Source: Janthinobacterium sp. 64
GTDB taxonomy: Bacteria; Pseudomonadota; Gammaproteobacteria; Burkholderiales; Burkholderiaceae_D
Length of the DNA: 64,000 nt
Direction: 5' to 3'
Assembly: GCF_002813325.1 (NCBI RefSeq)
Contig: NZ_PHUG01000002.1
Span: 1-64,000, forward strand
How positions within the stretch are numbered: position 1 is the first letter of the stretch; every line of letters begins with the position of its first letter. The position numbers and the translations under genes were made by a program. Below, piece by piece: positions 1 through 64,000 of the stretch. Below the pieces are notes generated by a model, which did not search any database, was not told the DNA's origin, and was given only the letters and a program-made list of their open reading frames with translations.

Positions 1-24
1 ACTCATGCTAAATTTTGTCATAAA

Positions 25-1194
25 ATGTCTTTTCCGCATCTTTCTGAAGTATTAAAAATTCTCGACGGCGCGCTGCGGTCCAACGCTAGTATGTCTTCCA
101 ACTACGCCGGTCTGCTGGCGGACAAGTTGGAGCAAGAAGGCGAGCGCGAAATTGCCAGGCGAATCCGGGAACGCCTGGCGCGCGCGCCTGCAGCCGTTGC
201 TTACGCTCAAGATGCCGGCGGGATGGCGGGGGGGTTGCCAGTGGACAGCGAAAGTCGTTTGGACACTCTCGATATCAGCACACCCGCCAAAGGAAGCGTG
301 CATCTTTTTCTACCTGGAGGAACGGCCAAACGCGTCGAAGAATTCCTGCAAAGTGTGCGCCACTATGACCGCTTGCGTGAGGCGCGTGCGGCCATGCCGC
401 TGCGCATGCTGCTTTATGGGGCGCCCGGTACGGGCAAGACGCAGGCGGCGCGCTGGATTGCCAGCGAACTAGGACTTCCGCTGCTGACGGCGCGTTGCGA
501 CACCTTAATCAGCAGCTTGCTGGGCCAGACAAGTAAGAATCTTCGTCGTATTTTCGATTACATCGAGCAACGTCCTTGCGTCCTCTTTCTCGACGAATTC
601 GATGCCTTGGCGTCGGCCCGTGGCAATGAGCGGGATATCGGTGAACTCCAGCGTGTCGTTATCGCATTGTTACAGAACATCGACGCGCTTTCGGATAATA
701 CCGTGCTGTTAGCGGCCTCCAATCACGAAAAGATGCTTGACCCAGCCGTATGGCGCCGGTTCCCCTTCCAGCTGCCCCTTCCGTTGCCCGACACCGCATT
801 GCGACACCAAATGTGGCAAAACATGCTTGGCGAGTTCGCACCGGAGGCGTTGGACTGGCAGTTGTTATCTACAAAGTCCGCAGGTGCGTCTGGCGCATTG
901 ATAGAGCAGGTCAGCCTCGATACCAAGCGGCATGCTGTTTTTGCTGGCAGCGCCCATATAGATGAGGAGGAGCTGTTCAGGCGCTTGTCGTTATCGTTGG
1001 CCTTGGCCGATGGTCACGCCTTGGCCACGTTGAGCGACGAGATACGCTGGTTACGGAACTGGGATACAAAAATTTTTTCCCTTAGGGAACTTGCTCGCTT
1101 ATACAATGTATCTACTAGACAAATAAACCACTACCTCCAAGACGACCATGGCAACGCAGGCAAACCGACCCGGAAGAGGAAAGCCCAACCCTAG
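25..1194 (+). CDS. ietA: AAA-family ATPase, IetA-like
   Basis: A 389-aa AAA+ ATPase. The Walker A motif GAPGTGKT is at about residues 132-139, Walker B (FLDEFDAL) near 187-194, and an arginine-finger-like WRRFPF near 242-247. The N-terminal ~100 residues are helical with no recognised domain, and the C-terminus ends in a short HTH-like stretch (RQINHYL). The stop codon lies 47 bp inside the following subtilase gene, so the two are translationally coupled. An AAA ATPase followed directly by an S8 protease is the IetA/IetS arrangement, first known as a plasmid stability/incompatibility pair and later as an anti-phage system. The ATPase is thought to control the protease (family knowledge; partner control is inferred). 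Only 24 bp of upstream sequence is in the window and I see no clear ribosome binding site. Confidence 0.8.
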   Translation: MSFPHLSEVLKILDGALRSNASMSSNYAGLLADKLEQEGEREIARRIRERLARAPAAVAYAQDAGGMAGGLPVDSESRLDTLDISTPAKGSVHLFLPGGTAKRVEEFLQSVRHYDRLREARAAMPLRMLLYGAPGTGKTQAARWIASELGLPLLTARCDTLISSLLGQTSKNLRRIFDYIEQRPCVLFLDEFDALASARGNERDIGELQRVVIALLQNIDALSDNTVLLAASNHEKMLDPAVWRRFPFQLPLPLPDTALRHQMWQNMLGEFAPEALDWQLLSTKSAGASGALIEQVSLDTKRHAVFAGSAHIDEEELFRRLSLSLALADGHALATLSDEIRWLRNWDTKIFSLRELARLYNVSTRQINHYLQDDHGNAGKPTRKRKAQP

Positions 1195-3490
1195 CAACCC
1201 GATTGCGCACGTGTCCTATGAGCGGCGCGATTTGATGGGCATGGACCCACCGGCCGGGGGCGGTGGAAAGGAACTGGTACCGGTCACTACAGAATTACGT
1301 CAGACGCTGTCGCGCTCGATGATGGCTGCGGCGAATATTATCGCCGCTGAAGCTGGGGTATACCCGGATATCCCCGGCGTAATGGTCGTGCGGATGCGTG
1401 ACATGGCGGTGGCGAAGAGCCATCGCCCCTTGACATTGATTCACGAAGCGGACATCCCACCGGCAGGGCACGGTGAGATCAACGAAATGCTTGTTGCGGT
1501 CAATCCGGTCTCAATCGACCAGCTCAACCATGTGATCTCGCAGCGCAATACCAAGGCCGTGCGTGCGAATCTATCCGCCGTCGATGGCTTCGAGGCATGG
1601 AGCGTGGCGCGGCGCCTGCCGCGAGATGTGCGCGAGCAGCAGCTGACACAGGTTCTCGCAACGTTCCGCCAGCAAGCCACCCGGCTCATGGTTCGGCTTT
1701 TTACGCATGCCTCGCCAGTGACCACGAGCCGTGTGGTCGACCATTTTGAAGAGCTCTTGCGCCAATATAGACTGGAGCCGTTGCGCTTGCCACAGCGCGT
1801 AGGGCCGCCGCTTTACCTGCTGGCCTTGAACGGGACAATGACTGATGAAGCCTTCGCGGCAATTGTGCGTTTCCAAGGTGTGCGCCATGCCCGTCCAGAG
1901 CCCCGCATTCTCCCAACGGCGGCAGTGATGCCCGCCTCGCCCGGCCCGACATTCTCGGCTGGCCCGATTCCGGCCGGTCCTAACGTGCCGATCGTGGCGG
2001 TATTCGATTCTGGTGTGAATCCCGCCAGTGCGCATTTGCATCCCTGGGTGGCAAGCCGCGACGTCTACATCCTTCCGCCCGATACGGATTACGTGCATGG
2101 CACAGCGGTGGCCTCGCTCGTGGTCGATAGCCGTGGGCTAAACAGCCAGCATGGCCATTTCCCTATCGCCGGTGGATGCCTGATTCACGATGTGTGCGCT
2201 CTGGAGTCGGGGAGCGCTGGCGCGCAGCAAGCGGATTTGATCATCCGCTTGCGCGAGGCAATTCCCAAATACCCAAACATCAAAGTCTGGAACCTCTCAC
2301 TGGGAGGCAACTCGATCAACGATGACGAGTTTTCCGAATTCGGCCGCGAACTCGATGCGCTCTCAGACATGCATGGCGTATTGTTTATTGTGGCTGCGGG
2401 AAACTATGTGCAGCTGCCACGTCGTAGTTGGCCAGCACCGGCTCAACCACTTGCGGACCGTATTTCAACGCCTGGTGATTCGGTGCGCGCGTTGACGGTC
2501 GGTGCCGTTACTCATCTCGATAGCCCCACAAGTCTGGTGCGCATTGATGAGCCGGCGCCATACTCCCGCCGCGGCCCAGGTCCTGTGTTCACACCTAAGC
2601 CCGACTTGGTGCATGTGGGTGGTAATGCCGACATGGACCTGCAGGCCGCCGGCATTGGCATCAACGTACTAAGGGCGGCGGGGCACGCGAGCGCAGATTG
2701 CGGCACCAGTTTTGCGTCGCCAATTGCGGCCGGGCTGGCAGCGCGTACCTGGTCCGCGTTAAGCGGACCAGGACGCGCGCATCCATTGGCCCCATATCCA
2801 GCCTTGATCAAGGCCTTGATGATTCACAGTGCGCAGTTGGGTTCACCAGAACGCGATGCCTTAACCCGCCGTTACTATGGGGCCGGCATACCCGGTGATC
2901 CCACTGCCGTGCTATACGATACGGACGCCAGCTTCTCGCTGCTTTTCGAACTGGACATCGTCGACTCGATGAAGTGGCGCAAAGCCCCTTTTCCAATCCC
3001 ACCCTCGCTCCTGCAGAATGGCAAGTTGAAGGCCGAGGTCATCATCACAGCGGTTTATTCGCCACCAGTCGACGCGTCCAAAGGCGCGGAATATGTGCGC
3101 TTTAATATTGATGTCGGCTTTGGGCGCTTGTCGCCAAAGGCCAACGGTGGATGGGCATTTCACGGGTGCGTGCCAGTAGAGGGGGAGCTTGGCACGACGG
3201 GTTTCGAAGAAGCTCAGGTGGAGCATGGCGGAAAATGGTCCCCCGTTAAGACGTATCGACGCGCTTTTTCGAAGGGTGTTGCAGGCGACACATGGGCACT
3301 GCAGGCGACCTTACTGCGGAGGGCGTTCGAGCCGCCGTTGACGCAGCCAATGCGCGCGGTGATCATCGTAACGTTGCGTGCGCTCGATGACAATTCACTT
3401 GTTTATGAAGAAGGGCGCCGCCTTCTTGCTGCCTCCAACTGGCAGCATCAGGACATTGCAGCCCGTGTTGAGGTACCGGTGCGAGTGTGA
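1148..3490 (+). CDS. ietS: Subtilisin-like S8 serine protease, IetS-like
   Basis: A 780-aa subtilase. The catalytic triad is visible: Asp287 in FDSG, His317 in HGTAVASLV and Ser521 in GTSFASPIAAG, with the oxyanion-hole Asn near 419 in AAGN. There is no signal peptide, so it should be cytosolic, as expected for the protease of the IetAS pair. The first ~280 residues form an N-terminal region that could bind the ATPase or a target, and ~230 residues follow the protease domain (beta-rich, unassigned). The ATG at 1148 overlaps ietA by 47 bp. A later in-frame ATG (MGMDPP) could also serve as start. The substrate cannot be read from sequence. Confidence 0.85.
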   Translation: MATQANRPGRGKPNPSNPIAHVSYERRDLMGMDPPAGGGGKELVPVTTELRQTLSRSMMAAANIIAAEAGVYPDIPGVMVVRMRDMAVAKSHRPLTLIHEADIPPAGHGEINEMLVAVNPVSIDQLNHVISQRNTKAVRANLSAVDGFEAWSVARRLPRDVREQQLTQVLATFRQQATRLMVRLFTHASPVTTSRVVDHFEELLRQYRLEPLRLPQRVGPPLYLLALNGTMTDEAFAAIVRFQGVRHARPEPRILPTAAVMPASPGPTFSAGPIPAGPNVPIVAVFDSGVNPASAHLHPWVASRDVYILPPDTDYVHGTAVASLVVDSRGLNSQHGHFPIAGGCLIHDVCALESGSAGAQQADLIIRLREAIPKYPNIKVWNLSLGGNSINDDEFSEFGRELDALSDMHGVLFIVAAGNYVQLPRRSWPAPAQPLADRISTPGDSVRALTVGAVTHLDSPTSLVRIDEPAPYSRRGPGPVFTPKPDLVHVGGNADMDLQAAGIGINVLRAAGHASADCGTSFASPIAAGLAARTWSALSGPGRAHPLAPYPALIKALMIHSAQLGSPERDALTRRYYGAGIPGDPTAVLYDTDASFSLLFELDIVDSMKWRKAPFPIPPSLLQNGKLKAEVIITAVYSPPVDASKGAEYVRFNIDVGFGRLSPKANGGWAFHGCVPVEGELGTTGFEEAQVEHGGKWSPVKTYRRAFSKGVAGDTWALQATLLRRAFEPPLTQPMRAVIIVTLRALDDNSLVYEEGRRLLAASNWQHQDIAARVEVPVRV

Positions 3491-3528
3491 GCGTAAAATG
3501 ACACGACAGCTCAACGTTAATTAGGAAA

Positions 3529-3864
3529 ATGCAATCGAAGCAAGCACCCTGGTCCCGTGCCTTCATTCGCTTTGAAATGCCGGTTTCGAACACGTGGAAA
3601 GTAATCGGTTCGTATGAAACGCCTGATGGCGTAACATTGTTTGATTCACTGTCCGACGGAAGAGACATCTTCCGCATTATCAGCGATATCGGGGCCAAGC
3701 TTCGGCAGGCCGCATCTAGTCCAGATCGAGAAGTAATCGTCATCCTTGTATCCGTAGATAGCAATTTCGACTATAAACTGGATTTCGAGAGCCAGGACGA
3801 AAACCGTTGGCAGATAACAAAACTCGAAATGCAACCGGTCTGCCGCAGGGTATCCATTAATTGA
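3529..3864 (+). CDS. Small protein co-transcribed with ietAS (YezG/immunity-like?)
   Basis: A 111-aa acidic protein, 38 bp downstream of the subtilase and on the same strand, with an AGGA ribosome binding site 6-8 nt before the ATG. The pattern W...GSYE..DG...FDSL followed by a beta-strand-rich half ending in ..ENRW.I.KLEM faintly resembles the YezG/DUF600 antitoxin or immunity fold; that is a weak visual impression, not an assignment. Its position suggests a third component of the protease module (antitoxin, specificity factor or bystander). Confidence 0.55.
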   Translation: MQSKQAPWSRAFIRFEMPVSNTWKVIGSYETPDGVTLFDSLSDGRDIFRIISDIGAKLRQAASSPDREVIVILVSVDSNFDYKLDFESQDENRWQITKLEMQPVCRRVSIN

Positions 3865-4052
3865 TTGCTATCAAGAGTCCCTTTTGCAGTAGAAGGAGGC
3901 AATCTCAAATGGCCGCTTCAGGGCGGAAGCCACAAAGGACTGCAACCGGCCCAGGCCGTGTAAAAACTCGGAATCAGGCCCGCGCAGCAGAACTGTACAC
4001 GCGGAGGCGTGTTCTGTGGCTTGTAGAATCGATCAGGGAGCTGTGCCGAGTT
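3865..4052. other. Intergenic, no confident gene
   Basis: No supported gene. The stretch contains a purine-rich AGAAGGAGGC followed by a short open stretch that ends after about 18 codons, and a GTGTAAAAACTCGG segment reminiscent of an insertion-sequence end. I could not match it to a known element. Confidence 0.3.
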
Positions 4053-5016
4053 TGGGGTTCCAGGTGCAACGGAACGGAGAACCGGGTTAGTTTTGGTTTA
4101 GATACACACGCGTGTTAGGATTTTACTTACCATGCGCCTGCCGACTGGCTGTCGATTGACCAGGTCCAGCCCTTCTTGGATGTCCCACTAGGAAACAGTG
4201 ATGCCCACCAAAGCCCATGACGTTTACCATGTCCAGATGACGGAGGCCAAGCTTCGGATATTGGCAGCAGAACGAGTCTCGACGGCGAGCGCTCCACTGA
4301 CGGGTCTACCTTCGCTAGATTGTGAATTTTGTTTTCTGCAAATTCGAAAAGTCATCGAGCTAATAACGTTTGGTGCAATGGTCCGGGAAGAGCATCGTTA
4401 TCGGCATTTCAGAGCAACGGAGCCGAAAACATCCAAGGCTCCGGAACCAGATCCGACGAGGGATTGGAATGCAAAAGAGATTCTGTCTAGGCTTGTGAAG
4501 CTCAGCCCACACATGCTGCCGATACCCCTTGGCGCTCACTCGTCGACTGGCACCGGCACGATCAATTTCGATCGCGCGAAAACTGTCGTAAATCACAGTA
4601 AATTAATCGAGCTATACGGGGTGTGCTCGACCTTCATGCATGCGCCGAATCCTCTTGGAGAAAACTTTATAGCGCAAGTTGAAATCCAGCGGGGCGAGTA
4701 CCGTAAGGGGCCACAGACTATTAAGAAAGCGTTAGACTTTTTACGCCGGCTCCTCTGGCTTCACGCCGCAGTACAACTTGAATGGACAGACCAACAAAAC
4801 GCGAGCTGCGTGGACAATCCCACGTCAGCTTGGATTGTCGATTTCAGCAGTTCAGAAAACGATGTTGTCAACATAGTCTTGGCTACTACTCAAGATACTG
4901 ACCCACTTTAGTGTCGATTCAGGCATTTCATGACGCTATCGCGTCGACGTCTATGACCTCAATCTGACAGGCCCGCCCTTAACCCGGTTTTACGTTCCGT
5001 TGCACCTTGAACCCCA
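4053..5016. mobile_element. 964-bp single-gene cassette bounded by 36-bp inverted repeats
   Basis: The arms 4053-4088 and 4981-5016 are inverted copies matching at 33 of 36 positions (shared core AGGTGCAACGGAACG). They enclose one 237-aa ORF and no recognisable transposase. This is the form of a non-autonomous transposable unit or passenger-carrying IS mobilised in trans. The IS family of the ends is not recognised and no target duplication was identified. Confidence 0.6.
4198..4911 (+). CDS. Hypothetical protein inside inverted-repeat cassette
   Basis: A 237-aa soluble protein I do not recognise. It is mostly helical, with a central Cys-containing helix (near residues 40-60) and a later helix pair around LIELYGVCSTFMHAPNPLG and a Trp/His-rich helix LLWLHAAVQLEW. 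An R-x(n)-H HEPN-like nuclease motif is possible but not convincing. It is the only gene between the 36-bp inverted repeats, so it is the likely cargo. The start is uncertain: ATG at 4201 is preceded by AGGAAACAGTG. Composition is lower in GC than the neighbouring ietS gene, consistent with separate transfer. Confidence 0.55.
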   Translation: MMPTKAHDVYHVQMTEAKLRILAAERVSTASAPLTGLPSLDCEFCFLQIRKVIELITFGAMVREEHRYRHFRATEPKTSKAPEPDPTRDWNAKEILSRLVKLSPHMLPIPLGAHSSTGTGTINFDRAKTVVNHSKLIELYGVCSTFMHAPNPLGENFIAQVEIQRGEYRKGPQTIKKALDFLRRLLWLHAAVQLEWTDQQNASCVDNPTSAWIVDFSSSENDVVNIVLATTQDTDPL

Positions 5017-5019
5017 ATT

Positions 5020-5160
5020 TCATTTGCAGTTAGCGCGAGCACGTTGCCCTTGAATGCAAGCCGGCGCCATGGATTGCGAGCATACTTGCAGATAGCGTGA
5101 GCACCAGTCGCTCGTCATTTGCACTTAATCTGAGCCGGGAAACGCATGGAATGCGAGCAG
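5020..5160. repeat. Degenerate direct repeats beside the cassette
   Basis: Three related blocks, TTGCAGTTAGCGCGAGCAC, TTGCAGATAGCGTGAGCAC and TTGCACTTAATCTGAGCCG, start near 5021, 5084 and 5118. They alternate with two copies of CATGGA(T/A)TGCGAGCA. Such arrays are typical of transposon ends bound repeatedly by a recombinase. They begin 5 bp after the right inverted-repeat arm, so they may belong to the same or a neighbouring element. Confidence 0.5.
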
Positions 5161-5423
5161 GGCCCGCTTCAAACGCGAGCCGCTACATATAACCGCCAGA
5201 ACTGTGCTCAGGCCCAGCAGCTGTTCGCCGCTCAGCAAGGCGTCAGAGTGGCATTCTGGTGCGAGCCCGGTAAATTCCGTGCCGTAGCCGCCAACGATCA
5301 CGCGCCAGCCTTCGGCAAGCAGTTCATCACTGGCAAGCCGGCTGAACGGAACTGCAGCCCGTCCACCTCGGAACTGGCGCGCGGCGACAAGCGGCCCGCC
5401 AGCGCCGGCAATGGCTGTTCACC

Positions 5424-5993
5424 ATGACGGCGCTGCGCACCTTCGCTGGTGTACACCCTATTCACTACTTCCAGTGCGCGCTGTTCGCCGTGCGCACCGG
5501 CAGCGACACGGTCTATATGTGCGAGCAGGATCCTGGTTCTGACGGCGAAGAATGGGCGGTCATGGAGGTCGACCCCGAGCGGTTCCTGCAGCTATGGCGC
5601 CGGTCGGGCAGCAGCCATCCGGAGGTGGCGCACCAAAGCCCCGCGACTTGGCCGCTGGACCGCAAGTTCCCTTGGCCTGGCCGGCATTTTGCGGAGGGCC
5701 GTGCCAACCCGGTGCCGCTGGCCACCGTCAGCTGTGAGCTGCGACGCTTGGAAACGCCGGTGTGGCGTCGCTGGTTGCTGTGGAAGGTGCTGGCGCGCGT
5801 CGACGTCACCGAGCACCCAGTCCTCTCGTTCACCGACGGGGTCACCCGCACCATTTGGCTGCTGACTCACGGCGTGAAGGCCATGCCGGTCAAATGCCCG
5901 ATGGCCGACGCGGCACGGCTGCAGGCGCTGGCCGGCGTGGATGGCGGCCAGGCGGTCGCCGTCGGTACCTTGTTCAAGCAAAAAATGGAGTGA
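5424..5993 (+). CDS. Plasmid fertility-inhibition-like protein
   Basis: A 189-aa, high-GC protein. The segments NPVPLATV near residue 95 and FTDGVTRTIWLL..GV..MPV.C near residue 140 match what I remember of the plasmid fertility inhibition factor family (FiwA/FipA-like), which reduces transfer of co-resident conjugative plasmids. The ATG overlaps the stop of a short upstream reading frame (5146-5427) as ATGA; that upstream frame has no recognisable content. Codon use is much more GC-rich than the preceding cassette. The family call is from motif memory and should be confirmed by profile search. Confidence 0.55.
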   Translation: MTALRTFAGVHPIHYFQCALFAVRTGSDTVYMCEQDPGSDGEEWAVMEVDPERFLQLWRRSGSSHPEVAHQSPATWPLDRKFPWPGRHFAEGRANPVPLATVSCELRRLETPVWRRWLLWKVLARVDVTEHPVLSFTDGVTRTIWLLTHGVKAMPVKCPMADAARLQALAGVDGGQAVAVGTLFKQKME

Positions 5994-6324
5994 CACCGTT
6001 GGTTCGATCAGCGGCAGGGAAGTGGGGGTGGACCTGGCACCTGCGGCAGGCTGTCACACCAGGCGGGAGTGCCGGCATGCCGTGCAGCTGCCTTGGCGTG
6101 GACGATAGCGCGGGGGGTGCCGGCGGTGGATGGCCAGGGTAGAGGAGGGCGCCCGTCACCGAAGGCGGAGTGGACGAGCACCAGATTGAGGACCACCATA
6201 CCCGCCAGGCGCTCGGCAAGCCGCTGTAGAACGTAAAACAACGTATCGGATGCGCCTGCCCTTCCGTGATAATCCTACTTATCACTGTTCGATTTATGGT
6301 GATATTTAGCGTGGAACAGGTTTA
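5994..6324. other. Intergenic, no supported gene
   Basis: GC-rich stretch after the fertility-inhibition-like gene. Open frames exist on both strands but lack start signals or recognisable content. It runs into an IS5-type transposase remnant. Confidence 0.3.
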
Positions 6325-6542
6325 AGACGAGTGCGAAAGTACTGCTGGGCGATGTTCATGCGCAGCATGCGCTCCAGCCCGATCGGCGGTCGCCCGGCGC
6401 CTTAGTCCGTCGGATAGAACGGCTCGATCAGTTTGTGCAGCCTGCCCCGCGGCGTCACGCTGTCGATCTTGGCCAGGAAGCGGTCGCGCCGCGTCGGCTT
6501 CTTCTTGGCGGCGTATTCAAGGTCAGAAAAGCCCTTTTGCAT
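6325..6542 (-). pseudogene. IS5-family transposase, N-terminal remnant
   Basis: Read on the minus strand from the ATG at 6542, the frame begins MQKGFSDLEYAAKKKPTRR and continues through LIEPFYP to GRPPIGLERMLRM and IAQQYF. This is the N-terminal DUF772-type region of IS5-family transposases. An in-frame TAA interrupts it just before GAGRPP, and the homology stops near 6325 with no catalytic core. It is a dead fragment marking past insertion. Confidence 0.75.
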
Positions 6543-6785
6543 GATTGATGGCGAACAGTCAGGATGCAGTTATTGCATCTGGTAGGTCCGCCGCAAGGAA
6601 CGGCGTTTAATGAATAAATCAGTGGTTGCCTAATGCTGTTTATCGCCGGGGCTCTGATACCAGGCATACTGCGCCAATGGTGTTCGCTGTTTGCACTGGC
6701 GATTTTCAAGGAGTTTCCATGTTGCAACAGGATCGCGTGATAACTTCATAGCAACTCGCATCCCATAGCAAGAAAGGGGCTCCAT

Positions 6786-7670
6786 TTAGGACATATCGAC
6801 ATGGTCTCGGCGACTGTGGCCGTGTGTAGACCCCGGTATGTGTGCCGTATTGGACGCGGCCGTGCTGACTGGTTCTCCGGCCGCAGTGGTATCGGAATTG
6901 TGTGCATCCCCCGATTGCATCGTCATGACCTTTGCGTCGGTTGACGGATTTTCATCGACAATCGTATCGCTTGCAACCGAATCATCAGAACTCAATGCAT
7001 TGGCTGCGGGATGGCCGATCTGGTCAGTTCCATTTTTTTTATCTGCAGCGGTTTTGTCTATATTGGCAAGCGCCGCACTTTTCTTCTGCAGGCCAATCTT
7101 GAGCGTACGGACGATGCCGCCAACGCTACGCACCATTCTTTTAAAAAGGTTCTTCTTGATACTGAGCTGGCTTTCTGAGATGAGTTCATCAATGGCCAAC
7201 GTTTCCAGCATGGGCATCAACTGATCGACTTTGGCAATGAGCTCGAGTAGTCGGCGACCAATCTTTCCAAGCATACGTACCTCAAGCGTGAGCGGTTCAA
7301 TCACATAGGTTGCCAGGGAATCGATGTTGTTCTTGTGAAGTTCCTGCTCTACCCTGACCATTTCCTTGTCGATGCTGTCTATTTTCTCCTCGACAAGCTC
7401 AAGTACTTGCTTTTCAACCTGTTCGATATCGGCATCCGGTAAAGAAAGGCGCGCAATTTTGGAGATGTAGTGCATGTGGAGCTGCGTAATATCAAAATAA
7501 CGGAGGAACAGACGCTTTCCCTCTGGGCTGGAAAGGCTCATTTTGACGATGCGACCGGCTGACTCGACCGGGGCGAGTGACGCCAGCGCCTGGCGTTGCA
7601 GCAATTTTTGATTCATCTCTCCGTGATCCTGACGGATCACGCTGACGTTGCCGTTTGTCGGATTCATCAT
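6786..7670 (-). CDS. Coiled-coil hypothetical protein of the mobile element
   Basis: A 294-aa protein starting at the MM pair preceded by GAGGGGAAG; a longer frame from 7715 is possible but has no ribosome binding site. Residues ~40-200 are amphipathic helices with Glu/Leu heptads (E.VEKQVLELVEEKID, then LELIAKVDQL.PMLETL). The C-terminal ~80 residues are low-complexity Ser/Asp/Thr/Ala-rich and probably disordered. It may be one of the conserved structural or regulatory proteins of integrative elements (an AcaB/DUF1845-like possibility occurred to me), but I cannot support a function. It is divergent from the RDF-like gene, with a ~340-bp intergenic space. Confidence 0.65.
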   Translation of the reverse strand: MMNPTNGNVSVIRQDHGEMNQKLLQRQALASLAPVESAGRIVKMSLSSPEGKRLFLRYFDITQLHMHYISKIARLSLPDADIEQVEKQVLELVEEKIDSIDKEMVRVEQELHKNNIDSLATYVIEPLTLEVRMLGKIGRRLLELIAKVDQLMPMLETLAIDELISESQLSIKKNLFKRMVRSVGGIVRTLKIGLQKKSAALANIDKTAADKKNGTDQIGHPAANALSSDDSVASDTIVDENPSTDAKVMTMQSGDAHNSDTTAAGEPVSTAASNTAHIPGSTHGHSRRDHVDMS

Positions 7671-8012
7671 CTTCCCCTCACTCGTTTGCCACTGCGTAGC
7701 CCCATGTTGGTCCATTTCCAGGCATGTTGTTGACCAATAAACTGCCGTTTTGACGGGGTATTTGAGTTGGTATTGCTAACCAATGAGCCAGAAAATGTTA
7801 TTTGGAAGAGGATCTCTGCGTCGTGTCCACATCCGCAAGTGTGTGGATAGATAGATGCCTTGTCCGCCAACTAACCCGATCCAGGCTCCTACGCTGGTTC
7901 ATTTCCCTATATGTCTATTGCCGCGCCGTGTGAAAGACCAGGGTTGACTTGGATGCTGTACAGGCGACCATGGAAGCACATACCAACTCGTGCAACCGTA
8001 AAGGAGTGGAAT

Positions 8013-9353
8013 ATGAACCATGGCGAAATAGCGTTGCGTAATGCCCAAGCTGCTCCCGTCACCGTGCTGGGGCACCGCGTAAAACGTATCCCTACCGCTG
8101 GGAAAATTCATGCCGGCATCCAGATTCTGACACCCGATGCGGCGAAGCACCGGGATATTGTTGCCATTTATGAGCAGGGTGTGGCGCAGAACATCTCGTT
8201 TCAGAGAATCTCACATCGGATACTTGAGCAGTTTCCTCAGATTAAGAAACCCTTGATACCGAAAAATGTTCCCTGGTTTACTGTCCGTCCAGAAGACTTT
8301 CCCAATCGTGACATACCCGAACAGATCATGCATTTGTACGGGGAGGACCGTGGTGAAGGGCGGCGTCTGTACCGATTCCCGGTTATTTTTCCAACCGACA
8401 TATGGCAGCTGATCATGCCGCATGAGCTGGCGACATGGAGTGCCAACGAGAAGCGGTACTGGAGCGAGTATTCCGCCGACGGCCGGACACGGCATTGCAT
8501 GATGTTCGCGCCGGCCAAAGTAGCGGCGGGCAGCAAGCGGATCATCCGTACCTTCGGCGGACGAGCAAAGCAACTGCGGCCCGACAATCACGGCATTTGT
8601 GATCCTGAATGCTGTCCGCAATTCCAGGCTCGGCAATGCAATCTCTCCGGGCGTTTTGTGTTTTACGTTCCTGGCGTTCAATCGATTGATGCCTTTGAAC
8701 TGGCGACCAACAGCATCTATGCAATGAGTCGTGCCATTGAGCGGTTGGAAGCAGTGTCCTGTCTGCGCGGAGGGAAAATTGGAGGATATCTGGATTCAAA
8801 TCGATCTACTTTCTACATCACGAAGATGTTGCGCGAGGTGTCGCGTATTGGTGATGATGGACGTCCTGTGAAAGCCGCTCACTGGATCATCGAGCTCCAG
8901 GCCCCCATTGATGTCGCCATGCTGCTGACGAATCAGTGCAATGGGGAGCCATTGCGCCTGACGGATCCATCGGCAACGCTGTTGAATGGTACGGGTCCTG
9001 TCGAGTTTGAGCCGGCTAGCGTCGCTGGCGATGAGCCTGGCGAACTGCCCGATTCCGCCGCCCACATAGCAGCAGATGACGATGGCGGCGCGAAGGTACA
9101 CAATAGTGGCGCGTCGAATGCAGGGGCCGGGGAGGGGAGCGTAGAACCTACCGACCTGGGCGCAATGTGGATGTTGCTGGGTGAGATGGGGATTGCTCGA
9201 AGCGACTTTGAGAGCTACGCCGCTAAAAAGTGGGGTAGTGGCTGGCATATCAACCCGCGTGGCCGTGCACGCGTGTATGACGAGCTGAGGCGTCATACGA
9301 ATCACCCGGAAGGGTTGAAAGATCAGATCGAGGCGGTGATTGGCTTGGTGTAA
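8013..9353 (+). CDS. Recombination directionality factor-like protein
   Basis: A 446-aa protein. ATG 8013 is preceded by AAGGAG at 8001-8006, so it is preferred over the open extension to 7911. The middle carries a Cys cluster, CDPECCPQ...QCNLSGRFVF.VPGV (about residues 190-220), which resembles the metal-binding core of the Gp3-like RDF family of phage and integrative elements, often annotated as 'hydrolase or metal-binding protein'. RDFs switch a recombinase from integration to excision. That partners are the recombinases at 14.9 or 21 kb is inference; Gp3 itself works with serine integrases. After about residue 330 an acidic low-complexity linker precedes a small C-terminal helical domain. 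Confidence 0.6.
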   Translation: MNHGEIALRNAQAAPVTVLGHRVKRIPTAGKIHAGIQILTPDAAKHRDIVAIYEQGVAQNISFQRISHRILEQFPQIKKPLIPKNVPWFTVRPEDFPNRDIPEQIMHLYGEDRGEGRRLYRFPVIFPTDIWQLIMPHELATWSANEKRYWSEYSADGRTRHCMMFAPAKVAAGSKRIIRTFGGRAKQLRPDNHGICDPECCPQFQARQCNLSGRFVFYVPGVQSIDAFELATNSIYAMSRAIERLEAVSCLRGGKIGGYLDSNRSTFYITKMLREVSRIGDDGRPVKAAHWIIELQAPIDVAMLLTNQCNGEPLRLTDPSATLLNGTGPVEFEPASVAGDEPGELPDSAAHIAADDDGGAKVHNSGASNAGAGEGSVEPTDLGAMWMLLGEMGIARSDFESYAAKKWGSGWHINPRGRARVYDELRRHTNHPEGLKDQIEAVIGLV

Positions 9354-9430
9354 TCGATGGGAGATGGCCGCAAAACTAGCTGCCTTGATGACCTATGAGC
9401 GGAGCCGTGCAGAAAACGATCGTTGAAAAT

Positions 9431-9454
9431 ATCGCCGACAAACACGTCGGCGAT
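9431..9454. terminator. Bidirectional stem-loop between convergent genes
   Basis: A perfect 9-bp stem ATCGCCGAC/GTCGGCGAT with a 6-nt loop. It is flanked by GAAAAT on the left (a U-run when read on the minus strand) and TCTGTA on the right. It sits between the plus-strand gene ending at 9353 and the minus-strand small gene ending at 9473, as expected of a shared terminator. Confidence 0.6.
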
Positions 9455-9472
9455 TCTGTAGGGGCGGTCGGG

Positions 9473-9589
9473 CTATGATGTTTTCACATTGCGTTGTTTC
9501 TTCGTCTGTCGAACGTAGTGCCAGGTCATAGCCACTGCCGCCACCGCAGCAGCAATGTCGACCGATATAATTATGTTGGCGAATGACAT
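9473..9589 (-). CDS. Small single-span membrane protein (38 aa)
   Basis: A 38-codon frame with GGAGG six nucleotides before the ATG at 9589. It encodes a short N-terminus, an Ala/Val/Ile-rich transmembrane helix of about 20 residues, and a basic tail (RQTKKQRNVK). The strong ribosome binding site and position between a terminator hairpin and another small membrane protein support it. Function unknown; toxin-like or anchor peptides of mobile elements look similar. Confidence 0.5.
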   Translation of the reverse strand: MSFANIIISVDIAAAVAAVAMTWHYVRQTKKQRNVKTS

Positions 9590-9650
9590 GCTATTCCTCC
9601 AGTTCTTTCTCTGTGACGAAAGTGTAGTTCATTTGCGCGTGGCGGCAAGC

Positions 9651-9920
9651 CTAATCGGTTGTATTTTCTTCGCTGCGGCTGCCGGGCTGTTCTGGCATTG
9701 GCCTGGATCCTTGTTCTATTTTTTTCTCCGTGTCTTCGATGCCGACGATAATGGTCGTACAGACACGGCAAACGACAAACAAGCCAAGGGCGACCAAGGC
9801 GGTGGTACGAGGACTGGCGCTAAATGCGCCCAGGACGGCGCTGGCGAACGATCCGGTTTCCAGATGTTTGAGTGCCTGCAGGGCGGTTTGTTGGGCTTTC
9901 TTATTGAACGTAAAACGCAT
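9651..9920 (-). CDS. Small membrane protein (89 aa)
   Basis: An 89-aa frame from the ATG at 9920, chosen because TGGAGG precedes it by 8 nt. A longer start at 9968 has AAGGAGG but only 2 nt of spacing. The protein has a basic amphipathic N-terminus, one hydrophobic segment (TTALVALGLFVVCRV) and a charged C-terminal tail. It lies in a run of small minus-strand genes (9.5-11.1 kb). No family recognised. Confidence 0.55.
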   Translation of the reverse strand: MRFTFNKKAQQTALQALKHLETGSFASAVLGAFSASPRTTALVALGLFVVCRVCTTIIVGIEDTEKKIEQGSRPMPEQPGSRSEENTTD

Positions 9921-10048
9921 TTTCAATGCCTCCATTGAAAAAACGTGGCCCGCCTGACCGGGACACATATCCTCCTTAGCAGGAGGCAGTCCAGGTCAGG
10001 CTGGATGCCGGCAAGATACCGGCGTGAGGTAGTCATTCAGTCGTCAGA

Positions 10049-10414
10049 TCATGTGCCAGACGGCGTTTGTTGTTCTTCCAAAAGATGACTGGAATTGCCG
10101 TCGTGAGTTCTGCGTTCGGGGCCGGGAAACAGGCCCCTATCTGCCAGCAGCTGAACTCCGTGGAGGCCGGTATCCATGGCCATGCATTCACGCAACCATC
10201 GCGCAAAATGATGGCCATCCAGCCAGGCATGACATAGTGCAGGCGCTCCGAGCAACATGACCGGCGGCTGCATGTGGCCGCGTACCGCATCGACCATGCC
10301 ATCAGCTTCGGCATGAGCGGCCGCAGCATCCATTGCATGGCGTGCTGTGGTTAGGTTGAACAGCCGGTGGGTCTTGGCCAGGACATAACTGACCCGGGTA
10401 AAGAAGCTACGCAT
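10049..10414 (-). CDS. Hypothetical protein (121 aa)
   Basis: A 121-aa frame from the ATG at 10414, preceded by AAAGGAG and 6 nt of spacing. The sequence is His/Ala/Met-rich, with a helical N-terminal half (FNLTTARHAMDAAAAHAEA) and no transmembrane segment. It lies ~100 bp downstream of the radC-like gene on the same strand. No family recognised. Confidence 0.5.
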   Translation of the reverse strand: MRSFFTRVSYVLAKTHRLFNLTTARHAMDAAAAHAEADGMVDAVRGHMQPPVMLLGAPALCHAWLDGHHFARWLRECMAMDTGLHGVQLLADRGLFPGPERRTHDGNSSHLLEEQQTPSGT

Positions 10415-10516
10415 GGCTTTCTCCTTTGAAAAGACGAAAATCGAGGCGTTCATGTCGATCCATGGCAGGATCTTGGGTATTGCGATCCCGAATGCACTTC
10501 CAGGCACCTCACCCTC

Positions 10517-11098
10517 CTACAACAGACCTTTCTCAGCAAACGAAAAAAAATCACCGGAGCCGACAATGACGTGGTCGAGCACCTCAATATCGATCAGCGC
10601 CATCGCTTTGCGAAGCGTTCGCGTCAAGTTCACATCGGCATCACTGGGATCGGGGCAGCCAGATGGATGATTGTGTGCAAAAAGGATGAAGCAGGCGTTG
10701 TGGCGGAGTGCCGATTTGACCAGTTCGCGCGGATAGACGCTTGTGGTTGTTAGTGTGCCTGCCGACAGGTCCTCCGTATCGATTAGACGCATTTTGACAT
10801 CCAGATAGAGAGCCAGGAAAATCTCCCGCTCAACGCCGCAGTAGCGGATTGTGAGCCATTCGCGCACTGTTTTTGGCGACGTCAAACTCCAGGTACGTCT
10901 CAATGGCTCAGCCAGATCTCGGAGGAGGATTTCCCTTGCGAGATCCAATTTGCGCCGCACCTTTTGATCATATGCAGGTGTCCTCAAACAATTTGGCGTC
11001 GAGGTGGCATCTGTTGTTGCTGTGTTTCTGCGGGCTTTTGGCGCAGCGACGAGTTCACGCGCGAGTTCTTCGCGCGACATGAGATGTAGAGAGGTCAT
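10517..11098 (-). CDS. radC: RadC-family JAB-domain protein
   Basis: A 193-aa protein with the RadC/JAB metalloprotease fold. The metal motif HNHPSG...D is present (His142, His144, Asp153 in this numbering), preceded by LVKSALRHNACFILFA. Such short RadC-like proteins without the N-terminal HhH domain are very common on plasmids and integrative elements; their function is unresolved despite the historic DNA-repair name. The ATG at 11098 has GGGAG upstream; the open frame to 11269 is ignored because a conserved leader lies there. Confidence 0.8.
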   Translation of the reverse strand: MTSLHLMSREELARELVAAPKARRNTATTDATSTPNCLRTPAYDQKVRRKLDLAREILLRDLAEPLRRTWSLTSPKTVREWLTIRYCGVEREIFLALYLDVKMRLIDTEDLSAGTLTTTSVYPRELVKSALRHNACFILFAHNHPSGCPDPSDADVNLTRTLRKAMALIDIEVLDHVIVGSGDFFSFAEKGLL

Positions 11099-11138
11099 CA
11101 CATTCTCCCAAAATGGATTCAAGAAAGGGAAAACGGTG

Positions 11139-11152
11139 TCCCACTCGGGAAC
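11139..11152 (-). promoter_or_regulatory. Leader motif shared with the 12.3-kb gene (copy 1)
   Basis: On the minus strand this reads GTTCCCGAGTGGGA, 41-54 nt before the radC-like start. It is followed by a C/T-rich stretch resembling that after the second copy at 12307-12320. It may be an operator or an RNA element shared by the two genes. Confidence 0.45.
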
Positions 11153-11338
11153 GGTTTTCCCGGCAGGGGTATAGGCATTTCGTACAAAAGGCGTAACAAA
11201 ATTGACGCGGCCTGAACAGGCCGACGCATACGCAGGACGCACCCTATGGATGAACATAAGCGACCTCAATTTACTTAGCGCGATCCTCTATGTAGAAGAA
11301 CAGCCAAAAGTACCTCCAATGACCTACGGAGGCTTGAA

Positions 11339-11656
11339 TTGCGGTCTGACCGTATCTATGATGAGCGGTGCTTCCGTATTGGCATTGCCTTGTCAGCGGT
11401 CGCTACGTTGCGCGCATATGCATGGAGGATCAGGATTCTTATGCTAAGACTGGGAAACTCTATTCGATTGACGTCGAGAGACGTCGAACGCTTGACACAC
11501 CTGACTTTGATTCAGCCTGAGGGGGTGAAAAGCATCGACGATCTCGACGTCTATGTCGAACGCTGCAAACAATATTACTGGGGCACATCACCCGACTCGC
11601 GGAAGTTTCATCGGCTGATCGACGATACCGTCGCAAGCATTTGCAAGTCATGCTAA
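11339..11656 (+). CDS. Hypothetical small protein (105 aa, TTG start)
   Basis: A 105-aa frame beginning with TTG, with GGAGG 8 nt upstream (ACGGAGGCTTGAATTG). An internal ATG at 11441 would give 71 aa. The C-terminal half is well formed (RLTSRDVERLTHLTLIQPEG, then DDLDVYVERCKQYYWG). It lies between two divergently placed minus-strand genes that share a leader motif. No family recognised. Confidence 0.4.
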   Translation: MRSDRIYDERCFRIGIALSAVATLRAYAWRIRILMLRLGNSIRLTSRDVERLTHLTLIQPEGVKSIDDLDVYVERCKQYYWGTSPDSRKFHRLIDDTVASICKSC

Positions 11657-11666
11657 CTCGTCCCGG

Positions 11667-12272
11667 CTATCTGCCAGCTGGGTGAGCACTGGTCGCCTTG
11701 GCGTCGTCCGGAGAAGTGGCACCATCCGTTCCAGCTGGCTTGGCAGGTTTCCCTTTCCGCGCCACATCGCGCAGGCGTTCGGCAGCTGGCTCAGTGATAC
11801 GCTGCTGTGCGCACGCAACCAGGACGCTGCCGATGAGCCCGACAAAACGTCGCGTCAGACTGTACAGCGCGGTAAGCGGCAAGATGAACAGCATACGCCC
11901 ACAGAAACGCAGGGCAGCCGCAAGATGTTCCGCACGCAGTTGACGTTGCTTATGCATGCGAATCGATCGTTTCGCTTGAAGATACAGACCGAGATGGTCT
12001 GATCTGATCTCGCCATTGCTGTCGAGTAGACGGAGTACTTCCGCCGCCACGATTGGATCACCAATGTTGCGGTAAAAGCTGATCCATGCCCGCTGCTCGC
12101 ACTCTTCCAAAGCTGTTACTTTCCGTTTGGCAGGGCGATGTGGATATGTCGAGGTAGGACGATGCACCGTTTTTGACTGTTCATCGTTTGGCAATTGCCA
12201 AGTATCACGCCCTGACGGTTGGTCATCGCGATCGCTTTGCTGGGTATTGCCACGGTATGCCTTATTGGACAT
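11667..12272 (-). CDS. Hypothetical membrane-associated protein (201 aa)
   Basis: A 201-aa protein from the ATG at 12272 with AAGGGGAACATC upstream. The N-terminal ~60 residues are polar and basic, the middle is helical (LEECEQRAWISFYRNIGDP), there is one hydrophobic segment (MLFILPLTALYSLTRRFVGLIGSVL) and a disordered Pro/Lys/Ala tail. The leader resembles that of radC, suggesting shared control. Family not recognised. Confidence 0.55.
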   Translation of the reverse strand: MSNKAYRGNTQQSDRDDQPSGRDTWQLPNDEQSKTVHRPTSTYPHRPAKRKVTALEECEQRAWISFYRNIGDPIVAAEVLRLLDSNGEIRSDHLGLYLQAKRSIRMHKQRQLRAEHLAAALRFCGRMLFILPLTALYSLTRRFVGLIGSVLVACAQQRITEPAAERLRDVARKGKPAKPAGTDGATSPDDAKATSAHPAGR

Positions 12273-12306
12273 GATGTTCCCCTTAATGAAAAATGGGAAC
12301 GGCAGA

Positions 12307-12320
12307 TCCCAGGCGGGAAC
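12307..12320 (-). promoter_or_regulatory. Leader motif shared with radC (copy 2)
   Basis: Minus-strand GTTCCCGCCTGGGA, 35-48 nt before the start at 12272. It matches the radC leader copy at 12 of 14 positions, with a similar following C/T-rich tract. Confidence 0.45.
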
Positions 12321-12380
12321 CACGACGTTCCCGAAAAAAAAACGAGGTCAGGACACAGAACGGCGCCATTTCCGCGACCT

Positions 12381-12974
12381 TTACCGGGGGCGCCATATAG
12401 GGAATCGCCTGTTTCTCCGATTCACTGCGATAGAGCCGGGTGTCGTCGATGTCTCCCCGCCACTGGCGATAGCGCTGACGTCCAGCAAGAGACAGGCTGT
12501 GCTAGGTTGCAGCCATGGACTTTTCCTGCACTTGCCACCGACAAGCAGACAGTGAAAAGAGCTGGAAGAAAAGAAAAGTGGTGTGGACATGAGAAGCCTC
12601 CAGAAATGCGTGGAGACAGCTGTGCCCTGTATCGGGTACGCTGGTCCCCGACTAAGCATGAAAACGCAGGTATTTTTGCTTATACCGCGCGCGGATAAAA
12701 GAAGGCCCGGAACTCGAAAGTTGGGCCTTGGATGGCAACGGCATCGCACCATTGCTGTCGTTCTCCAGATGGGAGAGCGAAATGCGTGCGGAGAAAAATA
12801 CCGTACGTTGGATATGACGTTGAACAACACGTCGTCGGCGTGAGCCGACATGTATGGTGGCGGGTAACGACCGCTACGCCTGCAAGATAGACCTATTTTG
12901 CAAGATCTTGTGTTGCCAGCGATTGGCGAACACAAGAGCAATGTGAGAACGATTCCCACAAAAAGCATGCTCAT
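12381..12974 (-). CDS. Possible secreted protein, doubtful C-terminus
   Basis: The frame from the ATG at 12974 starts with a clear signal-peptide-like segment (MSMLFVGIVLTLLLCSPIAG). The start is coupled by ATGA to the 68-aa ORF upstream. However, a strong minus-strand terminator sits inside the frame at 12693-12729, and the rest is Arg/Ser/Cys-rich without protein-like character. The real product may be short or frameshifted, so treat the full length as unsupported. Confidence 0.25.
   Translation of the reverse strand: MSMLFVGIVLTLLLCSPIAGNTRSCKIGLSCRRSGRYPPPYMSAHADDVLFNVISNVRYFSPHAFRSPIWRTTAMVRCRCHPRPNFRVPGLLLSARGISKNTCVFMLSRGPAYPIQGTAVSTHFWRLLMSTPLFFSSSSFHCLLVGGKCRKSPWLQPSTACLLLDVSAIASGGETSTTPGSIAVNRRNRRFPIWRPR
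12693..12729 (-). terminator. Rho-independent terminator (minus strand)
   Basis: On the minus strand: stem AAGGCCC/GGGCCTT (12729-12723 with 12708-12702), a 14-nt spacer, then CTTTTAT. It would end a transcript from the 13.2-kb small ORFs. Confidence 0.65.
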
Positions 12975-13177
12975 TTTAGACGCACCTGGTGAAACTTCAA
13001 GCCGTGGCCGTCGTCTTCCTGCCACGCCTCAACTGGCACAGGCGTTTTTGTTAGGTGGTTTGCGATAGGGCGCAGCGGTTTGTCGTGAAGGCTTGATGGC
13101 ACGACACGCACCGGGCCATTTATTTCCTTCAGAGCCGCAGCTGCAGCGCAGACGGCGTGTGCCGGGATTCTGCTCAA
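12971..13177 (-). CDS. Small basic protein (68 aa, TTG start)
   Basis: A 68-aa frame from a TTG at 13177. That TTG overlaps the stop of a 14-codon ATG leader, and its own stop overlaps the next ATG at 12974 as ATGA, which together look like a chain of coupled small genes. The sequence has an Ala-rich N-terminus and a middle of VRVVPSSLHDKPLRPIANHL. No family recognised. Confidence 0.35.
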   Translation of the reverse strand: MSRIPAHAVCAAAAALKEINGPVRVVPSSLHDKPLRPIANHLTKTPVPVEAWQEDDGHGLKFHQVRLK

Positions 13178-13310
13178 CCCATTGATAGCCTTGACGGCGT
13201 CATCGCATCGATGTCCATTCCTCTATGCAGTAATGGCGTGGCGGCGACTTGAGAAGCCGTCTCACGCTTTTACACTGAACCTCCTACATTCTCATTTATC
13301 GGAGGCTAGC

Positions 13311-14240
13311 ATGTCGAACAATGCATCTTCCTTAGTCGCGCTGCATGGTTTATTACGTACCACTGCGGCTTCGGCTATCTCATGCCACAATACTGCGCGG
13401 GAACCACAGGCCGGCTTGGCCGAACGGCTTTTGTTGGAAGCTGCAAGTGACCGTCATGTGTTGGCGGCCTTGGCTGCATATGCTGTCTCTTGCGAGGTTG
13501 AGGCGCCGTCGCGGTCCGGCGCCATTCGTGACGCGGTCATCGCCCGTACTCTGCAAAACAACTGTCTGGTGACCGTGCCAGATACCTTTGTCGGCGGCGA
13601 GGTGGTGCCGGCATTCCGTGTTGGTGCATTTCTGTGTGGTGAGGGGGCATTCAAAACCATTCAGATTGACCCGTGGACAGCTCCCTGGACGTCGATCTCG
13701 TTCTGGGACGCGAAAAGGATCAGTGTCGAGAGTGGCATGGCACTGCTGACAGAGCGGCAGGCATTGGCCATCGCCTGCAACATCATGCGCCAGCCCATCA
13801 ACTGGACTGGCGGCGCAGTGGGACATGGTCGGCTGTATCAAGGGCTGCACAAGGGGACATGCGAGGGGCCCCAGCCAGGTATTCACCGCTCAACGTGTCT
13901 GTCTGAACGCCGTTGGCATGTTCTCTCCAACGGTGAAGTGATTCATGACGTATCTGGAAATGCCTATACATGGATTTTCGACGACGTGCAGGGGGATGCG
14001 GATGGTATTGTTGCTGGGCCATTCCCCTTTAACTCACCCACGGTAGATCGCATTGACGAGTGGCTGTATCTGAGCGGAGCTGGCGACGGCCCATCGGCTG
14101 GAGAAGATTATAGTGGCGAGGCCTTGATCCGGGGCGGCCACTGGTTTTCGGGGGATGTCGCGGGAGTCTTTCATCTGCGCGCGCATGAGGTGGATCGCGT
14201 TGAGCCAGAAATTGGCTTCCGCGTCACCGTTCCAGGTTGA
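13311..14240 (+). CDS. FGE/SUMF1-fold protein (C-type-lectin-like)
   Basis: A 309-aa protein from the ATG at 13311 with GGAGG 5 nt upstream. The C-terminal third has the signature of the formylglycine-generating-enzyme/EgtB/PvdO fold: alternating Trp/Gly motifs (RRWHVLSNGEVIHDVSGN), RGGHWFSG near residue 277, and the closing GFRV. The catalytic cysteine pair of true FGE is not evident, so a binding role is more likely than enzymatic sulfatase activation. Phage tail and mobile-element proteins, including diversity-generating retroelement targets, use this fold; no reverse transcriptase is nearby. There is no signal peptide. Confidence 0.6.
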   Translation: MSNNASSLVALHGLLRTTAASAISCHNTAREPQAGLAERLLLEAASDRHVLAALAAYAVSCEVEAPSRSGAIRDAVIARTLQNNCLVTVPDTFVGGEVVPAFRVGAFLCGEGAFKTIQIDPWTAPWTSISFWDAKRISVESGMALLTERQALAIACNIMRQPINWTGGAVGHGRLYQGLHKGTCEGPQPGIHRSTCLSERRWHVLSNGEVIHDVSGNAYTWIFDDVQGDADGIVAGPFPFNSPTVDRIDEWLYLSGAGDGPSAGEDYSGEALIRGGHWFSGDVAGVFHLRAHEVDRVEPEIGFRVTVPG

Positions 14241-14331
14241 AGCGGACAATGAGATCGCCGCGTATAGGCATCTGGCGGCGATCCATTTCTTTACATTCGG
14301 AACTGCTTACTCCGGTTTTAGAAGGCCGTTA

Positions 14332-14946
14332 CTACCATAGGTGGCCCAGTTGGCGTTGTAACAGAAGTTCCAGTAGCCGTTCGCCACTGATCAGAGTGAG
14401 CCGACTATTCCCCAGGTGCTGGTAAAGCGCCGCGCCGCTGCGTCCCGAGTGGACGAACAGGCCGGCGTGATACCGATACGTTGCCACCAACTCAGCAAAT
14501 TCCCGCACATGGTCGGCTGACACATGCTGGCAATACCGCTTTACCTGTACCGCGCACCATCCATGGTGCGGATGCCATGCCTTGCCATCGATGCCGCCAT
14601 CGCCGGTGTAGCGCACATTGCGCCAGACAAACAGGCCGCAGTCTTCCAGCGCCGTCAGTACTATTTCCTCGAATATCAGCGGATCTACCTTGCGCAGGAA
14701 GGCGATGCATCTGGGGTTCAGATACGGGCCGTCCCAGGAGCGCAATTGCCGCAGCACAGCGCGGGATTTGGCAACGTTGTTGCGGTGACGTGGTCTGTGG
14801 CGCAGTCGCCAGGCATTGATACAGCGCGATGCAAGGCGGCAGACGATGGAAGACAGCGGCATGCGACGCCGCCTTTCATCGGACGTACGCGACTGATCAC
14901 GCCGCGGAATAGGGCGGTGAGTTCTATCATCACGGGACAAGGTCAC
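14332..14946 (-). CDS. Mrr-type restriction endonuclease-like protein
   Basis: A 204-aa protein from the GTG at 14946, chosen because AGGAGG lies 6 nt upstream inside the end of the integrase gene. The nuclease core is visible: FEEIV..AL near residue 92, GDGGID at 115-120 (metal-binding Asp) and QVKRY at 134-138, giving the D...QxK pattern of the Mrr branch of PD-(D/E)XK enzymes. The N-terminal ~80 residues are very Arg-rich and probably bind DNA. It overlaps the tyrosine recombinase gene by 17 bp. Mrr-like enzymes cut modified DNA; in this context it may act in element maintenance or exclusion (inference). Confidence 0.75.
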   Translation of the reverse strand: MTLSRDDRTHRPIPRRDQSRTSDERRRRMPLSSIVCRLASRCINAWRLRHRPRHRNNVAKSRAVLRQLRSWDGPYLNPRCIAFLRKVDPLIFEEIVLTALEDCGLFVWRNVRYTGDGGIDGKAWHPHHGWCAVQVKRYCQHVSADHVREFAELVATYRYHAGLFVHSGRSGAALYQHLGNSRLTLISGERLLELLLQRQLGHLW

Positions 14947-16009
14947 AATCAGCCTCCTGTACTGGTTTTTTCTGCATGGGGGAGCCGAGATAGGCATTGC
15001 TGATCTGTGGGCGGTTGTGCCCAAGTTGCAATGCCACCTGATGGTAGAGCGCGCGTAGTGCTTCCGTGTCCAGGCACAGTTGCCCGGCGCGCACCGGTGC
15101 CTGGCAGTCGGCAATGTCAAAGAAGAGATCCCCCGCGAATTCGTGGCGTAGTCCATGCGGAGTGACGCCAAGGTCGGTTTTAGTCAAGCCAGCCTTGCGC
15201 ACGACGTTGGAAAACAGGTCGAGCGACTGTTTCAGTGTCAAATCCGGGTGCCCGATATGCGAGTGCCGGAAGCGGGCGAGGCGACAGGCTTCGCTCAACG
15301 CTCTGCGCTGTGCATCGTTACGTACTGCCGCGAAACGCAAGCGGCCTCCCTTGGTGCCGCGTTTGATGCGCAAGAAACTAATGAAACCGTCAGTGCCGTG
15401 CTGCGGGTAACCGGCCGGCAATGCGTAGGCTGGTACCTCGGCGGCGTGCGGGCAGAACATCACCGCTTCCTTACGCCGCAGTCCGAATGCCAGCAGCATG
15501 CGCAGTTGCGTACCGACCCTGTCGTCCATGGCCGTCACGGCATCGATTATCGTGTCCACATTGACGCCATTCCCGGTCCAGCTCTTGTCGCTGTCTGCAC
15601 TGTAGTGCCGAGTCACCAGGTGCACATCATGGACATATTGCTCAGCACTCTGAACCAGTCCGGGTTTGCCGATCCAACGTGCAAACACCCGCAGAAAACT
15701 CATTTGCTGCTGGATGTAGGCGGGGCTGAACGGCTGGCGCACCGTCTTCGCCACCCCTTGCCGCGGGGAACCGATGGTCTTTCCCGTCCAGTGCAGCATG
15801 AGTGCGCAGAGGTGCTTGCTGCTTAGGTTATCGGGCGTCGGTTTGAATCCCAGTGCACGCAGGGTGGTAAATGCGCGTTCCAGGCCCAGCTTGCGCGCTT
15901 CCATGGTGTTGTGGGACACCACTTTGTTGCGATACGCATGCTTGCCGTTATGTTCCAACAAAATCATGTCCAGTTGGGTTTTCCAGTTGCTATTGTTCGT
16001 CATCACCAA
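14930..16009 (-). CDS. Tyrosine recombinase (integrase-domain protein)
   Basis: A 359-aa site-specific recombinase. Active-site residues: Arg178 (FGLRRKE), His285/Arg288 in HGLRH, His331 in LGHNR and nucleophile Tyr340 (SNAYLG). The N-terminal ~130 residues fit a SAM-like core-binding domain. The start is MVM at 16009, with a second Met at 16003. It overlaps the downstream Mrr-like gene, so the two are made together. Its recombination site is not identified. The upstream region holds a cluster of hairpins. Confidence 0.85.
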   Translation of the reverse strand: MVMTNNSNWKTQLDMILLEHNGKHAYRNKVVSHNTMEARKLGLERAFTTLRALGFKPTPDNLSSKHLCALMLHWTGKTIGSPRQGVAKTVRQPFSPAYIQQQMSFLRVFARWIGKPGLVQSAEQYVHDVHLVTRHYSADSDKSWTGNGVNVDTIIDAVTAMDDRVGTQLRMLLAFGLRRKEAVMFCPHAAEVPAYALPAGYPQHGTDGFISFLRIKRGTKGGRLRFAAVRNDAQRRALSEACRLARFRHSHIGHPDLTLKQSLDLFSNVVRKAGLTKTDLGVTPHGLRHEFAGDLFFDIADCQAPVRAGQLCLDTEALRALYHQVALQLGHNRPQISNAYLGSPMQKKPVQEADCDLVP

Positions 16010-16350
16010 TCTCCTTGTTCAGGCACCCTCACCGCGCAGCCGCATGCCATCTGGCGCAGACGGATAGTCCCGTTGCACGCTCGTCCTCCTGCTCCTCGGA
16101 TGTGGTATCACGAAGCTGTGCAGTCCCGTTGAAACAATTTACCGACGTGGCGCTGTCAGTACCACGTCGAATGCTTGGCCATTTTCCAGGTGCGGCGAGA
16201 CGCGGCCAATGTGCGTTCGTCCTGCGGGCGAGGAATTGCAGGCAATGCGTGTGCCCTAGGCGCACTGCTTTCTTGGATAGGGTCTATCGCGCGAGCGAAT
16301 GGTCTCTTAAAAATGCGCATGCCGAAGACGGGTGGATTTCGCCTTGCCCG
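16010..16350. other. Intergenic, no supported gene
   Basis: Upstream region of the integrase. Open frames on both strands lack ribosome binding sites and protein-like composition. I see no clear promoter or recombination core site. Confidence 0.3.
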
Positions 16351-16356
16351 ACTACC

Positions 16357-16422
16357 CCCGCCTCAAGGGCGGGCAGTGCCACGCACAGTGCGTAGCAAAG
16401 GCTGCCTGGTTGACTGCCAGGC
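16357..16422. repeat. Cluster of three tandem stem-loops
   Basis: Three consecutive perfect short hairpins: CCCGCC/GGCGGG (16357-16373), ACGC/GCGT (16381-16393) and GCCTGG/CCAGGC (16404-16422). They lie in the long non-coding space between the divergent integrase and parM-like genes. They could form a structured RNA, a relaxase or replication site, or tandem terminators. Confidence 0.45.
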
Positions 16423-16429
16423 CCAACTA

Positions 16430-16940
16430 TTGAATGTCGAGGAGTCCATCTCCCACGCCGATATCCAAGGTCCTACCACCGGACCTTCTGGCGCTACGTG
16501 CATACCGATATGCTCGAAGCCTCACGGGCAACGGCGGCATGTCGACATCCGAGGATGGTCGCACGAGGGGAAATGTGTAATGGGAATTGCTGAGATGCCG
16601 GTCGTGCCGACACGCCCCAGATCATGTCTATGGGCTATCTGCATGCATCGCGTTCAGCAGGCGATGATGCTCCTGACGGCTCACGGCGGTGCAGGAATGA
16701 TTGGATACGGACGTCGATCTCGAGGATCGGATACAGAGAACAGTGGGCCATGGTTCCATGGCTCCTTCATAACGGACTGGTGATCCAGTCGACAGTGGCA
16801 GGTTACGACTGCGACGGTGATTTCGCTCACGGGCGCTGCATTGAGACCGCGATGGTCATGGAAGCAGGTCCAGACAGTGCTCCCAGATTAGGCGGCGCGA
16901 AAATCGAAGTCAAGGGGATTTTTGACCGCGAAAAATTGTA
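16430..16940. other. Non-coding space between integrase and parM-like gene
   Basis: No supported gene. A 105-aa frame at 16624-16941 lacks a ribosome binding site and a recognisable family. The region may hold element maintenance sites, but I can point to no specific motif beyond the neighbouring hairpins. Confidence 0.3.
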
Positions 16941-16983
16941 ATTGAACCCCAATTTAAATTGTAAGACCCCAAAAAACGTTTTT

Positions 16984-17096
16984 TTCACTTGAGAAGTGAA
17001 CGGAGAGTGATACCTCTGATTGTAAATCGTATTGACGCATGTCGATGCGGAGCTCGGCACATTGGGTGGAAAGCGTTTCCACAACGGGTGTGGAAC
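16984..17096. promoter_or_regulatory. Palindrome-rich region upstream of parM-like gene (candidate centromere/operator)
   Basis: Contains TTCACTT-GAG-AAGTGAA near 16984-17000, GGAAA-GCG-TTTCC at 17068-17080, and TTCCACA-ACGGG-TGTGGAA at 17077-17095. Type II partition loci carry their centromere and autoregulatory repeats directly upstream of the actin gene. The position fits, but direct iterons are not obvious. Confidence 0.4.
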
Positions 17097-17279
17097 AGTT
17101 GGAGAGCGGCTCTTAGGGCCAAGTTGGGCGCCGCCTTGGTGCGAAAACCATTCCAGTCGCACTGCAAATGCGATGGAGGCGCGGCAAATTAAAAAGGGGC
17201 GCATAAAACGCATTCTGTTTGTCCTCATTGCATGCTATCTGGCAGTACATTTTTGAAATGAGGTCGGCAGGAGAGGATC

Positions 17280-18350
17280 ATGAATCCAGTGGTACGGGCG
17301 GTCGATGTGGGACGTGGGAACACGAAGTTTATTGTCGGCATCAAAGAGGATGGAACCCCGCAATGTGACATGTTTCCTTCACAGGCAGCGCCATCCGAGT
17401 CGTTGCGTGACCAGGATGCCTGGGGCGCAAAGCGCAAGACGACGACTGTGCCGATCGAGGGCCTATTTTACGAAGTTGGTCCCGATGTCCATTTGGCAGC
17501 AGACGTTTTCTCGGCGAATATGCTGCAAAACGATCACTACTGCCTTACACCTGAATATATGGCGTTATTGCTGGGGGCTGTGCATTACATGCAACTTGAG
17601 CATATCGATCTTCTCGTCGTCGGTCTTCCTGTCGCCACCTTCAAGCAGCGGCGCTGGGTAGCGGCATTAGAAAAAAAGGTGCAGGGTGAGCATCAGCTAG
17701 GGAACGGCAAGCGGGTCACTATCGCGCGGGTCAAGGCAGTGGCGCAGCCGACTGGCGCTCTCATGTATTACGGCCTTGCGTATAACCGGGTCGCCGAGTT
17801 ACGCAAGGAGCGCAGTCTCATTGTGGATCCTGGCCGGCGTACTTTCGATTGGATTGTCTCTCACGGTATGCAGCAAGTGGAAAAGCGCAGCCATTCAGTC
17901 AACCGTGGCATGTTCGACGTATTGCAGTCGATCGCCGATGGCATTAGTCGGACGACTGCATCACAATACCGAGATTACGATGTGATTGACCGGGCGCTAC
18001 GGGAAGGCAAGAAGCCGGTGATATTTCAGTCCGACTACGATATTGCGCCCCATTTGGCCATGGCGCTCAAGATACCGGAGCAAGCTGTCGCCGAAATGAC
18101 GCGCTATGTCGGAGATGCCGCCGATCTCAAAAATATCATTTTGGTTGGCGGTGCCGCGTTCTTTTACAGGAAGGCGCTCAAGGCAGCTTTTCCGAGGCAT
18201 ATGATCACCGAGCTGAAAGATCCGATCTTTGCCAATGTCAAAGGATTTCAGTACGCTGGGACCGCATTTTCCAAAACACACCAGGTTGGTGTCGGACCGG
18301 AGCTGGAAAACCCAGAGGTACCGCACGTGTTACCCAGGAGTGCTTTATGA
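17280..18350 (+). CDS. ParM/StbA-family actin-like ATPase
   Basis: A 356-aa actin-like protein. Phosphate-1 motif AVDVGRGNTKF at residues 7-17, phosphate-2 DPGRRTFDW near 184-192, and adenosine motif ILVGGAAFFY near 283. It starts at the ATG at 17280 with GGAGAGG upstream. ParM/StbA proteins form filaments that push plasmid copies apart; the N-terminus also resembles the PRTRC system D protein of integrative elements. A small gene overlaps its stop as ATGA, matching the parM-parR/stbA-stbB layout. This argues that the element has, or had, an extrachromosomal stage. Confidence 0.8.
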   Translation: MNPVVRAVDVGRGNTKFIVGIKEDGTPQCDMFPSQAAPSESLRDQDAWGAKRKTTTVPIEGLFYEVGPDVHLAADVFSANMLQNDHYCLTPEYMALLLGAVHYMQLEHIDLLVVGLPVATFKQRRWVAALEKKVQGEHQLGNGKRVTIARVKAVAQPTGALMYYGLAYNRVAELRKERSLIVDPGRRTFDWIVSHGMQQVEKRSHSVNRGMFDVLQSIADGISRTTASQYRDYDVIDRALREGKKPVIFQSDYDIAPHLAMALKIPEQAVAEMTRYVGDAADLKNIILVGGAAFFYRKALKAAFPRHMITELKDPIFANVKGFQYAGTAFSKTHQVGVGPELENPEVPHVLPRSAL

Positions 18351-18607
18351 GCGCGGTAATGCGAATGAGCTTTGTCCTGATGAGCGAGGATATTCCAGCC
18401 CTCTTTGATGATCTTCAGCGCTTTCCGAAAGGTCCAAGGAGAATTAACCGGCTGCGTATTCTCGCGTATGCTGGCCTGATGGCGTCGGAAGTGCGGTCGC
18501 GCCATGCTGAGTCCGAGCGTCTACACGCCGTGGAAGCGCCCAATGTAGCGGCTGGCGATCCGCTAGGTGATGCATCACTGGAGTTTTTCGGGCCGCCGCT
18601 GCGATAG
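18347..18607 (+). CDS. Small partner of the ParM-like protein
   Basis: An 86-aa protein whose ATG overlaps the parM-like stop by 4 bp. It has a basic central helix region (FPKGPRRINRLRILAYAGLMASE) and an acidic tail. By position it would be the centromere-binding adaptor (ParR/StbB role). No ribbon-helix-helix motif is clear, so this role is inferred from context. Confidence 0.6.
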   Translation: MSAVMRMSFVLMSEDIPALFDDLQRFPKGPRRINRLRILAYAGLMASEVRSRHAESERLHAVEAPNVAAGDPLGDASLEFFGPPLR

Positions 18608-18824
18608 GGTAGTCTGGAATGGATTTGGCCAATTGCCTTAACGTCCGATCTGTCGTGATGCTACCGCTAGGGTTGTGCGCTAGAAAATAAGCGATGGCCA
18701 GGATTGATGCCACAAATTAGGTGCAGGCTTGGAATTTTTTGAAAAAGTTTGCAACTGAACGGATGATGGGGGAGAGAAATGTGTTAATTTCCCAGTCATT
18801 CAAACGTTTTAATAGGTGAATTCT

Positions 18825-19133
18825 ATGAATCTGGAAAATCTGAGCATTGCGGAATTGCGTGCATTACAGGACGACATCAAAAAGCAGTTGAAGGTCCGCG
18901 AGCAAAAGGATCTGGATGAAGCGCGGGCAAAAATTTTGCAAATTGCGCAGAGCCTTGGAAAATCGGTCAAAGAGTTGGTCGGTGACGGTGTCCGGGTAAA
19001 AACCCAAACGGTTGCAGTAAAGTATCGTAATCCGAATGATGCCTCGCAACAGTGGAGTGGCCGCGGCCGCCAGCCGAAATGGGTTAAAGACTGGGTTGAT
19101 TCGGGTAAGGCTCTGGATCAAGCAAAAGTGTAA
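18825..19133 (+). CDS. H-NS-family nucleoid protein
   Basis: A 102-aa protein with an N-terminal coiled-coil (LSIAELRALQDDIKKQL) and the C-terminal H-NS DNA-binding motif YRNP...WSGRGRQPKWV (residues ~68-90). The start is the ATG at 18825 with AGGTGA upstream; a GTG nine bases earlier is in frame. Element-encoded H-NS proteins silence AT-rich foreign genes and hide the fitness cost of the element, a plausible role beside a partition locus. Confidence 0.85.
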   Translation: MNLENLSIAELRALQDDIKKQLKVREQKDLDEARAKILQIAQSLGKSVKELVGDGVRVKTQTVAVKYRNPNDASQQWSGRGRQPKWVKDWVDSGKALDQAKV

Positions 19134-19138
19134 CCCTT

Positions 19139-19170
19139 CCACGGTAGATGATCGCGTTCAGCTACCGTGG
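19139..19170 (+). terminator. Stem-loop after hns-like gene
   Basis: A perfect 9-bp stem CCACGGTAG/CTACCGTGG with a 14-nt loop, 6 nt after the stop. No U-run follows, so it may be a weak terminator or an mRNA-stabilising structure. Confidence 0.4.
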
Positions 19171-19325
19171 AAAATGATTGGCCGCCGATGGTGCTTCGTC
19201 TGGGTTTGTGCTCGGAGCTTGGTAAGTTGAGTCAAGAAGTCGGCTTTGATTTTTTGCAGAATGCCCATGTTCGCTTGCCGATCTTGATCGACTAGCCGCC
19301 GCTAGACGCAGCCCGTGGAGGTGAG

Positions 19326-20552
19326 ATGGCCTGGCAACACCAGACGATAGAAAGGCAAGCGCTTTTTGATCAGGTCTGGGCGGAACCGATGACCAAAGTC
19401 GCCAAGTTCTACGCCCTGTCGGATGTCGCCTTGCGGAAAATCTGCGTAACATTAGATATTCCTTTGCCTCCGCGTGGATACTGGATGAAGGTAGTGAAAG
19501 GGGCGACGCTCTACAAGCCGACGCTGCATGCGACGAGCGTGGCTTCGACGTATACGCGATCCAAGTACTTGTCTCATGTGGATGAGGAAATAGAAGAGCG
19601 GTTTGCTCAAGCAAGGCATGATAGCCCGCCGCCACTATTGGCGGACTTTCCAGCGTATTGTCCCACGCGAGATCATCAATCCTTTCAGCCAGAAACCAAG
19701 CTGGTCGTGCGAGCGATGAAGGGTATTGACGTTGAAGAAGGGGTTCGTAATTCTTCAGGCGTCACTTGGGCAGATATTTCGGTGTCCGACGGTGCAGTCG
19801 AGCGGTCGCTGCTCCTGGTTGATCGATTCGCCTATGCATTAAGATGTATTGGTGCCCAGTTTGACAATTCCCATCCCCCACTTCCTTCCCTTCATCGTGG
19901 CATGCGGCGGGACACAAGCCTCAAGCGGAACTGTTTCGTCATTCGCAACCAGCTGTTCTTTGTCCGCATCCGTGAGCGTATAACGCAAGAGCTCGTTCCA
20001 CCTCCTCAGCTTAAAGCTCGCCCGGGCCGGCCGCGATTAGCGCAGTTGCGGTCAACATGGGAATACCGCCCACCTGAATATCGCTATATTTCGACCGGGA
20101 AGCTCCATGTGGGGATCTTCAATGTCAACGGGTATTTCGAGTGCTACAAAATGGAAGACACTGCTAGCGCGACGATTGAGAACAAGGTTCAGAAGGCGGT
20201 ACTCTGGATCGAGAACGACACGCTTCGGCGTCATGTACGGGCCACCGTGTACGAAGAGCGGGCACGTGAGCAGCGCGCCAAGGTCGCGGCTTGGGAGCAG
20301 CGAAAGGCGCACAAAGAACAGCTACTTGCGAAATTGGCGACCTTTGAGAGCATGTCCAAGGATCTCGATCGTGCGGAATCGCTTCGCCGGCTCCGGGACC
20401 GGATATTGGCTCAACCAAGAATGTCAGCTGAGCTCACTGGAAGCATCGAGCAGCTGACGTTAATGGCTGATTGGCTTGATCCCCTCGTCAAGGCAGCTTG
20501 GCCAGAGGTCGATGATGTAGGTGACAAACATCCTGACAGCGGCCTTTGGTAG
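19326..20552 (+). CDS. Hypothetical protein with N-terminal HTH
   Basis: A 408-aa protein. Residues ~8-55 form a homeodomain-like helix-turn-helix, R.ALFDQVWAEP...VAKFYALSDVALRKIC, ending in IPLPPRGYWMKV, a pattern common in uncharacterised mobile-element proteins. The middle is beta-rich; the last ~130 residues are a strongly charged coiled-coil (YEERAREQRAKVAAWEQRK). GGAGGTGAG precedes the ATG. A DNA-binding function is likely; beyond that unknown. Confidence 0.65.
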   Translation: MAWQHQTIERQALFDQVWAEPMTKVAKFYALSDVALRKICVTLDIPLPPRGYWMKVVKGATLYKPTLHATSVASTYTRSKYLSHVDEEIEERFAQARHDSPPPLLADFPAYCPTRDHQSFQPETKLVVRAMKGIDVEEGVRNSSGVTWADISVSDGAVERSLLLVDRFAYALRCIGAQFDNSHPPLPSLHRGMRRDTSLKRNCFVIRNQLFFVRIRERITQELVPPPQLKARPGRPRLAQLRSTWEYRPPEYRYISTGKLHVGIFNVNGYFECYKMEDTASATIENKVQKAVLWIENDTLRRHVRATVYEERAREQRAKVAAWEQRKAHKEQLLAKLATFESMSKDLDRAESLRRLRDRILAQPRMSAELTGSIEQLTLMADWLDPLVKAAWPEVDDVGDKHPDSGLW

Positions 20553-21091
20553 CACACGTGGATAGGAAATGAGAGCTAAACCAGGTGCGGTAACACCGGG
20601 CCTAAGATCTGATCGCCGGTTACTATGTATTGTAATTTTAGCCAATTTTTCAGTGTGTCCGGGCTGTCTGTTGTTGATTGTTGGGAACGGATCTATCTCC
20701 TGAGCAGGATTGGCAGAACCTCCGCAAGGGCCAGTTTGCAATCGATGGCGCCGATGCAATGTCGCTCGCAGGCCAATTGTATGCGCTGGCAGGACAGCTC
20801 ACCCTGTTTCATTTGCTGCAGCTTCCTCCATGTACCAGTGGCGCGCCACCTCACGCTCCACCCGCAGCAAGGTGCGATAGTGGGTCCGGCTCAATTCGTG
20901 ACGCAGCGCGTCGCGAATTGGAAACGTCAGATAAAAACCGCGCATATGGCGCACATGGTACCGCGGTACTCAAACTGGACGGGCCATTTCTGTCAGAGCA
21001 TAAAACTTGCTGTAGGGCTTGAGAGGACGCTGTGTTTGCAGGCAATCTTTTCGATGCGCTGCAAAAAACGGACCGCCCAACGACTACTTTT
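20553..21091. other. Intergenic between convergent genes
   Basis: No supported gene. A hairpin is possible near 20588-20623 (GTAACACCGG with CCGGTTAC), suitably placed to end the 408-aa gene transcript. The remainder holds only frames without start signals. Confidence 0.35.
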
Positions 21092-22900
21092 TCAACGCTT
21101 CCGCGCCTGGTTCTTCTCGTGCTGCTGTAGAAAATACTTCGCGGCCTCTTCAGCCGTCCGTTTTTCCTTGGCACGCACATAAATGGATGTGGTAGCCGCA
21201 CTCACATGTCCCAGCACTCCCTGCACCACATCCTGTGGCATGCCACTTGCTACCGCCAGTGTGCCAAACGTATGGCGGAATGCGTGTGGAGTGGTAGTCG
21301 CTAACTGCGCAATGTCTTCGGGCTGGATGCCCAATTCAAGAAGAGTGTGCTGAAGACGTTCAATGGAAGAGGTAATTAACCGGTATAGCCCATCGCTGGT
21401 ATAGCCATTGCCCACTTGGTCCTCATGGCGCGCGATCGCCGCTGCATGGCGTGGGATGACCAACGGTGCCAGGAGCGCCCTGTCTTTGACTATCGGGTTA
21501 CTGCTCGAATCAACCGGCGGGTGGTCGAAGTCGAGACCGCGATCCTGCCAGTGTGCGCGCAGTGCGTTGAGGGTACGCTCGCTTACCGGTACCTCTCTTT
21601 TTTTGTTTCGCTTGCCGAGTACGCGTAGCGTTGAGACAGTTGATGCCCACTGGCTCGGTTTGAGATCTGCGCGCCGACTGCCAGCGGCCTCTTCGCGTCT
21701 TAGCCCAGAGTCGCCGCACAAGAGAATGGCGGCAAGCGCTGCCCGATCTTGTGCATTCTCGGCGGCATCGGCGCGTTGCGACAATTGATCAACGAGTAGA
21801 TCCCACAGGTTATCATCGAGGGCTTTTTCGACCTGGATGGCGTGAACTTCTTCTGTGACCGCCGGATCGACGACGGCCACCCAGGGATTGCCTCCCAAAT
21901 AGCGTACGCGGACGAGGTACTCGAACGCGGCTCGCAGAATAATTACCGCCTGCTTTTGTGTCTTGGCGGTCATCGGCTCCGGGGTAAACGGGCGCCATTG
22001 CTCGGTAAAGCGTGCCGCTTTCTTGCCGATGAAGGCCGGGGAGGGGGCAATCAGGAAATCCTTGTAGGCGTTGCAGTCATCGACCAGCAAGGACGACATC
22101 GGCTTGCGTCTGATCATGATGGCCCATAACAAGAAGCGCTCAAGTTCCTTGCGATACGCACGCAAAGTATGTGTCCTGCCTTCGAAACGCGCAAGGTAGG
22201 ACTCGATGGCCTGCAAGTCGTCATCTGCCTGGATAAAACAGAATTTGTGATTGCGATTGATACCGGCCGAGCCGTCGAATGCACTCGAGAGGCTGAAGTG
22301 TCCCAGCGGTGCTAACCGGTATGTTTGCAGGGGATCAAGCAGAAAGGCCGGGGCAGGGGGCCGGCCGGCCGGCGCAGGAGCCGGTAGTTCGCCTAGCGTC
22401 TCCTTGTTACTCTGCAGCCACGCAATGATGACGCTGGCGCGTTTGGCTCCGATACGGGGAATCGATCTCCACCAGCCGGGACCTCTGAGCCTGATCAGGC
22501 TAATCAGGTCGGCAATCAGGACAATGCCTTCAGCGTGCAATACTGCAGCGGTTTTTGGGCGCAGCCATTGGGAAACCGCTTGTCCGGGCTGCGGCACCGC
22601 TGGCGCCAACGCTGCGGCTGACACCAGGCGATCCAATGATAGGGATATTGCATCGGATTCGAAGGATCCTGTCAGTAGCCTGGTCAGTTCGGGATCTGTT
22701 ATTAAGGCACGGCCGCCCAAGTCGTCGCGCATGGCATCGAGGAATCGCTCAAGGCCATGCCGCACCTGCGGGCTGTCGCTGCTGTAGTAAAGTTCAGCAA
22801 TCCGGGCCAGTGGCAGCTTCAGTAGGTGTGCGCGTAACGCGGTGTAGTCTGCCCGGGTGTAGCTGACTGCTGCCGTGACGACATGCGTGTTCTGTGCCAT
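21092..22900 (-). CDS. Large tyrosine recombinase with DUF3701-like N-terminus
   Basis: A 602-aa integrase from the ATG at 22900 (MAQNTHVV). The N-terminal ~200 residues include a helical region with a helix-hairpin-helix-like stretch (GPGWWRSIPRIGAKRASVI), as in DUF3701-containing integrases. Then comes a core-binding domain and the catalytic domain: Arg in GDSGLRREEA (~398), HAFRHTF (~537), LGH, and the nucleophile Tyr in SIYVRAKEK (~574). It has all residues needed for activity. A dif-like palindrome lies ~210 bp upstream. Probably mediates integration or excision of part of this region. Confidence 0.85.
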   Translation of the reverse strand: MAQNTHVVTAAVSYTRADYTALRAHLLKLPLARIAELYYSSDSPQVRHGLERFLDAMRDDLGGRALITDPELTRLLTGSFESDAISLSLDRLVSAAALAPAVPQPGQAVSQWLRPKTAAVLHAEGIVLIADLISLIRLRGPGWWRSIPRIGAKRASVIIAWLQSNKETLGELPAPAPAGRPPAPAFLLDPLQTYRLAPLGHFSLSSAFDGSAGINRNHKFCFIQADDDLQAIESYLARFEGRTHTLRAYRKELERFLLWAIMIRRKPMSSLLVDDCNAYKDFLIAPSPAFIGKKAARFTEQWRPFTPEPMTAKTQKQAVIILRAAFEYLVRVRYLGGNPWVAVVDPAVTEEVHAIQVEKALDDNLWDLLVDQLSQRADAAENAQDRAALAAILLCGDSGLRREEAAGSRRADLKPSQWASTVSTLRVLGKRNKKREVPVSERTLNALRAHWQDRGLDFDHPPVDSSSNPIVKDRALLAPLVIPRHAAAIARHEDQVGNGYTSDGLYRLITSSIERLQHTLLELGIQPEDIAQLATTTPHAFRHTFGTLAVASGMPQDVVQGVLGHVSAATTSIYVRAKEKRTAEEAAKYFLQQHEKNQARKR

Positions 22901-23109
22901 GAAGGTAGTTCCGTAAGAGCGATGGAAATGTGGTGTCGCCAAGCATATCGACAGGCCTAGGATCGGTTGTGCCTGGTGGTGCAACACGTTGCTGGATCAT
23001 CGTTGCTGGACCGGTAGAGTGACATGGCGGAAGGCAGGCGAAGGCACATGGATGGAGCAAGAATTGCTGCAGTTCGATGCCGATTTCAGGCGAATTTTAG
23101 CATAAATGC

Positions 23110-23137
23110 TTGCCTGATAATAACAATTATCAGGCAA
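23110..23137. other. dif-like recombination core site (11-6-11 palindrome)
   Basis: A perfect 11-bp inverted repeat TTGCCTGATAA / TTATCAGGCAA with the 6-bp spacer TAACAA. It can also be read as 13-bp arms with a 4-bp loop. The 11-6-11 geometry with inner ATAA/TTAT ends is that of tyrosine-recombinase core sites such as dif. It lies ~210 bp upstream of the large recombinase gene. Confidence 0.5.
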
Positions 23138-23655
23138 GGAGGCTTTGAAAGAAAACGGCCGAGAGACCGTTTTCCCGTTCGTTTGCACATAGTTGTTCCC
23201 GAAATTTGCATAAATTTGTTCCTCCCCCCCCCTAGCAGCAAATCTTGAGTACGCCGACATCTTACTGAGGTGCTAGCCGACAGCATTGTTGGGTGTTCAA
23301 GAAATTGATTGAACTGTGACTGTCTTCGATTCATCCGCTTGCGCAAACCTTATCCGTGCAACAACGCCCCCCCCAGCATCCGAACGCCGCCAGCATTTTC
23401 GCTGCATTGGATTGAAGGTGAGTGGTCGGCGTTAATTGCGGCTGCTTGCCGGTCGGCTGATGCGGAGCTCTCCATCGAGCGCGTGATGCCCAAGACGCTG
23501 TTGAACGAGCTGCCGGTGGTAGAAGTTTTCGGGCATTGCGGAGAAGCCGCTGCGGCTGAGTGCACTAGGTGCCAATATGGTCGAAGCTACACAAGCGACA
23601 GCCTCCACGCCGACAACGAGTTGCTCTAGATGCTCATCAATATGACCGAACAACG
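23138..23655. other. Intergenic with gene remnant
   Basis: Contains a second hairpin, GAAAACGG/CCGTTTTC (23151-23174), and runs of C at about 23224 and 23366. A plus-strand stretch around 23405-23540 reads like protein (WSALIAAACRSADAELSIER) but lacks a start and ends in non-coding sequence. I take it as a remnant of an unknown gene. Confidence 0.3.
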
Positions 23656-24879
23656 TTATGCCATCCTCTTCCGGTTTGCTTCGATCGCGTTTTTGATGGA
23701 GGTCCGAGTGGCTGACTTAATGCCGCTCTCTTTTGCATCAGGGGCGAACTGGCCCGCCACGGCCGTGATGCGCTCAATCGTTTGGCGAGCCCATGTCTCA
23801 GGCAGGTCGACCGCAGCCGCCAGCTTGAGCAGGTGTTGCAGCCCCGGGTGACGACCTTCACCGCTGACCGTCATCTGGTGCTCACCGCCAACGCCGACGT
23901 TGTACGTCAGGTCGTAACACGGCGCCAGCTCCCACTGCATCGATTCGTTCATCACGTAGGCGAAATTCTTGGTGTGGTCGTCACGGTTGTGGAAGACGAC
24001 ATTGAATACACATCGCTCGAAAGCCTTTTTTACCTGCCGCTCGTCCTTGGTCAGGGTTCTGGTCGCTTTTAAGAACACCGTATAGTCCCGTGTCGGCAAA
24101 CGGAAATTGTCGTCAAGCAAACCAGCCAGGCTCAGGGTCGGCACCCGCATGCCGCCTTGACGATCAAAGCGCTCGATTCCGAAGCCGGCCAACTTCGGGG
24201 ACAAGTCGAAGTATTTCGTGGCGGGCATGTCCAGGTCGCATTTCTCCGCCATGGTAGCGTACAGCTTCTCGATAGCACATACTTCCTTGGTTTCACCCTG
24301 AGCCTGGAATTTCACCAGCCATGCTGCGCCAGGCGCAGCACGGTCGGTGCTGACCTGTCCCGTAGCGCCGTTGTACTGAACCAGAACCTTTGGTCGCGCG
24401 CCGTGGGGCGAGCCGCCAGTCAGTGCCAGCTGTTCGAGGGTCGCGGTATCTTTGCCTGCCAGCACCGCCTGCGCGCCTTCGGCCAGTACGCGCAATTCCT
24501 GATATTCCGGATCATGGCTCAACGCATCGGGCGGCGTAAACACCATCGCACCCATCGCGCGATCATTGATGAACGCCAGTCGATCCAATGGTGAAATGCC
24601 GACCGGGTCGCGCCCATCCTTTTGGAAGCAGCGGTCCATCAGAAGCCGGCCCCAGCCGTCAGGCAACGAATCGGCAATCAGCCCCGGCAGGTTCTCTTGG
24701 CTGTTCGGAAAATCCGAATAGGCCACTTTGCGCAGTTTCAAGTAAATTGGAGAGAGTTCGATACCCCGCTGTAGTGCTTCATCAGAGTATTCGAAAAGGA
24801 GAGCACGTCCTTCGTGTGCAAGCGTGCCGAGATGCCATTGTTGGCCCCATCCGCAAAAATTGACGTTGAGCTTTTTCAT
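23656..24879 (-). CDS. hipA: HipA-family serine/threonine kinase toxin
   Basis: A 407-aa HipA. The kinase core shows the HNRDDHTKNF catalytic loop (~300) and the CYDLTYN metal-binding motif (~323); the Gly-rich GGSPHGARPKVLV segment (~155) corresponds to the ATP-binding loop whose Ser is autophosphorylated in E. coli HipA. Family members phosphorylate targets such as glutamyl-tRNA synthetase and cause growth arrest. The start overlaps the stop of the upstream HTH gene by 4 bp, the standard hipBA order. Full length with key residues present, so probably functional. Confidence 0.9.
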   Translation of the reverse strand: MKKLNVNFCGWGQQWHLGTLAHEGRALLFEYSDEALQRGIELSPIYLKLRKVAYSDFPNSQENLPGLIADSLPDGWGRLLMDRCFQKDGRDPVGISPLDRLAFINDRAMGAMVFTPPDALSHDPEYQELRVLAEGAQAVLAGKDTATLEQLALTGGSPHGARPKVLVQYNGATGQVSTDRAAPGAAWLVKFQAQGETKEVCAIEKLYATMAEKCDLDMPATKYFDLSPKLAGFGIERFDRQGGMRVPTLSLAGLLDDNFRLPTRDYTVFLKATRTLTKDERQVKKAFERCVFNVVFHNRDDHTKNFAYVMNESMQWELAPCYDLTYNVGVGGEHQMTVSGEGRHPGLQHLLKLAAAVDLPETWARQTIERITAVAGQFAPDAKESGIKSATRTSIKNAIEANRKRMA

Positions 24880-25193
24880 GACACCCTTTTATTTTTCCGG
24901 GGAACACGTTGGCGAACTGGCCTGCTGGCTTCTTCCAGTTCCTTGATTGACGTCGGCTTTTGCAAAAAGAGCGATTCAAGTTCTTTTGTCAGGCCCAAGG
25001 CAACGACAAGGCGCAACGACGTTTCGAGTGTGGCCTTCCCCGTCTTTTCAAAACCAGACACCGTGCCCAATGCGACGCCCGCGCGCTGTGCGAGTTCAGG
25101 TTGAGAGAGTTCCAGGCGCATGCGTTGTGCTTTGAGACGCCGCGCTATCTCCATGCACAGTTCGGTGGGTGTGGCGAATGTAAAATCCAACAT
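24876..25193 (-). CDS. hipB: HipB-like HTH antitoxin
   Basis: A 105-aa Xre-type DNA-binding protein. HTH at ~residues 18-70 (RRLKAQRMRLELSQPELAQR, then GTVSGFEKTGKATLETSLRL) and a basic C-terminal tail (RQRVPRKNKR). It precedes hipA with an ATGA overlap. HipB binds both its operators and the kinase; repeats that may be its operators lie just upstream. Confidence 0.9.
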   Translation of the reverse strand: MLDFTFATPTELCMEIARRLKAQRMRLELSQPELAQRAGVALGTVSGFEKTGKATLETSLRLVVALGLTKELESLFLQKPTSIKELEEASRPVRQRVPRKNKRVS

Positions 25194-25195
25194 TT

Positions 25196-25325
25196 TGAAG
25201 TTAGCGCACTATATGGAAAGTAATTTCACTATTTTAGCATTTAAGGAACTTAGAACGAAGTGCATATACTACTAAATTCATATAAGTGAAGTTATTCTCT
25301 TATTTGAGGATTTAACTTCAAGTTA
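25196..25325 (-). promoter_or_regulatory. hipBA promoter with repeated TAACTTCA operators
   Basis: An AT-rich region directly before hipB. The octamer TAACTTCA (or its complement TGAAGTTA) occurs at 25196-25203, 25287-25294 and 25313-25320, the last within the near-palindrome TAACTTCAAGTTA. The first copy overlaps the region just before the start codon. These are good candidates for HipB autorepression sites; the classical TATCC-N8-GGATA operator is absent. Confidence 0.5.
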
Positions 25326-25611
25326 TTGATCTAAGTAGCTGGTAGTTAGTCATGGAAGCACATCACGCCGGGGTCGTTTCTGATCGTCACGGAGATCACC
25401 CTCAGCCGGCATCCAAACGGCGAGTTCACGTGGCGGGCAGGCTCAATAGACCGGCTGGCGTCAGTGCCTTCGGCGACTCACTCCACGGTTGCTGCGAAAC
25501 GCCTTTGCACGTCAACGATTCCCCATTTTCTGGCCCTTGATCGTCGCCTCGACACTCGTCCTCGCGTACACTGTGCAAACGGCGGTCTTCGTCGTCTTTC
25601 TTTCGCTACCT

Positions 25612-26220
25612 ATGAACGATCTTGAGTTTGTACAGCACGTGTCGGCGCCCCTCGGCCAGCTATACGGGGAAGCTAAGCGTAGCGCGCGGCAATTTCCCAG
25701 AAATACCTTGATCGCGGCAAGGTCGATGGCGAGCATGTGTTGCGACCTGCTGCGCCGGCATGAGGTAGTCGATTGGCCGGATGGCTTGGAAGAGAAAATC
25801 CGGGCATTGGAGCAGGCACGACGCATTAACCGCGACACTCGGGACCGGCTCACCCAGCTACGCCGATGGGGCAACGCAGCAGCACATCCCGAAGCGAGCT
25901 TGATCGATGAGACGCACCAGTCGGAGCGGGCTGGACGCGCCTTATCGGCGACAATCGCACTGCTTGAAACTGTGTTTCAGGAAGTGCATCACGGTGCAGC
26001 GGTACCCGCCTACTGGATCGTTGAGGACGATACAGACGAGCTGCAGGCGACTTGCTACCGTGCGTTGTTCGACAACAAGCCTGGTGATCAGCATCAGGTG
26101 GCGCTGTTATTACGTCATCAACTCGACACAAAGATCGCCGAGGTGAGATTGCAACCAGACCCTGAATTGGAGATGTGCGGATTCAATCGGTGGTCGCAAC
26201 ACTCTAACCTAAACGCCTAG
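25612..26220 (+). CDS. HEPN/DUF4145-like protein, 3' end altered by IS30
   Basis: A ~202-aa protein from the ATG at 25612; the open frame extends back to 25489 but that extension is an unrelated hydrophobic stretch. It matches the DUF4145 HEPN pattern: helical bundle (NTLIAARSMASMCCDLLRRH) and LRRWGNAAAHPE, which contains an R-x6-H motif like that of HEPN RNases. The last ~15 codons come from the IS30 left end, so the native C-terminus has been replaced. It may be an inactivated toxin or nuclease partner. Confidence 0.6.
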   Translation: MNDLEFVQHVSAPLGQLYGEAKRSARQFPRNTLIAARSMASMCCDLLRRHEVVDWPDGLEEKIRALEQARRINRDTRDRLTQLRRWGNAAAHPEASLIDETHQSERAGRALSATIALLETVFQEVHHGAAVPAYWIVEDDTDELQATCYRALFDNKPGDQHQVALLLRHQLDTKIAEVRLQPDPELEMCGFNRWSQHSNLNA

Positions 26221-27404
26221 GTTACAGGAGTGTTGAAGATGAAACAGAAACCACGCATTACTACACCGAGAACCAGAAGGCCTTGATGTGGGAGCGCTGG
26301 AAACGAGGCGACACCCTGCAGATGATAGCCCAGCTATTTGATCGGAATCATTCGTCGATACAGCGGATTCTGGCTGAGTCTGGTGGCATACGGCCAGCGC
26401 CGCGATGCCGTTCCAGAATGGCGCTGACGCTGGCCGAGCGCGAGGAGGTATCGCGTGCCATCGTTGCAGGCCTATCCATCCGCGCACTTGCCAGACGCCT
26501 TGGACGAGCACCATCGACCATCAGCAGGGAACTCAAGCGCAACGGTGGCCGCGAGGCATATCGCGCGACTCAGGCCGATCAGCATGCTTGGGATCAGGCG
26601 CGTCGCCCCAAACCTTGTAAGCTGACGGAGAGCCGCATGCTGGCCAACATGGTTGCCAGCAAGCTCCAATTGCAGTGGTCACCAGAACAGATTGCTGGCT
26701 GGCTCAAGCAGCTGTTCACGAGCCACGAGGAGTATCACGTGTCGCACGAAACCATTTACCGCAGCCTCTACATCCAGGCCCGAGGCGCCCTAAAGAAGGA
26801 GCTGCTGGAGCATTTACGCAGGACGCGCGCCAAGCGCCGTTCACGTCATCACACCCAAAAGACGGACAACCACGGCAGAATTGTCGACGCCGTGTCGATC
26901 AGCGAGCGTCCAGCGACGGCAGCGGATCGAGCGGTGCCCGGGCATTGGGAGGGGGACCTGCTATGCGGCAGCCACAACAGCCAGATCGTGACCTTGGTTG
27001 AACGCCAGACGCGCTATGTCATGCTGATAAAAGTCGCCGCCAAAAATACCGAAACGGTGGTCAACGCATTGATCGACAATGCCCGCAGGCTTCCCCAGGA
27101 ACTGTACAAATCACTGACCTGGGATCGTGGCAGCGAGCTCGCTGGGCATAAACGCTTTACGTTGGCCACCGACATCCAAGTCTACTTCTGCGATCCACAG
27201 AATCCATGGCAGCGCGGTTCAAATGAAAATACCAATGGCCTGTTGCGCCAGTATTTCCCCAAGGGGCTGGATATTTCCACGTATTCGCAAGAGCAACTCG
27301 ATGCAGTAGCCAGAAGACTCAACGAGCGCCCCAGGAAGACGCTACACTACCAAACACCGGCTCAACGATTTGAACAGTGTGTTGCGTTGACCGATTGAAT
27401 CCGC
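26177..27404 (+). mobile_element. IS30-family insertion sequence (complete)
   Basis: About 1228 bp bounded by inverted repeats GCGGATTCAATCGGT at the left (26177) and its complement at the right (27390-27404), continuing with partial matches to about 26 bp. It contains one full transposase gene. It inserted in the 3' end of the HEPN gene. No clear short target duplication could be assigned. Confidence 0.85.
26286..27398 (+). CDS. IS30-family transposase
   Basis: A ~370-aa transposase. N-terminal HTH of the IS30 type (GLSIRALARRLGRAPSTISR followed by RNGG), WSPEQIAGWLK, and a C-terminal DDE integrase core (ending QRGSNENTNGLLRQYFPKG, then RRLNERPRKTL). It starts at the ATG at 26286 or the TTG just before; an upstream in-frame region without ATG reads HYYTENQKAL and may belong to the protein through an unusual start. 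It runs to 6 bp from the right IR edge, as usual for the family. Appears intact. Confidence 0.9.
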   Translation: MWERWKRGDTLQMIAQLFDRNHSSIQRILAESGGIRPAPRCRSRMALTLAEREEVSRAIVAGLSIRALARRLGRAPSTISRELKRNGGREAYRATQADQHAWDQARRPKPCKLTESRMLANMVASKLQLQWSPEQIAGWLKQLFTSHEEYHVSHETIYRSLYIQARGALKKELLEHLRRTRAKRRSRHHTQKTDNHGRIVDAVSISERPATAADRAVPGHWEGDLLCGSHNSQIVTLVERQTRYVMLIKVAAKNTETVVNALIDNARRLPQELYKSLTWDRGSELAGHKRFTLATDIQVYFCDPQNPWQRGSNENTNGLLRQYFPKGLDISTYSQEQLDAVARRLNERPRKTLHYQTPAQRFEQCVALTD

Positions 27405-27524
27405 AGCCAAAAGCGGTCGCATGAAGTAAGAACTCAGCGAAGGGTGGCTCGTATCCATCTGCCTCGCGAATATTCAATGTATGTGGCCATGACAAGCAAC
27501 ACTCCCGCCAAAAGTTGAGGTGGT

Positions 27525-28238
27525 ATGACCGAAGCCAAAATTTCGAAATTCCTACGCATTGATCCGGCAGCTGTAGTGGAAAGCCAAAGTGAGAGAGGAG
27601 AATCCACAATTACTGGTCCTGCGGACTTTATTCGCTCTCTAAGAGCAAAATATGGAATTCTAGAGGCTTCATGGGACGATTTGCTTCAACTTGGGCACGC
27701 AACGCGTTATGGCGTTGTTCTCGCTATTCGGGAAGGACAAGCGAGGGTGAAATGGAGTCCAACTGATGTATCTTATCGCCCCAATCCATCGGGACGTCGC
27801 TGGTGGAAACAAACGAAACCATTCTTTAGTTTTGCTCCGGACGTGGTTGACCGCTACATGCTTTCCGCGACGTTTGCCGAGCACTTTCCTGAAGACTTGT
27901 CTTTCGAGGTGGTCGACCGGTCTAGTTCCATACCTTCAGATATTCGTCCGTCCAACATACCGACCGGGGGTTATGTTTACCTCATACGATCACAATATGG
28001 CGTCAAGATCGGAAAAAGCGTAAATGTGAGGAGCAGAACGCGGCTCTTTGAGGTCAAGCTGCCCTTTCCGATCTCAGTGGAGCACTATGCTTGGTTCGAC
28101 GACTATTCGTATGCTGAACGGGATCTTCACAGAAAGTATCACGCTAAACGCCTTGAGGGGGAGTGGTTTAACCTGTCAAAGGAAGACGTTGCATATATTA
28201 AGACGCTTGGAAAATCTGTCCGTGTCGCCGGTCTCTGA
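27525..28238 (+). CDS. GIY-YIG/T5orf172-type nuclease-like protein
   Basis: A 237-aa protein with GAGGTGGT before the ATG. The C-terminal ~90 residues form a T5orf172-type GIY-YIG domain: GYVYLIRSQYGVKIGKS (~residues 150-166), a following Arg-rich helix, then ERDLHRKYH and LEGEWFNL, supplying the usual Tyr, Arg, His and Glu positions. The N-terminal 140 residues are unassigned and may recognise the substrate. Expected activity is DNA nicking or cutting. The next gene on the strand, an MBL-fold protein, begins 155 bp later. Confidence 0.75.
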   Translation: MTEAKISKFLRIDPAAVVESQSERGESTITGPADFIRSLRAKYGILEASWDDLLQLGHATRYGVVLAIREGQARVKWSPTDVSYRPNPSGRRWWKQTKPFFSFAPDVVDRYMLSATFAEHFPEDLSFEVVDRSSSIPSDIRPSNIPTGGYVYLIRSQYGVKIGKSVNVRSRTRLFEVKLPFPISVEHYAWFDDYSYAERDLHRKYHAKRLEGEWFNLSKEDVAYIKTLGKSVRVAGL

Positions 28239-28392
28239 ACGTTGCGGCGCAGTGTTGTGGTGGAAAAGGTTGAATTCGCAGAAAAAACCGGAGCGTCACA
28301 TCTTTTCAGCGCTTGAACGCAATGCTGAGACTTCATCTGCTCGGATCTGGATATAATGATTTTACTAAAAACTTACTGAATAATATAAAAAG

Positions 28393-29649
28393 ATGATACG
28401 CGAGATTAGAACGCAATTGAATTTTCATCCCGTAGGTCAGGGTTTGTACGCTTCTGGCCATCTATATGAAGAACTGCATATGCCTACGCAACCGTTCTTT
28501 TCATGGGTGTATGACTGCGGAACCCTTTCCTCAAATGCGCTCGTCAACAATGCATCCAAACTCCTGAAGACGGCGCTGGGCGGAGCCGCAAAACCCCGGT
28601 TGGGTCTGGTCGTCATATCACATTTTGATAAAGACCACATTAGCGGCCTTGTAAATTTGCTGTTGAATTTTCACGTCGAAGTCCTGCTTATGCCTTATTT
28701 GGTTCCTTGGCAACGTGCCGCCATAGTTTTTGGAAATGGCGTATACGTATCGAAACGTGATCGAGCATTTATTCTGGATCCGGTTGGCGCCATCGCCGCG
28801 ATGCAGGGCGTTCAGGTTGATCACATCGTTTGGGCGGTTGCGGGTGATCAGAATGCTTCGCCCGATGGCGACGATAACTTCGTAAATCGGAATGAACCGC
28901 CGGTATTGACGATAGATGAAGGGGCCCCAGAGGATGACTGGCAGTCTTGGGAGGTAAATCGCGGATCGTTGCAGGGCATAGCGAAGGTGTCGATGCTGCG
29001 GCCAGGCGGACGCCTTTGCATTCGTGGCATTTGGGAGTTTGTTCCTTATCAGGATGCAACCATTAAAAAGAAGCCGGATGCGTCATTCTTAGCGGATGCG
29101 TCAGCTAAGCTGGAATGGCTGCTGAAGGCGCCTTGCGAGGCATTCAAGGATGATGTTTTAAAACGCCTAAAGGCTCTTTACGAAGCGCGTTTTGTCGGTA
29201 GCAAGCAACGTAATATTATTTCCATGTTCATGTACGCTGGTAGTTTAGGTGCCGCGCGAATGGCAAGGTGCGGATGCACCATTCCAATGGCTGCCAATTA
29301 CGCGCCCATATGTGTTTTTCATCACTTCGATATGGTCAATGTTATCTACACTGGTGATGGCTATTTGGATACCCCAAAACGCTTGTCAAGTCTATTCAAG
29401 CACCTAGGCGCTAGACGCATGCAGCATGTTCTTGTTTTTCAGGTAATGCACCATGGAGCCCATGCCAATTGGCACTCCGGGCTGGCGCACAGCATAAGGC
29501 CAGGAGTGAGTGTCTTCTCTTCGGATCCCACGCGAGGAGACCGACCCCATCCCCATAAGCCGGTGGAATTAGACTTTGCTGCGTATAGCCCGCGCCAAGT
29601 TGATCGTTTTAAAGGATTAAGCCTCGCAGGCTGTTTCTCTGTGAATTAA
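28393..29649 (+). CDS. Metallo-beta-lactamase-fold protein (first of three)
   Basis: A 418-aa protein with the MBL metal motif in its HxDxDH form: HFDKDHISGL at residues 77-86, and a later metal-site-like segment VMHHGAH (~353) after YTGDGYLD. This arrangement resembles the ComEC-type MBL domain without its membrane part. No signal peptide, so cytosolic. Function is probably hydrolysis of a phosphodiester or nucleotide substrate. The ribosome binding site is weak (AAAAAG). It follows the GIY-YIG gene on the same strand and may be functionally linked. Confidence 0.7.
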   Translation: MIREIRTQLNFHPVGQGLYASGHLYEELHMPTQPFFSWVYDCGTLSSNALVNNASKLLKTALGGAAKPRLGLVVISHFDKDHISGLVNLLLNFHVEVLLMPYLVPWQRAAIVFGNGVYVSKRDRAFILDPVGAIAAMQGVQVDHIVWAVAGDQNASPDGDDNFVNRNEPPVLTIDEGAPEDDWQSWEVNRGSLQGIAKVSMLRPGGRLCIRGIWEFVPYQDATIKKKPDASFLADASAKLEWLLKAPCEAFKDDVLKRLKALYEARFVGSKQRNIISMFMYAGSLGAARMARCGCTIPMAANYAPICVFHHFDMVNVIYTGDGYLDTPKRLSSLFKHLGARRMQHVLVFQVMHHGAHANWHSGLAHSIRPGVSVFSSDPTRGDRPHPHKPVELDFAAYSPRQVDRFKGLSLAGCFSVN

Positions 29650-29692
29650 GTGTCTAGGTCAACAAGCACGCCGGGCCAGGAAGGCTTTGGGT

Positions 29693-29844
29693 CTATTGTG
29701 TTGAAAAAGTCGCACGGCAGCCATTTCAGGAGGACTGAGACCTCCAATCAGTCGGTGATCGTTCAATAGCGGCGGTTCTGGCCAGTCTAGGTTGGCAGAT
29801 TTTCTATCTAAATTTCGACGTACGCGCGTTTTTCAACACAATAG
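29693..29844. repeat. MITE-like element with 16-bp inverted repeats
   Basis: A perfect inverted repeat CTATTGTGTTGAAAAA (29693-29708) and its complement (29829-29844) bounding ~152 bp without a gene. The form is that of a miniature inverted-repeat transposable element, possibly of an IS5-type parent; family not proven. Confidence 0.65.
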
Positions 29845-29892
29845 GCCAAAAGCGGCCCTTCATTCCAGTCCGTGTGAAACGTCAGGTCAACA

Positions 29893-30183
29893 ATGGAACG
29901 AGTTCCAGGCATATCGACAGCGCCGAAGGAATTAGACGAGCTGCAGGAAATCGCCCGAGTGGCGACTCGTTCTGCGCTCGACGGATACGAACAAATGCCT
30001 GAGGAGTGGGCGAAAAATCTAACGCTTGGAACGTTTTCCGATGGTGACGACCGAATTTTTGAGCTATACATCGTCGCAGAAAAACCAGCTGACGCGGTGG
30101 TAATCAGTACTGCACGGGTCAACCGAAAATCGAGAAATGTTGTGGTAACAATCTCAAATCTCGCGGAGCGAAAGCGAAGCTAG
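29893..30183 (+). CDS. Hypothetical small protein (96 aa)
   Basis: A 96-aa frame just downstream of the MITE. Its second half reads as a compact alpha/beta protein (FELYIVAEKPADAVVISTAR, then VVVTISNL). A competing 104-aa minus-strand frame is less protein-like and runs into the MITE. No family recognised. An AGG lies about 10 nt before the ATG. Confidence 0.45.
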   Translation: MERVPGISTAPKELDELQEIARVATRSALDGYEQMPEEWAKNLTLGTFSDGDDRIFELYIVAEKPADAVVISTARVNRKSRNVVVTISNLAERKRS

Positions 30184-30349
30184 TCTCTTAGTTGCTGAGG
30201 AATGGTTACTCTCGGGCGGAAGCGGGCGGTGCCATTGGAGCAAAACGCCATCGGAAGCTTAGGTGTCCAGTCCCGTTTGATCATAAACGCGCTTTACGAC
30301 TAACTCCGGCTTCTTTTGCTGCCATTCTTTGAGCGCTTGGATGGGTGTT

Positions 30350-32038
30350 TTAGTATCGATGGCTCGTTGTGGAATGTGGTGGTATCGTAAATTTCCAATG
30401 CTTGCGCTCGTAAGATAGACCAGTGATTAATTGCCGCAACCCAAGATTTTTGGCCTGTGCCCCCAAGGCCTCGTCCAGCATGCGACGTACGTGCTCTGAT
30501 GATGGCGTCGTGTCAGCGAGAAGCTCCAAACCACTGACATGACGCAATTCCGCCGCTAAAGTCATATTCAGTCCCACGCTCACAGGCTCATGCTGGACCC
30601 GGCCTAAGGGCGTTTCTAGAGTGGCGCAAAATAATTCGAGGCTACAAGTACGCACGTCTCCATGCAGTTGATAGCTGAAAAATTGGGAGGCGAAGTAGAT
30701 ATGGCGCGGATCTATGGACAAGCGCGCATATTGATTATCCAGTATCTGCACCAGTCTCAAATTACTCGTCTCCAGTTTCGCTCGAAGACTCTGTACGGCA
30801 GATAGATCGTCGATTCGGACCCAGCCATGCGGAAGCAATAACTTACTTCCTAGGCCGCCAGTAAATGGCAGCGATTTCGCATGCCAGGCCAGCGCCCACA
30901 ACCACCCATGCTCCGTTTCTGTCAATTGCGCTGCATATACTTTCAAGGGCTTGCCGCTACGACCGCTCGTCAGATTACCGTCAAACGTAAGTGGAATATC
31001 CACCCCAACGTGGGGAGTGGAAAATAGATAAGGTTCATCGATCGCTAGCGGCAAAGCTGCCATTGCTTCCATTCCGGTACCAAAATGTTCAACTAACGCG
31101 GTAACAAAAGCGCGCTGCCCATCGAGATTACGCTCTACACCTAATTCGTCCGCAGTAAACCAAGCGAATAATTCTGGATATAGCTGTAGCCTCTCAAAAA
31201 GCTTAACGACGCCGAGGGTATTTAGTCGCAGCGGGAAAAGACGAATTCGATATTCGGTATACGCATGATGATTCCTAGCACCTTCAACTCGGCAATAAGG
31301 CGGGACGTCGAGAGCTTCGCCGCACGTGTAATGATCTTGCTCCGACAGGCCCAGCTCTTCATGTAACTCACGAAACAGTGAGCGCTGAAGATATTGCATT
31401 GGCCAGTGAGTGGCCCCATAGGCGAAATCGTATTCCGCTTCCTGCGGCCGCGCTGCCAACGGGACATCGCTCAACTTGAAGCGACCGCCCGGCAAGCCAA
31501 AGTATCCTTGCGCATCGGCACGTTTTTTATCTTCCCGCGCGTACAACAGAAACTTATCACCTACGCGAATCACACCCCATGCGACATAGACGAAACGGAT
31601 AGGTCTGGATTCCTGTGTTGGGTGATAGCGCAAGCGGCCAGTTTCAAGCCGGCGTAATAAGGCGCGTTGCTCATCAATATCGCTGTCACTGGCCTGCGTC
31701 CCCCAGTAGCCAGGATCGACAATAGTGTGCAGGTCAGTTGCCATAGTCTCAAGCAGGGAACGCGCTACTAACCATGCAGCGTAGGACTGGAATCGCCAAG
31801 TCCCTCTGGCAGCACTGGCAAGATCAAGCATGGCAAGGGCACAGAACAACCGTTCGACAGTGGCTAAGGTGGCCTCTATCTCCCCCTGCGTAGCAATATC
31901 ACCCAATCGGTCAGCCAAAGTGCTTCGATCCAAGTCCTGTCTTACATCATCTTCGGCCAACATCGGTGGCAATAAGTAGCCTATGCGCTTGAATAAGTTT
32001 CCGAGGTAAGCAGCCATGCCAACATTGCTCTTAATCAA
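30350..32038 (-). CDS. Large NUDIX-domain protein
   Basis: A 562-aa protein starting at TTG 32038 (GGAG 5 nt upstream) or ATG 32017. The middle has a NUDIX domain: FVYVAWGVIRVGDKFLLYAR, then LPGGRF and the catalytic helix RELHEELGL. About 35 residues are inserted between the GG and the REUxEE helix, so the Nudix box is split. Flanking N- and C-terminal regions (~150 and ~250 residues) are unassigned; the C-terminal part looks beta-rich. NUDIX enzymes hydrolyse nucleoside diphosphate-linked compounds; here it could act on a signalling nucleotide or NAD derivative (inference). It diverges from the MBL/E2-E1-JAB operon, so shared regulation is possible. Confidence 0.75.
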   Translation of the reverse strand: MIKSNVGMAAYLGNLFKRIGYLLPPMLAEDDVRQDLDRSTLADRLGDIATQGEIEATLATVERLFCALAMLDLASAARGTWRFQSYAAWLVARSLLETMATDLHTIVDPGYWGTQASDSDIDEQRALLRRLETGRLRYHPTQESRPIRFVYVAWGVIRVGDKFLLYAREDKKRADAQGYFGLPGGRFKLSDVPLAARPQEAEYDFAYGATHWPMQYLQRSLFRELHEELGLSEQDHYTCGEALDVPPYCRVEGARNHHAYTEYRIRLFPLRLNTLGVVKLFERLQLYPELFAWFTADELGVERNLDGQRAFVTALVEHFGTGMEAMAALPLAIDEPYLFSTPHVGVDIPLTFDGNLTSGRSGKPLKVYAAQLTETEHGWLWALAWHAKSLPFTGGLGSKLLLPHGWVRIDDLSAVQSLRAKLETSNLRLVQILDNQYARLSIDPRHIYFASQFFSYQLHGDVRTCSLELFCATLETPLGRVQHEPVSVGLNMTLAAELRHVSGLELLADTTPSSEHVRRMLDEALGAQAKNLGLRQLITGLSYERKHWKFTIPPHSTTSHRY

Positions 32039-32229
32039 TAAAGCTCCGATATTACTCCTATAACAAATTTTTCGAAAGAACTACAGTTGCCTTCGTCAGC
32101 TTCAACGGTTTGAAGACCAACCTGAAAGCAGACGCTGTGAGTTTTTCAATAAAAATGCAACGAGTAATTTCTAAAACTACTGAGGACGAAGAGTCCATCT
32201 GTAAATGTTTGCTGAAGGAAATAATTAAC

Positions 32230-33366
32230 ATGGCTCATAAAATTGTGTTCTACCCTGTCGGCAATGGCGACACCTGCCAGATCATTTTGGAGAACGGCAA
32301 ACGCATTCTGATGGACTATCGCCATCGCAAAAAAACCGAAACGGGCGAAGGCCCAGAAATCAACCTCAAAGCCCGCCTCAAAAAGGAGCTCAAAGACGCG
32401 AGACGTAATTCGTTCGACGTGGTGGCGTTCACCCACGGCGATTCCGACCATATCGAGAACAGTACTGAGTTTTTCGAGTTGACGCACGCCGCCAAATACC
32501 AGGGTGAAGGAAGGGTTAAGATCGATACACTGTGGGTCCCCGCCGCCTTGGTGCTCGAGAACGCGACGAACGATCAACAATCCGCGGAGTTCATCATCTG
32601 GCGGCAAGAGGCGCGTTACCGCCTGAAGCAAGGCACGGGCATCCGCGTCTTTTCGAAACCCGAGAAGCTGAAGGGCTGGCTGGAGGAAAATGGGCTGACG
32701 CTCGAATCGCGGCGCCATCTCATAACCGATGCTGGCAAGATCGCACCGGACCTTTCCTTGGACGCAGACGGCGTTGAATTCTTCTGCCACTCACCCTTTA
32801 TCAAGCACGTGGACGAGGGAGATGACCTGCGTAACGCGGCCTCGCTCATCTTCAATGTCCGCTTCCGTCAGGGCGAGAGCCACTACGATTTCCTGGCAGT
32901 TGGCGATTCGGAGTGGTGCGTGCTGGAGGACATTGTCAAGACCACGAAGGCCCATGGCAACATGGACAGACTCGCATGGGACCTGTACAACATCCCCCAT
33001 CACTGCAGCTATCTTGCCCTGAGCGATGTGAAGGGCACGTATGAGACGGTACCGAAACCGTACGTCGAAGATATCCTGTTGGCTGGGAAAGAAGGGAGCT
33101 ACATCGTCAGTTCCAGCTGCCCTATCCTCGACACCAAAGAGGGCCGGGAGCAAATCCAGCCGCCTCACATTCAGGCCAAGAGGTGCTATCAGCGCTATCT
33201 GGACAAGACGAATGGTGCCAAATTCCTTGTAACGATGGAGGAACCGAACGCTACCCGTCCTCAGCCGCTGGAGTTTAAGGTCGAGGCGCAGGGGCTGTCT
33301 CTCGTGAGTGCTGCTGCGTCGGCTGCATGCATCATCATCTCCAAACCGGCGCCGAGGGCTGGCTAA
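32230..33366 (+). CDS. Metallo-beta-lactamase-fold protein of the E2-E1-JAB operon
   Basis: A 378-aa protein starting at the ATG at 32230 (AAGGA upstream); an open extension back to 32110 is not protein-like. MBL motifs: FTHGDSDHIEN (residues ~68-78, HxDxDH), VGDSEW (~225) and NIPHHCSY (~257). The start, FYPVGNGDTCQI..ENGKRILMDY, is the usual first strand pair of ComEC-like MBL proteins. The C-terminus is a hydrophobic Ala-rich stretch followed by a short tail ending ..PAPRAG, i.e. a terminal glycine. The stop abuts the GTG of the E2-E1-JAB gene with no gap. It occupies the place where type II CBASS has the nucleotide cyclase. Confidence 0.75.
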   Translation: MAHKIVFYPVGNGDTCQIILENGKRILMDYRHRKKTETGEGPEINLKARLKKELKDARRNSFDVVAFTHGDSDHIENSTEFFELTHAAKYQGEGRVKIDTLWVPAALVLENATNDQQSAEFIIWRQEARYRLKQGTGIRVFSKPEKLKGWLEENGLTLESRRHLITDAGKIAPDLSLDADGVEFFCHSPFIKHVDEGDDLRNAASLIFNVRFRQGESHYDFLAVGDSEWCVLEDIVKTTKAHGNMDRLAWDLYNIPHHCSYLALSDVKGTYETVPKPYVEDILLAGKEGSYIVSSSCPILDTKEGREQIQPPHIQAKRCYQRYLDKTNGAKFLVTMEEPNATRPQPLEFKVEAQGLSLVSAAASAACIIISKPAPRAG

Positions 33367-35679
33367 GTGATCCGCTCATACCATGCGCTCGGCCAAGTGC
33401 TATCGGGCCTGGCACCGGAGCAGCTGGCACATGCCCAAAGCAGGCAGATGCTGGCCGCCTGCCATAGGCATCCGGCCTTCTCGGTCGTCGAATTGAGGAA
33501 AATCTCGAATCCATCCGACGTCAGCAAACCGGCTATTGACGGGATTGTAGTCGATTGCTGCGACGGCACGGTGCCTTCGAGGAACCTGATCGGCATCCAC
33601 AATAAGGAGCGCCTGTTGCTGCTGCACGGGCCTGGCCTCTTGACGCCTCATGAGGTCAGGGCGCTACGCACCGGATTTCCGGCAACCGCGCACCAGAACA
33701 GCATTTTTAACGGCGAACCTACCTCACTATGCCTCTATTTTGAGCCTTGGAGCGCGGTGGAGCGTACTTGGACCCCTGAAAAGCATCTACAACGTATCCT
33801 GTGGTGGCTGCGCGAGACCTCTGCCGGCACCCTCCATCGCACAGACCAACCACTGGAGCGCCTGTACTTTGTCTCCCCGTATCAAATTGTGCTGCCGGCC
33901 GACTTCAACGAGCGAGTGGCCCGGCGTACGGAGGTGCTTCACCTCGCGTGCGCGCGATCACGTGACAAGGGCACCATGTTACGCGGGGCGTTCGGCCCGC
34001 GGCCCGAGAAACACGCTGCCCGCGATGACTTCGGCCTGGATATCTTGGTCGTCGCCGTGCCGCCGGCCCTCTCAACGCGGATCGAACGCTATCCGGCCGA
34101 TTTATGTGCACTGCACGACCAACTGGTCGCGCGTGGCTCGACGCTTCTCGCACCCCTACAGGAAGCCGCGAAGCAAGCGATGTCTGGTTCTGGCATGCCG
34201 TTGCACGACCCGGCGGCTCAGCATACGTTGCTGCTGTTACAGATTCCCGTCACGCGAGCTGGCAGCCAAACGCCGGAGAGAGTCGACGTTTCCGGATTCG
34301 TCGTGCGCGGGGCCCCTCTCAGCCGGCTCGGCCTTGACACCGGTGCGTTTTTCGACGGCCGGGACGGGAAAGCATACGTATCCAATACCCTTTCACTCTC
34401 ACGGGATACTACCGCAGACGAGTCCCCAAAAGCATGGCGCGGTCTGCCAATTGAACCGATCGACGTCAAGGTCGCCTTCGGTGCCGCGGATGTGCACAGA
34501 GCCTCTGGCGTGGACAATGCCGCCGGAGACTTCCGGGGTATCCTGGCAGGAGTAGGTGCGCTTGGTAGCAGCATGGCTGAAATCTGGAGTCGCGAAGCGT
34601 GGGGCCGCTGGACCTACGTCGACGATGATATCCTGCTACCACACAATCTTGTCCGCCACATCGGTAAGGATCTGCACATCGGTTGGGCGAAGGTTGATGT
34701 TGTCGCACAGATGGGAGAACTGAACTGGCCATCCAGCGTAAAACCCGAGGCGGTCTACGCCAATGCCACGGACAATGAGAACCCGGACGTACAACGCGCA
34801 GTTTGCGAAGCCCACCTGTTTGTCGATGCGACGACTACTCTCGAAGTGCCGCGCGACCTGTCTGATCGCGATGATATGCCACGAATGGTATCCACCTTCA
34901 TAACCCCGTCAGGACGGAGTGGCGTATTACTATTCGAGGACGAAGCACGGTCAGCGCGTCTGGCATGTCTGGAAGCGCAATATTACCGCGGCTTGCTCAA
35001 TTCCGACTGGGGCGCTACCCACTTGGCTGGTCATCAGGGCAGCTACTGGGTTGGTGCTGGCTGTCGAGATCTGTCCGGCGTGCTCGCCCATGAACTCGTC
35101 CAATTGCACGGAGCGACTCTAGCCAGACAGGTCCGACTACTGGCGACTCAGCCTGACTCGCAGATCCGGGTATGGACCGTAGACGAGGAAAGCGGCGCCG
35201 TTTCCGTCAATGTGGTTACGGTGGCCCCATCTGTGGAACGCAAAGTCGGCAAATGGCGGGTGGTGTGGGACGAGGAACTGGCGAGGAAAGTTCGCCACCT
35301 ACGCGACCAGTCACTGCCGAACGAAACGGGTGGCGTGCTCCTTGGTTACGTGGACCAAAAGCGTGACGCGATCCACCTCGTCGACGTTCTACCGGCACCA
35401 AGAGACAGCGACGCCAACAGAACCAGCTTCAGCCGCGGTGCAACAGGACTACCCGAGGCCATTGCAGAAGCGGCTGGGCGAACGGCCAACATCGTCGGCT
35501 ACCTCGGAGAGTGGCATTCGCACCCGCAGCACGCATCGGCAATGCCAAGCGCCGCCGACCAGACGTTGCTCGCTTACCTCGCGGACACACTGTCACTAGA
35601 CGGAGTACCCGCACTGATGCTTATCGTCGCAGACCGTGACATATCAATTACGATCAAGGAGGGTTGCACACATGACTGA
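33367..35679 (+). CDS. E2-E1-JAB triple fusion (ubiquitin-like conjugation/deconjugation)
   Basis: A 770-aa protein, GTG start directly after the MBL stop. N-terminal E2-like domain with candidate catalytic Cys122 in SLCLYFEPW, followed by the helix TPEKHLQRILWWLRE. A ThiF/E1 domain begins near residue 390 with the nucleotide loop GVGALGSS, then YVDDDILLPHNLVRH (adenylating core, Arg finger region). The C-terminal JAB/JAMM domain has GGVLLGY and EWHSHPQ..SAMPSAAD (~714-730), a complete metal site. In CBASS these functions are the separate proteins Cap2 (E2-E1) and Cap3 (JAB); here all are in one chain. It overlaps the patatin gene by 8 bp. Confidence 0.85.
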   Translation: MIRSYHALGQVLSGLAPEQLAHAQSRQMLAACHRHPAFSVVELRKISNPSDVSKPAIDGIVVDCCDGTVPSRNLIGIHNKERLLLLHGPGLLTPHEVRALRTGFPATAHQNSIFNGEPTSLCLYFEPWSAVERTWTPEKHLQRILWWLRETSAGTLHRTDQPLERLYFVSPYQIVLPADFNERVARRTEVLHLACARSRDKGTMLRGAFGPRPEKHAARDDFGLDILVVAVPPALSTRIERYPADLCALHDQLVARGSTLLAPLQEAAKQAMSGSGMPLHDPAAQHTLLLLQIPVTRAGSQTPERVDVSGFVVRGAPLSRLGLDTGAFFDGRDGKAYVSNTLSLSRDTTADESPKAWRGLPIEPIDVKVAFGAADVHRASGVDNAAGDFRGILAGVGALGSSMAEIWSREAWGRWTYVDDDILLPHNLVRHIGKDLHIGWAKVDVVAQMGELNWPSSVKPEAVYANATDNENPDVQRAVCEAHLFVDATTTLEVPRDLSDRDDMPRMVSTFITPSGRSGVLLFEDEARSARLACLEAQYYRGLLNSDWGATHLAGHQGSYWVGAGCRDLSGVLAHELVQLHGATLARQVRLLATQPDSQIRVWTVDEESGAVSVNVVTVAPSVERKVGKWRVVWDEELARKVRHLRDQSLPNETGGVLLGYVDQKRDAIHLVDVLPAPRDSDANRTSFSRGATGLPEAIAEAAGRTANIVGYLGEWHSHPQHASAMPSAADQTLLAYLADTLSLDGVPALMLIVADRDISITIKEGCTHD

Positions 35680-36877
35680 AATGACTGCAGAGCAGCGAGC
35701 TTTCAGCGTGGCGCTGTCGGGAGGCGGTGTGCGGGCGGCGGCGTTTCACTCCGGCGTGATGCGTTACTTGGCCGAGCAGGGACGACTGGGGGACGTCGTG
35801 CACATCTCGTCCGTATCTGGAGGGAGTCTGTTCGTCGGCATGGTTTTCTACCTAAACGACTATTCTTGGCCCAGCTCCGAAGCATACCTCTCTATGGTAT
35901 TCCCTCGCTTCCGGCAAATTCTGACCACAAAATCCCTGCAACGGTCGGCCCTGCGCCGCCTGATCATCAACCCGCTCAACTGGCGCTTCCTGCTATCACG
36001 GGCAAATGTCCTCGCGCAGGCGATCGAAGCGACTTGGGGCGTGAATGGAGACCTCGCTGCGATCGATAATGTACCGTCCTGGTCTATCAACTGTACGACC
36101 GCCGAAACAGGACGCCGATTCAGGTTCAAGCGCATGACGATGGGTGATTACGAGCTAGGCTACGCCAGTGTCGAAAAGTTTAGCCTAGCCAAGGCCATGG
36201 CCATTTCAGCCGCGTTCCCGGGGGGCATTGGACCGCTTTCGGTAAAAACCAAAGCTTTCCAATGGAGGAAGCGTCCCGGGGAATGGGGGCAAGGGCAGGG
36301 AAGTGCTGTACCGTTCGCGCCGCCTTTCAAACGGCTGCATCTGTATGACGGCGGATTGTACGACAACCTCGGCATCGAACCGCTATTTGATATTGGCAAA
36401 CAGACACTCAAGCGGGACGAGACGTTGGACCTCCAGGCAAAGTTCCTACTCGTGTCCGACGCCGGCGCAGCTCTAGGACGAAAGCCAATCCTGCACCCCC
36501 TAAATCCATTTCGGTTCGAGCGTATCGTCGACATTGCTCTGGACCAAACCAGGTCGCTGCGTGTTCGTGCGCTAATGAACGTTCTCCAGCGGGAGTCCGA
36601 ATCTGGTGCCTACCTGGGTATCGGGGCGACAGCCGGTACCAGCATCCATCGATGCGCCGCAGGCCGCGAACCGATTGCGGCACGGCTACAGGCCTACTGC
36701 TGGCTATCGGAGGCTGAAGCAAGGTTAGCTGCGGCGTACCGTACGACACTGTGCCGCATGACGGAGCCAAGCTTCGACCTTATCGCCCGGCATGGCTACG
36801 AAACGGCCAAATGGAATCTAGAGCTGTTGGCGGGCTGGCCGGCCCAGGCAACGGATCTGAGCGTCATCGCTGCGTGA
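35672..36877 (+). CDS. Patatin-like phospholipase
   Basis: A 401-aa protein from the ATG at 35672 with AAGGAGG 7 nt upstream, inside the end of the E2-E1-JAB gene. Patatin motifs: oxyanion hole SGGGVRAAAF (~residue 14), nucleophile in SSVSGGS (~48; first Gly of GxSxG replaced) and the catalytic DGG in YDGGLYDNLG (~228). No signal peptide. Patatins degrade membrane phospholipids; CapV of CBASS is one such effector. In this operon it is the likely killing effector, with activity controlled by the upstream conjugation system (inference). Confidence 0.8.
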   Translation: MTEMTAEQRAFSVALSGGGVRAAAFHSGVMRYLAEQGRLGDVVHISSVSGGSLFVGMVFYLNDYSWPSSEAYLSMVFPRFRQILTTKSLQRSALRRLIINPLNWRFLLSRANVLAQAIEATWGVNGDLAAIDNVPSWSINCTTAETGRRFRFKRMTMGDYELGYASVEKFSLAKAMAISAAFPGGIGPLSVKTKAFQWRKRPGEWGQGQGSAVPFAPPFKRLHLYDGGLYDNLGIEPLFDIGKQTLKRDETLDLQAKFLLVSDAGAALGRKPILHPLNPFRFERIVDIALDQTRSLRVRALMNVLQRESESGAYLGIGATAGTSIHRCAAGREPIAARLQAYCWLSEAEARLAAAYRTTLCRMTEPSFDLIARHGYETAKWNLELLAGWPAQATDLSVIAA

Positions 36878-36986
36878 ATGAGATGGATGCTGGCAGCGAA
36901 AGCTGAGCTGGTTCAGCACACAGTTGTTCGTTGTGTAGCGTGAGGCTTAATCGTACGACACTCTCTGCTCGGATTTCCTGGGCGAA

Positions 36987-38084
36987 TCACTGATAAAGTC
37001 TTGGATCCAAAGCATCCCCGTCGCTCAACAAGCCGAGGTGCGCGAGAATATTCCGGCACCGTGCGAGCCATTCGGCCCGATCCTTGAGTTCGCCACGAAT
37101 TCCACGGGTCTGCGCCACATAAGCTAAGGAGCCAATCTCAAGTTCTTCGAGAGATCGAATTTGGCGTTTGCTATCAATCCACAACGGACAGGGCACATGT
37201 CGCTCCAGGCTCCGGACCAGCTCTCTTCGCCGAACTTCGATTAGCGGCAGCAATTCGGCAGCCTGCGCAGTCCACATTCGCCGCTGCAGCTCTTTCGCAG
37301 GATCACTACCGTCGAGCAAAGCAAATGGATGTAGCATATCAACACCGTCGAAGTGGTCTAAACCACCACTTTCCCAATTGCTTCCCAGCGTGCTATCGCC
37401 GCGGCCAAGAGCACAGCGCGCGGCTTGCAGTATAACTTCGATATCAAACACATCCCGTTCAGGCTGATTTATTAGATAGTCAGCGAGATCAAGATCCCAC
37501 AGCGCTAGCGCAGCAATTTGGCGCACGATGAGTTTGTGATGGCGGGCACGCTTGCGGATGCACCGCAGACGCTGATCAACGTAAGTCAGTGTGTCCAGTT
37601 CGCCGAATACTCCACTCCAAATACTGGTAGTCAATGCCGCCCTCTCAGCCTGAAGGCACTTTTGAGGTACACCTCGAACAAAAACCAACAAGACTGGACG
37701 CTCGTCAGATGCCCGCTGACGACTCGCAACTTCGAAGTCGCGCAGAAACGTCCACCAAGCATCCCAATTTAACGCTGTCACACCCTCAATTACTATCAGT
37801 TGGCCAGCTCTTAGCTGGCTGCATAGTTTTTCGGCATTCCAACCAACCCACTGCACCGGCTCAAGGTAAAGTGAATCTGTAAGCCACTTGAGCGGATCCC
37901 CAGGCGAATCGATCGTCACCCTTTCAGGCGCCCAATGTGTATGTCTAAGCTGTTCAACGAACGCGTCCTCTAAATTGGGCTGAGCAAAGTTCGGCGTAGC
38001 GACGACAACGCTAATGCCATCGCGCATTTGCTGCATGACACCATCGATAAAATCGGCGGGACCTGGCAAGGTATACCACTTCAT
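36987..38084 (-). CDS. Hypothetical protein coupled to the giant ATPase
   Basis: A 365-aa protein whose ATG overlaps the stop of the 2060-aa gene by one base (TGATG). The layout recalls a P-loop NTPase that lost its Walker A: a strand ISVVVATPNFAQPN where the P-loop would be, LIVIEGVTALNWDAW in the Walker B place and RPVLLVFVRGV as the next strand. The C-terminal half is helical. It resembles the C-terminal region of its upstream partner (TVMLVPPSVPWNTEWVEAA), so the pair may share a degenerate ATPase-like module. Family not recognised. Confidence 0.6.
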   Translation of the reverse strand: MKWYTLPGPADFIDGVMQQMRDGISVVVATPNFAQPNLEDAFVEQLRHTHWAPERVTIDSPGDPLKWLTDSLYLEPVQWVGWNAEKLCSQLRAGQLIVIEGVTALNWDAWWTFLRDFEVASRQRASDERPVLLVFVRGVPQKCLQAERAALTTSIWSGVFGELDTLTYVDQRLRCIRKRARHHKLIVRQIAALALWDLDLADYLINQPERDVFDIEVILQAARCALGRGDSTLGSNWESGGLDHFDGVDMLHPFALLDGSDPAKELQRRMWTAQAAELLPLIEVRRRELVRSLERHVPCPLWIDSKRQIRSLEELEIGSLAYVAQTRGIRGELKDRAEWLARCRNILAHLGLLSDGDALDPRLYQ

Positions 38085-41000
38085 CAGCCGGCATCCCCAA
38101 ACATGCGTTTGGCGAACGAATCAAGGGCCCAGGTCGCTCCTGGCTGGCGGATCACCAGCCCCAGTGGCTCAGCCCATCGAAGCGCGCGCTTGACGACATC
38201 ACCCGGCAGCCCCCCATACTCGATAATGTCGTTCTCGCTGACACCATCGCCCAAGCCTTGCAGCGTCGCCAGCACAGCCTCGGCCTCCTCAATCCCGCCA
38301 GTTAGCCGGAGTCGATTGTTGAGCCGCCATTCGTAATCGGTCAGAAGCTTAGTCATTCGCTCCAAGTTATTTACAAAATCGAGTGTCTTCACGCGCGCAG
38401 CAGACTCGAGCAACCCGCCCCAGAAACCCGTCAGGGCTTCAAGGCGATCAACGTTATCGGTCGGTAACTGCAGTTCCTCGAGCCATTTTCGAACGAATCC
38501 TCGCGCCCATGGGAGCACCGACAACCACGGCTCGAACCACTCATCCTGTTCTCCAATAGTGGCTGCAAGAGCCCACAAACGCTGAGGATCGGCGACGAAC
38601 ACCACAGAAACGAAACTAGTGGCCGACGTCAGCGCCCTTACCTTTGCCTGTGCCGCTTCCACCCATTCTGTATTCCACGGCACGGACGGTGGCACCAGCA
38701 TCACAGTAATACCATCGGTGACACGTCTCTTAATCTCTTTGCCAAGCTCTAGTGCGAAGCTCTTCTGGTCTGCTGCCCCATCCAGCTGTATGAAAAGCCG
38801 GCTGTCTGCCATTCCAGGCTGGTCTAGCAAGCCTGGTAACAGGTTATCGATGCCTGATGCCTCACTGGCAGCCACGAGCGAAACTGAGCTACGCATCTGT
38901 ACAACTTCGTCAAGCTGGCGATAGGTCAGCGGATTGCGCGCCGGATTATCGACGCGCCCTCCGAGCGTGGGGCGGAAAATCGTAGACTTGAATTCGATCC
39001 TCGGCTCACGTTCGGCCTGTAGGGTGTTCTCTATCTCCTGCTTACTTCCCAGCAATAGCAATACGTTCGGATTACGCAGACTGAAGCACTCGGCTGTTTT
39101 AGCTTGGCTCAGCACCCCGAGCTGGACCATCTCCTCCAGCAGGGCGAGGAAATCTCGTTCGGAGGTCGTTGCAAACCCTTCAGGCCACCAGGAATTCGCG
39201 CAATCCTGCCAGATTGATCGCCAGTCAATACCCTTCACGTGGTCATAGCCGCGGGTGAGTGCCTCCAGGCCAATGGCATAGGCAATCACCTCATAGCGCG
39301 CATCCAGTTGGAGGGTGAGCCGGAATTTGGAGCGGATGGCCTCGCGCAGCGGACGTCCGGAGAAGACCGATTCGATGTCCGTTTCTTGAATCTTAAAGCG
39401 TGGGCCAGCAACATCGCGGCGTTTCAGCTTCGTTTCGCGCAGATGCCTAAGCAACTGAGTGCAATACAACTGGATCAGGCTCGGGTAGTAGTTGGTCTGG
39501 GCTAGCACACGCATGACGAGGCTGCGGTCATCGAACTCAAAGCCCGCGGCTTCGATCGGCCGAGTAATGAGTTCCTCCGCTGCCCGAATCTCGCGCTCAT
39601 CCATTAAGGGGCCGATCCGAACTGCCTCATTCAGGTGTCCAAGCGGTTGGTTGGAGGTACTCGCCGTCCTAAGAACATTATGCAGTCCGGCAAAAACGAC
39701 CTTGAACCGTCGATCCGTCTCATCCATGAGTTGCTTCAACCGCCGGGTTTCAGCGTATGTGCCGCCACAGTGGGAATCCTGTTCAAAGAAGTGGTCAGCC
39801 TCGTCGAGGAGCAGCAAGATCCGTCGCGCCGGCGCCATAGCCAAGAACGTCTTGATCGACGCGAGGAATGCATCAATGGAAGTCGGCTTAGCCGGATTGA
39901 CGGGAGGCATATCCAAACCGGTGATCTTCAGCTCACGGAGCTTGTCGTACACGGAGAGCCACATGTCGATCGCGGGGCGGCGCTCACCAATCCCTTGCGC
40001 GAGCAAGTCGATCCACACCGCATAATGGTCGGTCGATGGATTGTGGAAGGTTTTTTCAGCCCGCCGAAGCAAAGCGGTTTTCCCCAGTTGGCGGCCTCCA
40101 TAAATGAAATAGCAGCCCCCTTGGGCCTTCACCGCTTCAAGTTCAGCAACCCGCCCATAGAACATCTCCGGAGGAACAAACCCGGCACTAGCGTCGTAGG
40201 GCTCGCTGTAAGTAAAAGGTAAGGCGACGTCAAACCAGGTCGCGAGGCGCGATCCGCGCTGGGCAAGCAAGAACAGCAGGATCGACTCGTCGAGCAGGAG
40301 GAAGGAGCGCTGGCGATCTTTGGAGAGGCGTGCGAGCTCGGGCCAAAATCGTGCCGGACTACGCGAAAGCACCAGCACAATAGTAGCGGTCTGTTGGCTG
40401 GTCTCACCGATTCGCTGAAGCAAGTCCTCCGGCGTCAACCGATCAGTCAGGACGACCACGCGATATCGCCCCTGCGCGCGCGAGCCAAAATGCGGCACCG
40501 GGCACACTTCGCGGTCCACGATGGGCGCCACCTGGAGTGACCATGCTCCCCTCCCCTGGTCGACCAATGGAGCCGTGAACCCCAGCGCATCCAGGATCTT
40601 GCGCAGGTTGTCACGCGACATACTTCGCTTGGCGACAGACAATGCCCATGCCCGGTAGACACTCTCAGCTTCCACTCGCGCCGGCTCATCACCCTCTAGA
40701 TCGAAGGAAAGCGGCCCAACGGCACCGCCCGTGCGGATCAGTTTGTCCACGTCCGATGCCTCCAACCGCGCGAGCTGACTCAGCAATTCAGCCTGCTGCG
40801 CCGGGAAAAACTTCCGGAACGAGTCCTTGCGCAGGTCGCGCTCGGGCCAAGGTTCCATATCTTGCCTTACTCGCTGCATCAACTCATTAAACGTATGGAT
40901 ATCCGAACGTGCGAGCGGTGCTGCTACCTGCCTAGCCACTTCTTCAGAAAGACTAAACTTTTCACGCTCAAACTCATCACAGGCATCCTGGACTCGATGA

Positions 41001-44000
41001 GCCTTTTGCTGTTCGATCTTGCTGGCAACAGCCTCGACTCGCGCCACGGCCTGATCGAAGCGATCAATATCTCGCTGACTCAGTTCCACAGCGCTAAGTT
41101 CACCCTCGCACGCTGCGCGTTCGCCATCGCTCAGGTAACCGTAAGCGAGACCGACTTCCGATGCCCGACGAGCCTCCTGGATTTTGCGCTGGAGGTCTCT
41201 GGCCCACGCGTCCCTGTTCTTATCAATCGACTGCTTGCGGACACTGGCGTCTCCCTCGTCGGACAAGTCTTTTAGCAATAATAACGCGCCGGCGAAATCT
41301 CCGGCTTCGACGTGGGCATCAAATGCTTCCGCCGCATCGCTAGGCGATGCGATCCAAGCTTCCAAGGAGTGTAACAGCTGCACGCCGTCAGCTTCGATAC
41401 CCCACTCGTGCGAGACGAACATACCTGGCACAAGCAGAAGATCGCGCGTAAGCAGTTCCTTGGCTTGGATTTCTGCTAATGGCACAGTGTCGCTTTGCCT
41501 GAACATGTTCACAATGGCCTGGATTTCGGTGCGCAACACACGGCTGGCCGCGTCGACTTGGCCCCATTGATCGCCATCCCAGCTTTCATTCAGTTCGGCA
41601 CAGGCTTGCTCGGCATGGGCATCAAAAGCTCCCTGTAGCTGGCGGACAAGACCGCGCAACCGCCCTCCAGCATCCGATAGTATGCTTTCCGCGCCCAGCC
41701 ATTCCTTTGCCAACGTTACCGCCTCGCAGGTAAGAACCCACAAGTGCTCCAGTGCACCCGCTTCAATGTCTTGGCCTCGGCGGCCCAACTGACGCCTATC
41801 GGTGTCTGTTACACGCTCCTGGAAAGCATTGTAGTTCGAAAACTCCTCGATCGCTATCCGAATAGCGTTGCGCTCTTCCGTGGCGCCGCGCATCACCGGA
41901 GAAATCAGTTTATGGATGGGCTCCCCAGGCTTCAACCAATGCAGCCAGACCTTGGATGCAGGTGCGTAACGGATCTTCTTATTTGGGGCACGTTCGAGCA
42001 GCCAATCTTCAGCATCTTTCTGAAGCATCGCCAGTTGCGCTTTTTGCGACGCGTCATCTGCCGCAGAACGAAGTACGGTGGGGCCAATCGCGAAACCTGT
42101 CAACGGCTCGCTCACTTCACCCACCAAGCGCACCAATCGCAGCAGCGCCGAGTAACGGCCATTCAGATGGCGATAGCTGGCAATCACGGCTGCTCCCATT
42201 GCCGGGGCCAAGACCATCGGGCGGAGGGTCGCAGCGATCAGAAGCAGATTAAGCGCGGTGTGCCAATTCGACGGCGCGTCTCCCGGCTCGAACCATGCTT
42301 GGTCGATTTCACCGAAGGCCTCGCCAATCGACATTGCCAATGGTCCGTCACCCGCGATAAGTCCAGGCGCCAGCGCCACGGAGCGCAGCAACGCTGGCGG
42401 TGGAACGCGGAGGTTCGGGGATGTGGCATGCAGTGCATTGGCAAACTGATACGCAAGCGAAGGCATTCCCATTCTTAACAAGGACCAGATGGGGCGGCAC
42501 TGCTCGCCGGCCGTGTTATTGAAATACATGTCAGACGCAGCCCCTCCAGCTTCGTCAAACCGTGCCAACTCGGCTGTTGAGGCGACCGCATTAACTACCT
42601 CCACGGTCTCGACGAGCTGCTCTGGTCCTTTTTCGGTATGCGCTGTATCCGCCGGCGATATGTCGCTCCCGCAGACGTCAATTTGCGCTGTAGTGATCGC
42701 TAGTGGCACGTCTGACGACTCGTACTCTCCGGTCCTTGTTTCCGCGGTATCATCGGCCTCATCGGGTTGCCCAGCGTTCGCCGAGTCTTCGACGGTCTGA
42801 ACAAATTCCTCGGCATCGGCGGTGTCTTGAACGTCACTTAAATGTGAGTTCAGCAGTGCTATGCCGCCGCTCAACTGCGATGCCATCTCAGCGGCATAGT
42901 CGAGGTTTGGATCATAAGCCTCGCCGCGCGGCGATGCCGACGCCAATACAAACAGCATAGCGTCAGGGTATTTGCGTTCCGCTCCGAGGAGTTCTTCCTT
43001 CGCCTGCAACTGCCGATTGGTCAAGTCGAACTTTCGGACAGCCGAAGCTGGCCGAGCCAATTCCGCATCTATTGCCGCAAGAGCCTGCTTCGCGCTATCA
43101 ACGCCCGCTTGAGCCAATCGCATTTCATCAATCGCAATGACAACCCGCTCAATCGCCAATTCCGCATCGTCGGCCAGCAGTAGAACTGCATCGTCCTCCT
43201 GCGCGTCGGTCAGTGCCAAATGCCAGCGGGCGATGATACTACTTAGGTCCTCCCTGGTTAGCCAAGACAACTCGCTGCAGCTAGCTGCCTCCTCTAGTCG
43301 ACCACACAATACGTCCAGCCGGCGCGCGAGCATGCTAGCTGGTGGCTCCTGGTCCGGCATCGCATCCAACAACCGAGCTGCATCGTTGCCTAGTCCGATC
43401 AGCCTACCAAGTAGTAGACGCGACGGTGGAGGCTGCCACTCCCCGTGAAGCCGGGCTAGCTCCTCTCCGATCATCGCCCACACAGATGAGATGTCCAGGG
43501 GCAACTCGTCCACGGTACTATCTGCGCCCGCTTCGTCGTCCAGCATCTTGGATTGGTGCGCGTCCGGCTCAGGCGGCGACTCCGCGCGTAATATTGATGG
43601 GCTCCTCAAATCGCCAAGTTCGTACATCAAGTCAGGGCAAATCGACACCGACTCATCAATGAACCAGTGCGTCCATCCGATCGACGATAGGGAGAATATA
43701 GCGTGGCTAGCTCTTGTCCGTTGCTCTGCGTCTAATTCCGGCCAGCGCTGCAAATCTTGAATTAAACGTGGCCATAGCATGAACACACCAAGCGGCATCT
43801 GCTCCTTTTCCTTGCGTGCCCAAAATCGCTCAAGCGCTTCGCGTATGCGCTTCCACTCGGCACAGGTTTCCAAGAGCACATCGTTTTCGAGGGAAAAATC
43901 CCTCCACTCCGAATCGTAGGCATCCAACAATTGAACATCGACAGCACGCGCGTATAACTTCGGCCCCACACGTTCCCTGTGCATGATCTTTCTCACGCTT

Positions 44001-44266
44001 ACCCAAAAGCTAGTCCAGCGCTGATCGGGGCTCAGGAATACGGTCAAGATATTTCTGTCTGTTTTCGAGACGGACGTGGCAATGCCTTGATCAGCCCATG
44101 AAGAAACTTTTGGCTCGGACTGTATTTCGCGCTTACGATCACGATTCAGCCCTGCCTTGCGTTGCATGAGGGCGATAACAGTGACAGTGCCGCCCTCAAC
44201 TTCAAGCAGTGACTTTGGAAGCCCTTTTACCGATGAGTGTATGTACAGACCTTTGTCAACTTGCAT
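38084..44266 (-). CDS. Giant 2060-aa P-loop ATPase, STAND-like
   Basis: A single uninterrupted 2060-aa frame. Residues 1-1250 are mostly helical with coiled-coil stretches (~370-440, ~1080-1180) and an acidic low-complexity linker (~470-560). Near 1270-1340 is an alpha/beta domain (YRVVVLTDRLTPEDLLQRIG, then TIVLVLSRSPARFW), possibly TIR/REase-like. The NTPase follows: GRVAELEAVK, Walker A GGRQLGKTALL (~1388-1398), Walker B RILLLLDEADHFF (~1485), then winged-helix-like helices. After ~1750 comes a second, P-loop-less ATPase-like region. Organisation (sensor arrays, effector-like domain, NTPase) resembles STAND-type defence proteins, but the NTPase is unusually far toward the C-terminus. Start ATG 44266 lacks a clear ribosome binding site. 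Confidence 0.7.
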   Translation of the reverse strand: MQVDKGLYIHSSVKGLPKSLLEVEGGTVTVIALMQRKAGLNRDRKREIQSEPKVSSWADQGIATSVSKTDRNILTVFLSPDQRWTSFWVSVRKIMHRERVGPKLYARAVDVQLLDAYDSEWRDFSLENDVLLETCAEWKRIREALERFWARKEKEQMPLGVFMLWPRLIQDLQRWPELDAEQRTRASHAIFSLSSIGWTHWFIDESVSICPDLMYELGDLRSPSILRAESPPEPDAHQSKMLDDEAGADSTVDELPLDISSVWAMIGEELARLHGEWQPPPSRLLLGRLIGLGNDAARLLDAMPDQEPPASMLARRLDVLCGRLEEAASCSELSWLTREDLSSIIARWHLALTDAQEDDAVLLLADDAELAIERVVIAIDEMRLAQAGVDSAKQALAAIDAELARPASAVRKFDLTNRQLQAKEELLGAERKYPDAMLFVLASASPRGEAYDPNLDYAAEMASQLSGGIALLNSHLSDVQDTADAEEFVQTVEDSANAGQPDEADDTAETRTGEYESSDVPLAITTAQIDVCGSDISPADTAHTEKGPEQLVETVEVVNAVASTAELARFDEAGGAASDMYFNNTAGEQCRPIWSLLRMGMPSLAYQFANALHATSPNLRVPPPALLRSVALAPGLIAGDGPLAMSIGEAFGEIDQAWFEPGDAPSNWHTALNLLLIAATLRPMVLAPAMGAAVIASYRHLNGRYSALLRLVRLVGEVSEPLTGFAIGPTVLRSAADDASQKAQLAMLQKDAEDWLLERAPNKKIRYAPASKVWLHWLKPGEPIHKLISPVMRGATEERNAIRIAIEEFSNYNAFQERVTDTDRRQLGRRGQDIEAGALEHLWVLTCEAVTLAKEWLGAESILSDAGGRLRGLVRQLQGAFDAHAEQACAELNESWDGDQWGQVDAASRVLRTEIQAIVNMFRQSDTVPLAEIQAKELLTRDLLLVPGMFVSHEWGIEADGVQLLHSLEAWIASPSDAAEAFDAHVEAGDFAGALLLLKDLSDEGDASVRKQSIDKNRDAWARDLQRKIQEARRASEVGLAYGYLSDGERAACEGELSAVELSQRDIDRFDQAVARVEAVASKIEQQKAHRVQDACDEFEREKFSLSEEVARQVAAPLARSDIHTFNELMQRVRQDMEPWPERDLRKDSFRKFFPAQQAELLSQLARLEASDVDKLIRTGGAVGPLSFDLEGDEPARVEAESVYRAWALSVAKRSMSRDNLRKILDALGFTAPLVDQGRGAWSLQVAPIVDREVCPVPHFGSRAQGRYRVVVLTDRLTPEDLLQRIGETSQQTATIVLVLSRSPARFWPELARLSKDRQRSFLLLDESILLFLLAQRGSRLATWFDVALPFTYSEPYDASAGFVPPEMFYGRVAELEAVKAQGGCYFIYGGRQLGKTALLRRAEKTFHNPSTDHYAVWIDLLAQGIGERRPAIDMWLSVYDKLRELKITGLDMPPVNPAKPTSIDAFLASIKTFLAMAPARRILLLLDEADHFFEQDSHCGGTYAETRRLKQLMDETDRRFKVVFAGLHNVLRTASTSNQPLGHLNEAVRIGPLMDEREIRAAEELITRPIEAAGFEFDDRSLVMRVLAQTNYYPSLIQLYCTQLLRHLRETKLKRRDVAGPRFKIQETDIESVFSGRPLREAIRSKFRLTLQLDARYEVIAYAIGLEALTRGYDHVKGIDWRSIWQDCANSWWPEGFATTSERDFLALLEEMVQLGVLSQAKTAECFSLRNPNVLLLLGSKQEIENTLQAEREPRIEFKSTIFRPTLGGRVDNPARNPLTYRQLDEVVQMRSSVSLVAASEASGIDNLLPGLLDQPGMADSRLFIQLDGAADQKSFALELGKEIKRRVTDGITVMLVPPSVPWNTEWVEAAQAKVRALTSATSFVSVVFVADPQRLWALAATIGEQDEWFEPWLSVLPWARGFVRKWLEELQLPTDNVDRLEALTGFWGGLLESAARVKTLDFVNNLERMTKLLTDYEWRLNNRLRLTGGIEEAEAVLATLQGLGDGVSENDIIEYGGLPGDVVKRALRWAEPLGLVIRQPGATWALDSFAKRMFGDAG

Positions 44267-44984
44267 TTAACTTCGAGCCAATAAATTGTTGAAATAGGCC
44301 TAGCCATACTCGCGTGCGAATACCCAGTAAACCCAGTGTTGTGTCAGATAGTTCCTACAAAGAATATCATTTTGCCCGGGTGAAAAATACACAGATTCTC
44401 ACAAAATTAAAATTTATCTAAGCATGCCGAGGGCGTGGTTGATAAATATCATGTGAATTGTCACGAACTCACTAGGCACTCGACAGTCTCTTGAAATGCG
44501 GCTTTTCGTAAGCCTCGGAGCAGCTTGTTGTTGGAGCGGTGGCATACGAGCAGTTACCGCCAGCGATCCCTAATCCGGGCACGTCTGGCTGATGTGGTGC
44601 GGCGGCACGGCAAGCAGCATGCCGCCATTCCATTCCATCTTGTGGCGAGTTGTTGCCTGAACTCGCCCCACCCCTGGTCGAGAATGGCACGGTTCAGCGC
44701 GGCTGTCTGACGCACCCTCTTGCCCGGCTGACTGCATCAACCAACTGCTGAACCAGGGCGGTGCCGCCCGGTGCTGCCTAGATCGCGACCAGGTGCTGTG
44801 TTGCTAGTCGATCTTACGGCGGCGGCAGATGGTCGATCAGGTACACGGCGCCGGCGTGGCTGGCTGTTGACTAATCCGCTGAGACTGCTTCGGTAACTGT
44901 TGCGTCACCCATGCTGATCGACCATGTTGCCGGATTAGACCGTGCAATACGCGGGGTGGCCAGGTACTAGGCGGGCGACGATAT
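44267..44984. other. Intergenic with degraded mobile DNA
   Basis: The first ~190 bp are AT-rich and probably contain the promoter of the giant ATPase gene on the minus strand. The rest is GC-rich debris without an intact gene; frames are broken and nearby sequence is IS66-derived. Confidence 0.4.
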
Positions 44985-45090
44985 CCTTGCCTGATCCAGC
45001 GACGGGACCGCGTCTGGCTTGCCGGTCCTCCCTACCCTGCAGAGAGACGCCAACCGCGCTCAAGTAAAGCTGCCTGAGCTCCGGTGTGTT
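44985..45090 (+). repeat. Dispersed structured repeat, copy A (partial)
   Basis: A diverged partial copy sharing the core CCTGATCCA.CGACG, GTCTGGC, CCCTGCAGAG and the hairpin GCTCAAGTAAAGCTGCCTGAGC-like segment (split here by mismatches) with the full copies at 48.7, 51.2, 52.0 and 57.2 kb. Confidence 0.5.
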
Positions 45091-45335
45091 ACCGGGACTA
45101 CTGGCCGCCGTAGCTATCTGTATACCGACGGCGGCAGTGGCGGCGAGCGCGCCGGCGTGATCTACTCGTTGTTCGGGACGGCCAAGTTCAATGGCGTCGA
45201 TCCTGAGGCCTGGCTACGCCATGTGCTCATGCGCAGCGCTGACCACCGGGCCAACCGGGTCGACGAATTCCTGCCTTGGCACTTCGCCGCGAAGATTCCA
45301 ACTGATCGAAACACGCCGCTTCCCAGCGGGGTGAT
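45091..45335 (+). pseudogene. IS66-family transposase, C-terminal remnant
   Basis: Reads SYLYTDGGSGGERAGVIYSL, FNGVDPEAWLRHVLMRSADH and NRVDEFLPWHF, the closing block of IS66 TnpC transposases. The catalytic part and start are missing. Relic of an old insertion. Confidence 0.75.
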
Positions 45336-45472
45336 GCCATCATCGATCAAATTGCTACCGCACTCAAGACGGCGCTGAGCGGAGGCTTACGGCAGAAGCG
45401 CGAGAAAATGCTTTTCTGTTACGGTCACAAAACTACACTGCAAGCTCCACCCACTTCAGAAGGAGCATTTAA

Positions 45473-45631
45473 ATGAACCAGAAACAAGCTGATCACCACG
45501 CGAACCAGCATAACCCGACTAATATCGCTCATAAGCAAGTGAATGATAATCGCGCAAATCAAGGAAATCCCACAAGCCCGGTATATGACAAGGGGAGAGC
45601 CATTCCGAAGCCGGCAGTGAAGCGCAAGTAA
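45473..45631 (+). CDS. Small hydrophilic Asn/His-rich protein (52 aa)
   Basis: A 52-codon gene with AGAAGGAG 8 nt before the ATG. Sequence begins MNQKQADHHANQHNPTN and is rich in Asn, Gln, His and Lys with no hydrophobic core, so it is likely disordered. Very similar short proteins (MNQKQADQHANQ type) occur repeatedly in Oxalobacteraceae genomes as I recall, which is part of the taxonomic guess. Function unknown. The next gene starts 68 bp later on the same strand. Confidence 0.6.
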   Translation: MNQKQADHHANQHNPTNIAHKQVNDNRANQGNPTSPVYDKGRAIPKPAVKRK

Positions 45632-45699
45632 AACAGAATGCAATACCAGGGGGCGGGCCGTATCGATTTGCGGACCCGGCCTCCACAATGGAGTGTGCA

Positions 45700-47568
45700 A
45701 TGGCTAGAAAAAAAGCAAGTGATGGAGTCTTGGCGACGATCGAGCGACTGACAGGCAAGGTGCCGTGTCCTATGTCTTTACGTGGTGCGCTGAATAAGTA
45801 TTTGTATCAGGAGCAGTTGTTTGAAGGCGCAGACTCGGGAAGTAAGCACAGCCGCCCCAAGCAACTTGGACAGCTTTGTGGCCCTGACACTGACAATCTC
45901 GTACGTAACCTGCTGGACCTCGATGCGCTCTTCAACGGGGAGACAGCCACCGTAATAGGCGTTGTCACTGGTGCTATTGGTGCGAAAAAATTGAATGAAA
46001 GGCTGGACGATATCGAGCAAAGCATGCAACAACGACTCGAAATCTACCGCTACTGGCTGGACCGTATCTCGTCAGCACGCACCGTTCTAGCTGACCATCA
46101 GGTGAATTTGAAGGTGGACAGGCTGGATGAAAAGTTATCGGTTTCCAAAGATGATCGCACGCCGCCTATCGCACCCTTTGCGCTGCACGCGCTACGGGTC
46201 CAGGAAGCGAGTGAGGCGAAAGGGCGAACAGGGCTGCCAAGCGCAACTGAGTTTGTAGCACGGGCGGATGCCTATCTGGCGCTGGACGACTTGGCGAATG
46301 CGGATAGAAACGCCTGCTCGGCTATCAAGCAAGACCCAGCTTGCGCGCGAGGCTGGTTTATTCGTGTGGCGATCGCGCTCCGACGGCGTCAATCGGCGCT
46401 GCGTAACTCCCATCGGAAGCGAATGGAGGCGCAAGAATGTGCGGAACCGCTCTCGTCACATGAAAGGTGGGCCATGGAGCAGGCGGACGATTCAGCTTGC
46501 GATGCTTTGGTGCATCAGCAGGCTCTGGATGCGATACTGCCGCAAGCCATTTTGCACTGGCCGCAAAATGCAGGGCGACCTGACCATGTCGATTTATGGA
46601 AGCAGGTCCGCAACGTATTCGTCGAAAGAATGTTCGCGATTTGTGTTCACGATATCCAACGAGCAGGGACGCGGCAGCAGTGGGCGCACCTGAACGGACT
46701 GGAGCTAGAGTGGGAACTGGAGCACCGGAAGCATCCATATGGTTCAAGCATCGGGCTGACGGGGCGCTCGCCATTCACTGTGGCGGAAACTCAAGCCATC
46801 GCTAAATTGCTGGCCGTCTACGATGAGAAGCCTCTGCAGTTTTTTGATGCTATTGGGGAAAGCAGAATCGCCACGGAGTTCCGGTTATACCACCTCCGCT
46901 TCGCGCTGCGCATGGAAGGATGTGATGTTCACTGGGACAGACTGCGCGCTCACGTAGAGCGAAGTCCGGCAGCCTGGCAGGCCAATAACCTGATGCGGGA
47001 TCCTACTGTAGCCAAGTTATGGCAGGCGCATTACTGCCGTCGCAATCACCCCAATGCTCTGATGCAGTCTTACGCAGGGTGGCTAAGGGATACGCAAGCG
47101 CAAAGCAATGAAAGCCACCGTCACCTTGTCCTGCGGCAGTATGCGTATCTGTTTCACCATCAGTTCGCACGACGGCAGTTCAGTCTATGCGGTGAAGTGG
47201 CCGCCATTGCGCGCGCGCTTTTTGATGGCACGACAGGGCTGACCGGGTGGTTCGGGAGAGCGTCGCATCCTTACGACGATTCTATTAGCATGCCACTCCA
47301 TCAATTACGGTACTGGGATTATCTTGCTGCGGTCGCTGCCGTCGAGCAGCGCAGGCAGGGTGAGCCTCTATCAGCGCAAGCGCAGGCGATACTCGATGAC
47401 GAAGCCAGTTGGCGACAGGCTTTTTCAGAACAAGCCTTATGCTTTTGGACGGCATCGGAAGAGTACGAGGAAGGTGGTGGCGAGGACTGGCCCGAGCCGC
47501 CTTATGGAGTCGACCTCCTCGAACCGGACAGTTGGGCGAAAGAGGCCCAACCTGTGCCAGATAAGTGA
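45700..47568 (+). CDS. TPR-like helical protein (622 aa)
   Basis: From the ATG at 45700 (TGGAG upstream; a start at 45688 is also in frame). Composition is Trp/His/Arg-rich and helical throughout. A tetratricopeptide-like unit is visible near residue 190 (ATEFVARADAYLALDDLANA, then AIKQDPACARGWF). The N-terminal ~120 residues contain a Gly/Ala-rich hydrophobic stretch (VIGVVTGAIGAKKLNERLDD) typical of small membrane-inserting or pore-like helices in effector proteins. No catalytic motif seen and no known family. Confidence 0.6.
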   Translation: MARKKASDGVLATIERLTGKVPCPMSLRGALNKYLYQEQLFEGADSGSKHSRPKQLGQLCGPDTDNLVRNLLDLDALFNGETATVIGVVTGAIGAKKLNERLDDIEQSMQQRLEIYRYWLDRISSARTVLADHQVNLKVDRLDEKLSVSKDDRTPPIAPFALHALRVQEASEAKGRTGLPSATEFVARADAYLALDDLANADRNACSAIKQDPACARGWFIRVAIALRRRQSALRNSHRKRMEAQECAEPLSSHERWAMEQADDSACDALVHQQALDAILPQAILHWPQNAGRPDHVDLWKQVRNVFVERMFAICVHDIQRAGTRQQWAHLNGLELEWELEHRKHPYGSSIGLTGRSPFTVAETQAIAKLLAVYDEKPLQFFDAIGESRIATEFRLYHLRFALRMEGCDVHWDRLRAHVERSPAAWQANNLMRDPTVAKLWQAHYCRRNHPNALMQSYAGWLRDTQAQSNESHRHLVLRQYAYLFHHQFARRQFSLCGEVAAIARALFDGTTGLTGWFGRASHPYDDSISMPLHQLRYWDYLAAVAAVEQRRQGEPLSAQAQAILDDEASWRQAFSEQALCFWTASEEYEEGGGEDWPEPPYGVDLLEPDSWAKEAQPVPDK

Positions 47569-47963
47569 CGCGAGGCAGGGGCCCAGATCACTACCAATGA
47601 TTTGGCAGGGTTCGTGGGTCAACTCCCTCACGGCTAAACGCCTTGCGCGGTTGCTGCTGGGCTTTGGCGGGTCGCCGACTTTGACTTTGACTTTTCACGT
47701 TGCTCGTCCCGCTGCGCTATGGCCAGTCCAGGCGGACGAGCGTCGAGCCGTATGCCGACGCGCTGTTCGGAGCGCATTGCAGCGTATGGCTGAACAGGGC
47801 ATGTATGCTGGCACTGCGCCGGTGTCTTGGGGGAAATGATCCAGCGATTCGCGCAATGCTTGACGGTTTGATGTGGCGCAAGGTCGATACATGGAATCAA
47901 TTTTCTTCGATGCGCGTTATGTTTGATCCCTTGTCCATGACCGAGCCGGTAAATTTATCCCAA
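47569..47963. other. Intergenic with partial structured repeat (copy B, 47609-47703)
   Basis: The segment 47609-47703 matches the right third of the dispersed repeat (CGGCTAAACGCCTTGCG, then GTCGCCGACTTTGACTTT). The remainder is non-coding debris between convergent genes. Confidence 0.5.
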
Positions 47964-48653
47964 CTAGGTCGGATTCGGTTCATTTACTGAAGTCATTGGC
48001 AGGCAATCTGCGAAGGCGAGATACAGCTTTGTAACTTGATTCATACGCTGCTGCTCACCTGTGAGCACCGCCAAGATACGATAGGCAAGATGACTGTGAG
48101 CATTGGCAAACTTGAGTATCTTTTTCGCCAGTGGCAAAGGAAAACCTTCCTTTGTGCGGCTGAGCGGATGAATGCCGGTGTGCACGAACGAATTCAGCGC
48201 ATGGCGTGAGTATTGGTTGAACTCCATCAGTGGCTGTGTGAGTCCGGCGGGCCCAGTCTTTTGTACTGCTGCCAGCATATCAAGGTATCCTGGTAGTCCC
48301 TTGGCTGCTTGCTCAGCCTCACTTTCCAAAGGCACTGCCAGCTTTTCCACCTGGGGAGGTGTGGCCGCGAAAAGCAGCCATGCTGCCTTGAGAACCGCTT
48401 CGTTCTGCAGGCGCAATAGCGCAGCGCCAGTATTTGACGCTCCGACCTCAAATGCTTTCCTGAGCACCGATCCGTGTTCTATGGAGACCATGGCTGCAGT
48501 GGCTACGAGTTCCAATTTTGGGCTGCTATCAGCCAATCGTAGTTCCAGTTCAGGAAATTCTGCATGCAGTGCAAGTTCAAACTCTGCCGAGCGCTGCAAG
48601 AGGGTTTCGATATTAGGTGACATAGATGGCAGAATGAGGAGGTTCATGCGCAT
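47964..48653 (-). CDS. DUF6988-like helical protein
   Basis: A 229-aa all-helical protein. The central helix ALLRLQNEAVLKAAWLLFAA and the later YSRHALNSFVHTGIHPLSR match what I recall of the DUF6988 family, often found near mobile elements. The conserved Arg/His residues could suggest a HEPN-like fold, which I cannot show. MSPNIETL (ATG 48623) is an alternative start. It ends the island segment left of repeat copy C. Confidence 0.55.
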   Translation of the reverse strand: MRMNLLILPSMSPNIETLLQRSAEFELALHAEFPELELRLADSSPKLELVATAAMVSIEHGSVLRKAFEVGASNTGAALLRLQNEAVLKAAWLLFAATPPQVEKLAVPLESEAEQAAKGLPGYLDMLAAVQKTGPAGLTQPLMEFNQYSRHALNSFVHTGIHPLSRTKEGFPLPLAKKILKFANAHSHLAYRILAVLTGEQQRMNQVTKLYLAFADCLPMTSVNEPNPT

Positions 48654-48718
48654 AAAAGGGCGCTATGGAGTAGCTATCGTAACGCAAATTTATTCAATGT
48701 TGCCTTCCCTCCCCATTG

Positions 48719-49060
48719 ATCGCCACCAGCAGCTTAAACTCTCCTGATCCATAGTTCTAAAAAGATGATGAACTGATGGATCGGTATGGGGCCACCGGTG
48801 TTCTGCCAGGCTCCTGGTGCGCGATCTCATAGCTGCCTGATCCAACGACGAGATCGGGTCTGGCCTGTCTATCTCCCCTGCCCTGCAGATACTACTGCCG
48901 CGTTCAAGCAATAGTTGCTTGAGCTTCGGCCGGTTCATGCATGATTTCTTCCGAGGATAAACGCCTTGTGACGTTGTAGTTGAGGTCGCGAATCGTCGAC
49001 TTTGATTTGTCACGTCGCGTGCCCGCGGTTTGGTTCTGGCCGCCACGGCCGGTCCTGGTG
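48719..49060 (+). repeat. Dispersed structured repeat, copy C (reference copy)
   Basis: The best-preserved copy. Hairpin 1: GATCCAT (48746) pairs with ATGGATC (ending 48782). Hairpin 2: CGATCTC (48822) pairs with GAGATCG (ending 48856) around a 21-nt loop. Hairpin 3: GTTCAAGCAA-TAG-TTGCTTGAGC at 48902-48924. No ORF runs through it. The same three pairings occur in other copies. Confidence 0.7.
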
Positions 49061-49252
49061 GGGAGTGTTGGTCGGGGCGGATAGGGCGGGTCTGCTAAAT
49101 TTTAGGCGTCATAGTTCCCTTCCTAGAGATTCGCTCATCAGATCGGCCACGGGATAGACCATCGTCGCTACCTTTGCGTTCAGGTTGGAGTGTTTCGATG
49201 AACAATTGAATTGGTGGCAAGAGGTTAGTGCTGTTGTCCATTTTTCTGATGT
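49061..49252. other. Upstream region of the AbiE-like operon
   Basis: No gene seen. Contains the first TGTCCA half-site (49235-49240) of the operator array. Confidence 0.35.
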
Positions 49253-49271
49253 TGTCCACGTTACGTGGACA
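49253..49271. promoter_or_regulatory. Operator palindrome of the AbiE-like operon
   Basis: TGTCCACGT-T-ACGTGGACA, a perfect 9-bp inverted repeat around one base. Extra half-sites TGTCCA (49235-49240) and TGGACA (49284-49289) are spaced on either side. A possible -35 TTGACT (49272-49277) follows directly, so binding here would block transcription. This fits negative autoregulation by an AbiEi-type antitoxin, which binds inverted repeats in its promoter. Confidence 0.7.
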
Positions 49272-49363
49272 TTGACTATTTAATGGACAAGGTTCACAAT
49301 TTGATTGTGTTCAAGTATGTGGAAAAAACAACCTATACGGACAACCTAACGTTGGGCGAAGAT

Positions 49364-50395
49364 ATGTCACTGAAACAGTATGAATCACAATCATTGCACA
49401 AGCTTGTGGAAATTTTGCAGCGAACCGCAGGCCTAACCATACAGGTGCTGGAAGATACTACTGCACGTGACCATGACGGCTACCTGCGCATTCGAACCGA
49501 CGAAGGGCAGTGTTTTGATTTGCCTTACGAGGCCAAGGGGATTGTTGATCGCCGTGATCAGCTGTTGACTTTTAAGGCGTTGCAAAATGGGACTGTGCTG
49601 ATTACCCGGTCCATGAGTAGTGCAATGGCTGAGCAGTGCCGCGAACTCAATATCCAATTTATTGATCATGCCGGTAACTGTTTCTTACGCCAGTCTGGAC
49701 TCTACGTCTTCATTGTTGGGGTCAAAGACACTACGAAAGCAGAGCAAGTGGCTACTCGTGGACTAACGCCCGCTGCGCTGCGGGTTGTTTTTGCTATTTT
49801 GGCCCAACCCTCTATCCTGAATAGCAACGTGCGGCGAATTGCTGAGGTATCCCTCGTTTCCCATGGCGCGGCTGGAGCAGCTTTAATCGTACTTGAGGAG
49901 ATTGGGTTTTTCACCACAGCAGGAACGGGCCGTAGAGTACTGACTACGCCGGAACGATGGCTAGATGCCTGGACGGAAGGTTACTTAGGACGAATTCGCC
50001 CAAAACTTGAGAGACACAGGATGAGCTCCCCTGCCTCCTTGCCTGCAACTATTCAGCGAGTGAGCCCTCAGATACGTGAAGTAGCATTGGGAGGAGAGGC
50101 GGCGGCGGCATACCGTGATATGGGGCTGAAGCCTGGTACTCTCACGCTGTACATTGACCTCAATGAGCCGAACGTAATGCGTAACCTCGTGCAGGAGCTA
50201 AAGCTGCGTCGTGACCCCGAAGGAAAAATTGAAGTAGTCAACATGTTTTGGAATGCCAATGAGCTGCAAAGTTTCCCAACTGTACCCGACGCATTGATCT
50301 ATGCCGATCTAATCGGTACTGGAGAGGAGCGAACGATGGAAATTGCCACCTACCTAAGAAAGGAAATTTGCAAATATGTTGCAAGTGAAGCCTAA
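49364..50395 (+). CDS. abiEi: AbiEi-family type IV antitoxin
   Basis: A ~343-aa protein. The frame is open from 49265, but the operator and a putative promoter occupy 49253-49300, so I prefer the ATG at 49364 (MSLKQYES); ATG 49283 is an alternative. It carries a winged-HTH segment (TPAALRVVFAILAQPSILNS, then VRRIAEVSLVSHG) placed mid-protein and a C-terminal domain with VALGGEAAAAYRDMGLKP, as in AbiEi-like/COG4861 proteins. It overlaps the nucleotidyltransferase gene by 20 bp. In AbiE systems this component represses the operon and neutralises the toxin without stable binding. Confidence 0.75.
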   Translation: MSLKQYESQSLHKLVEILQRTAGLTIQVLEDTTARDHDGYLRIRTDEGQCFDLPYEAKGIVDRRDQLLTFKALQNGTVLITRSMSSAMAEQCRELNIQFIDHAGNCFLRQSGLYVFIVGVKDTTKAEQVATRGLTPAALRVVFAILAQPSILNSNVRRIAEVSLVSHGAAGAALIVLEEIGFFTTAGTGRRVLTTPERWLDAWTEGYLGRIRPKLERHRMSSPASLPATIQRVSPQIREVALGGEAAAAYRDMGLKPGTLTLYIDLNEPNVMRNLVQELKLRRDPEGKIEVVNMFWNANELQSFPTVPDALIYADLIGTGEERTMEIATYLRKEICKYVASEA

Positions 50396-51209
50396 TGTCC
50401 CGCTAACAGACGTTCTACTCAGGTTGATCGGCGCACTTGATCAGGTGGCAAAGCAATTAAAGATTTCTTACTTCGTGATAGGAGCGACTGCGCGAGACAT
50501 TTTAATGGAGCATGTATACGAGTTGGAAGCGGCGCGGGCAACAAGGGATGTTGATTTCGCCGTTGCAGTTTCTTCATGGGGCGAATTTGATCGTTTAAAG
50601 GCGCAACTGATCGCAACAGCCGGCTTTTTTCCAGGTGAGCATGCGCACCGTCTCACTTTCGGAGAGGGTATCGGTGCCTATCCCCTCGACCTAGTGCCGT
50701 TCGATGGCGTGGAGCAAGGCGGCGAAATAGCCTGGCCCCCAAAGGGTGAATTCGTGATGAATGTTTCCGGATACGTGGAGGCTTTTCATAGTGCACTTGA
50801 CGTTGAGATCGCACCTGGCTTTAAGACGAAGGTCGTATCCCTACCTGCCATGGCTATACTCAAGATACTAGCCTGGAGCGATCGCCCTGAGGGCGATAAG
50901 CACGCATCTGATGTTTTATTGATTCTTCGAAACTATCACCAAGCTGGTCAATTTGATCGACTTTACGCGGAATGTATGGACCTGCTCGAGGCCCATGTTT
51001 ATGACGTCGAACTATCCGGGGCTGCCCTACTTGGCCGGGATGCTCAACGTGACATCACTCAGGAAACAAGAGATCAAGTTATTGCTGTATTCGCAAACCA
51101 GAAGAACTTTGAGAAATTCAACTCTCAAATGATGAAATCACACACTGGTGACGTGGAGCGTACAACGCTTTTACTTAATGGTTTTCTCCAGGAACTGAAT
51201 CGCTATTAG
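50376..51209 (+). CDS. abiEii: AbiEii-like nucleotidyltransferase toxin
   Basis: A 277-aa protein with a polymerase-beta-type nucleotidyltransferase core: GATARD (residues 36-41) and ATRDVDFAV with metal-binding Asp58 and Asp60, plus a downstream GDKHASDVL (~172-180). AbiEii toxins add nucleotides to tRNA acceptor stems and stop growth. The start at 50376 lies inside the antitoxin gene, typical of a type IV toxin-antitoxin pair. All key residues seen are present. Confidence 0.8.
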   Translation: MLQVKPNVPLTDVLLRLIGALDQVAKQLKISYFVIGATARDILMEHVYELEAARATRDVDFAVAVSSWGEFDRLKAQLIATAGFFPGEHAHRLTFGEGIGAYPLDLVPFDGVEQGGEIAWPPKGEFVMNVSGYVEAFHSALDVEIAPGFKTKVVSLPAMAILKILAWSDRPEGDKHASDVLLILRNYHQAGQFDRLYAECMDLLEAHVYDVELSGAALLGRDAQRDITQETRDQVIAVFANQKNFEKFNSQMMKSHTGDVERTTLLLNGFLQELNRY

Positions 51210-51227
51210 TAGTGCAGACTTGAATCG

Positions 51228-51601
51228 TGAATCGCCACCAGTAGCTCAGACTCGTCTGATTCATAGTTCTTGCAAGATGAAAAACCAATTGATTGTGTCG
51301 GGGGGCCTGGGCGTCCTGCGAAGCACCTGGTTTGCGATCTCACAGCTGCCTGATCCAACGACGAGATCGGGTCTGGCCTGACTATCCCCCCTGCCCTGCA
51401 GAGGCTCCTGTCGCGCTCCATCACATACGGCTTGAGCTTCGGACGGTTTCTGTATGAGCTTTCCGTGACCAAGCACTTTGTGACTTTGTAGTTGAGTTTT
51501 TGCGGGGCGCGGCACATTCGATTCGAGTCTACTTTACATTATTTTTGCTCTGCAGCAATATATTTAGATTAGAGTGTCGCAGCCACCGATTGAGTCCGCA
51601 G
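51228..51601 (+). repeat. Dispersed structured repeat, copy D, ending in an IS30-type terminus
   Basis: Starts 18 bp after the toxin stop. Hairpin 2 (CGATCTC..GAGATCG) is intact; hairpin 1 is degraded (GATTCAT/ATTGATT) and hairpin 3 weakened. The unit continues past the common core and ends at 51574-51601 with GTGTCGCAGCCACCGATTGA, related to the IS30 right terminus. Confidence 0.6.
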
Positions 51602-51638
51602 CCGCAGCTGCCTTTCAAATTCATTTAACTTAGACCTG

Positions 51639-51992
51639 ATGGAAACTTTGAGCATAGTGGTGCTGGCATTAATTTTTTTGTCTTTACCTGTCACCATTGC
51701 ATGCGGAATTCTTGTCGCGCGGCTAAAAATAATTCGCACGGGGGGGCATGGAGCGGCAGGATGCGTTCTACTCTATATTGCGCAAGGCCTGGGGCTGCCG
51801 ATAGTCGTTGTTGCTCTGGTTTCTGCCTTTTTGATGCTCCTCTCCATTGGCGGTGGCCCTGCATGGATTTGGCCTATCTTTTTCTATGGTCTCGTCACCT
51901 ACTTTGCCATTGGTTGGGCCCTGGCGTGGATAGCTGTGGGATGTTGGTTTCTTGCGAAGCATTCTCTTGCTAGGATGAATCGCCACTCGTAG
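51639..51992 (+). CDS. Small polytopic membrane protein (117 aa)
   Basis: A 117-aa protein with three hydrophobic segments: residues ~4-26 (IVVLALIFLSLPVTIACGIL), ~41-70 and ~75-108. Little of it is outside the membrane. The last five codons (MNRHS) are formed by the beginning of the following repeat copy, so the repeat may have replaced the native end. Family unknown. It is the sole gene between repeat copies D and E. Confidence 0.55.
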   Translation: METLSIVVLALIFLSLPVTIACGILVARLKIIRTGGHGAAGCVLLYIAQGLGLPIVVVALVSAFLMLLSIGGGPAWIWPIFFYGLVTYFAIGWALAWIAVGCWFLAKHSLARMNRHS

Positions 51993-52346
51993 CTTAGAAT
52001 CTCCTGATCCATAGTTTTGAAAGATGGAAAACCGATGGATCCTATTAGGGACTTGGGTGTCCAGCCAGACACCAGGGCTGCGATCTCGTCGCTACCGTAT
52101 CCAACGACGAGATCGGGTCTGACGTACCAATCGCCCTGTCCTGCAGCGGCTACTACCGCGCTCAGGCAAAAGCCGCTTGAGCTTCGGTGGATTCCACCAT
52201 GAACACTTCCGTGGCTAAACCCCTTGCAACGTTAATCTCGGGTTCCACGGGGCACCGCGCAATCGATTCGAGTTATCTTTCGCATCATTTCTGTTCAGCA
52301 ACGATACATTTAAGTTAAAGTGTTGCGTTGATAGATTGAGTCCGCA
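51977..52346 (+). repeat. Dispersed structured repeat, copy E, ending in an IS30-type terminus
   Basis: Parallels copy D over its whole length. Hairpin 1 (GATCCAT/ATGGATC) and hairpin 2 (CGATCTC/GAGATCG) are intact, hairpin 3 partly (GCTCAGGC..GCTTGAGC). It ends at 52320-52346 with GTGTTGCGTTGATAGATTGA, matching the IS30 right terminus at 23 of 26 positions. Confidence 0.65.
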
Positions 52347-52428
52347 GCCACTAGCGATTATTGCGAATCAGAATGTTACCGCCGACGGCCGTTTAGCCGT
52401 AGTTGAACTTGGATGTTAGACGTTGGGT

Positions 52429-52779
52429 ATGACGAAAATTTACTTCTTGGCGAAAGATCAGATTCAACCGCTCGTCTCTGGCTATGGTGCAGGCCTAGCA
52501 AGCGACATGATCACTGTCGATGGTCTTCCGGTATGTTTCATGTATCGAGAAAGTCCTAGACACGACCACGATAGTGGATGGTGCTTCATGTCAGGGCAAG
52601 AAACTGATGAGTACGCAAACGACATCGAAAATCTCGCATATTACAATATGAATACGATCGTCAATTATGATCGTTCCATTATTCCTTTGCTAGACGCTCC
52701 GATCGGCTCGGCATTCGAACGAAATTCCGGTGATGAAGATTTCGTAGAAATTTTAGACTGGAATTCTACCGAAGACTGA
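52429..52779 (+). CDS. DUF2185-family (immunity-like) protein
   Basis: A 116-aa protein from the ATG at 52429. The central motif SGWCFMSGQETDEYANDIEN followed by YYNMNTIVNYDRSII and LLDAPIGSAFER matches DUF2185, a domain found in polymorphic-toxin immunity proteins. No cognate toxin gene is adjacent, so it may be an orphan immunity gene. No strong ribosome binding site. Confidence 0.7.
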   Translation: MTKIYFLAKDQIQPLVSGYGAGLASDMITVDGLPVCFMYRESPRHDHDSGWCFMSGQETDEYANDIENLAYYNMNTIVNYDRSIIPLLDAPIGSAFERNSGDEDFVEILDWNSTED

Positions 52780-52892
52780 ACGTATTCGGTGCAGAACGCC
52801 TTGCTGCGTAAAGCAATGTCGGATTTCCATCCTCTGGACTTCAGCTAGCGGCTATAACCGGACCTTCACTTACGACTATTTTTGAGCGATAA

Positions 52893-53000
52893 ATGACTGT
52901 AGATTTTGCGCCGCTGCTACCGCGTGACAAGCACGACACTGAAAGTGCCGCAGCTCTCATAGTTGAACCGTCTAGAGTCATTTCTCGTCATCTGTCCTGA
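52893..53000 (+). pseudogene. DUF5071 gene, N-terminal fragment
   Basis: A 35-codon frame reading MTVDFAPLLPRDKHDTESAA then ALIVEPSRVI before a stop. The LLPRDKHDT block is the conserved start of DUF5071 proteins, which are normally over 100 aa; the rest is missing. Probably a truncated cargo gene. Confidence 0.55.
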
Positions 53001-53054
53001 TCTTTACCAAGTGACTACGTACATTTTCACATTCACAATAGAGGATGAAAGTTC

Positions 53055-55595
53055 ATGGTTGGAAATCGGGATTATCAGAGAGCAGTAGAGGACGGTCGCC
53101 GGAATCAAGAGGTTAAGGTTCTTATCCAGAACTGGTGCGGCCATGCACGGATCGAGAAGTTTGGGGGCACCGGCATGATTGAAAAAATAACCGGATTCCC
53201 GATCGGCAATCACTCTATGGGTTGTGACCATGCCCCTCCAGCTAGAATGGCGACTCGGTTGCTCGAAGACGCAGCACTAGACTTCTATGATCATAATTGT
53301 GTAGGTTGCAAACTGCGTCACCCATTGCGCCTGCCAAATCTTGTCCAAGTTGTGCTAGAGCGGGACCGAAAGAAAGCTGAATGGGAAGCAGACAAGACAC
53401 GGACGGAGAAGGCTCTCAACGACGCATTCGACTCGCGCCAAAGAATTAGAGATGGACTTCGTCTAGATGCAACCGCACCCGTTGCTGCTTTAATTGAAGA
53501 CATCCAGTTATTGGATCAAAAGCGAACGCAGGATGCGGCTGAGAAGATTCTCGCGACCGCTAGTCTGGCTCCTGAAGTTTTCACCGGCGCTCTAGTCGAG
53601 CACCTTTTCAACTTGGTCGAAGCGAGCGAGACCTGGGCTTCGGATACTGCGCTCCGCTGCCTAAGTTTGCTTTCCGCTGACTACGAGCGACTTGTAGCGT
53701 GCGCGATGCATCGCATCTCAAGCGGAAGCGACTTAGCTATTGCTGGTGAGATTCTAGTTTCTCATCTTAATTTGGTTAAGGAAGAACAGGTTGGCGCTGC
53801 TGTAAAAAGCCTTTGTTTTTACGCGGCGCCTCCGCGTAATCAATTTGACTTCTCAGAGCCTGAGCGGCACCCTGAGCCACTGCAGGCGCTGGCGGTGATG
53901 TTTGCGAAGCCGGTCGAAAAAGCACTTGATACTTTGATTGGCAGCAGGGTGGCCAAGGATGTGAGTGTCGCAGCCAGAGTCATGCATTTGCTGTATGTCG
54001 ACGTCACGTTTCCTGTAGGACTAGTGCGCGGCTTGGCCGCTAAGTTAGTGCGGATCGACACCTTGCTAGATAGCGATAGAGATTCGGAAATAGACGGCAT
54101 CGCTCTTGATCTGAGTCGTGCGCTGGTCTCCGCCTTTCACGCTGATGACCAACAGGTGGATACGTTGCTTGCAAACTACTATACCAGTGCTTCTAGTATC
54201 GGAGAGGCACGTATCGCAGGCGTGTATTCTGATCTGCTGAGACTCCCCCAAAGTCGGTTCGATTCTGAAGAGCCAATCCTAAATCTCAAACCGTATGGAA
54301 CAGCCCTTAGGCGGATTTTACAATGGGCCTCTGTTAGCCAAAATACCGAAGTGCTCAAGGAGGTTCATGAGGCGTTGAGACACTTTCCTGACCAACTCGC
54401 TCCGGTCGTAACTGAGCAGATTGAGTTCCTGCTGGGCACCGCTGCATTGGTGGACCAAGCACTTCAGAATTTAATGGATTCCAAAATCGCACCTGAAGAT
54501 GCGGATAACTTTCTTGCACACTTGGAGCGTGACAGCAAAATTCAGCAAGTTGCTGGACTACGCGCTGCCATCCTTGAATGGGTGAGCAGCGCAGCAGCAG
54601 TGAATTCGATTGCTGCTGATAACTTCATCAGCTTCATCAACAGCGATGTGCCGTGGCCAGAGCAGTTTCGCAGCGCCCTCGTTAAGGCGCTGCCGCCGCT
54701 TATGAAAACAGGAGCGTCAGTTAATGCAGTCCTTCCTTACCTTTACGGAGCATTGGTCGGCGAGTCGGCATTAGTAAGGATGGCGGGAGCGCGCGCATTG
54801 CAGGAGTTGCGTAGTTCTCGTGTGAAGGACCTTCCGTCCTTGGTACATGACGCATTCCTCTTATTGCTAGCCGACCCCATCAAAGGGGTGCATCAATCCG
54901 CAGTTAATACGTTAACCCGCATCTCGCTTCCTGAGGAATATGGCCGCCAAATTAACCTGCGATTGCTGAATATCTTTGAAGCCTATTCGCAATCCATCGG
55001 TGAGGATGCGGAGTTTCTCGTCACTTGCGTTGATTTGTTGGTTAGCAGACTGCATAAGGACGTGTCTGCTCTTGCTAAATGGGGACCCATTTTTATTGCG
55101 GTTTTGTTGAATCTTGATGCGGCAACAGTTCTGAGGCGAAGTCATTTGTGGATGTTAAAGCGCCTCATACACGTTGAAGGCTTTCCTGATTTATTGCTTA
55201 GACTTTTACAGTATGCCCGGGAAGTCGAGCACCATGATGAAGAATTAGTCACGTTGTTACGTGAACTTCCTGAGAGTGGAGTGCAACTTATCCAGGATAA
55301 GTTAGCGAACTTTTGCCAGGATTTGGCATTCGGTCGAGTACTTGGCGCAGCCTGCATCGAGGTGTTAACCGCAGCAGATGCGTGGGATGCTGCCGTCGAA
55401 GTTGCCAATCAGTCGCATCAATCGTTAGGCGATTCTATTCAGATGAAGGTCCGCAAACAATACGCAGAGTTGACATTGCTAGCGACAAAGTTGGAGCAGC
55501 ACTTGGCAAAAGGGGCTGTTCCGGAAGCACTCGAATGTAGTGACAAATGGCACAGGGTATTACGAGGGATTCAAAAATCCAGAGGAAATCAATGA
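53055..55595 (+). CDS. HEAT-repeat protein with N-terminal Cys/His cluster
   Basis: An 846-aa protein, ATG at 53055 after AGAGGATGAAAGTTC. Residues ~50-95 contain GCDHAPPARMA and DHNCVGCKLRHPLRLPNL, a probable zinc-binding element. A coiled-coil (~105-130) and then about 650 residues of alpha-helical repeats follow (e.g. VRMAGARALQELRSSRVKDL, GVHQSAVNTLTRISLP), typical of HEAT/ARM solenoids. No catalytic motif. Its stop overlaps the next start (ATGA), so it is made together with the nuclease-domain protein and is the likely sensor or scaffold. Confidence 0.75.
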   Translation: MVGNRDYQRAVEDGRRNQEVKVLIQNWCGHARIEKFGGTGMIEKITGFPIGNHSMGCDHAPPARMATRLLEDAALDFYDHNCVGCKLRHPLRLPNLVQVVLERDRKKAEWEADKTRTEKALNDAFDSRQRIRDGLRLDATAPVAALIEDIQLLDQKRTQDAAEKILATASLAPEVFTGALVEHLFNLVEASETWASDTALRCLSLLSADYERLVACAMHRISSGSDLAIAGEILVSHLNLVKEEQVGAAVKSLCFYAAPPRNQFDFSEPERHPEPLQALAVMFAKPVEKALDTLIGSRVAKDVSVAARVMHLLYVDVTFPVGLVRGLAAKLVRIDTLLDSDRDSEIDGIALDLSRALVSAFHADDQQVDTLLANYYTSASSIGEARIAGVYSDLLRLPQSRFDSEEPILNLKPYGTALRRILQWASVSQNTEVLKEVHEALRHFPDQLAPVVTEQIEFLLGTAALVDQALQNLMDSKIAPEDADNFLAHLERDSKIQQVAGLRAAILEWVSSAAAVNSIAADNFISFINSDVPWPEQFRSALVKALPPLMKTGASVNAVLPYLYGALVGESALVRMAGARALQELRSSRVKDLPSLVHDAFLLLLADPIKGVHQSAVNTLTRISLPEEYGRQINLRLLNIFEAYSQSIGEDAEFLVTCVDLLVSRLHKDVSALAKWGPIFIAVLLNLDAATVLRRSHLWMLKRLIHVEGFPDLLLRLLQYAREVEHHDEELVTLLRELPESGVQLIQDKLANFCQDLAFGRVLGAACIEVLTAADAWDAAVEVANQSHQSLGDSIQMKVRKQYAELTLLATKLEQHLAKGAVPEALECSDKWHRVLRGIQKSRGNQ

Positions 55596-57031
55596 GGCAT
55601 AACTTTGTGTCGCCTGAAGTCTTGGCATCGCGGTTCACCGCCATGGAAGCGCTGCTGCGATTTCCCGCAACCGTTGGGGCTCTTGACCTGAATTCCGTGG
55701 CCGGCGATCTCGATTCGATCTCCGCATCACTTTCGAGCTCGAACGCCGCCGTCGCGTATGCTGCATTCGCTGGGATGACTCGCATCGCTGGGACTCTAGC
55801 ACAATGGCACGACGCAGTAATAGGTGCGCTCCCTGATGCGGATCGGTTCTTGCGAAGCGCAAAGGCACGTTATCAACCATGGCTGAGAGAGTACGAAAGC
55901 CAGTGTGCGGCAAATAAATTTGTTCATGCTAGCGCCTCATTACCGGATGTATCAAGCTTAGACGATGCTGTGCGGTTTGTTAACGCAATTGGCGCGGTTC
56001 CTTTACCCATTGGGGTGCTGGCTCAAGACCGACCTTTTGCCGGAGATTACGGAGCTCAGTCTAAAACTGAATCAGAAGCTGAGCCACTTCAGCTTACAGT
56101 CGCTTTTCTAAAATTTGAAATTGACTCAGTAGGCGTGCAGGACATACACCAACTAACGCCGGGAGAGGTGCACGACCTGGAGCTCGAAATTCGGGTATCG
56201 AGGTGGCCTGTGGAACAGAGTGAGTTGAAATTGATACCGTACTCTGTCGAACTGGCTTCTACTTACGATTTCCCTAGTTTCAGTTTTCCTCGTCCTCACG
56301 GTGAGCCGCCCTATATCCTCCGTCAGCGCGGCCGAGCCCTTTTAAAGGCTACTCAAGGATTGCACGCTAGGCCATTCGAATTTAAGTACGCGGCAGAGTT
56401 CTTACCACCTAAGACTGAGCAGCCCGTTGCCGTTGTTGGGCATCGCACCCTTCTGATTGATGGGACTGATCCATCACGCACCATCTGCGGCTATCCGGCG
56501 ATGGATCAGCGCCTGCTTGAAGTTCGTAACACTCTGCGTAGAACGCCGCAGCTGCCGGAGTTGGAGTTGCGAGACTTTCTAATGGTTCTTGCTCCGCTTT
56601 TTAATCTCGCCGGCAGTGCCGTTCAGGATGCACTGTTCCCAGGGAAGCATTCTGAAGCCGAGTTTCAACAGGAGGTACGAGCCGCGTTGCGACGAGTTCC
56701 GTCAATAGGCGTCGAACTGGAGGAACATGCCAGCGCTGCGGGTGGCATCACGGATTTGTCCTTTAGGGGAATTCCCATAGAGCTGAAGGTCGAACGCTCT
56801 GTTCTTTTTTCACTGCAGAAGGCAGGGCGATTTCTCTCGCAAACGGCTTCCTATGCAGTCGCAAAAGGGAAGACGACAGGGGTGCTCTGCATCTTGGATT
56901 GCAGTGAAAAGAATGGCCCACCACGTGATCCCGCGCAATTGATCGCAATTCAATCCGCTGAAAATGGAGTACGAATTTGTGTACTGGTGGTGCAGGGAAA
57001 TCTGCTAAAGCCGAGTGCTCTTTCCCGGTAG
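55592..57031 (+). CDS. Protein with C-terminal PD-(D/E)XK nuclease domain
   Basis: A 479-aa protein from the ATG at 55592, which overlaps the HEAT gene stop. The last ~130 residues form a restriction-endonuclease-like core: EAEFQQEVRAALRR (conserved Glu helix, ~355), GGITDLSFRGIPIELKVERS (~382-401, the D...ExK motif) and the helix/strand QTASYAVAKGKTTGVLCILD. The first ~350 residues are helical then beta-rich and unassigned. Expected to cleave nucleic acid when licensed by the HEAT partner (inference). Confidence 0.75.
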   Translation: MRHNFVSPEVLASRFTAMEALLRFPATVGALDLNSVAGDLDSISASLSSSNAAVAYAAFAGMTRIAGTLAQWHDAVIGALPDADRFLRSAKARYQPWLREYESQCAANKFVHASASLPDVSSLDDAVRFVNAIGAVPLPIGVLAQDRPFAGDYGAQSKTESEAEPLQLTVAFLKFEIDSVGVQDIHQLTPGEVHDLELEIRVSRWPVEQSELKLIPYSVELASTYDFPSFSFPRPHGEPPYILRQRGRALLKATQGLHARPFEFKYAAEFLPPKTEQPVAVVGHRTLLIDGTDPSRTICGYPAMDQRLLEVRNTLRRTPQLPELELRDFLMVLAPLFNLAGSAVQDALFPGKHSEAEFQQEVRAALRRVPSIGVELEEHASAAGGITDLSFRGIPIELKVERSVLFSLQKAGRFLSQTASYAVAKGKTTGVLCILDCSEKNGPPRDPAQLIAIQSAENGVRICVLVVQGNLLKPSALSR

Positions 57032-57152
57032 ATTCGGTCATGTGTGAGTATTTCCATATGAACCTATGTATTCACGCTCACTCCACCAGAGTTCAGTACT
57101 TTCGTTGCCTTCGTTATACATGCGCCGAATGGCTTATGTGCAATCGTGATCT

Positions 57153-57475
57153 GAGTCACCACAAGTAGCTAGGACAATCCTGATCCATAGTTCTCGGAAG
57201 ATGAAAGATCGATGGATCGTGTTAGGGTTTGGGTGTCCTGCCAGACTCCTGGTGTGCGATCTCGTAGCTTGGCTGATCGACCAACGACCTAGACGCTGGC
57301 CTGTCTATCCCCTGCCCTGCAGAGACTCCAGCGGCGCTCAAGCAAGAGTTGCTTGGGCTTCGTCGGGTTGCACTAAACACTTTGCGACGTTGTAGCTGAG
57401 GTTTTACGGGGCGCCGACTTTGACTTGATGCGTTGCCGGTGCTAGAAGTTTTTGGGGTCGCCGCCACCGCCGGTC
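57153..57475 (+). repeat. Dispersed structured repeat, copy F
   Basis: Follows the nuclease gene. Hairpin 1 (GATCCAT/ATGGATC) is intact and hairpin 3 is perfect (GCTCAAGCAA-GAG-TTGCTTGGGC, 10 bp with one G-C to G-C shift); hairpin 2 is broken. The right end includes GTCGCCGCCACCGCCGGTCC, paralleling copy C. An IS110-type transposase relic lies 115 bp beyond. Confidence 0.65.
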
Positions 57476-57589
57476 CAAGCGTTTGAACGTCGATCGGTAC
57501 TGCAACGCATCGTGCTGGTCGCGATACATTGGGGCGTGCGATCGCACTGCCCGTTTTCGCTGATTAGGTCACGCCGATTTGGATCGGTT

Positions 57590-57767
57590 ATATGTCACGC
57601 CATGCCCCACGCCTTCATGCCAATCAAGCATGGCGGTAGATCGACAAAGTATTCCGTCATCTCCATCGATCCAGATTATTGCGCAGCACGGCTTTACTCT
57701 GAGCATCTACGCCATGAACCAGAAAAACGTTCTTTGCAAGATCAATGCCTGCGGCAATCATCTTCAT
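57590..57767 (-). pseudogene. IS110-family transposase, N-terminal relic
   Basis: From the minus-strand ATG at 57767 the frame reads MKMIAAGIDLAKNVFLVHGV and continues AQSKAVLRNNL; after a frameshift it resumes as EYFVDLPPCLIGMKAWG. This is the RuvC-like N-terminus of IS110/IS1111 transposases, including the catalytic Asp in GIDLAK. Frameshifted and truncated. Confidence 0.75.
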
Positions 57768-58046
57768 GGTGGACGCTCCTTTCGGTTAAGGGGATATCAC
57801 CCCTATTTGGGCACCTCGATGCCGTTTGAAAGAGGGCATCCATTCCATTAGAGCCGTTGCCATTCCCTGACTTTACTCAACGCTGTACACAGTACACAGT
57901 ACACAGGTCGGACGGCTGGCCGCTTATCAACGAGGAGCGGTAGAATCAAGTGACTATGTGAGCGCGATTTGCTCGATATTGTGTTGGGCTAGCCGCGTGG
58001 CAGTTCACGAACAGCCGCTGACCGGAGCCATCACCGACGCAGTTGT
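57768..58046. other. Intergenic with short tandem repeat
   Basis: Contains three head-to-tail copies of TACACAG at 57886-57906 and a GGGG-ATATCA-CCCC mini-hairpin near 57788. Probably the outer end of the IS110 relic. No gene. Confidence 0.4.
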
Positions 58047-59381
58047 TTAAAGTAAGAGAACTGCTTTGATCTCGTCCATGGTTTCGTCGCACAGCTCGAC
58101 AAATTTCGCAGCTTTGTGTTCGTCACGGGACTCTTCGGTCGGATGCTTGTAATGCCCGTGTGTCCCGGCCGAGAAGAAAGCATGCGCATTAGGAGAGTGC
58201 GCAGTTACCACGTTATTCGCACTTTCCTTGTCGCCGTGATGAGGGACTATCACGGCCTTGTATCGTTGCTTGTGCAGGTCTTTGATGCGCGGGGACGAAT
58301 CGGACGCGAAACGGCTGTAAACGTAGTCACCTGGTGCGAGCACACGTTGCCCGTCGCGCACGAACACCGCAACGATGCAATTGCCGTTAGAATCAAGGGT
58401 GCTCGGATTTGCCCTGATGAGCTCTAGGGATGTGTTGGCGGCCAATGTTACTGTCGTTGACGAAGTGTCGACGCACTTGCTGATGACTTCCTTGTCTTTG
58501 AACAGGAGGTGGCTCACACCGGCGGGTACCAAAATTGCGCTTACTTTTTTGCGAAGGCCAGCGTCCCAGGCAAGCAGCTTCCAATGGTCGTAGTCCGTGT
58601 GGGATGCCACCATCACGAGATCTGTCAGCGGTTGGACTTTAGCGGTGAGGTCGTTGCTCATTATGTTGGACTTATCAAGGTAGCGTTTGCGCGTGACTGG
58701 CTTGCCGGCACCAGCGTCGAGCAACCACCCTTTCCGTCCGTTGTCGATCAACGAGCACATACCTTGCCCAACATGAAACGCGTGAAACGTGTAGGGAGCG
58801 GAGCGGTTCACCGTACCTGCGGAACCATGCTGATATCGCGTGCCGGTGAAAGCCTTGACGGAAGTCAACGGCTGCGAAACGAACGCTCCCATCTTCGAGG
58901 TACACGGGCGCGCTTGTAACTGAATGCCACCGCTTGGAAGCCGTGCGTCGTCCGCGCTTACCGGTTCGACTCTGATGATATCTATATAAGTGGGCCCATC
59001 CATGGAGAAGGTTGGATAGTAGTAATCTGCAGACGACTTTCTAACCTCGATATCGACACGAAACCACTGTCGGCTTCGAAGATACTGCGTTTCGAGATCT
59101 TTGATCTTCGCAAGTTGTCCCATAACCTCCCACCAACGAGTAAGGCCTAGCTGTTGCCGGAAATAGCGCCAAAAGTCCAGGTCGATCACATATGTGGTAA
59201 CACCGTCTTTCCCGTCGTTTATCAAGCTGTGGAAATCACTCTCGTCGATCCCAATGAGGCGAACGCAGCGACCGTGTCTAGCATATTCTTTTGTACCGAA
59301 ATACGTCTCCACCTGACAGAAGAATGCCTTCTCTTCTCTTCGCCGGCGTCGGCGAAATTTAGACGAATCTGCTGCCATCAT
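58047..59381 (-). CDS. Metallo-beta-lactamase-fold protein (third of three)
   Basis: A 444-aa protein, ATG 59381 with GGAG upstream. The first ~200 residues are unassigned with a very basic start (FRRRRRREEK). The MBL domain begins near FHAFHVGQGMCSLIDNG (~200), has SHTDYDHWKLL (~261-271, HxDxDH form), LAPGDYVYSRF (~346) and VIVPHHGD (~381), and ends with THGHYKHPTEESRDEH. Same motif variant as the other two MBL proteins here. Cytosolic. It is flanked by IS relics and stands alone. Confidence 0.7.
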   Translation of the reverse strand: MMAADSSKFRRRRRREEKAFFCQVETYFGTKEYARHGRCVRLIGIDESDFHSLINDGKDGVTTYVIDLDFWRYFRQQLGLTRWWEVMGQLAKIKDLETQYLRSRQWFRVDIEVRKSSADYYYPTFSMDGPTYIDIIRVEPVSADDARLPSGGIQLQARPCTSKMGAFVSQPLTSVKAFTGTRYQHGSAGTVNRSAPYTFHAFHVGQGMCSLIDNGRKGWLLDAGAGKPVTRKRYLDKSNIMSNDLTAKVQPLTDLVMVASHTDYDHWKLLAWDAGLRKKVSAILVPAGVSHLLFKDKEVISKCVDTSSTTVTLAANTSLELIRANPSTLDSNGNCIVAVFVRDGQRVLAPGDYVYSRFASDSSPRIKDLHKQRYKAVIVPHHGDKESANNVVTAHSPNAHAFFSAGTHGHYKHPTEESRDEHKAAKFVELCDETMDEIKAVLLL

Positions 59382-59608
59382 CTTTCTCCATGGTAGGGGC
59401 TATCTGAAGGAACGTTTGCCGGTAGGTATCGGACGTTCATTTCACAAACTCAATGAACTGCCTGATCTTAGCAGTTTAGTTTCGTGCGATCATATTGCTC
59501 GTCGCAGCATGGCCCTATTCCGTGCCAGAGCCGTGCTTGACGAGTTGATCGGCGGTTTGCCACCGCGATCGTCCCATCGGTTGCAGCACACCGCATAAAC
59601 TTCAGTCC

Positions 59609-59692
59609 ATGAGCTCGCGCATTCCCCCCAAAGCCCGAACCAACCCGAAAATCCGCCAGGAAATCAAGAACTCCGGTCTGTCCGACCGCTAG
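59609..59692 (+). pseudogene. Transposase N-terminal fragment (IS481-like)
   Basis: Reads MSSRIPPKARTNPKIRQEIK then NSGLSDR before a stop. The ARTNPKIRQEI pattern is the start of an IS481-type transposase HTH region. Only 27 codons survive. Confidence 0.45.
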
Positions 59693-59799
59693 ACCGCCAA
59701 GGATGCAGACAAGGTCTATGCCCCGCATGCTGCCACGCAGCCGTGGCATCGCTCCACGCATAGCCCGCTACGGCATCGAGTCGCGCGAACGCCTTGGTA

Positions 59800-59946
59800 A
59801 ATGGCGTCGTCGAACGCACTTTAGGTTGGCTCCATCGTTTCCGCTGGCTGCGTATCCGCTACGAGCGCCGTGCCGATATCCACCAGGCGTCTCTCTCACT
59901 TGCCTGCCTACTCATCTGCTGGAGATACATTCAGCGGTTTTGTTAG
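59800..59946 (+). pseudogene. IS5-family transposase, C-terminal fragment
   Basis: Reads NGVVERTLGWLHRFRWLRIR then YERRADIHQASLSLACLLIC to a stop, the DDE-final (Glu) block of IS5-family transposases. No upstream catalytic part. Confidence 0.75.
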
Positions 59947-60128
59947 GCGTTCTTAGTCTCGCCAGGACGCTTGCACCGCTACAGAACGCCCCCCCCCGTC
60001 AATCATCGCCTAACGCCCCTCTTGGAGCGTTTCATGCGACTAGCTGCGTGCGTACCGCACTGACGACTACCCTGCCAAGCGACACCAAGTACCCGGTGCT
60101 GCGCGCGAACGTCGCGCCCTGACTGGGT
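59947..60128. other. Intergenic, no gene
   Basis: Includes a run of nine C at about 59986. No supported feature. Confidence 0.3.
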
Positions 60129-61517
60129 TTAACAGCCTGCCCGGGATTTAGCGCACAGCCACTGCCGGACGGGCTTGCGGTCGAGGCGGGTAAAGTTTTG
60201 TATGCCGTCCACGCAGGCATCGCCAGAGCCGCCATCGCGTTCGAACACTGCGCTGGCGATGGCGACAAGTTCAAAGGGCGAGGCATTGCGTCCGTCGAGA
60301 TTACCGACAAAGACAGGCCCGCCCGAGTCGCCAAAGCAGATCCGTCCCTCCGGCTTGGGCGCGGCTTCCGAATGGGCAGTCAGCATGATACCGCTGCCAT
60401 CAGTTTGCACAAGGTCCTTGCGCACGCCTATCTCGAGCAGCAATTCGCCGATGGCTGCCTTGGCATTCGACCGGCCATATCCAGCCAGCGTGAGAGGTGG
60501 CGAGATGGGCGCGCTTGCCGGGATCGTCAGCGCATGCTGCGCCGGCACCTCGCCTGTGCCAAGGGCAAGCAGCGCGACGTCGTTGCCGATGGCGATCTGG
60601 TGCCACATTGCCAGTTCCGACTTGGGAAAGGCGATGCCCTGCGTTTCACCGAACCAGGCCATTGCTGGCGCCACGGGACGATGCAGCATATTCCGACTCT
60701 CCCTGCCGTCATCGCGAACAAGCGTCTCCGTACCGCCCTGGAAGGGAAAGAACACGCCCAAATCGGCGAATGGGATACGCGCCTTCTTGTCCGCGCCGAG
60801 AAAGCAGTGGGTTGCCGTGAGGAACCAGTCTTTCGCGATCAAGGTGCCGGAACAGATGATCTTGTAAGGCTTGCTTGAAATATTGGCCAGCACGCCCACG
60901 CCGGCGAACGCCCTACGCGCCACCGTCTCCGTACTGCGGCCAGTATCCGGATAGAACTTGACGAGGCCTGTCGCGATGGGAGCCAGGCCCGGGCCATCGT
61001 CGGAAGTCTTGGGATTCATGATCTGGTAGATTTCATTGTTGCGGATATTGGCCTTGTCGAGCAGTGATAAAAGCAGCTCGATCGCCTTCATGTCGAGCGT
61101 GTCCTGTACGGCTTTCATCCGCAACTGCGATTTATCGACACCAGCAATGTCCTGGAGGATATCGTCAGGAATGCTGCTGCTGGCAAGGGCATGCAGTTCC
61201 AGGCGGGCGCGCAAGCGCTGTTCGAGCAACACCTTGCGTTCTAGTAGCAACCGGGCGCCGGCCGCTGGACGCTGCGTACCGAGCAGGGTGTCGGCATCGA
61301 CATTGAATTTGTCGAGCACGCGCTTGTTCCCAACTTGCCCAATGGCCCTGCTCAACTGCTCATTTACGTTGTCCGCGGCCAAGCGCACCTCCAACCGCTT
61401 TGCCAGGCTGGCCTTGACGGCCTTCTGGGCGTCGGCGGGCATGGATTCTAGCTGCGGTGTTTGTGCGCCGGCACCGGCCGACAACACGCACGCTGCGAGA
61501 AAGGCGAACCTCCTCAT
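60129..61517 (-). CDS. Secreted trypsin-like serine protease
   Basis: A 462-aa protein with a signal peptide (FAFLAACVLSAGAGA, likely cleaved near AGAQ). A helical N-terminal region of ~150 residues precedes a chymotrypsin-fold domain with His in LTATHCF (~236), Asp in GNDVALLAL (~312) and Ser in CFGDSGGPVF (~395), a complete triad. Paired cysteines suggest disulfides in the periplasm or outside. Its ATG overlaps the stop of the upstream lipoprotein gene (ATGA), so the two are an operon. The helical prodomain may be inhibitory or may bind the lipoprotein. Confidence 0.85.
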   Translation of the reverse strand: MRRFAFLAACVLSAGAGAQTPQLESMPADAQKAVKASLAKRLEVRLAADNVNEQLSRAIGQVGNKRVLDKFNVDADTLLGTQRPAAGARLLLERKVLLEQRLRARLELHALASSSIPDDILQDIAGVDKSQLRMKAVQDTLDMKAIELLLSLLDKANIRNNEIYQIMNPKTSDDGPGLAPIATGLVKFYPDTGRSTETVARRAFAGVGVLANISSKPYKIICSGTLIAKDWFLTATHCFLGADKKARIPFADLGVFFPFQGGTETLVRDDGRESRNMLHRPVAPAMAWFGETQGIAFPKSELAMWHQIAIGNDVALLALGTGEVPAQHALTIPASAPISPPLTLAGYGRSNAKAAIGELLLEIGVRKDLVQTDGSGIMLTAHSEAAPKPEGRICFGDSGGPVFVGNLDGRNASPFELVAIASAVFERDGGSGDACVDGIQNFTRLDRKPVRQWLCAKSRAGC

Positions 61518-63073
61518 GGCGCGTCAGCCTTGAGCTTTTCCAGCTCGCGACGCCGCTTCTCGAGTTCGATCTTCTTCTTGATCAAAGTGGTTTCCAGCTC
61601 GGCTGTATCGATTTGCTGCTGCAGCGGGTCTTTGCCGCCGGCCTTGGCCAGGTCGAGCGCGCGCTTCTTGTCGAGAACTTGAATCTGGGCATCGTACATG
61701 GCGATTTCCTCTGTCCGGTCCTTCTTGACCTTGTCGTCGGCCGCCTTTTCCTTGTCCAGCCTTGCCTTCTCGCGCAGGCCGACAATGTCCAGGTAGGTTT
61801 TTGACAGATTCTGGGTCGCGTTCATGCCCCGCTCGGCCGCCGCGGCCTGGGCGGCTAACTCCAGCGTGGCCAGCGCACCGTCGTCGGCGAAGGTCACTTT
61901 TAGGCTGTTCTTGTCAAACGGGCCGTTCGTCAGCGACAGGGCGGCTATAGTGCCAAACTGGGGAACGGAGATCCAGCGCTCGCCCGTGAAGTCATTGGGC
62001 ATGCCATCGCCCTTGGATATGCCTAGCTGTGCCAGCACGGGCAAGCGGTATAGGATGCCGCCTGCCGGCGGCACCTTGTCCTGCGTCTTGGTGCGCATGC
62101 TGCCTGCCGCCGGATTGATGCAGACCTCGGCCGTGAAGGGCTGGTCGTTCTCGCCCATCAGCTTTTGCAGATTGGCCATTTCGTCGCGCTCGGCCTGAAC
62201 GGCGGCACTGTCGGCAAACTGGTTGAAATAGCTCGCATAACCTAGCCTCGGGCTGGCGCACCTGGCCTCGAACGTGGGAACAAAGTTCACCTGTACCTGC
62301 GCCGTCAGAATCTTGAGCGTCTTGGCGATTTTTTCCTGTAGCGCTGGCGTGGCTAGTTCCTTGTCTTTCGCCGCCTCGGTCAGTTTGGCCAGCGCTGCCG
62401 TCTTGGTGTCGAAGTCGGTCTTCAATACGGCGGTGGCCGGCGCTGCCGCTAGCTTGGCCTTGGCCGCTTCCAGGTCTGTCTTGGCCTCGTCGAGGCTTTG
62501 GAACAAGGCCTGCAATTCCTTGTCGTTGCGCTTGGCTGCCGGCAGGCCTGCGCGCGCCTCAGCGAGGCTGGTGAAGGTGCGAATAATGACCGCAGGACAG
62601 TCCTCGTCCTTGTCCTTGCTTTCCGAGGACACACCTACGCCCGGCACGCCGATCGACGCCTTCGCCAGGTTCAGCGCGATACCGCCAATCGCGCCCATGA
62701 CTTCGGCGCTGCGGTCGTCCGCCGTCGTATTGATTGACTTAAACATGCCCGATGGGTGCATCTCGATATTGGCCGACGTGATTTTCAGCTTTGAATTGAG
62801 CTTGGTGTAGTCGAAGACATGCTGCTGTTCCCCGTCCGGCACGAACTTGTACTTGACCGCAGCTTCGGCGATGTCGTACGCGAACACGATTTTCTTTTTT
62901 ATCAGCTTGCAGGAGGAGGGCACAAACGAGAGTGAGGCCTCTACCGCGGTGGCCGGCAAAGAATAGAGCACTCCGCTCGCAATCTTGTCATCGCCACTAT
63001 CGACCTTGCTGGACTGGATGGTAGTGGTGCAGGAGGCGAGAGGAAAGGCAAGCAGGACAAGCAGCGCGCGCAT
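61514..63073 (-). CDS. Lipoprotein with coiled-coil, partner of the protease
   Basis: A 519-aa protein, GGAG upstream of the ATG. The signal sequence ends in a lipobox (FPLASC, Cys15), so it should be anchored to a membrane. Coiled-coil helices occur at ~170-250 (QALFQSLDEAKTDLEAAKAK) and at the C-terminus (~430-515, very Lys/Glu-rich). Between them is a beta-rich region with repeated ILYRLPVLA / VLYSLPATA motifs, suggesting an internally duplicated domain. No enzyme motif. Overlap with the protease gene implies a joint function at the cell envelope. Confidence 0.7.
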   Translation of the reverse strand: MRALLVLLAFPLASCTTTIQSSKVDSGDDKIASGVLYSLPATAVEASLSFVPSSCKLIKKKIVFAYDIAEAAVKYKFVPDGEQQHVFDYTKLNSKLKITSANIEMHPSGMFKSINTTADDRSAEVMGAIGGIALNLAKASIGVPGVGVSSESKDKDEDCPAVIIRTFTSLAEARAGLPAAKRNDKELQALFQSLDEAKTDLEAAKAKLAAAPATAVLKTDFDTKTAALAKLTEAAKDKELATPALQEKIAKTLKILTAQVQVNFVPTFEARCASPRLGYASYFNQFADSAAVQAERDEMANLQKLMGENDQPFTAEVCINPAAGSMRTKTQDKVPPAGGILYRLPVLAQLGISKGDGMPNDFTGERWISVPQFGTIAALSLTNGPFDKNSLKVTFADDGALATLELAAQAAAAERGMNATQNLSKTYLDIVGLREKARLDKEKAADDKVKKDRTEEIAMYDAQIQVLDKKRALDLAKAGGKDPLQQQIDTAELETTLIKKKIELEKRRRELEKLKADAP

Positions 63074-63341
63074 GGGAGCTCCGTCAAATAGGTTGGTTTA
63101 CCAAGTTGCCAACTTGACAGTCTATCGCTTGAAATTCCTTAGATACTCACCCATTATCACTGTTGTAAAAAAGCTCAGTTTGACCCGACTATTTGGCGGA
63201 CAGCTCCCATCCATTCAGAGAAGCAAGAGTGCATCCGGGTCTGGTATGGAAACGCGTAGCTGATTTGCTGCTTCTACCAATTCTTCCTCTAAGGAGATAA
63301 TGCGCAGTTTGAGTGCGCCGTCATGACAAACTGACCGGTCA

Positions 63342-63818
63342 TTACGCTTCGCTTCCAAGCGGATTGACTGTTGGAGCGACGACTGTGAAGCCGTGATGTT
63401 CGAGAACAGCCCGGCACACGGCGAGGAAGGCTGGTACATCCAAGTCGTGTTTGGCATCGTTGACGCGCCAGCCACAGATTTTGAAGTCAGCCGGGCCGAG
63501 GCCGTCGCCGACGTGGTCGACCGTTGGCAGCAGGGCGAAGTCGTGTTTGTAGGTCCGGCCGCCCTCTGCAGAGTCGGCGTTATCGTAGGTGCTTAATAAC
63601 GTCCAGTCGAGCGGCTCGCCGCTATAGGCGTCACACCCAATGCTTGCCCCCACTGCCGCGTGAATAGCGATCCGGTAAGCTTCGCCGATCGCGGTGGCAT
63701 TGCCACGCTTGCGGTCGCGCTTTACATGGGCCTGCGCCTTGTGTACCAGCCAGCGCTGGTAGGCCGTTGGTTCGACGACGCCGACAAGGAAGGTGGGAAG
63801 CGCGTATTTTCTTGGCAC
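63342..63818 (-). CDS. HNH-like nuclease domain protein
   Basis: A 158-aa protein starting at GTG 63818 with GGAG five nt upstream. The centre has CDAYSGEPLDWTLLSTYDN, PTVDHVGDGLGPADFKICGW and NDAKHDLDVPAFLAVCRAVL, matching the H(V/I)..N..K pattern of HNH-type enzymes (DH as first His pair, N and K downstream). Small enough to be a stand-alone nicking enzyme or a regulatory protein with this fold. The upstream end of its transcript is close to the window edge. Confidence 0.55.
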   Translation of the reverse strand: MPRKYALPTFLVGVVEPTAYQRWLVHKAQAHVKRDRKRGNATAIGEAYRIAIHAAVGASIGCDAYSGEPLDWTLLSTYDNADSAEGGRTYKHDFALLPTVDHVGDGLGPADFKICGWRVNDAKHDLDVPAFLAVCRAVLEHHGFTVVAPTVNPLGSEA

Positions 63819-64000
63819 GGTATCTCCATCATGTTTCTTGAGGACATGATACCCGACTGCCCCGCATAAATATAATGCTGGTTCGGCAACACGGTCCTAA
63901 GGACTGCGCGACCTTGGCCCAGTCCGACTATGCACCAGACCGGATCTGCCATGCATCAAAAAAAGATCCATTTTCGGAATCAAGACTTACCTAAGGGCTC
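63819..64000. other. Window edge, no gene seen
   Basis: Upstream region of the HNH-like gene. A 76-aa minus-strand frame overlaps it in another frame but has no support. Confidence 0.3.

Follow-up and report, generated by a model that had tools for sequence, protein, structure and literature searches.

A probable anti-phage 6A-MBL operon with a conjugation-type tail on its MBL enzyme and a swappable membrane effector

Introduction

Type II CBASS conjugates its cyclase, and conjugation thus looked like a trick special to cyclases. Among the studies of this reaction, the one on the B. cereus cyclase is presumably by Krueger et al. According to the accessible text of Jenson et al., the cyclase is conjugated via its conserved last residue, and conservation of a terminal Gly or Ala is restricted to systems having Cap2 (with its E2 domain) as well as Cap3 (PMC10097602). 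The B. cereus cyclase, which ends in Ala, is described in the accessible part of its report as likewise conjugated, with a Cap3 orthologue removing it scarlessly (PMC11153139).

Operons that combine E1, E2 and JAB modules with an MBL gene, which the earlier note on the DNA analysed here had mentioned from comparative genomics, were classed by Iyer et al. (2006) as operon type 6a, usually of two genes (PMC1779556, in its accessible text). The words "patatin" and "phospholipase" are absent from the main text of that paper. The literature that we searched, of partial coverage, yielded neither the name 6A-MBL, which NCBIfam gives to such proteins, nor a source for it.

Here we analysed a 64,000-nucleotide stretch of Janthinobacterium sp. 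64 DNA (hereafter, the window) that carries an operon of this known but little-studied type, a probable anti-phage system. We propose that the 6A-MBL operon probably functions as type II CBASS does, though with no cyclase, through a chain of four steps. New here are a conjugation-type tail on the MBL enzyme, with a mechanism testable at named residues, and a swappable membrane effector. No publication on the tail was found in the same partially covered literature, and we do not claim its absence from print.

Results

Operon layout and gene identities

The window opens contig C2 (292,485 bp), probably a megaplasmid, in a genome of two contigs and 6.30 Mb. The nearest named relative of its MBL enzyme is from Janthinobacterium (98%). 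Three tight genes with a zero gap and an 8-bp overlap had been described in the earlier note, and the coordinates confirm this: the MBL and fusion genes meet at 33366/33367 with a gap of 0, and the fusion and patatin genes overlap by 8 nt. All three are intact and on the same (+) strand in the open reading frames of the window:

32230..33366, + strand: MBL-fold protein, 378 aa, 6A-MBL enzyme (NF058524); ATG at 32230, TAA ending at 33366
33367..35679, + strand: E2–E1–JAB fusion, 770 aa, 6A-MBL cap2_3 (NF058523); GTG start, 640 bits
35672..36877, + strand: patatin-like phospholipase, 401 aa, proposed membrane-attacking effector; ATG at 35672, PF01734 at 55.4 bits

The window MBL scores 392.4 bits against the equivalog model NF058524 (cut-off 220), and the fusion 640.3 bits against the equivalog NF058523 (cut-off 320). 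Judged by these matches, the two are members of the NCBIfam "anti-phage 6A-MBL system", and the pair is that already known as operon type 6a (PMC1779556, accessible text). The NF058523 match and the Pfam domains also uphold the reading of the second gene as an E2–E1–JAB triple fusion, with Prok-E2_A at 74.6 bits and Prok-JAB at 44.9 bits; ThiF, at 23.1 bits, is under its cut-off of 28.1. The Patatin domain of the third gene exceeds its cut-off (55.4 against 27.7 bits).

Fold and metal site of the MBL enzyme

The HxDxDH motif that had been noticed in the MBL protein lies at residues 69–74, and invariant residues further along probably complete the metal site (counts omit L107 and L115, which have a stop in the reading frame):

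32434..32451, + strand: HxDxDH metal-site motif, residues 69–74; H69, D73 and H74 in 76/76 aligned MBLs, D71 in 75/76
32905–32907 and 32998–33003, + strand: probable remaining metal ligands, D226 and H257–H258, respectively; 76/76 each

An AlphaFold2 model (mean pLDDT 89.4) predicts an MBL fold that is nearest to ComEC. Both traits of ComEC-type MBLs are thus present, the fold in the model and the metal ligands in the alignment. The earlier note had suggested looking for a CD-NTase domain in the MBL protein by structure prediction, and none appears. A hidden CD-NTase is ruled out by the MBL fold of the model together with the lack of a profile alignment with the cGAS of the same genome, encoded on contig C1 (probability 1.1%, no alignment). 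CD-NTase folds are also absent from the listed structure matches of the model, which by itself proves nothing.

Conservation of the gene pair and turnover of the third gene

We searched one genome per species (84,980 species) with the MBL alignment and obtained 185 relatives; the 80 best were retained. A fusion match was found in 76 of these best 80 of 185. No window ORF outside the three genes (positions 20001–52000) matched at three or more of these loci. The gene set co-occurs across many phyla, well beyond chance, so that the co-occurrence check proposed in the earlier note came out in its favour. In a second, independent sample, of 398 genomes, the fusion model picked out six loci besides the window, five of them over the cut-off.

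The earlier note had taken MBL, fusion and patatin as the set. The pair is indeed conserved, but the third gene is not constant. A tabulation of the kind suggested in that note, over the 71 loci that could be assessed, shows a patatin in 47 and mostly a small transmembrane (TM) protein otherwise: a small TM protein in 14 (12 on the same strand, 2 on the opposite one), a second MBL followed by a TM protein in 8, and neither in 2 (L046 and L099, without obvious effector). A membrane-active third gene is thus present in 69/71. TM segments were counted with a simple hydropathy script, and the tally omits four loci lacking the fusion and five whose downstream sequence was too short. Because the 80 loci were chosen by likeness to the window MBL, they overstate the patatin share. 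In the independent sample, five of the six loci have TM proteins (one behind a second MBL) and one has a patatin; this last is the locus under the fusion cut-off, its fusion being split, apparently by an insertion element. One of these TM proteins resembles Csx27 (31.9 bits) and a further one PDC-M48A; L060 has PDC-M48B as its second MBL. Where a patatin follows, its ORF overlaps the fusion stop by 4 nt in 28/46 loci. In L083, a patatin sits upstream of the MBL (not counted).

By parsimony on the fusion tree, the class of the third gene changes nine times (12 unlabelled rows left out), and the patatin label changes at least five times on starred branches. Both trees were quick ones with long-branch warnings, the second built without the near-duplicates L050, L068, L105 and L115. 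On these sequences, the third gene is best described as a swappable membrane-active protein.

This turnover bears on the strongest competing explanation, in which the MBL itself does the killing, as a HamM-like DNase of the ComEC type that conjugation would switch on or place on phage or host targets, with the patatin or TM protein as a parallel second effector. The ComEC-like fold suggests a nuclease, an activity that would leave the switching-on of a patatin unexplained. A membrane-active third gene that is present in 69/71 loci and in 6/6 independent ones, and changes over time, is what would be expected of an effector under the command of the upstream pair, and the conserved operon includes no protease gene. 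We consider this explanation unlikely.

Regulatory genes adjoin several relatives: WYL genes in Acinetobacter, E. coli, Raoultella, Vibrio and at L128, and HTH plus ImmA/IrrE genes at the Methylocystis relative. These are the kinds of regulator known as CapW and as CapH with CapP (PMC13373217, accessible text). Together with the NCBIfam name, they point to phage as the stimulus. A scan of viral_contigs gave 28 pattern matches and no relatives, and a phage search returned one record, which matched the JAB part alone.

Catalytic residues of the E2–E1–JAB fusion

The fusion retains the residues that conjugation and its reversal would need. In the 74-row set (73 loci plus the window, without the split or cut fusions L043, L083 and L107), E2 Cys122, named as the E2 cysteine in the earlier note, is invariant, as are E1 Cys566, D419, D421, R430 and K442; JAB E653, H717, H719 and S728 are conserved in 74/74 and D731 in 73/74.

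33730..33732, + strand: E2 catalytic cysteine C122; 74/74
34549..34692, + strand: E1 adenylation core, residues 395–442 (GxGxxG, D419, D421, R430, K442); 74/74, aligned to Cap2
35062..35064, + strand: candidate E1 catalytic cysteine C566; 74/74, aligning with the GxxC of the Cap2 of the same genome
35275..35634, + strand: JAB isopeptidase domain, residues 637–756 (E653, H717, H719, S728, D731); Prok-JAB 44.9 bits

Searched against the PDB, the fusion profile matched Cap2 best (7to3, 76.4 bits); aside from Cap2 and the JAB-type peptidase 9ild, the best match was MoeB (41.9 bits). The JAB part scores 29.5 bits against the Cap3 equivalog, far under the cut-off of 200. The description of the operon as CBASS-like, with an MBL in the cyclase's place, is supported by the Cap2 match, by an MBL in first position with a C-terminal Gly and by a membrane-active effector behind.

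An invariant tail on the MBL enzyme

The MBL body stops near residue 356 and is followed by a variable linker and a conserved end:

33298..33363, + strand: disordered variable linker and invariant tail, residues 357–378, with R376–A377–G378 at 33355–33363; proposed conjugation site (entropy, pLDDT, codons)

Over a 75-row alignment, linker residues 357–373 have a mean entropy of 2.55 bits, compared with 1.50 bits for the whole protein, and the tail is disordered in the AlphaFold2 model (pLDDT 37–47 in the last two blocks). The MBL of the window ends in PRAG. Among the 75 unbroken aligned MBLs, which have a median identity to the window of 59% (minimum 31%) and fall into 22 clusters at 60% identity, R376 is conserved in 74, A377 in 72 and G378 in all 75; with L095, whose broken end kept it outside the entropy set, Gly378 is conserved in 75/76.

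Counted without alignment, R[AV]G occurs in 73 of the 77 MBLs whose end was available (L056, L087 and L112, missing the MBL 3' end, were dropped). It stands at the exact end in 60, while 13 have 2–9 residues beyond the Gly; some of these extensions end in RAG again. The remaining four comprise L107, with RMG as its last residues, L114 and L115, in which SYG stands three residues before the end, and the broken L095. RAG is terminal in 116 of the 120 nearest proteins, and in a further three it lies among the final 12 residues. The Gly lies at the end or at most four residues from it in 9/9 plasmid relatives, hand-picked among 246 records, and at the end or at most six residues from it in 6/6 MBLs of the independent sample.

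Several controls were counted. Among the final 16 residues, R[AVM]G turned up in 13 of the 661 other ORFs at these loci, in 1/48 patatins and in 0/74 fusions. Ten proteins of another MBL family, MBL3, seven of them from 6A loci, lack both R[AVM]G (0/10) and a terminal Gly (0/10); MBL3 occurs in 2/295 and 2/398 genomes, the window's own genome being counted in both, too few to tabulate. A Gly anywhere in the last seven residues is common (282/661 other ORFs, 5/10 MBL3s), and because of this the HG and YG tails of an outlying clade are, one by one, weak evidence; the RAG tails are unaffected. Tail type follows the fusion's tree with only two changes, a pattern expected from matched partners but also from plain co-inheritance.

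The tail is encoded in many ways. Every Arg, Ala and Gly codon (six, four and four) is used, and the 75 tails show 51 combinations; selection therefore acts on the protein and not on the DNA. On this evidence, we reject the tail as a ribosome-binding site.

Codon diversity also bears on the second alternative, in which the fusion would conjugate a separate, unseen ubiquitin-like protein (Ubl) and the MBL tail would be kept as a degron, a docking site or a ribosome-binding site. In Bil and Bub systems the modifier is a separate beta-grasp Ubl, and the tail lies close to the fusion start codon. However, the abutting genes cannot accommodate a Ubl gene between them, and a degron hardly accounts for extensions past the Gly, some ending in RAG again; the codons oppose the ribosome-binding site. 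This alternative is very unlikely. The same tail signature marked the cyclase as conjugated in type II CBASS, and we infer that the MBL is very probably conjugated by the fusion. The MBL is most likely the conjugated protein in the cyclase's place.

The patatin and the search for a cyclase

The catalytic residues of the patatin are intact, with S49, the DGG motif and the oxyanion loop invariant in 48/48 patatins, the window's included:

35816..35818, + strand: patatin nucleophile S49, with the oxyanion GGG at 35720–35728 and DGG (D226) at 36347–36355; 48/48

The window patatin gave no match at E <= 0.01 in NCBIfam, CBASS lipase model included, and has no similarity beyond short motifs to the CBASS lipase of its own genome; these two results rule it out as a CBASS lipase. 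CBASS effectors other than the lipase exist, and one of the lipase family is not strictly required.

The MBL and the patatin might instead form a lipid-acting pair, phosphodiesterase and acyl hydrolase, the MBL not being a signalling enzyme. The same MBL family occurs with TM proteins and not a patatin in many loci, and ComEC is the closer fold; the prospects of this explanation are poorer still.

No cyclase is found nearby, as the earlier note had stated. The three abutting genes encode the MBL, E2–E1–JAB and patatin proteins, none of the 16 window ORFs scanned with Pfam (21–51 kb) matched a CD-NTase, and the nucleotidyltransferase lying nearest to the operon, at 50376, is an AbiEii toxin. 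The sole genome match of the cGAS model lies on contig C1, with none on C2. The SMODS model had no match in the genome, a weak test because it missed the C1 cGAS as well. Contig C1 carries a type II CBASS with a cGAS (377 bits) and a CBASS lipase (401 bits), both over the cut-off, together with an E2–E1 protein and a JAB protein that scores 125 bits in the Cap3 model, under its cut-off of 200. That the window patatin might answer cGAMP from this chromosomal cGAS, as a true CBASS in trans, is scarcely credible: the type II CBASS is present on C1, but that locus has its own CBASS lipase, and the window patatin shares only short motifs with it and does not match its model.

Discussion

The gene set, the intact catalytic residues, the invariant tail and the swappable membrane-active third gene can be read directly from the DNA. 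The mechanism that we favour, of conjugation of the MBL, would proceed in four steps. The E1 domain would adenylate the C-terminal Gly378 of the MBL, which would be handed to E1 Cys566, E2 Cys122 and then amines on target proteins, the MBL enzyme itself being in ubiquitin's role. The fused JAB would take the MBL off and, where the tail extends beyond the Gly, would trim it first. The conjugation state would switch or place the MBL, a ComEC-type phosphodiesterase or nuclease. The active MBL would then turn on the third gene product; here, the patatin would cut membrane lipids, and the infected cell would stop or die.

The patatin is quite likely a toxic effector. That MBL activity is the trigger is a tentative suggestion. 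More doubtful is a fuller version in which the MBL is the modifier through its Gly, conjugation raises MBL activity, and a nucleotide or nucleic-acid-fragment product, not made by a cyclase, opens the patatin or TM effectors.

If this fuller version is true, the operon is a cyclase-free counterpart of CBASS, and any enzyme that makes a danger signal could be placed under the same conjugation control. An unrelated fold with the same tail signature, related machinery and a similar effector suggests that conjugation of the Cap2/Cap3 type is a control module of general use for defence enzymes. The residues for testing the proposal are MBL Gly378, E2 Cys122, E1 Cys566, JAB E653 and patatin Ser49. 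It also raises the question of which signal an MBL could send to a phospholipase.

Among known systems, Bil and Bub also use E1/E2/JAB-type conjugation in bacterial defence; compared with them, the present operon leaves no room for a Ubl gene between its abutting genes. The ComEC-type defence MBLs (HamM, Avs1, Lamassu and DRT MBLs) have HxDxDH and a ComEC-like fold in common with the window MBL. They differ from the operon here, which lacks a trypsin-like protease partner but has conjugation machinery and an MBL with a conserved Gly at its C-terminus. Families of PDC-M48, a PADLOC candidate made up of a small TM protein and an MBL, occupy the third or a later position in some 6A loci and are absent from the window operon.

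Type 6a of Iyer et al. likewise joins an MBL to an E2–E1–JAB triple-module protein, and the present analysis adds the third gene and the C-terminal tail. From type II CBASS the operon differs in three respects: CBASS has a CD-NTase and this operon none, E2, E1 and JAB are here in one chain, unlike Cap2 and Cap3, and the window patatin lies outside the CBASS lipase family. Without a cyclase, it is therefore a relative of CBASS and not CBASS itself. The two share a Cap2-like E2–E1, a Cap3-like JAB, a membrane-active effector and, in first position, an enzyme gene with a C-terminal Gly, which encodes an MBL here and a cyclase there.

Genomic setting of the operon

The 6A operon of the window is surrounded by genes for an integrase, HipA, an rve-domain (IS30-like) transposase, a T5orf172/MUG113 protein and an AbiEi/AbiEii pair, which together occupy 21092–28238 and 49265–51209; the operon therefore seems to be situated in a mobile defence island. 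Genes noted between these two segments and the operon are:

28393–29649, + strand, further MBL-like ORF with weak matches to LmuA, PDC-M48B, RTasMBL and Avs1a
30350–32038, − strand, 562-aa protein, Nudix-like over one stretch (15.3 bits, far under the cut-off)
36987–38084, − strand, 365-aa protein flanking the 6A operon
38084–44266, − strand, 2060-aa AAA protein flanking the 6A operon

The 562-aa, 365-aa and 2060-aa AAA genes possibly constitute a separate defence module. Relatives of all three proteins are grouped next to the 6A operon of a Roseateles locus (L065), in a different gene order. The MBL-like ORF lacks a C-terminal Gly and had no match at E ≤ 1e-5 in the 80 loci (the best 80 of 185 relatives of the window MBL).

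Additional MBL genes

At eight loci (L057, L059, L060, L062, L063, L066, L067 and L068), a second MBL gene is located 3′ of the E2-E1-JAB fusion; that of L060 belongs to the family PDC-M48B. In all eight, the second MBL ends in a Gly preceded by variable residues, which makes this MBL, too, a possible conjugated protein. The tree places all eight loci in one clade, making the terminal Gly weak evidence for conjugation. The 6A MBL itself, whose C-terminal RAG tail is the proposed conjugation site, ends in RAG-stop followed by a second in-frame RAG-stop at L063, L067 and L068; at L066, a Trp codon replaces the first stop, yielding the tail RAGWRAG.

A different MBL family, MBL3 (RFRAYQL), is found directly 5′ of a patatin elsewhere on the window's contig, C2 (L131:6472–8594, about 135–137 kb). 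This patatin shares 47% identity with that of the window, and no E2-E1-JAB gene lies beside the pair. MBL3 is immediately 3′ of the patatin at L039, L073, L079, L113 and L135, and immediately 5′ of the 6A MBL at L047 and L100.

Split fusion and type II CBASS

One 6A locus (L151, genome G203) has a split fusion and two copies of the same 526-aa ORF, one of them between the fusion halves. The window's own genome also carries a type II CBASS (L127; contig C1, 5.164–5.168 Mb), comprising cGAS, E2-E1, JAB and a CBASS lipase.
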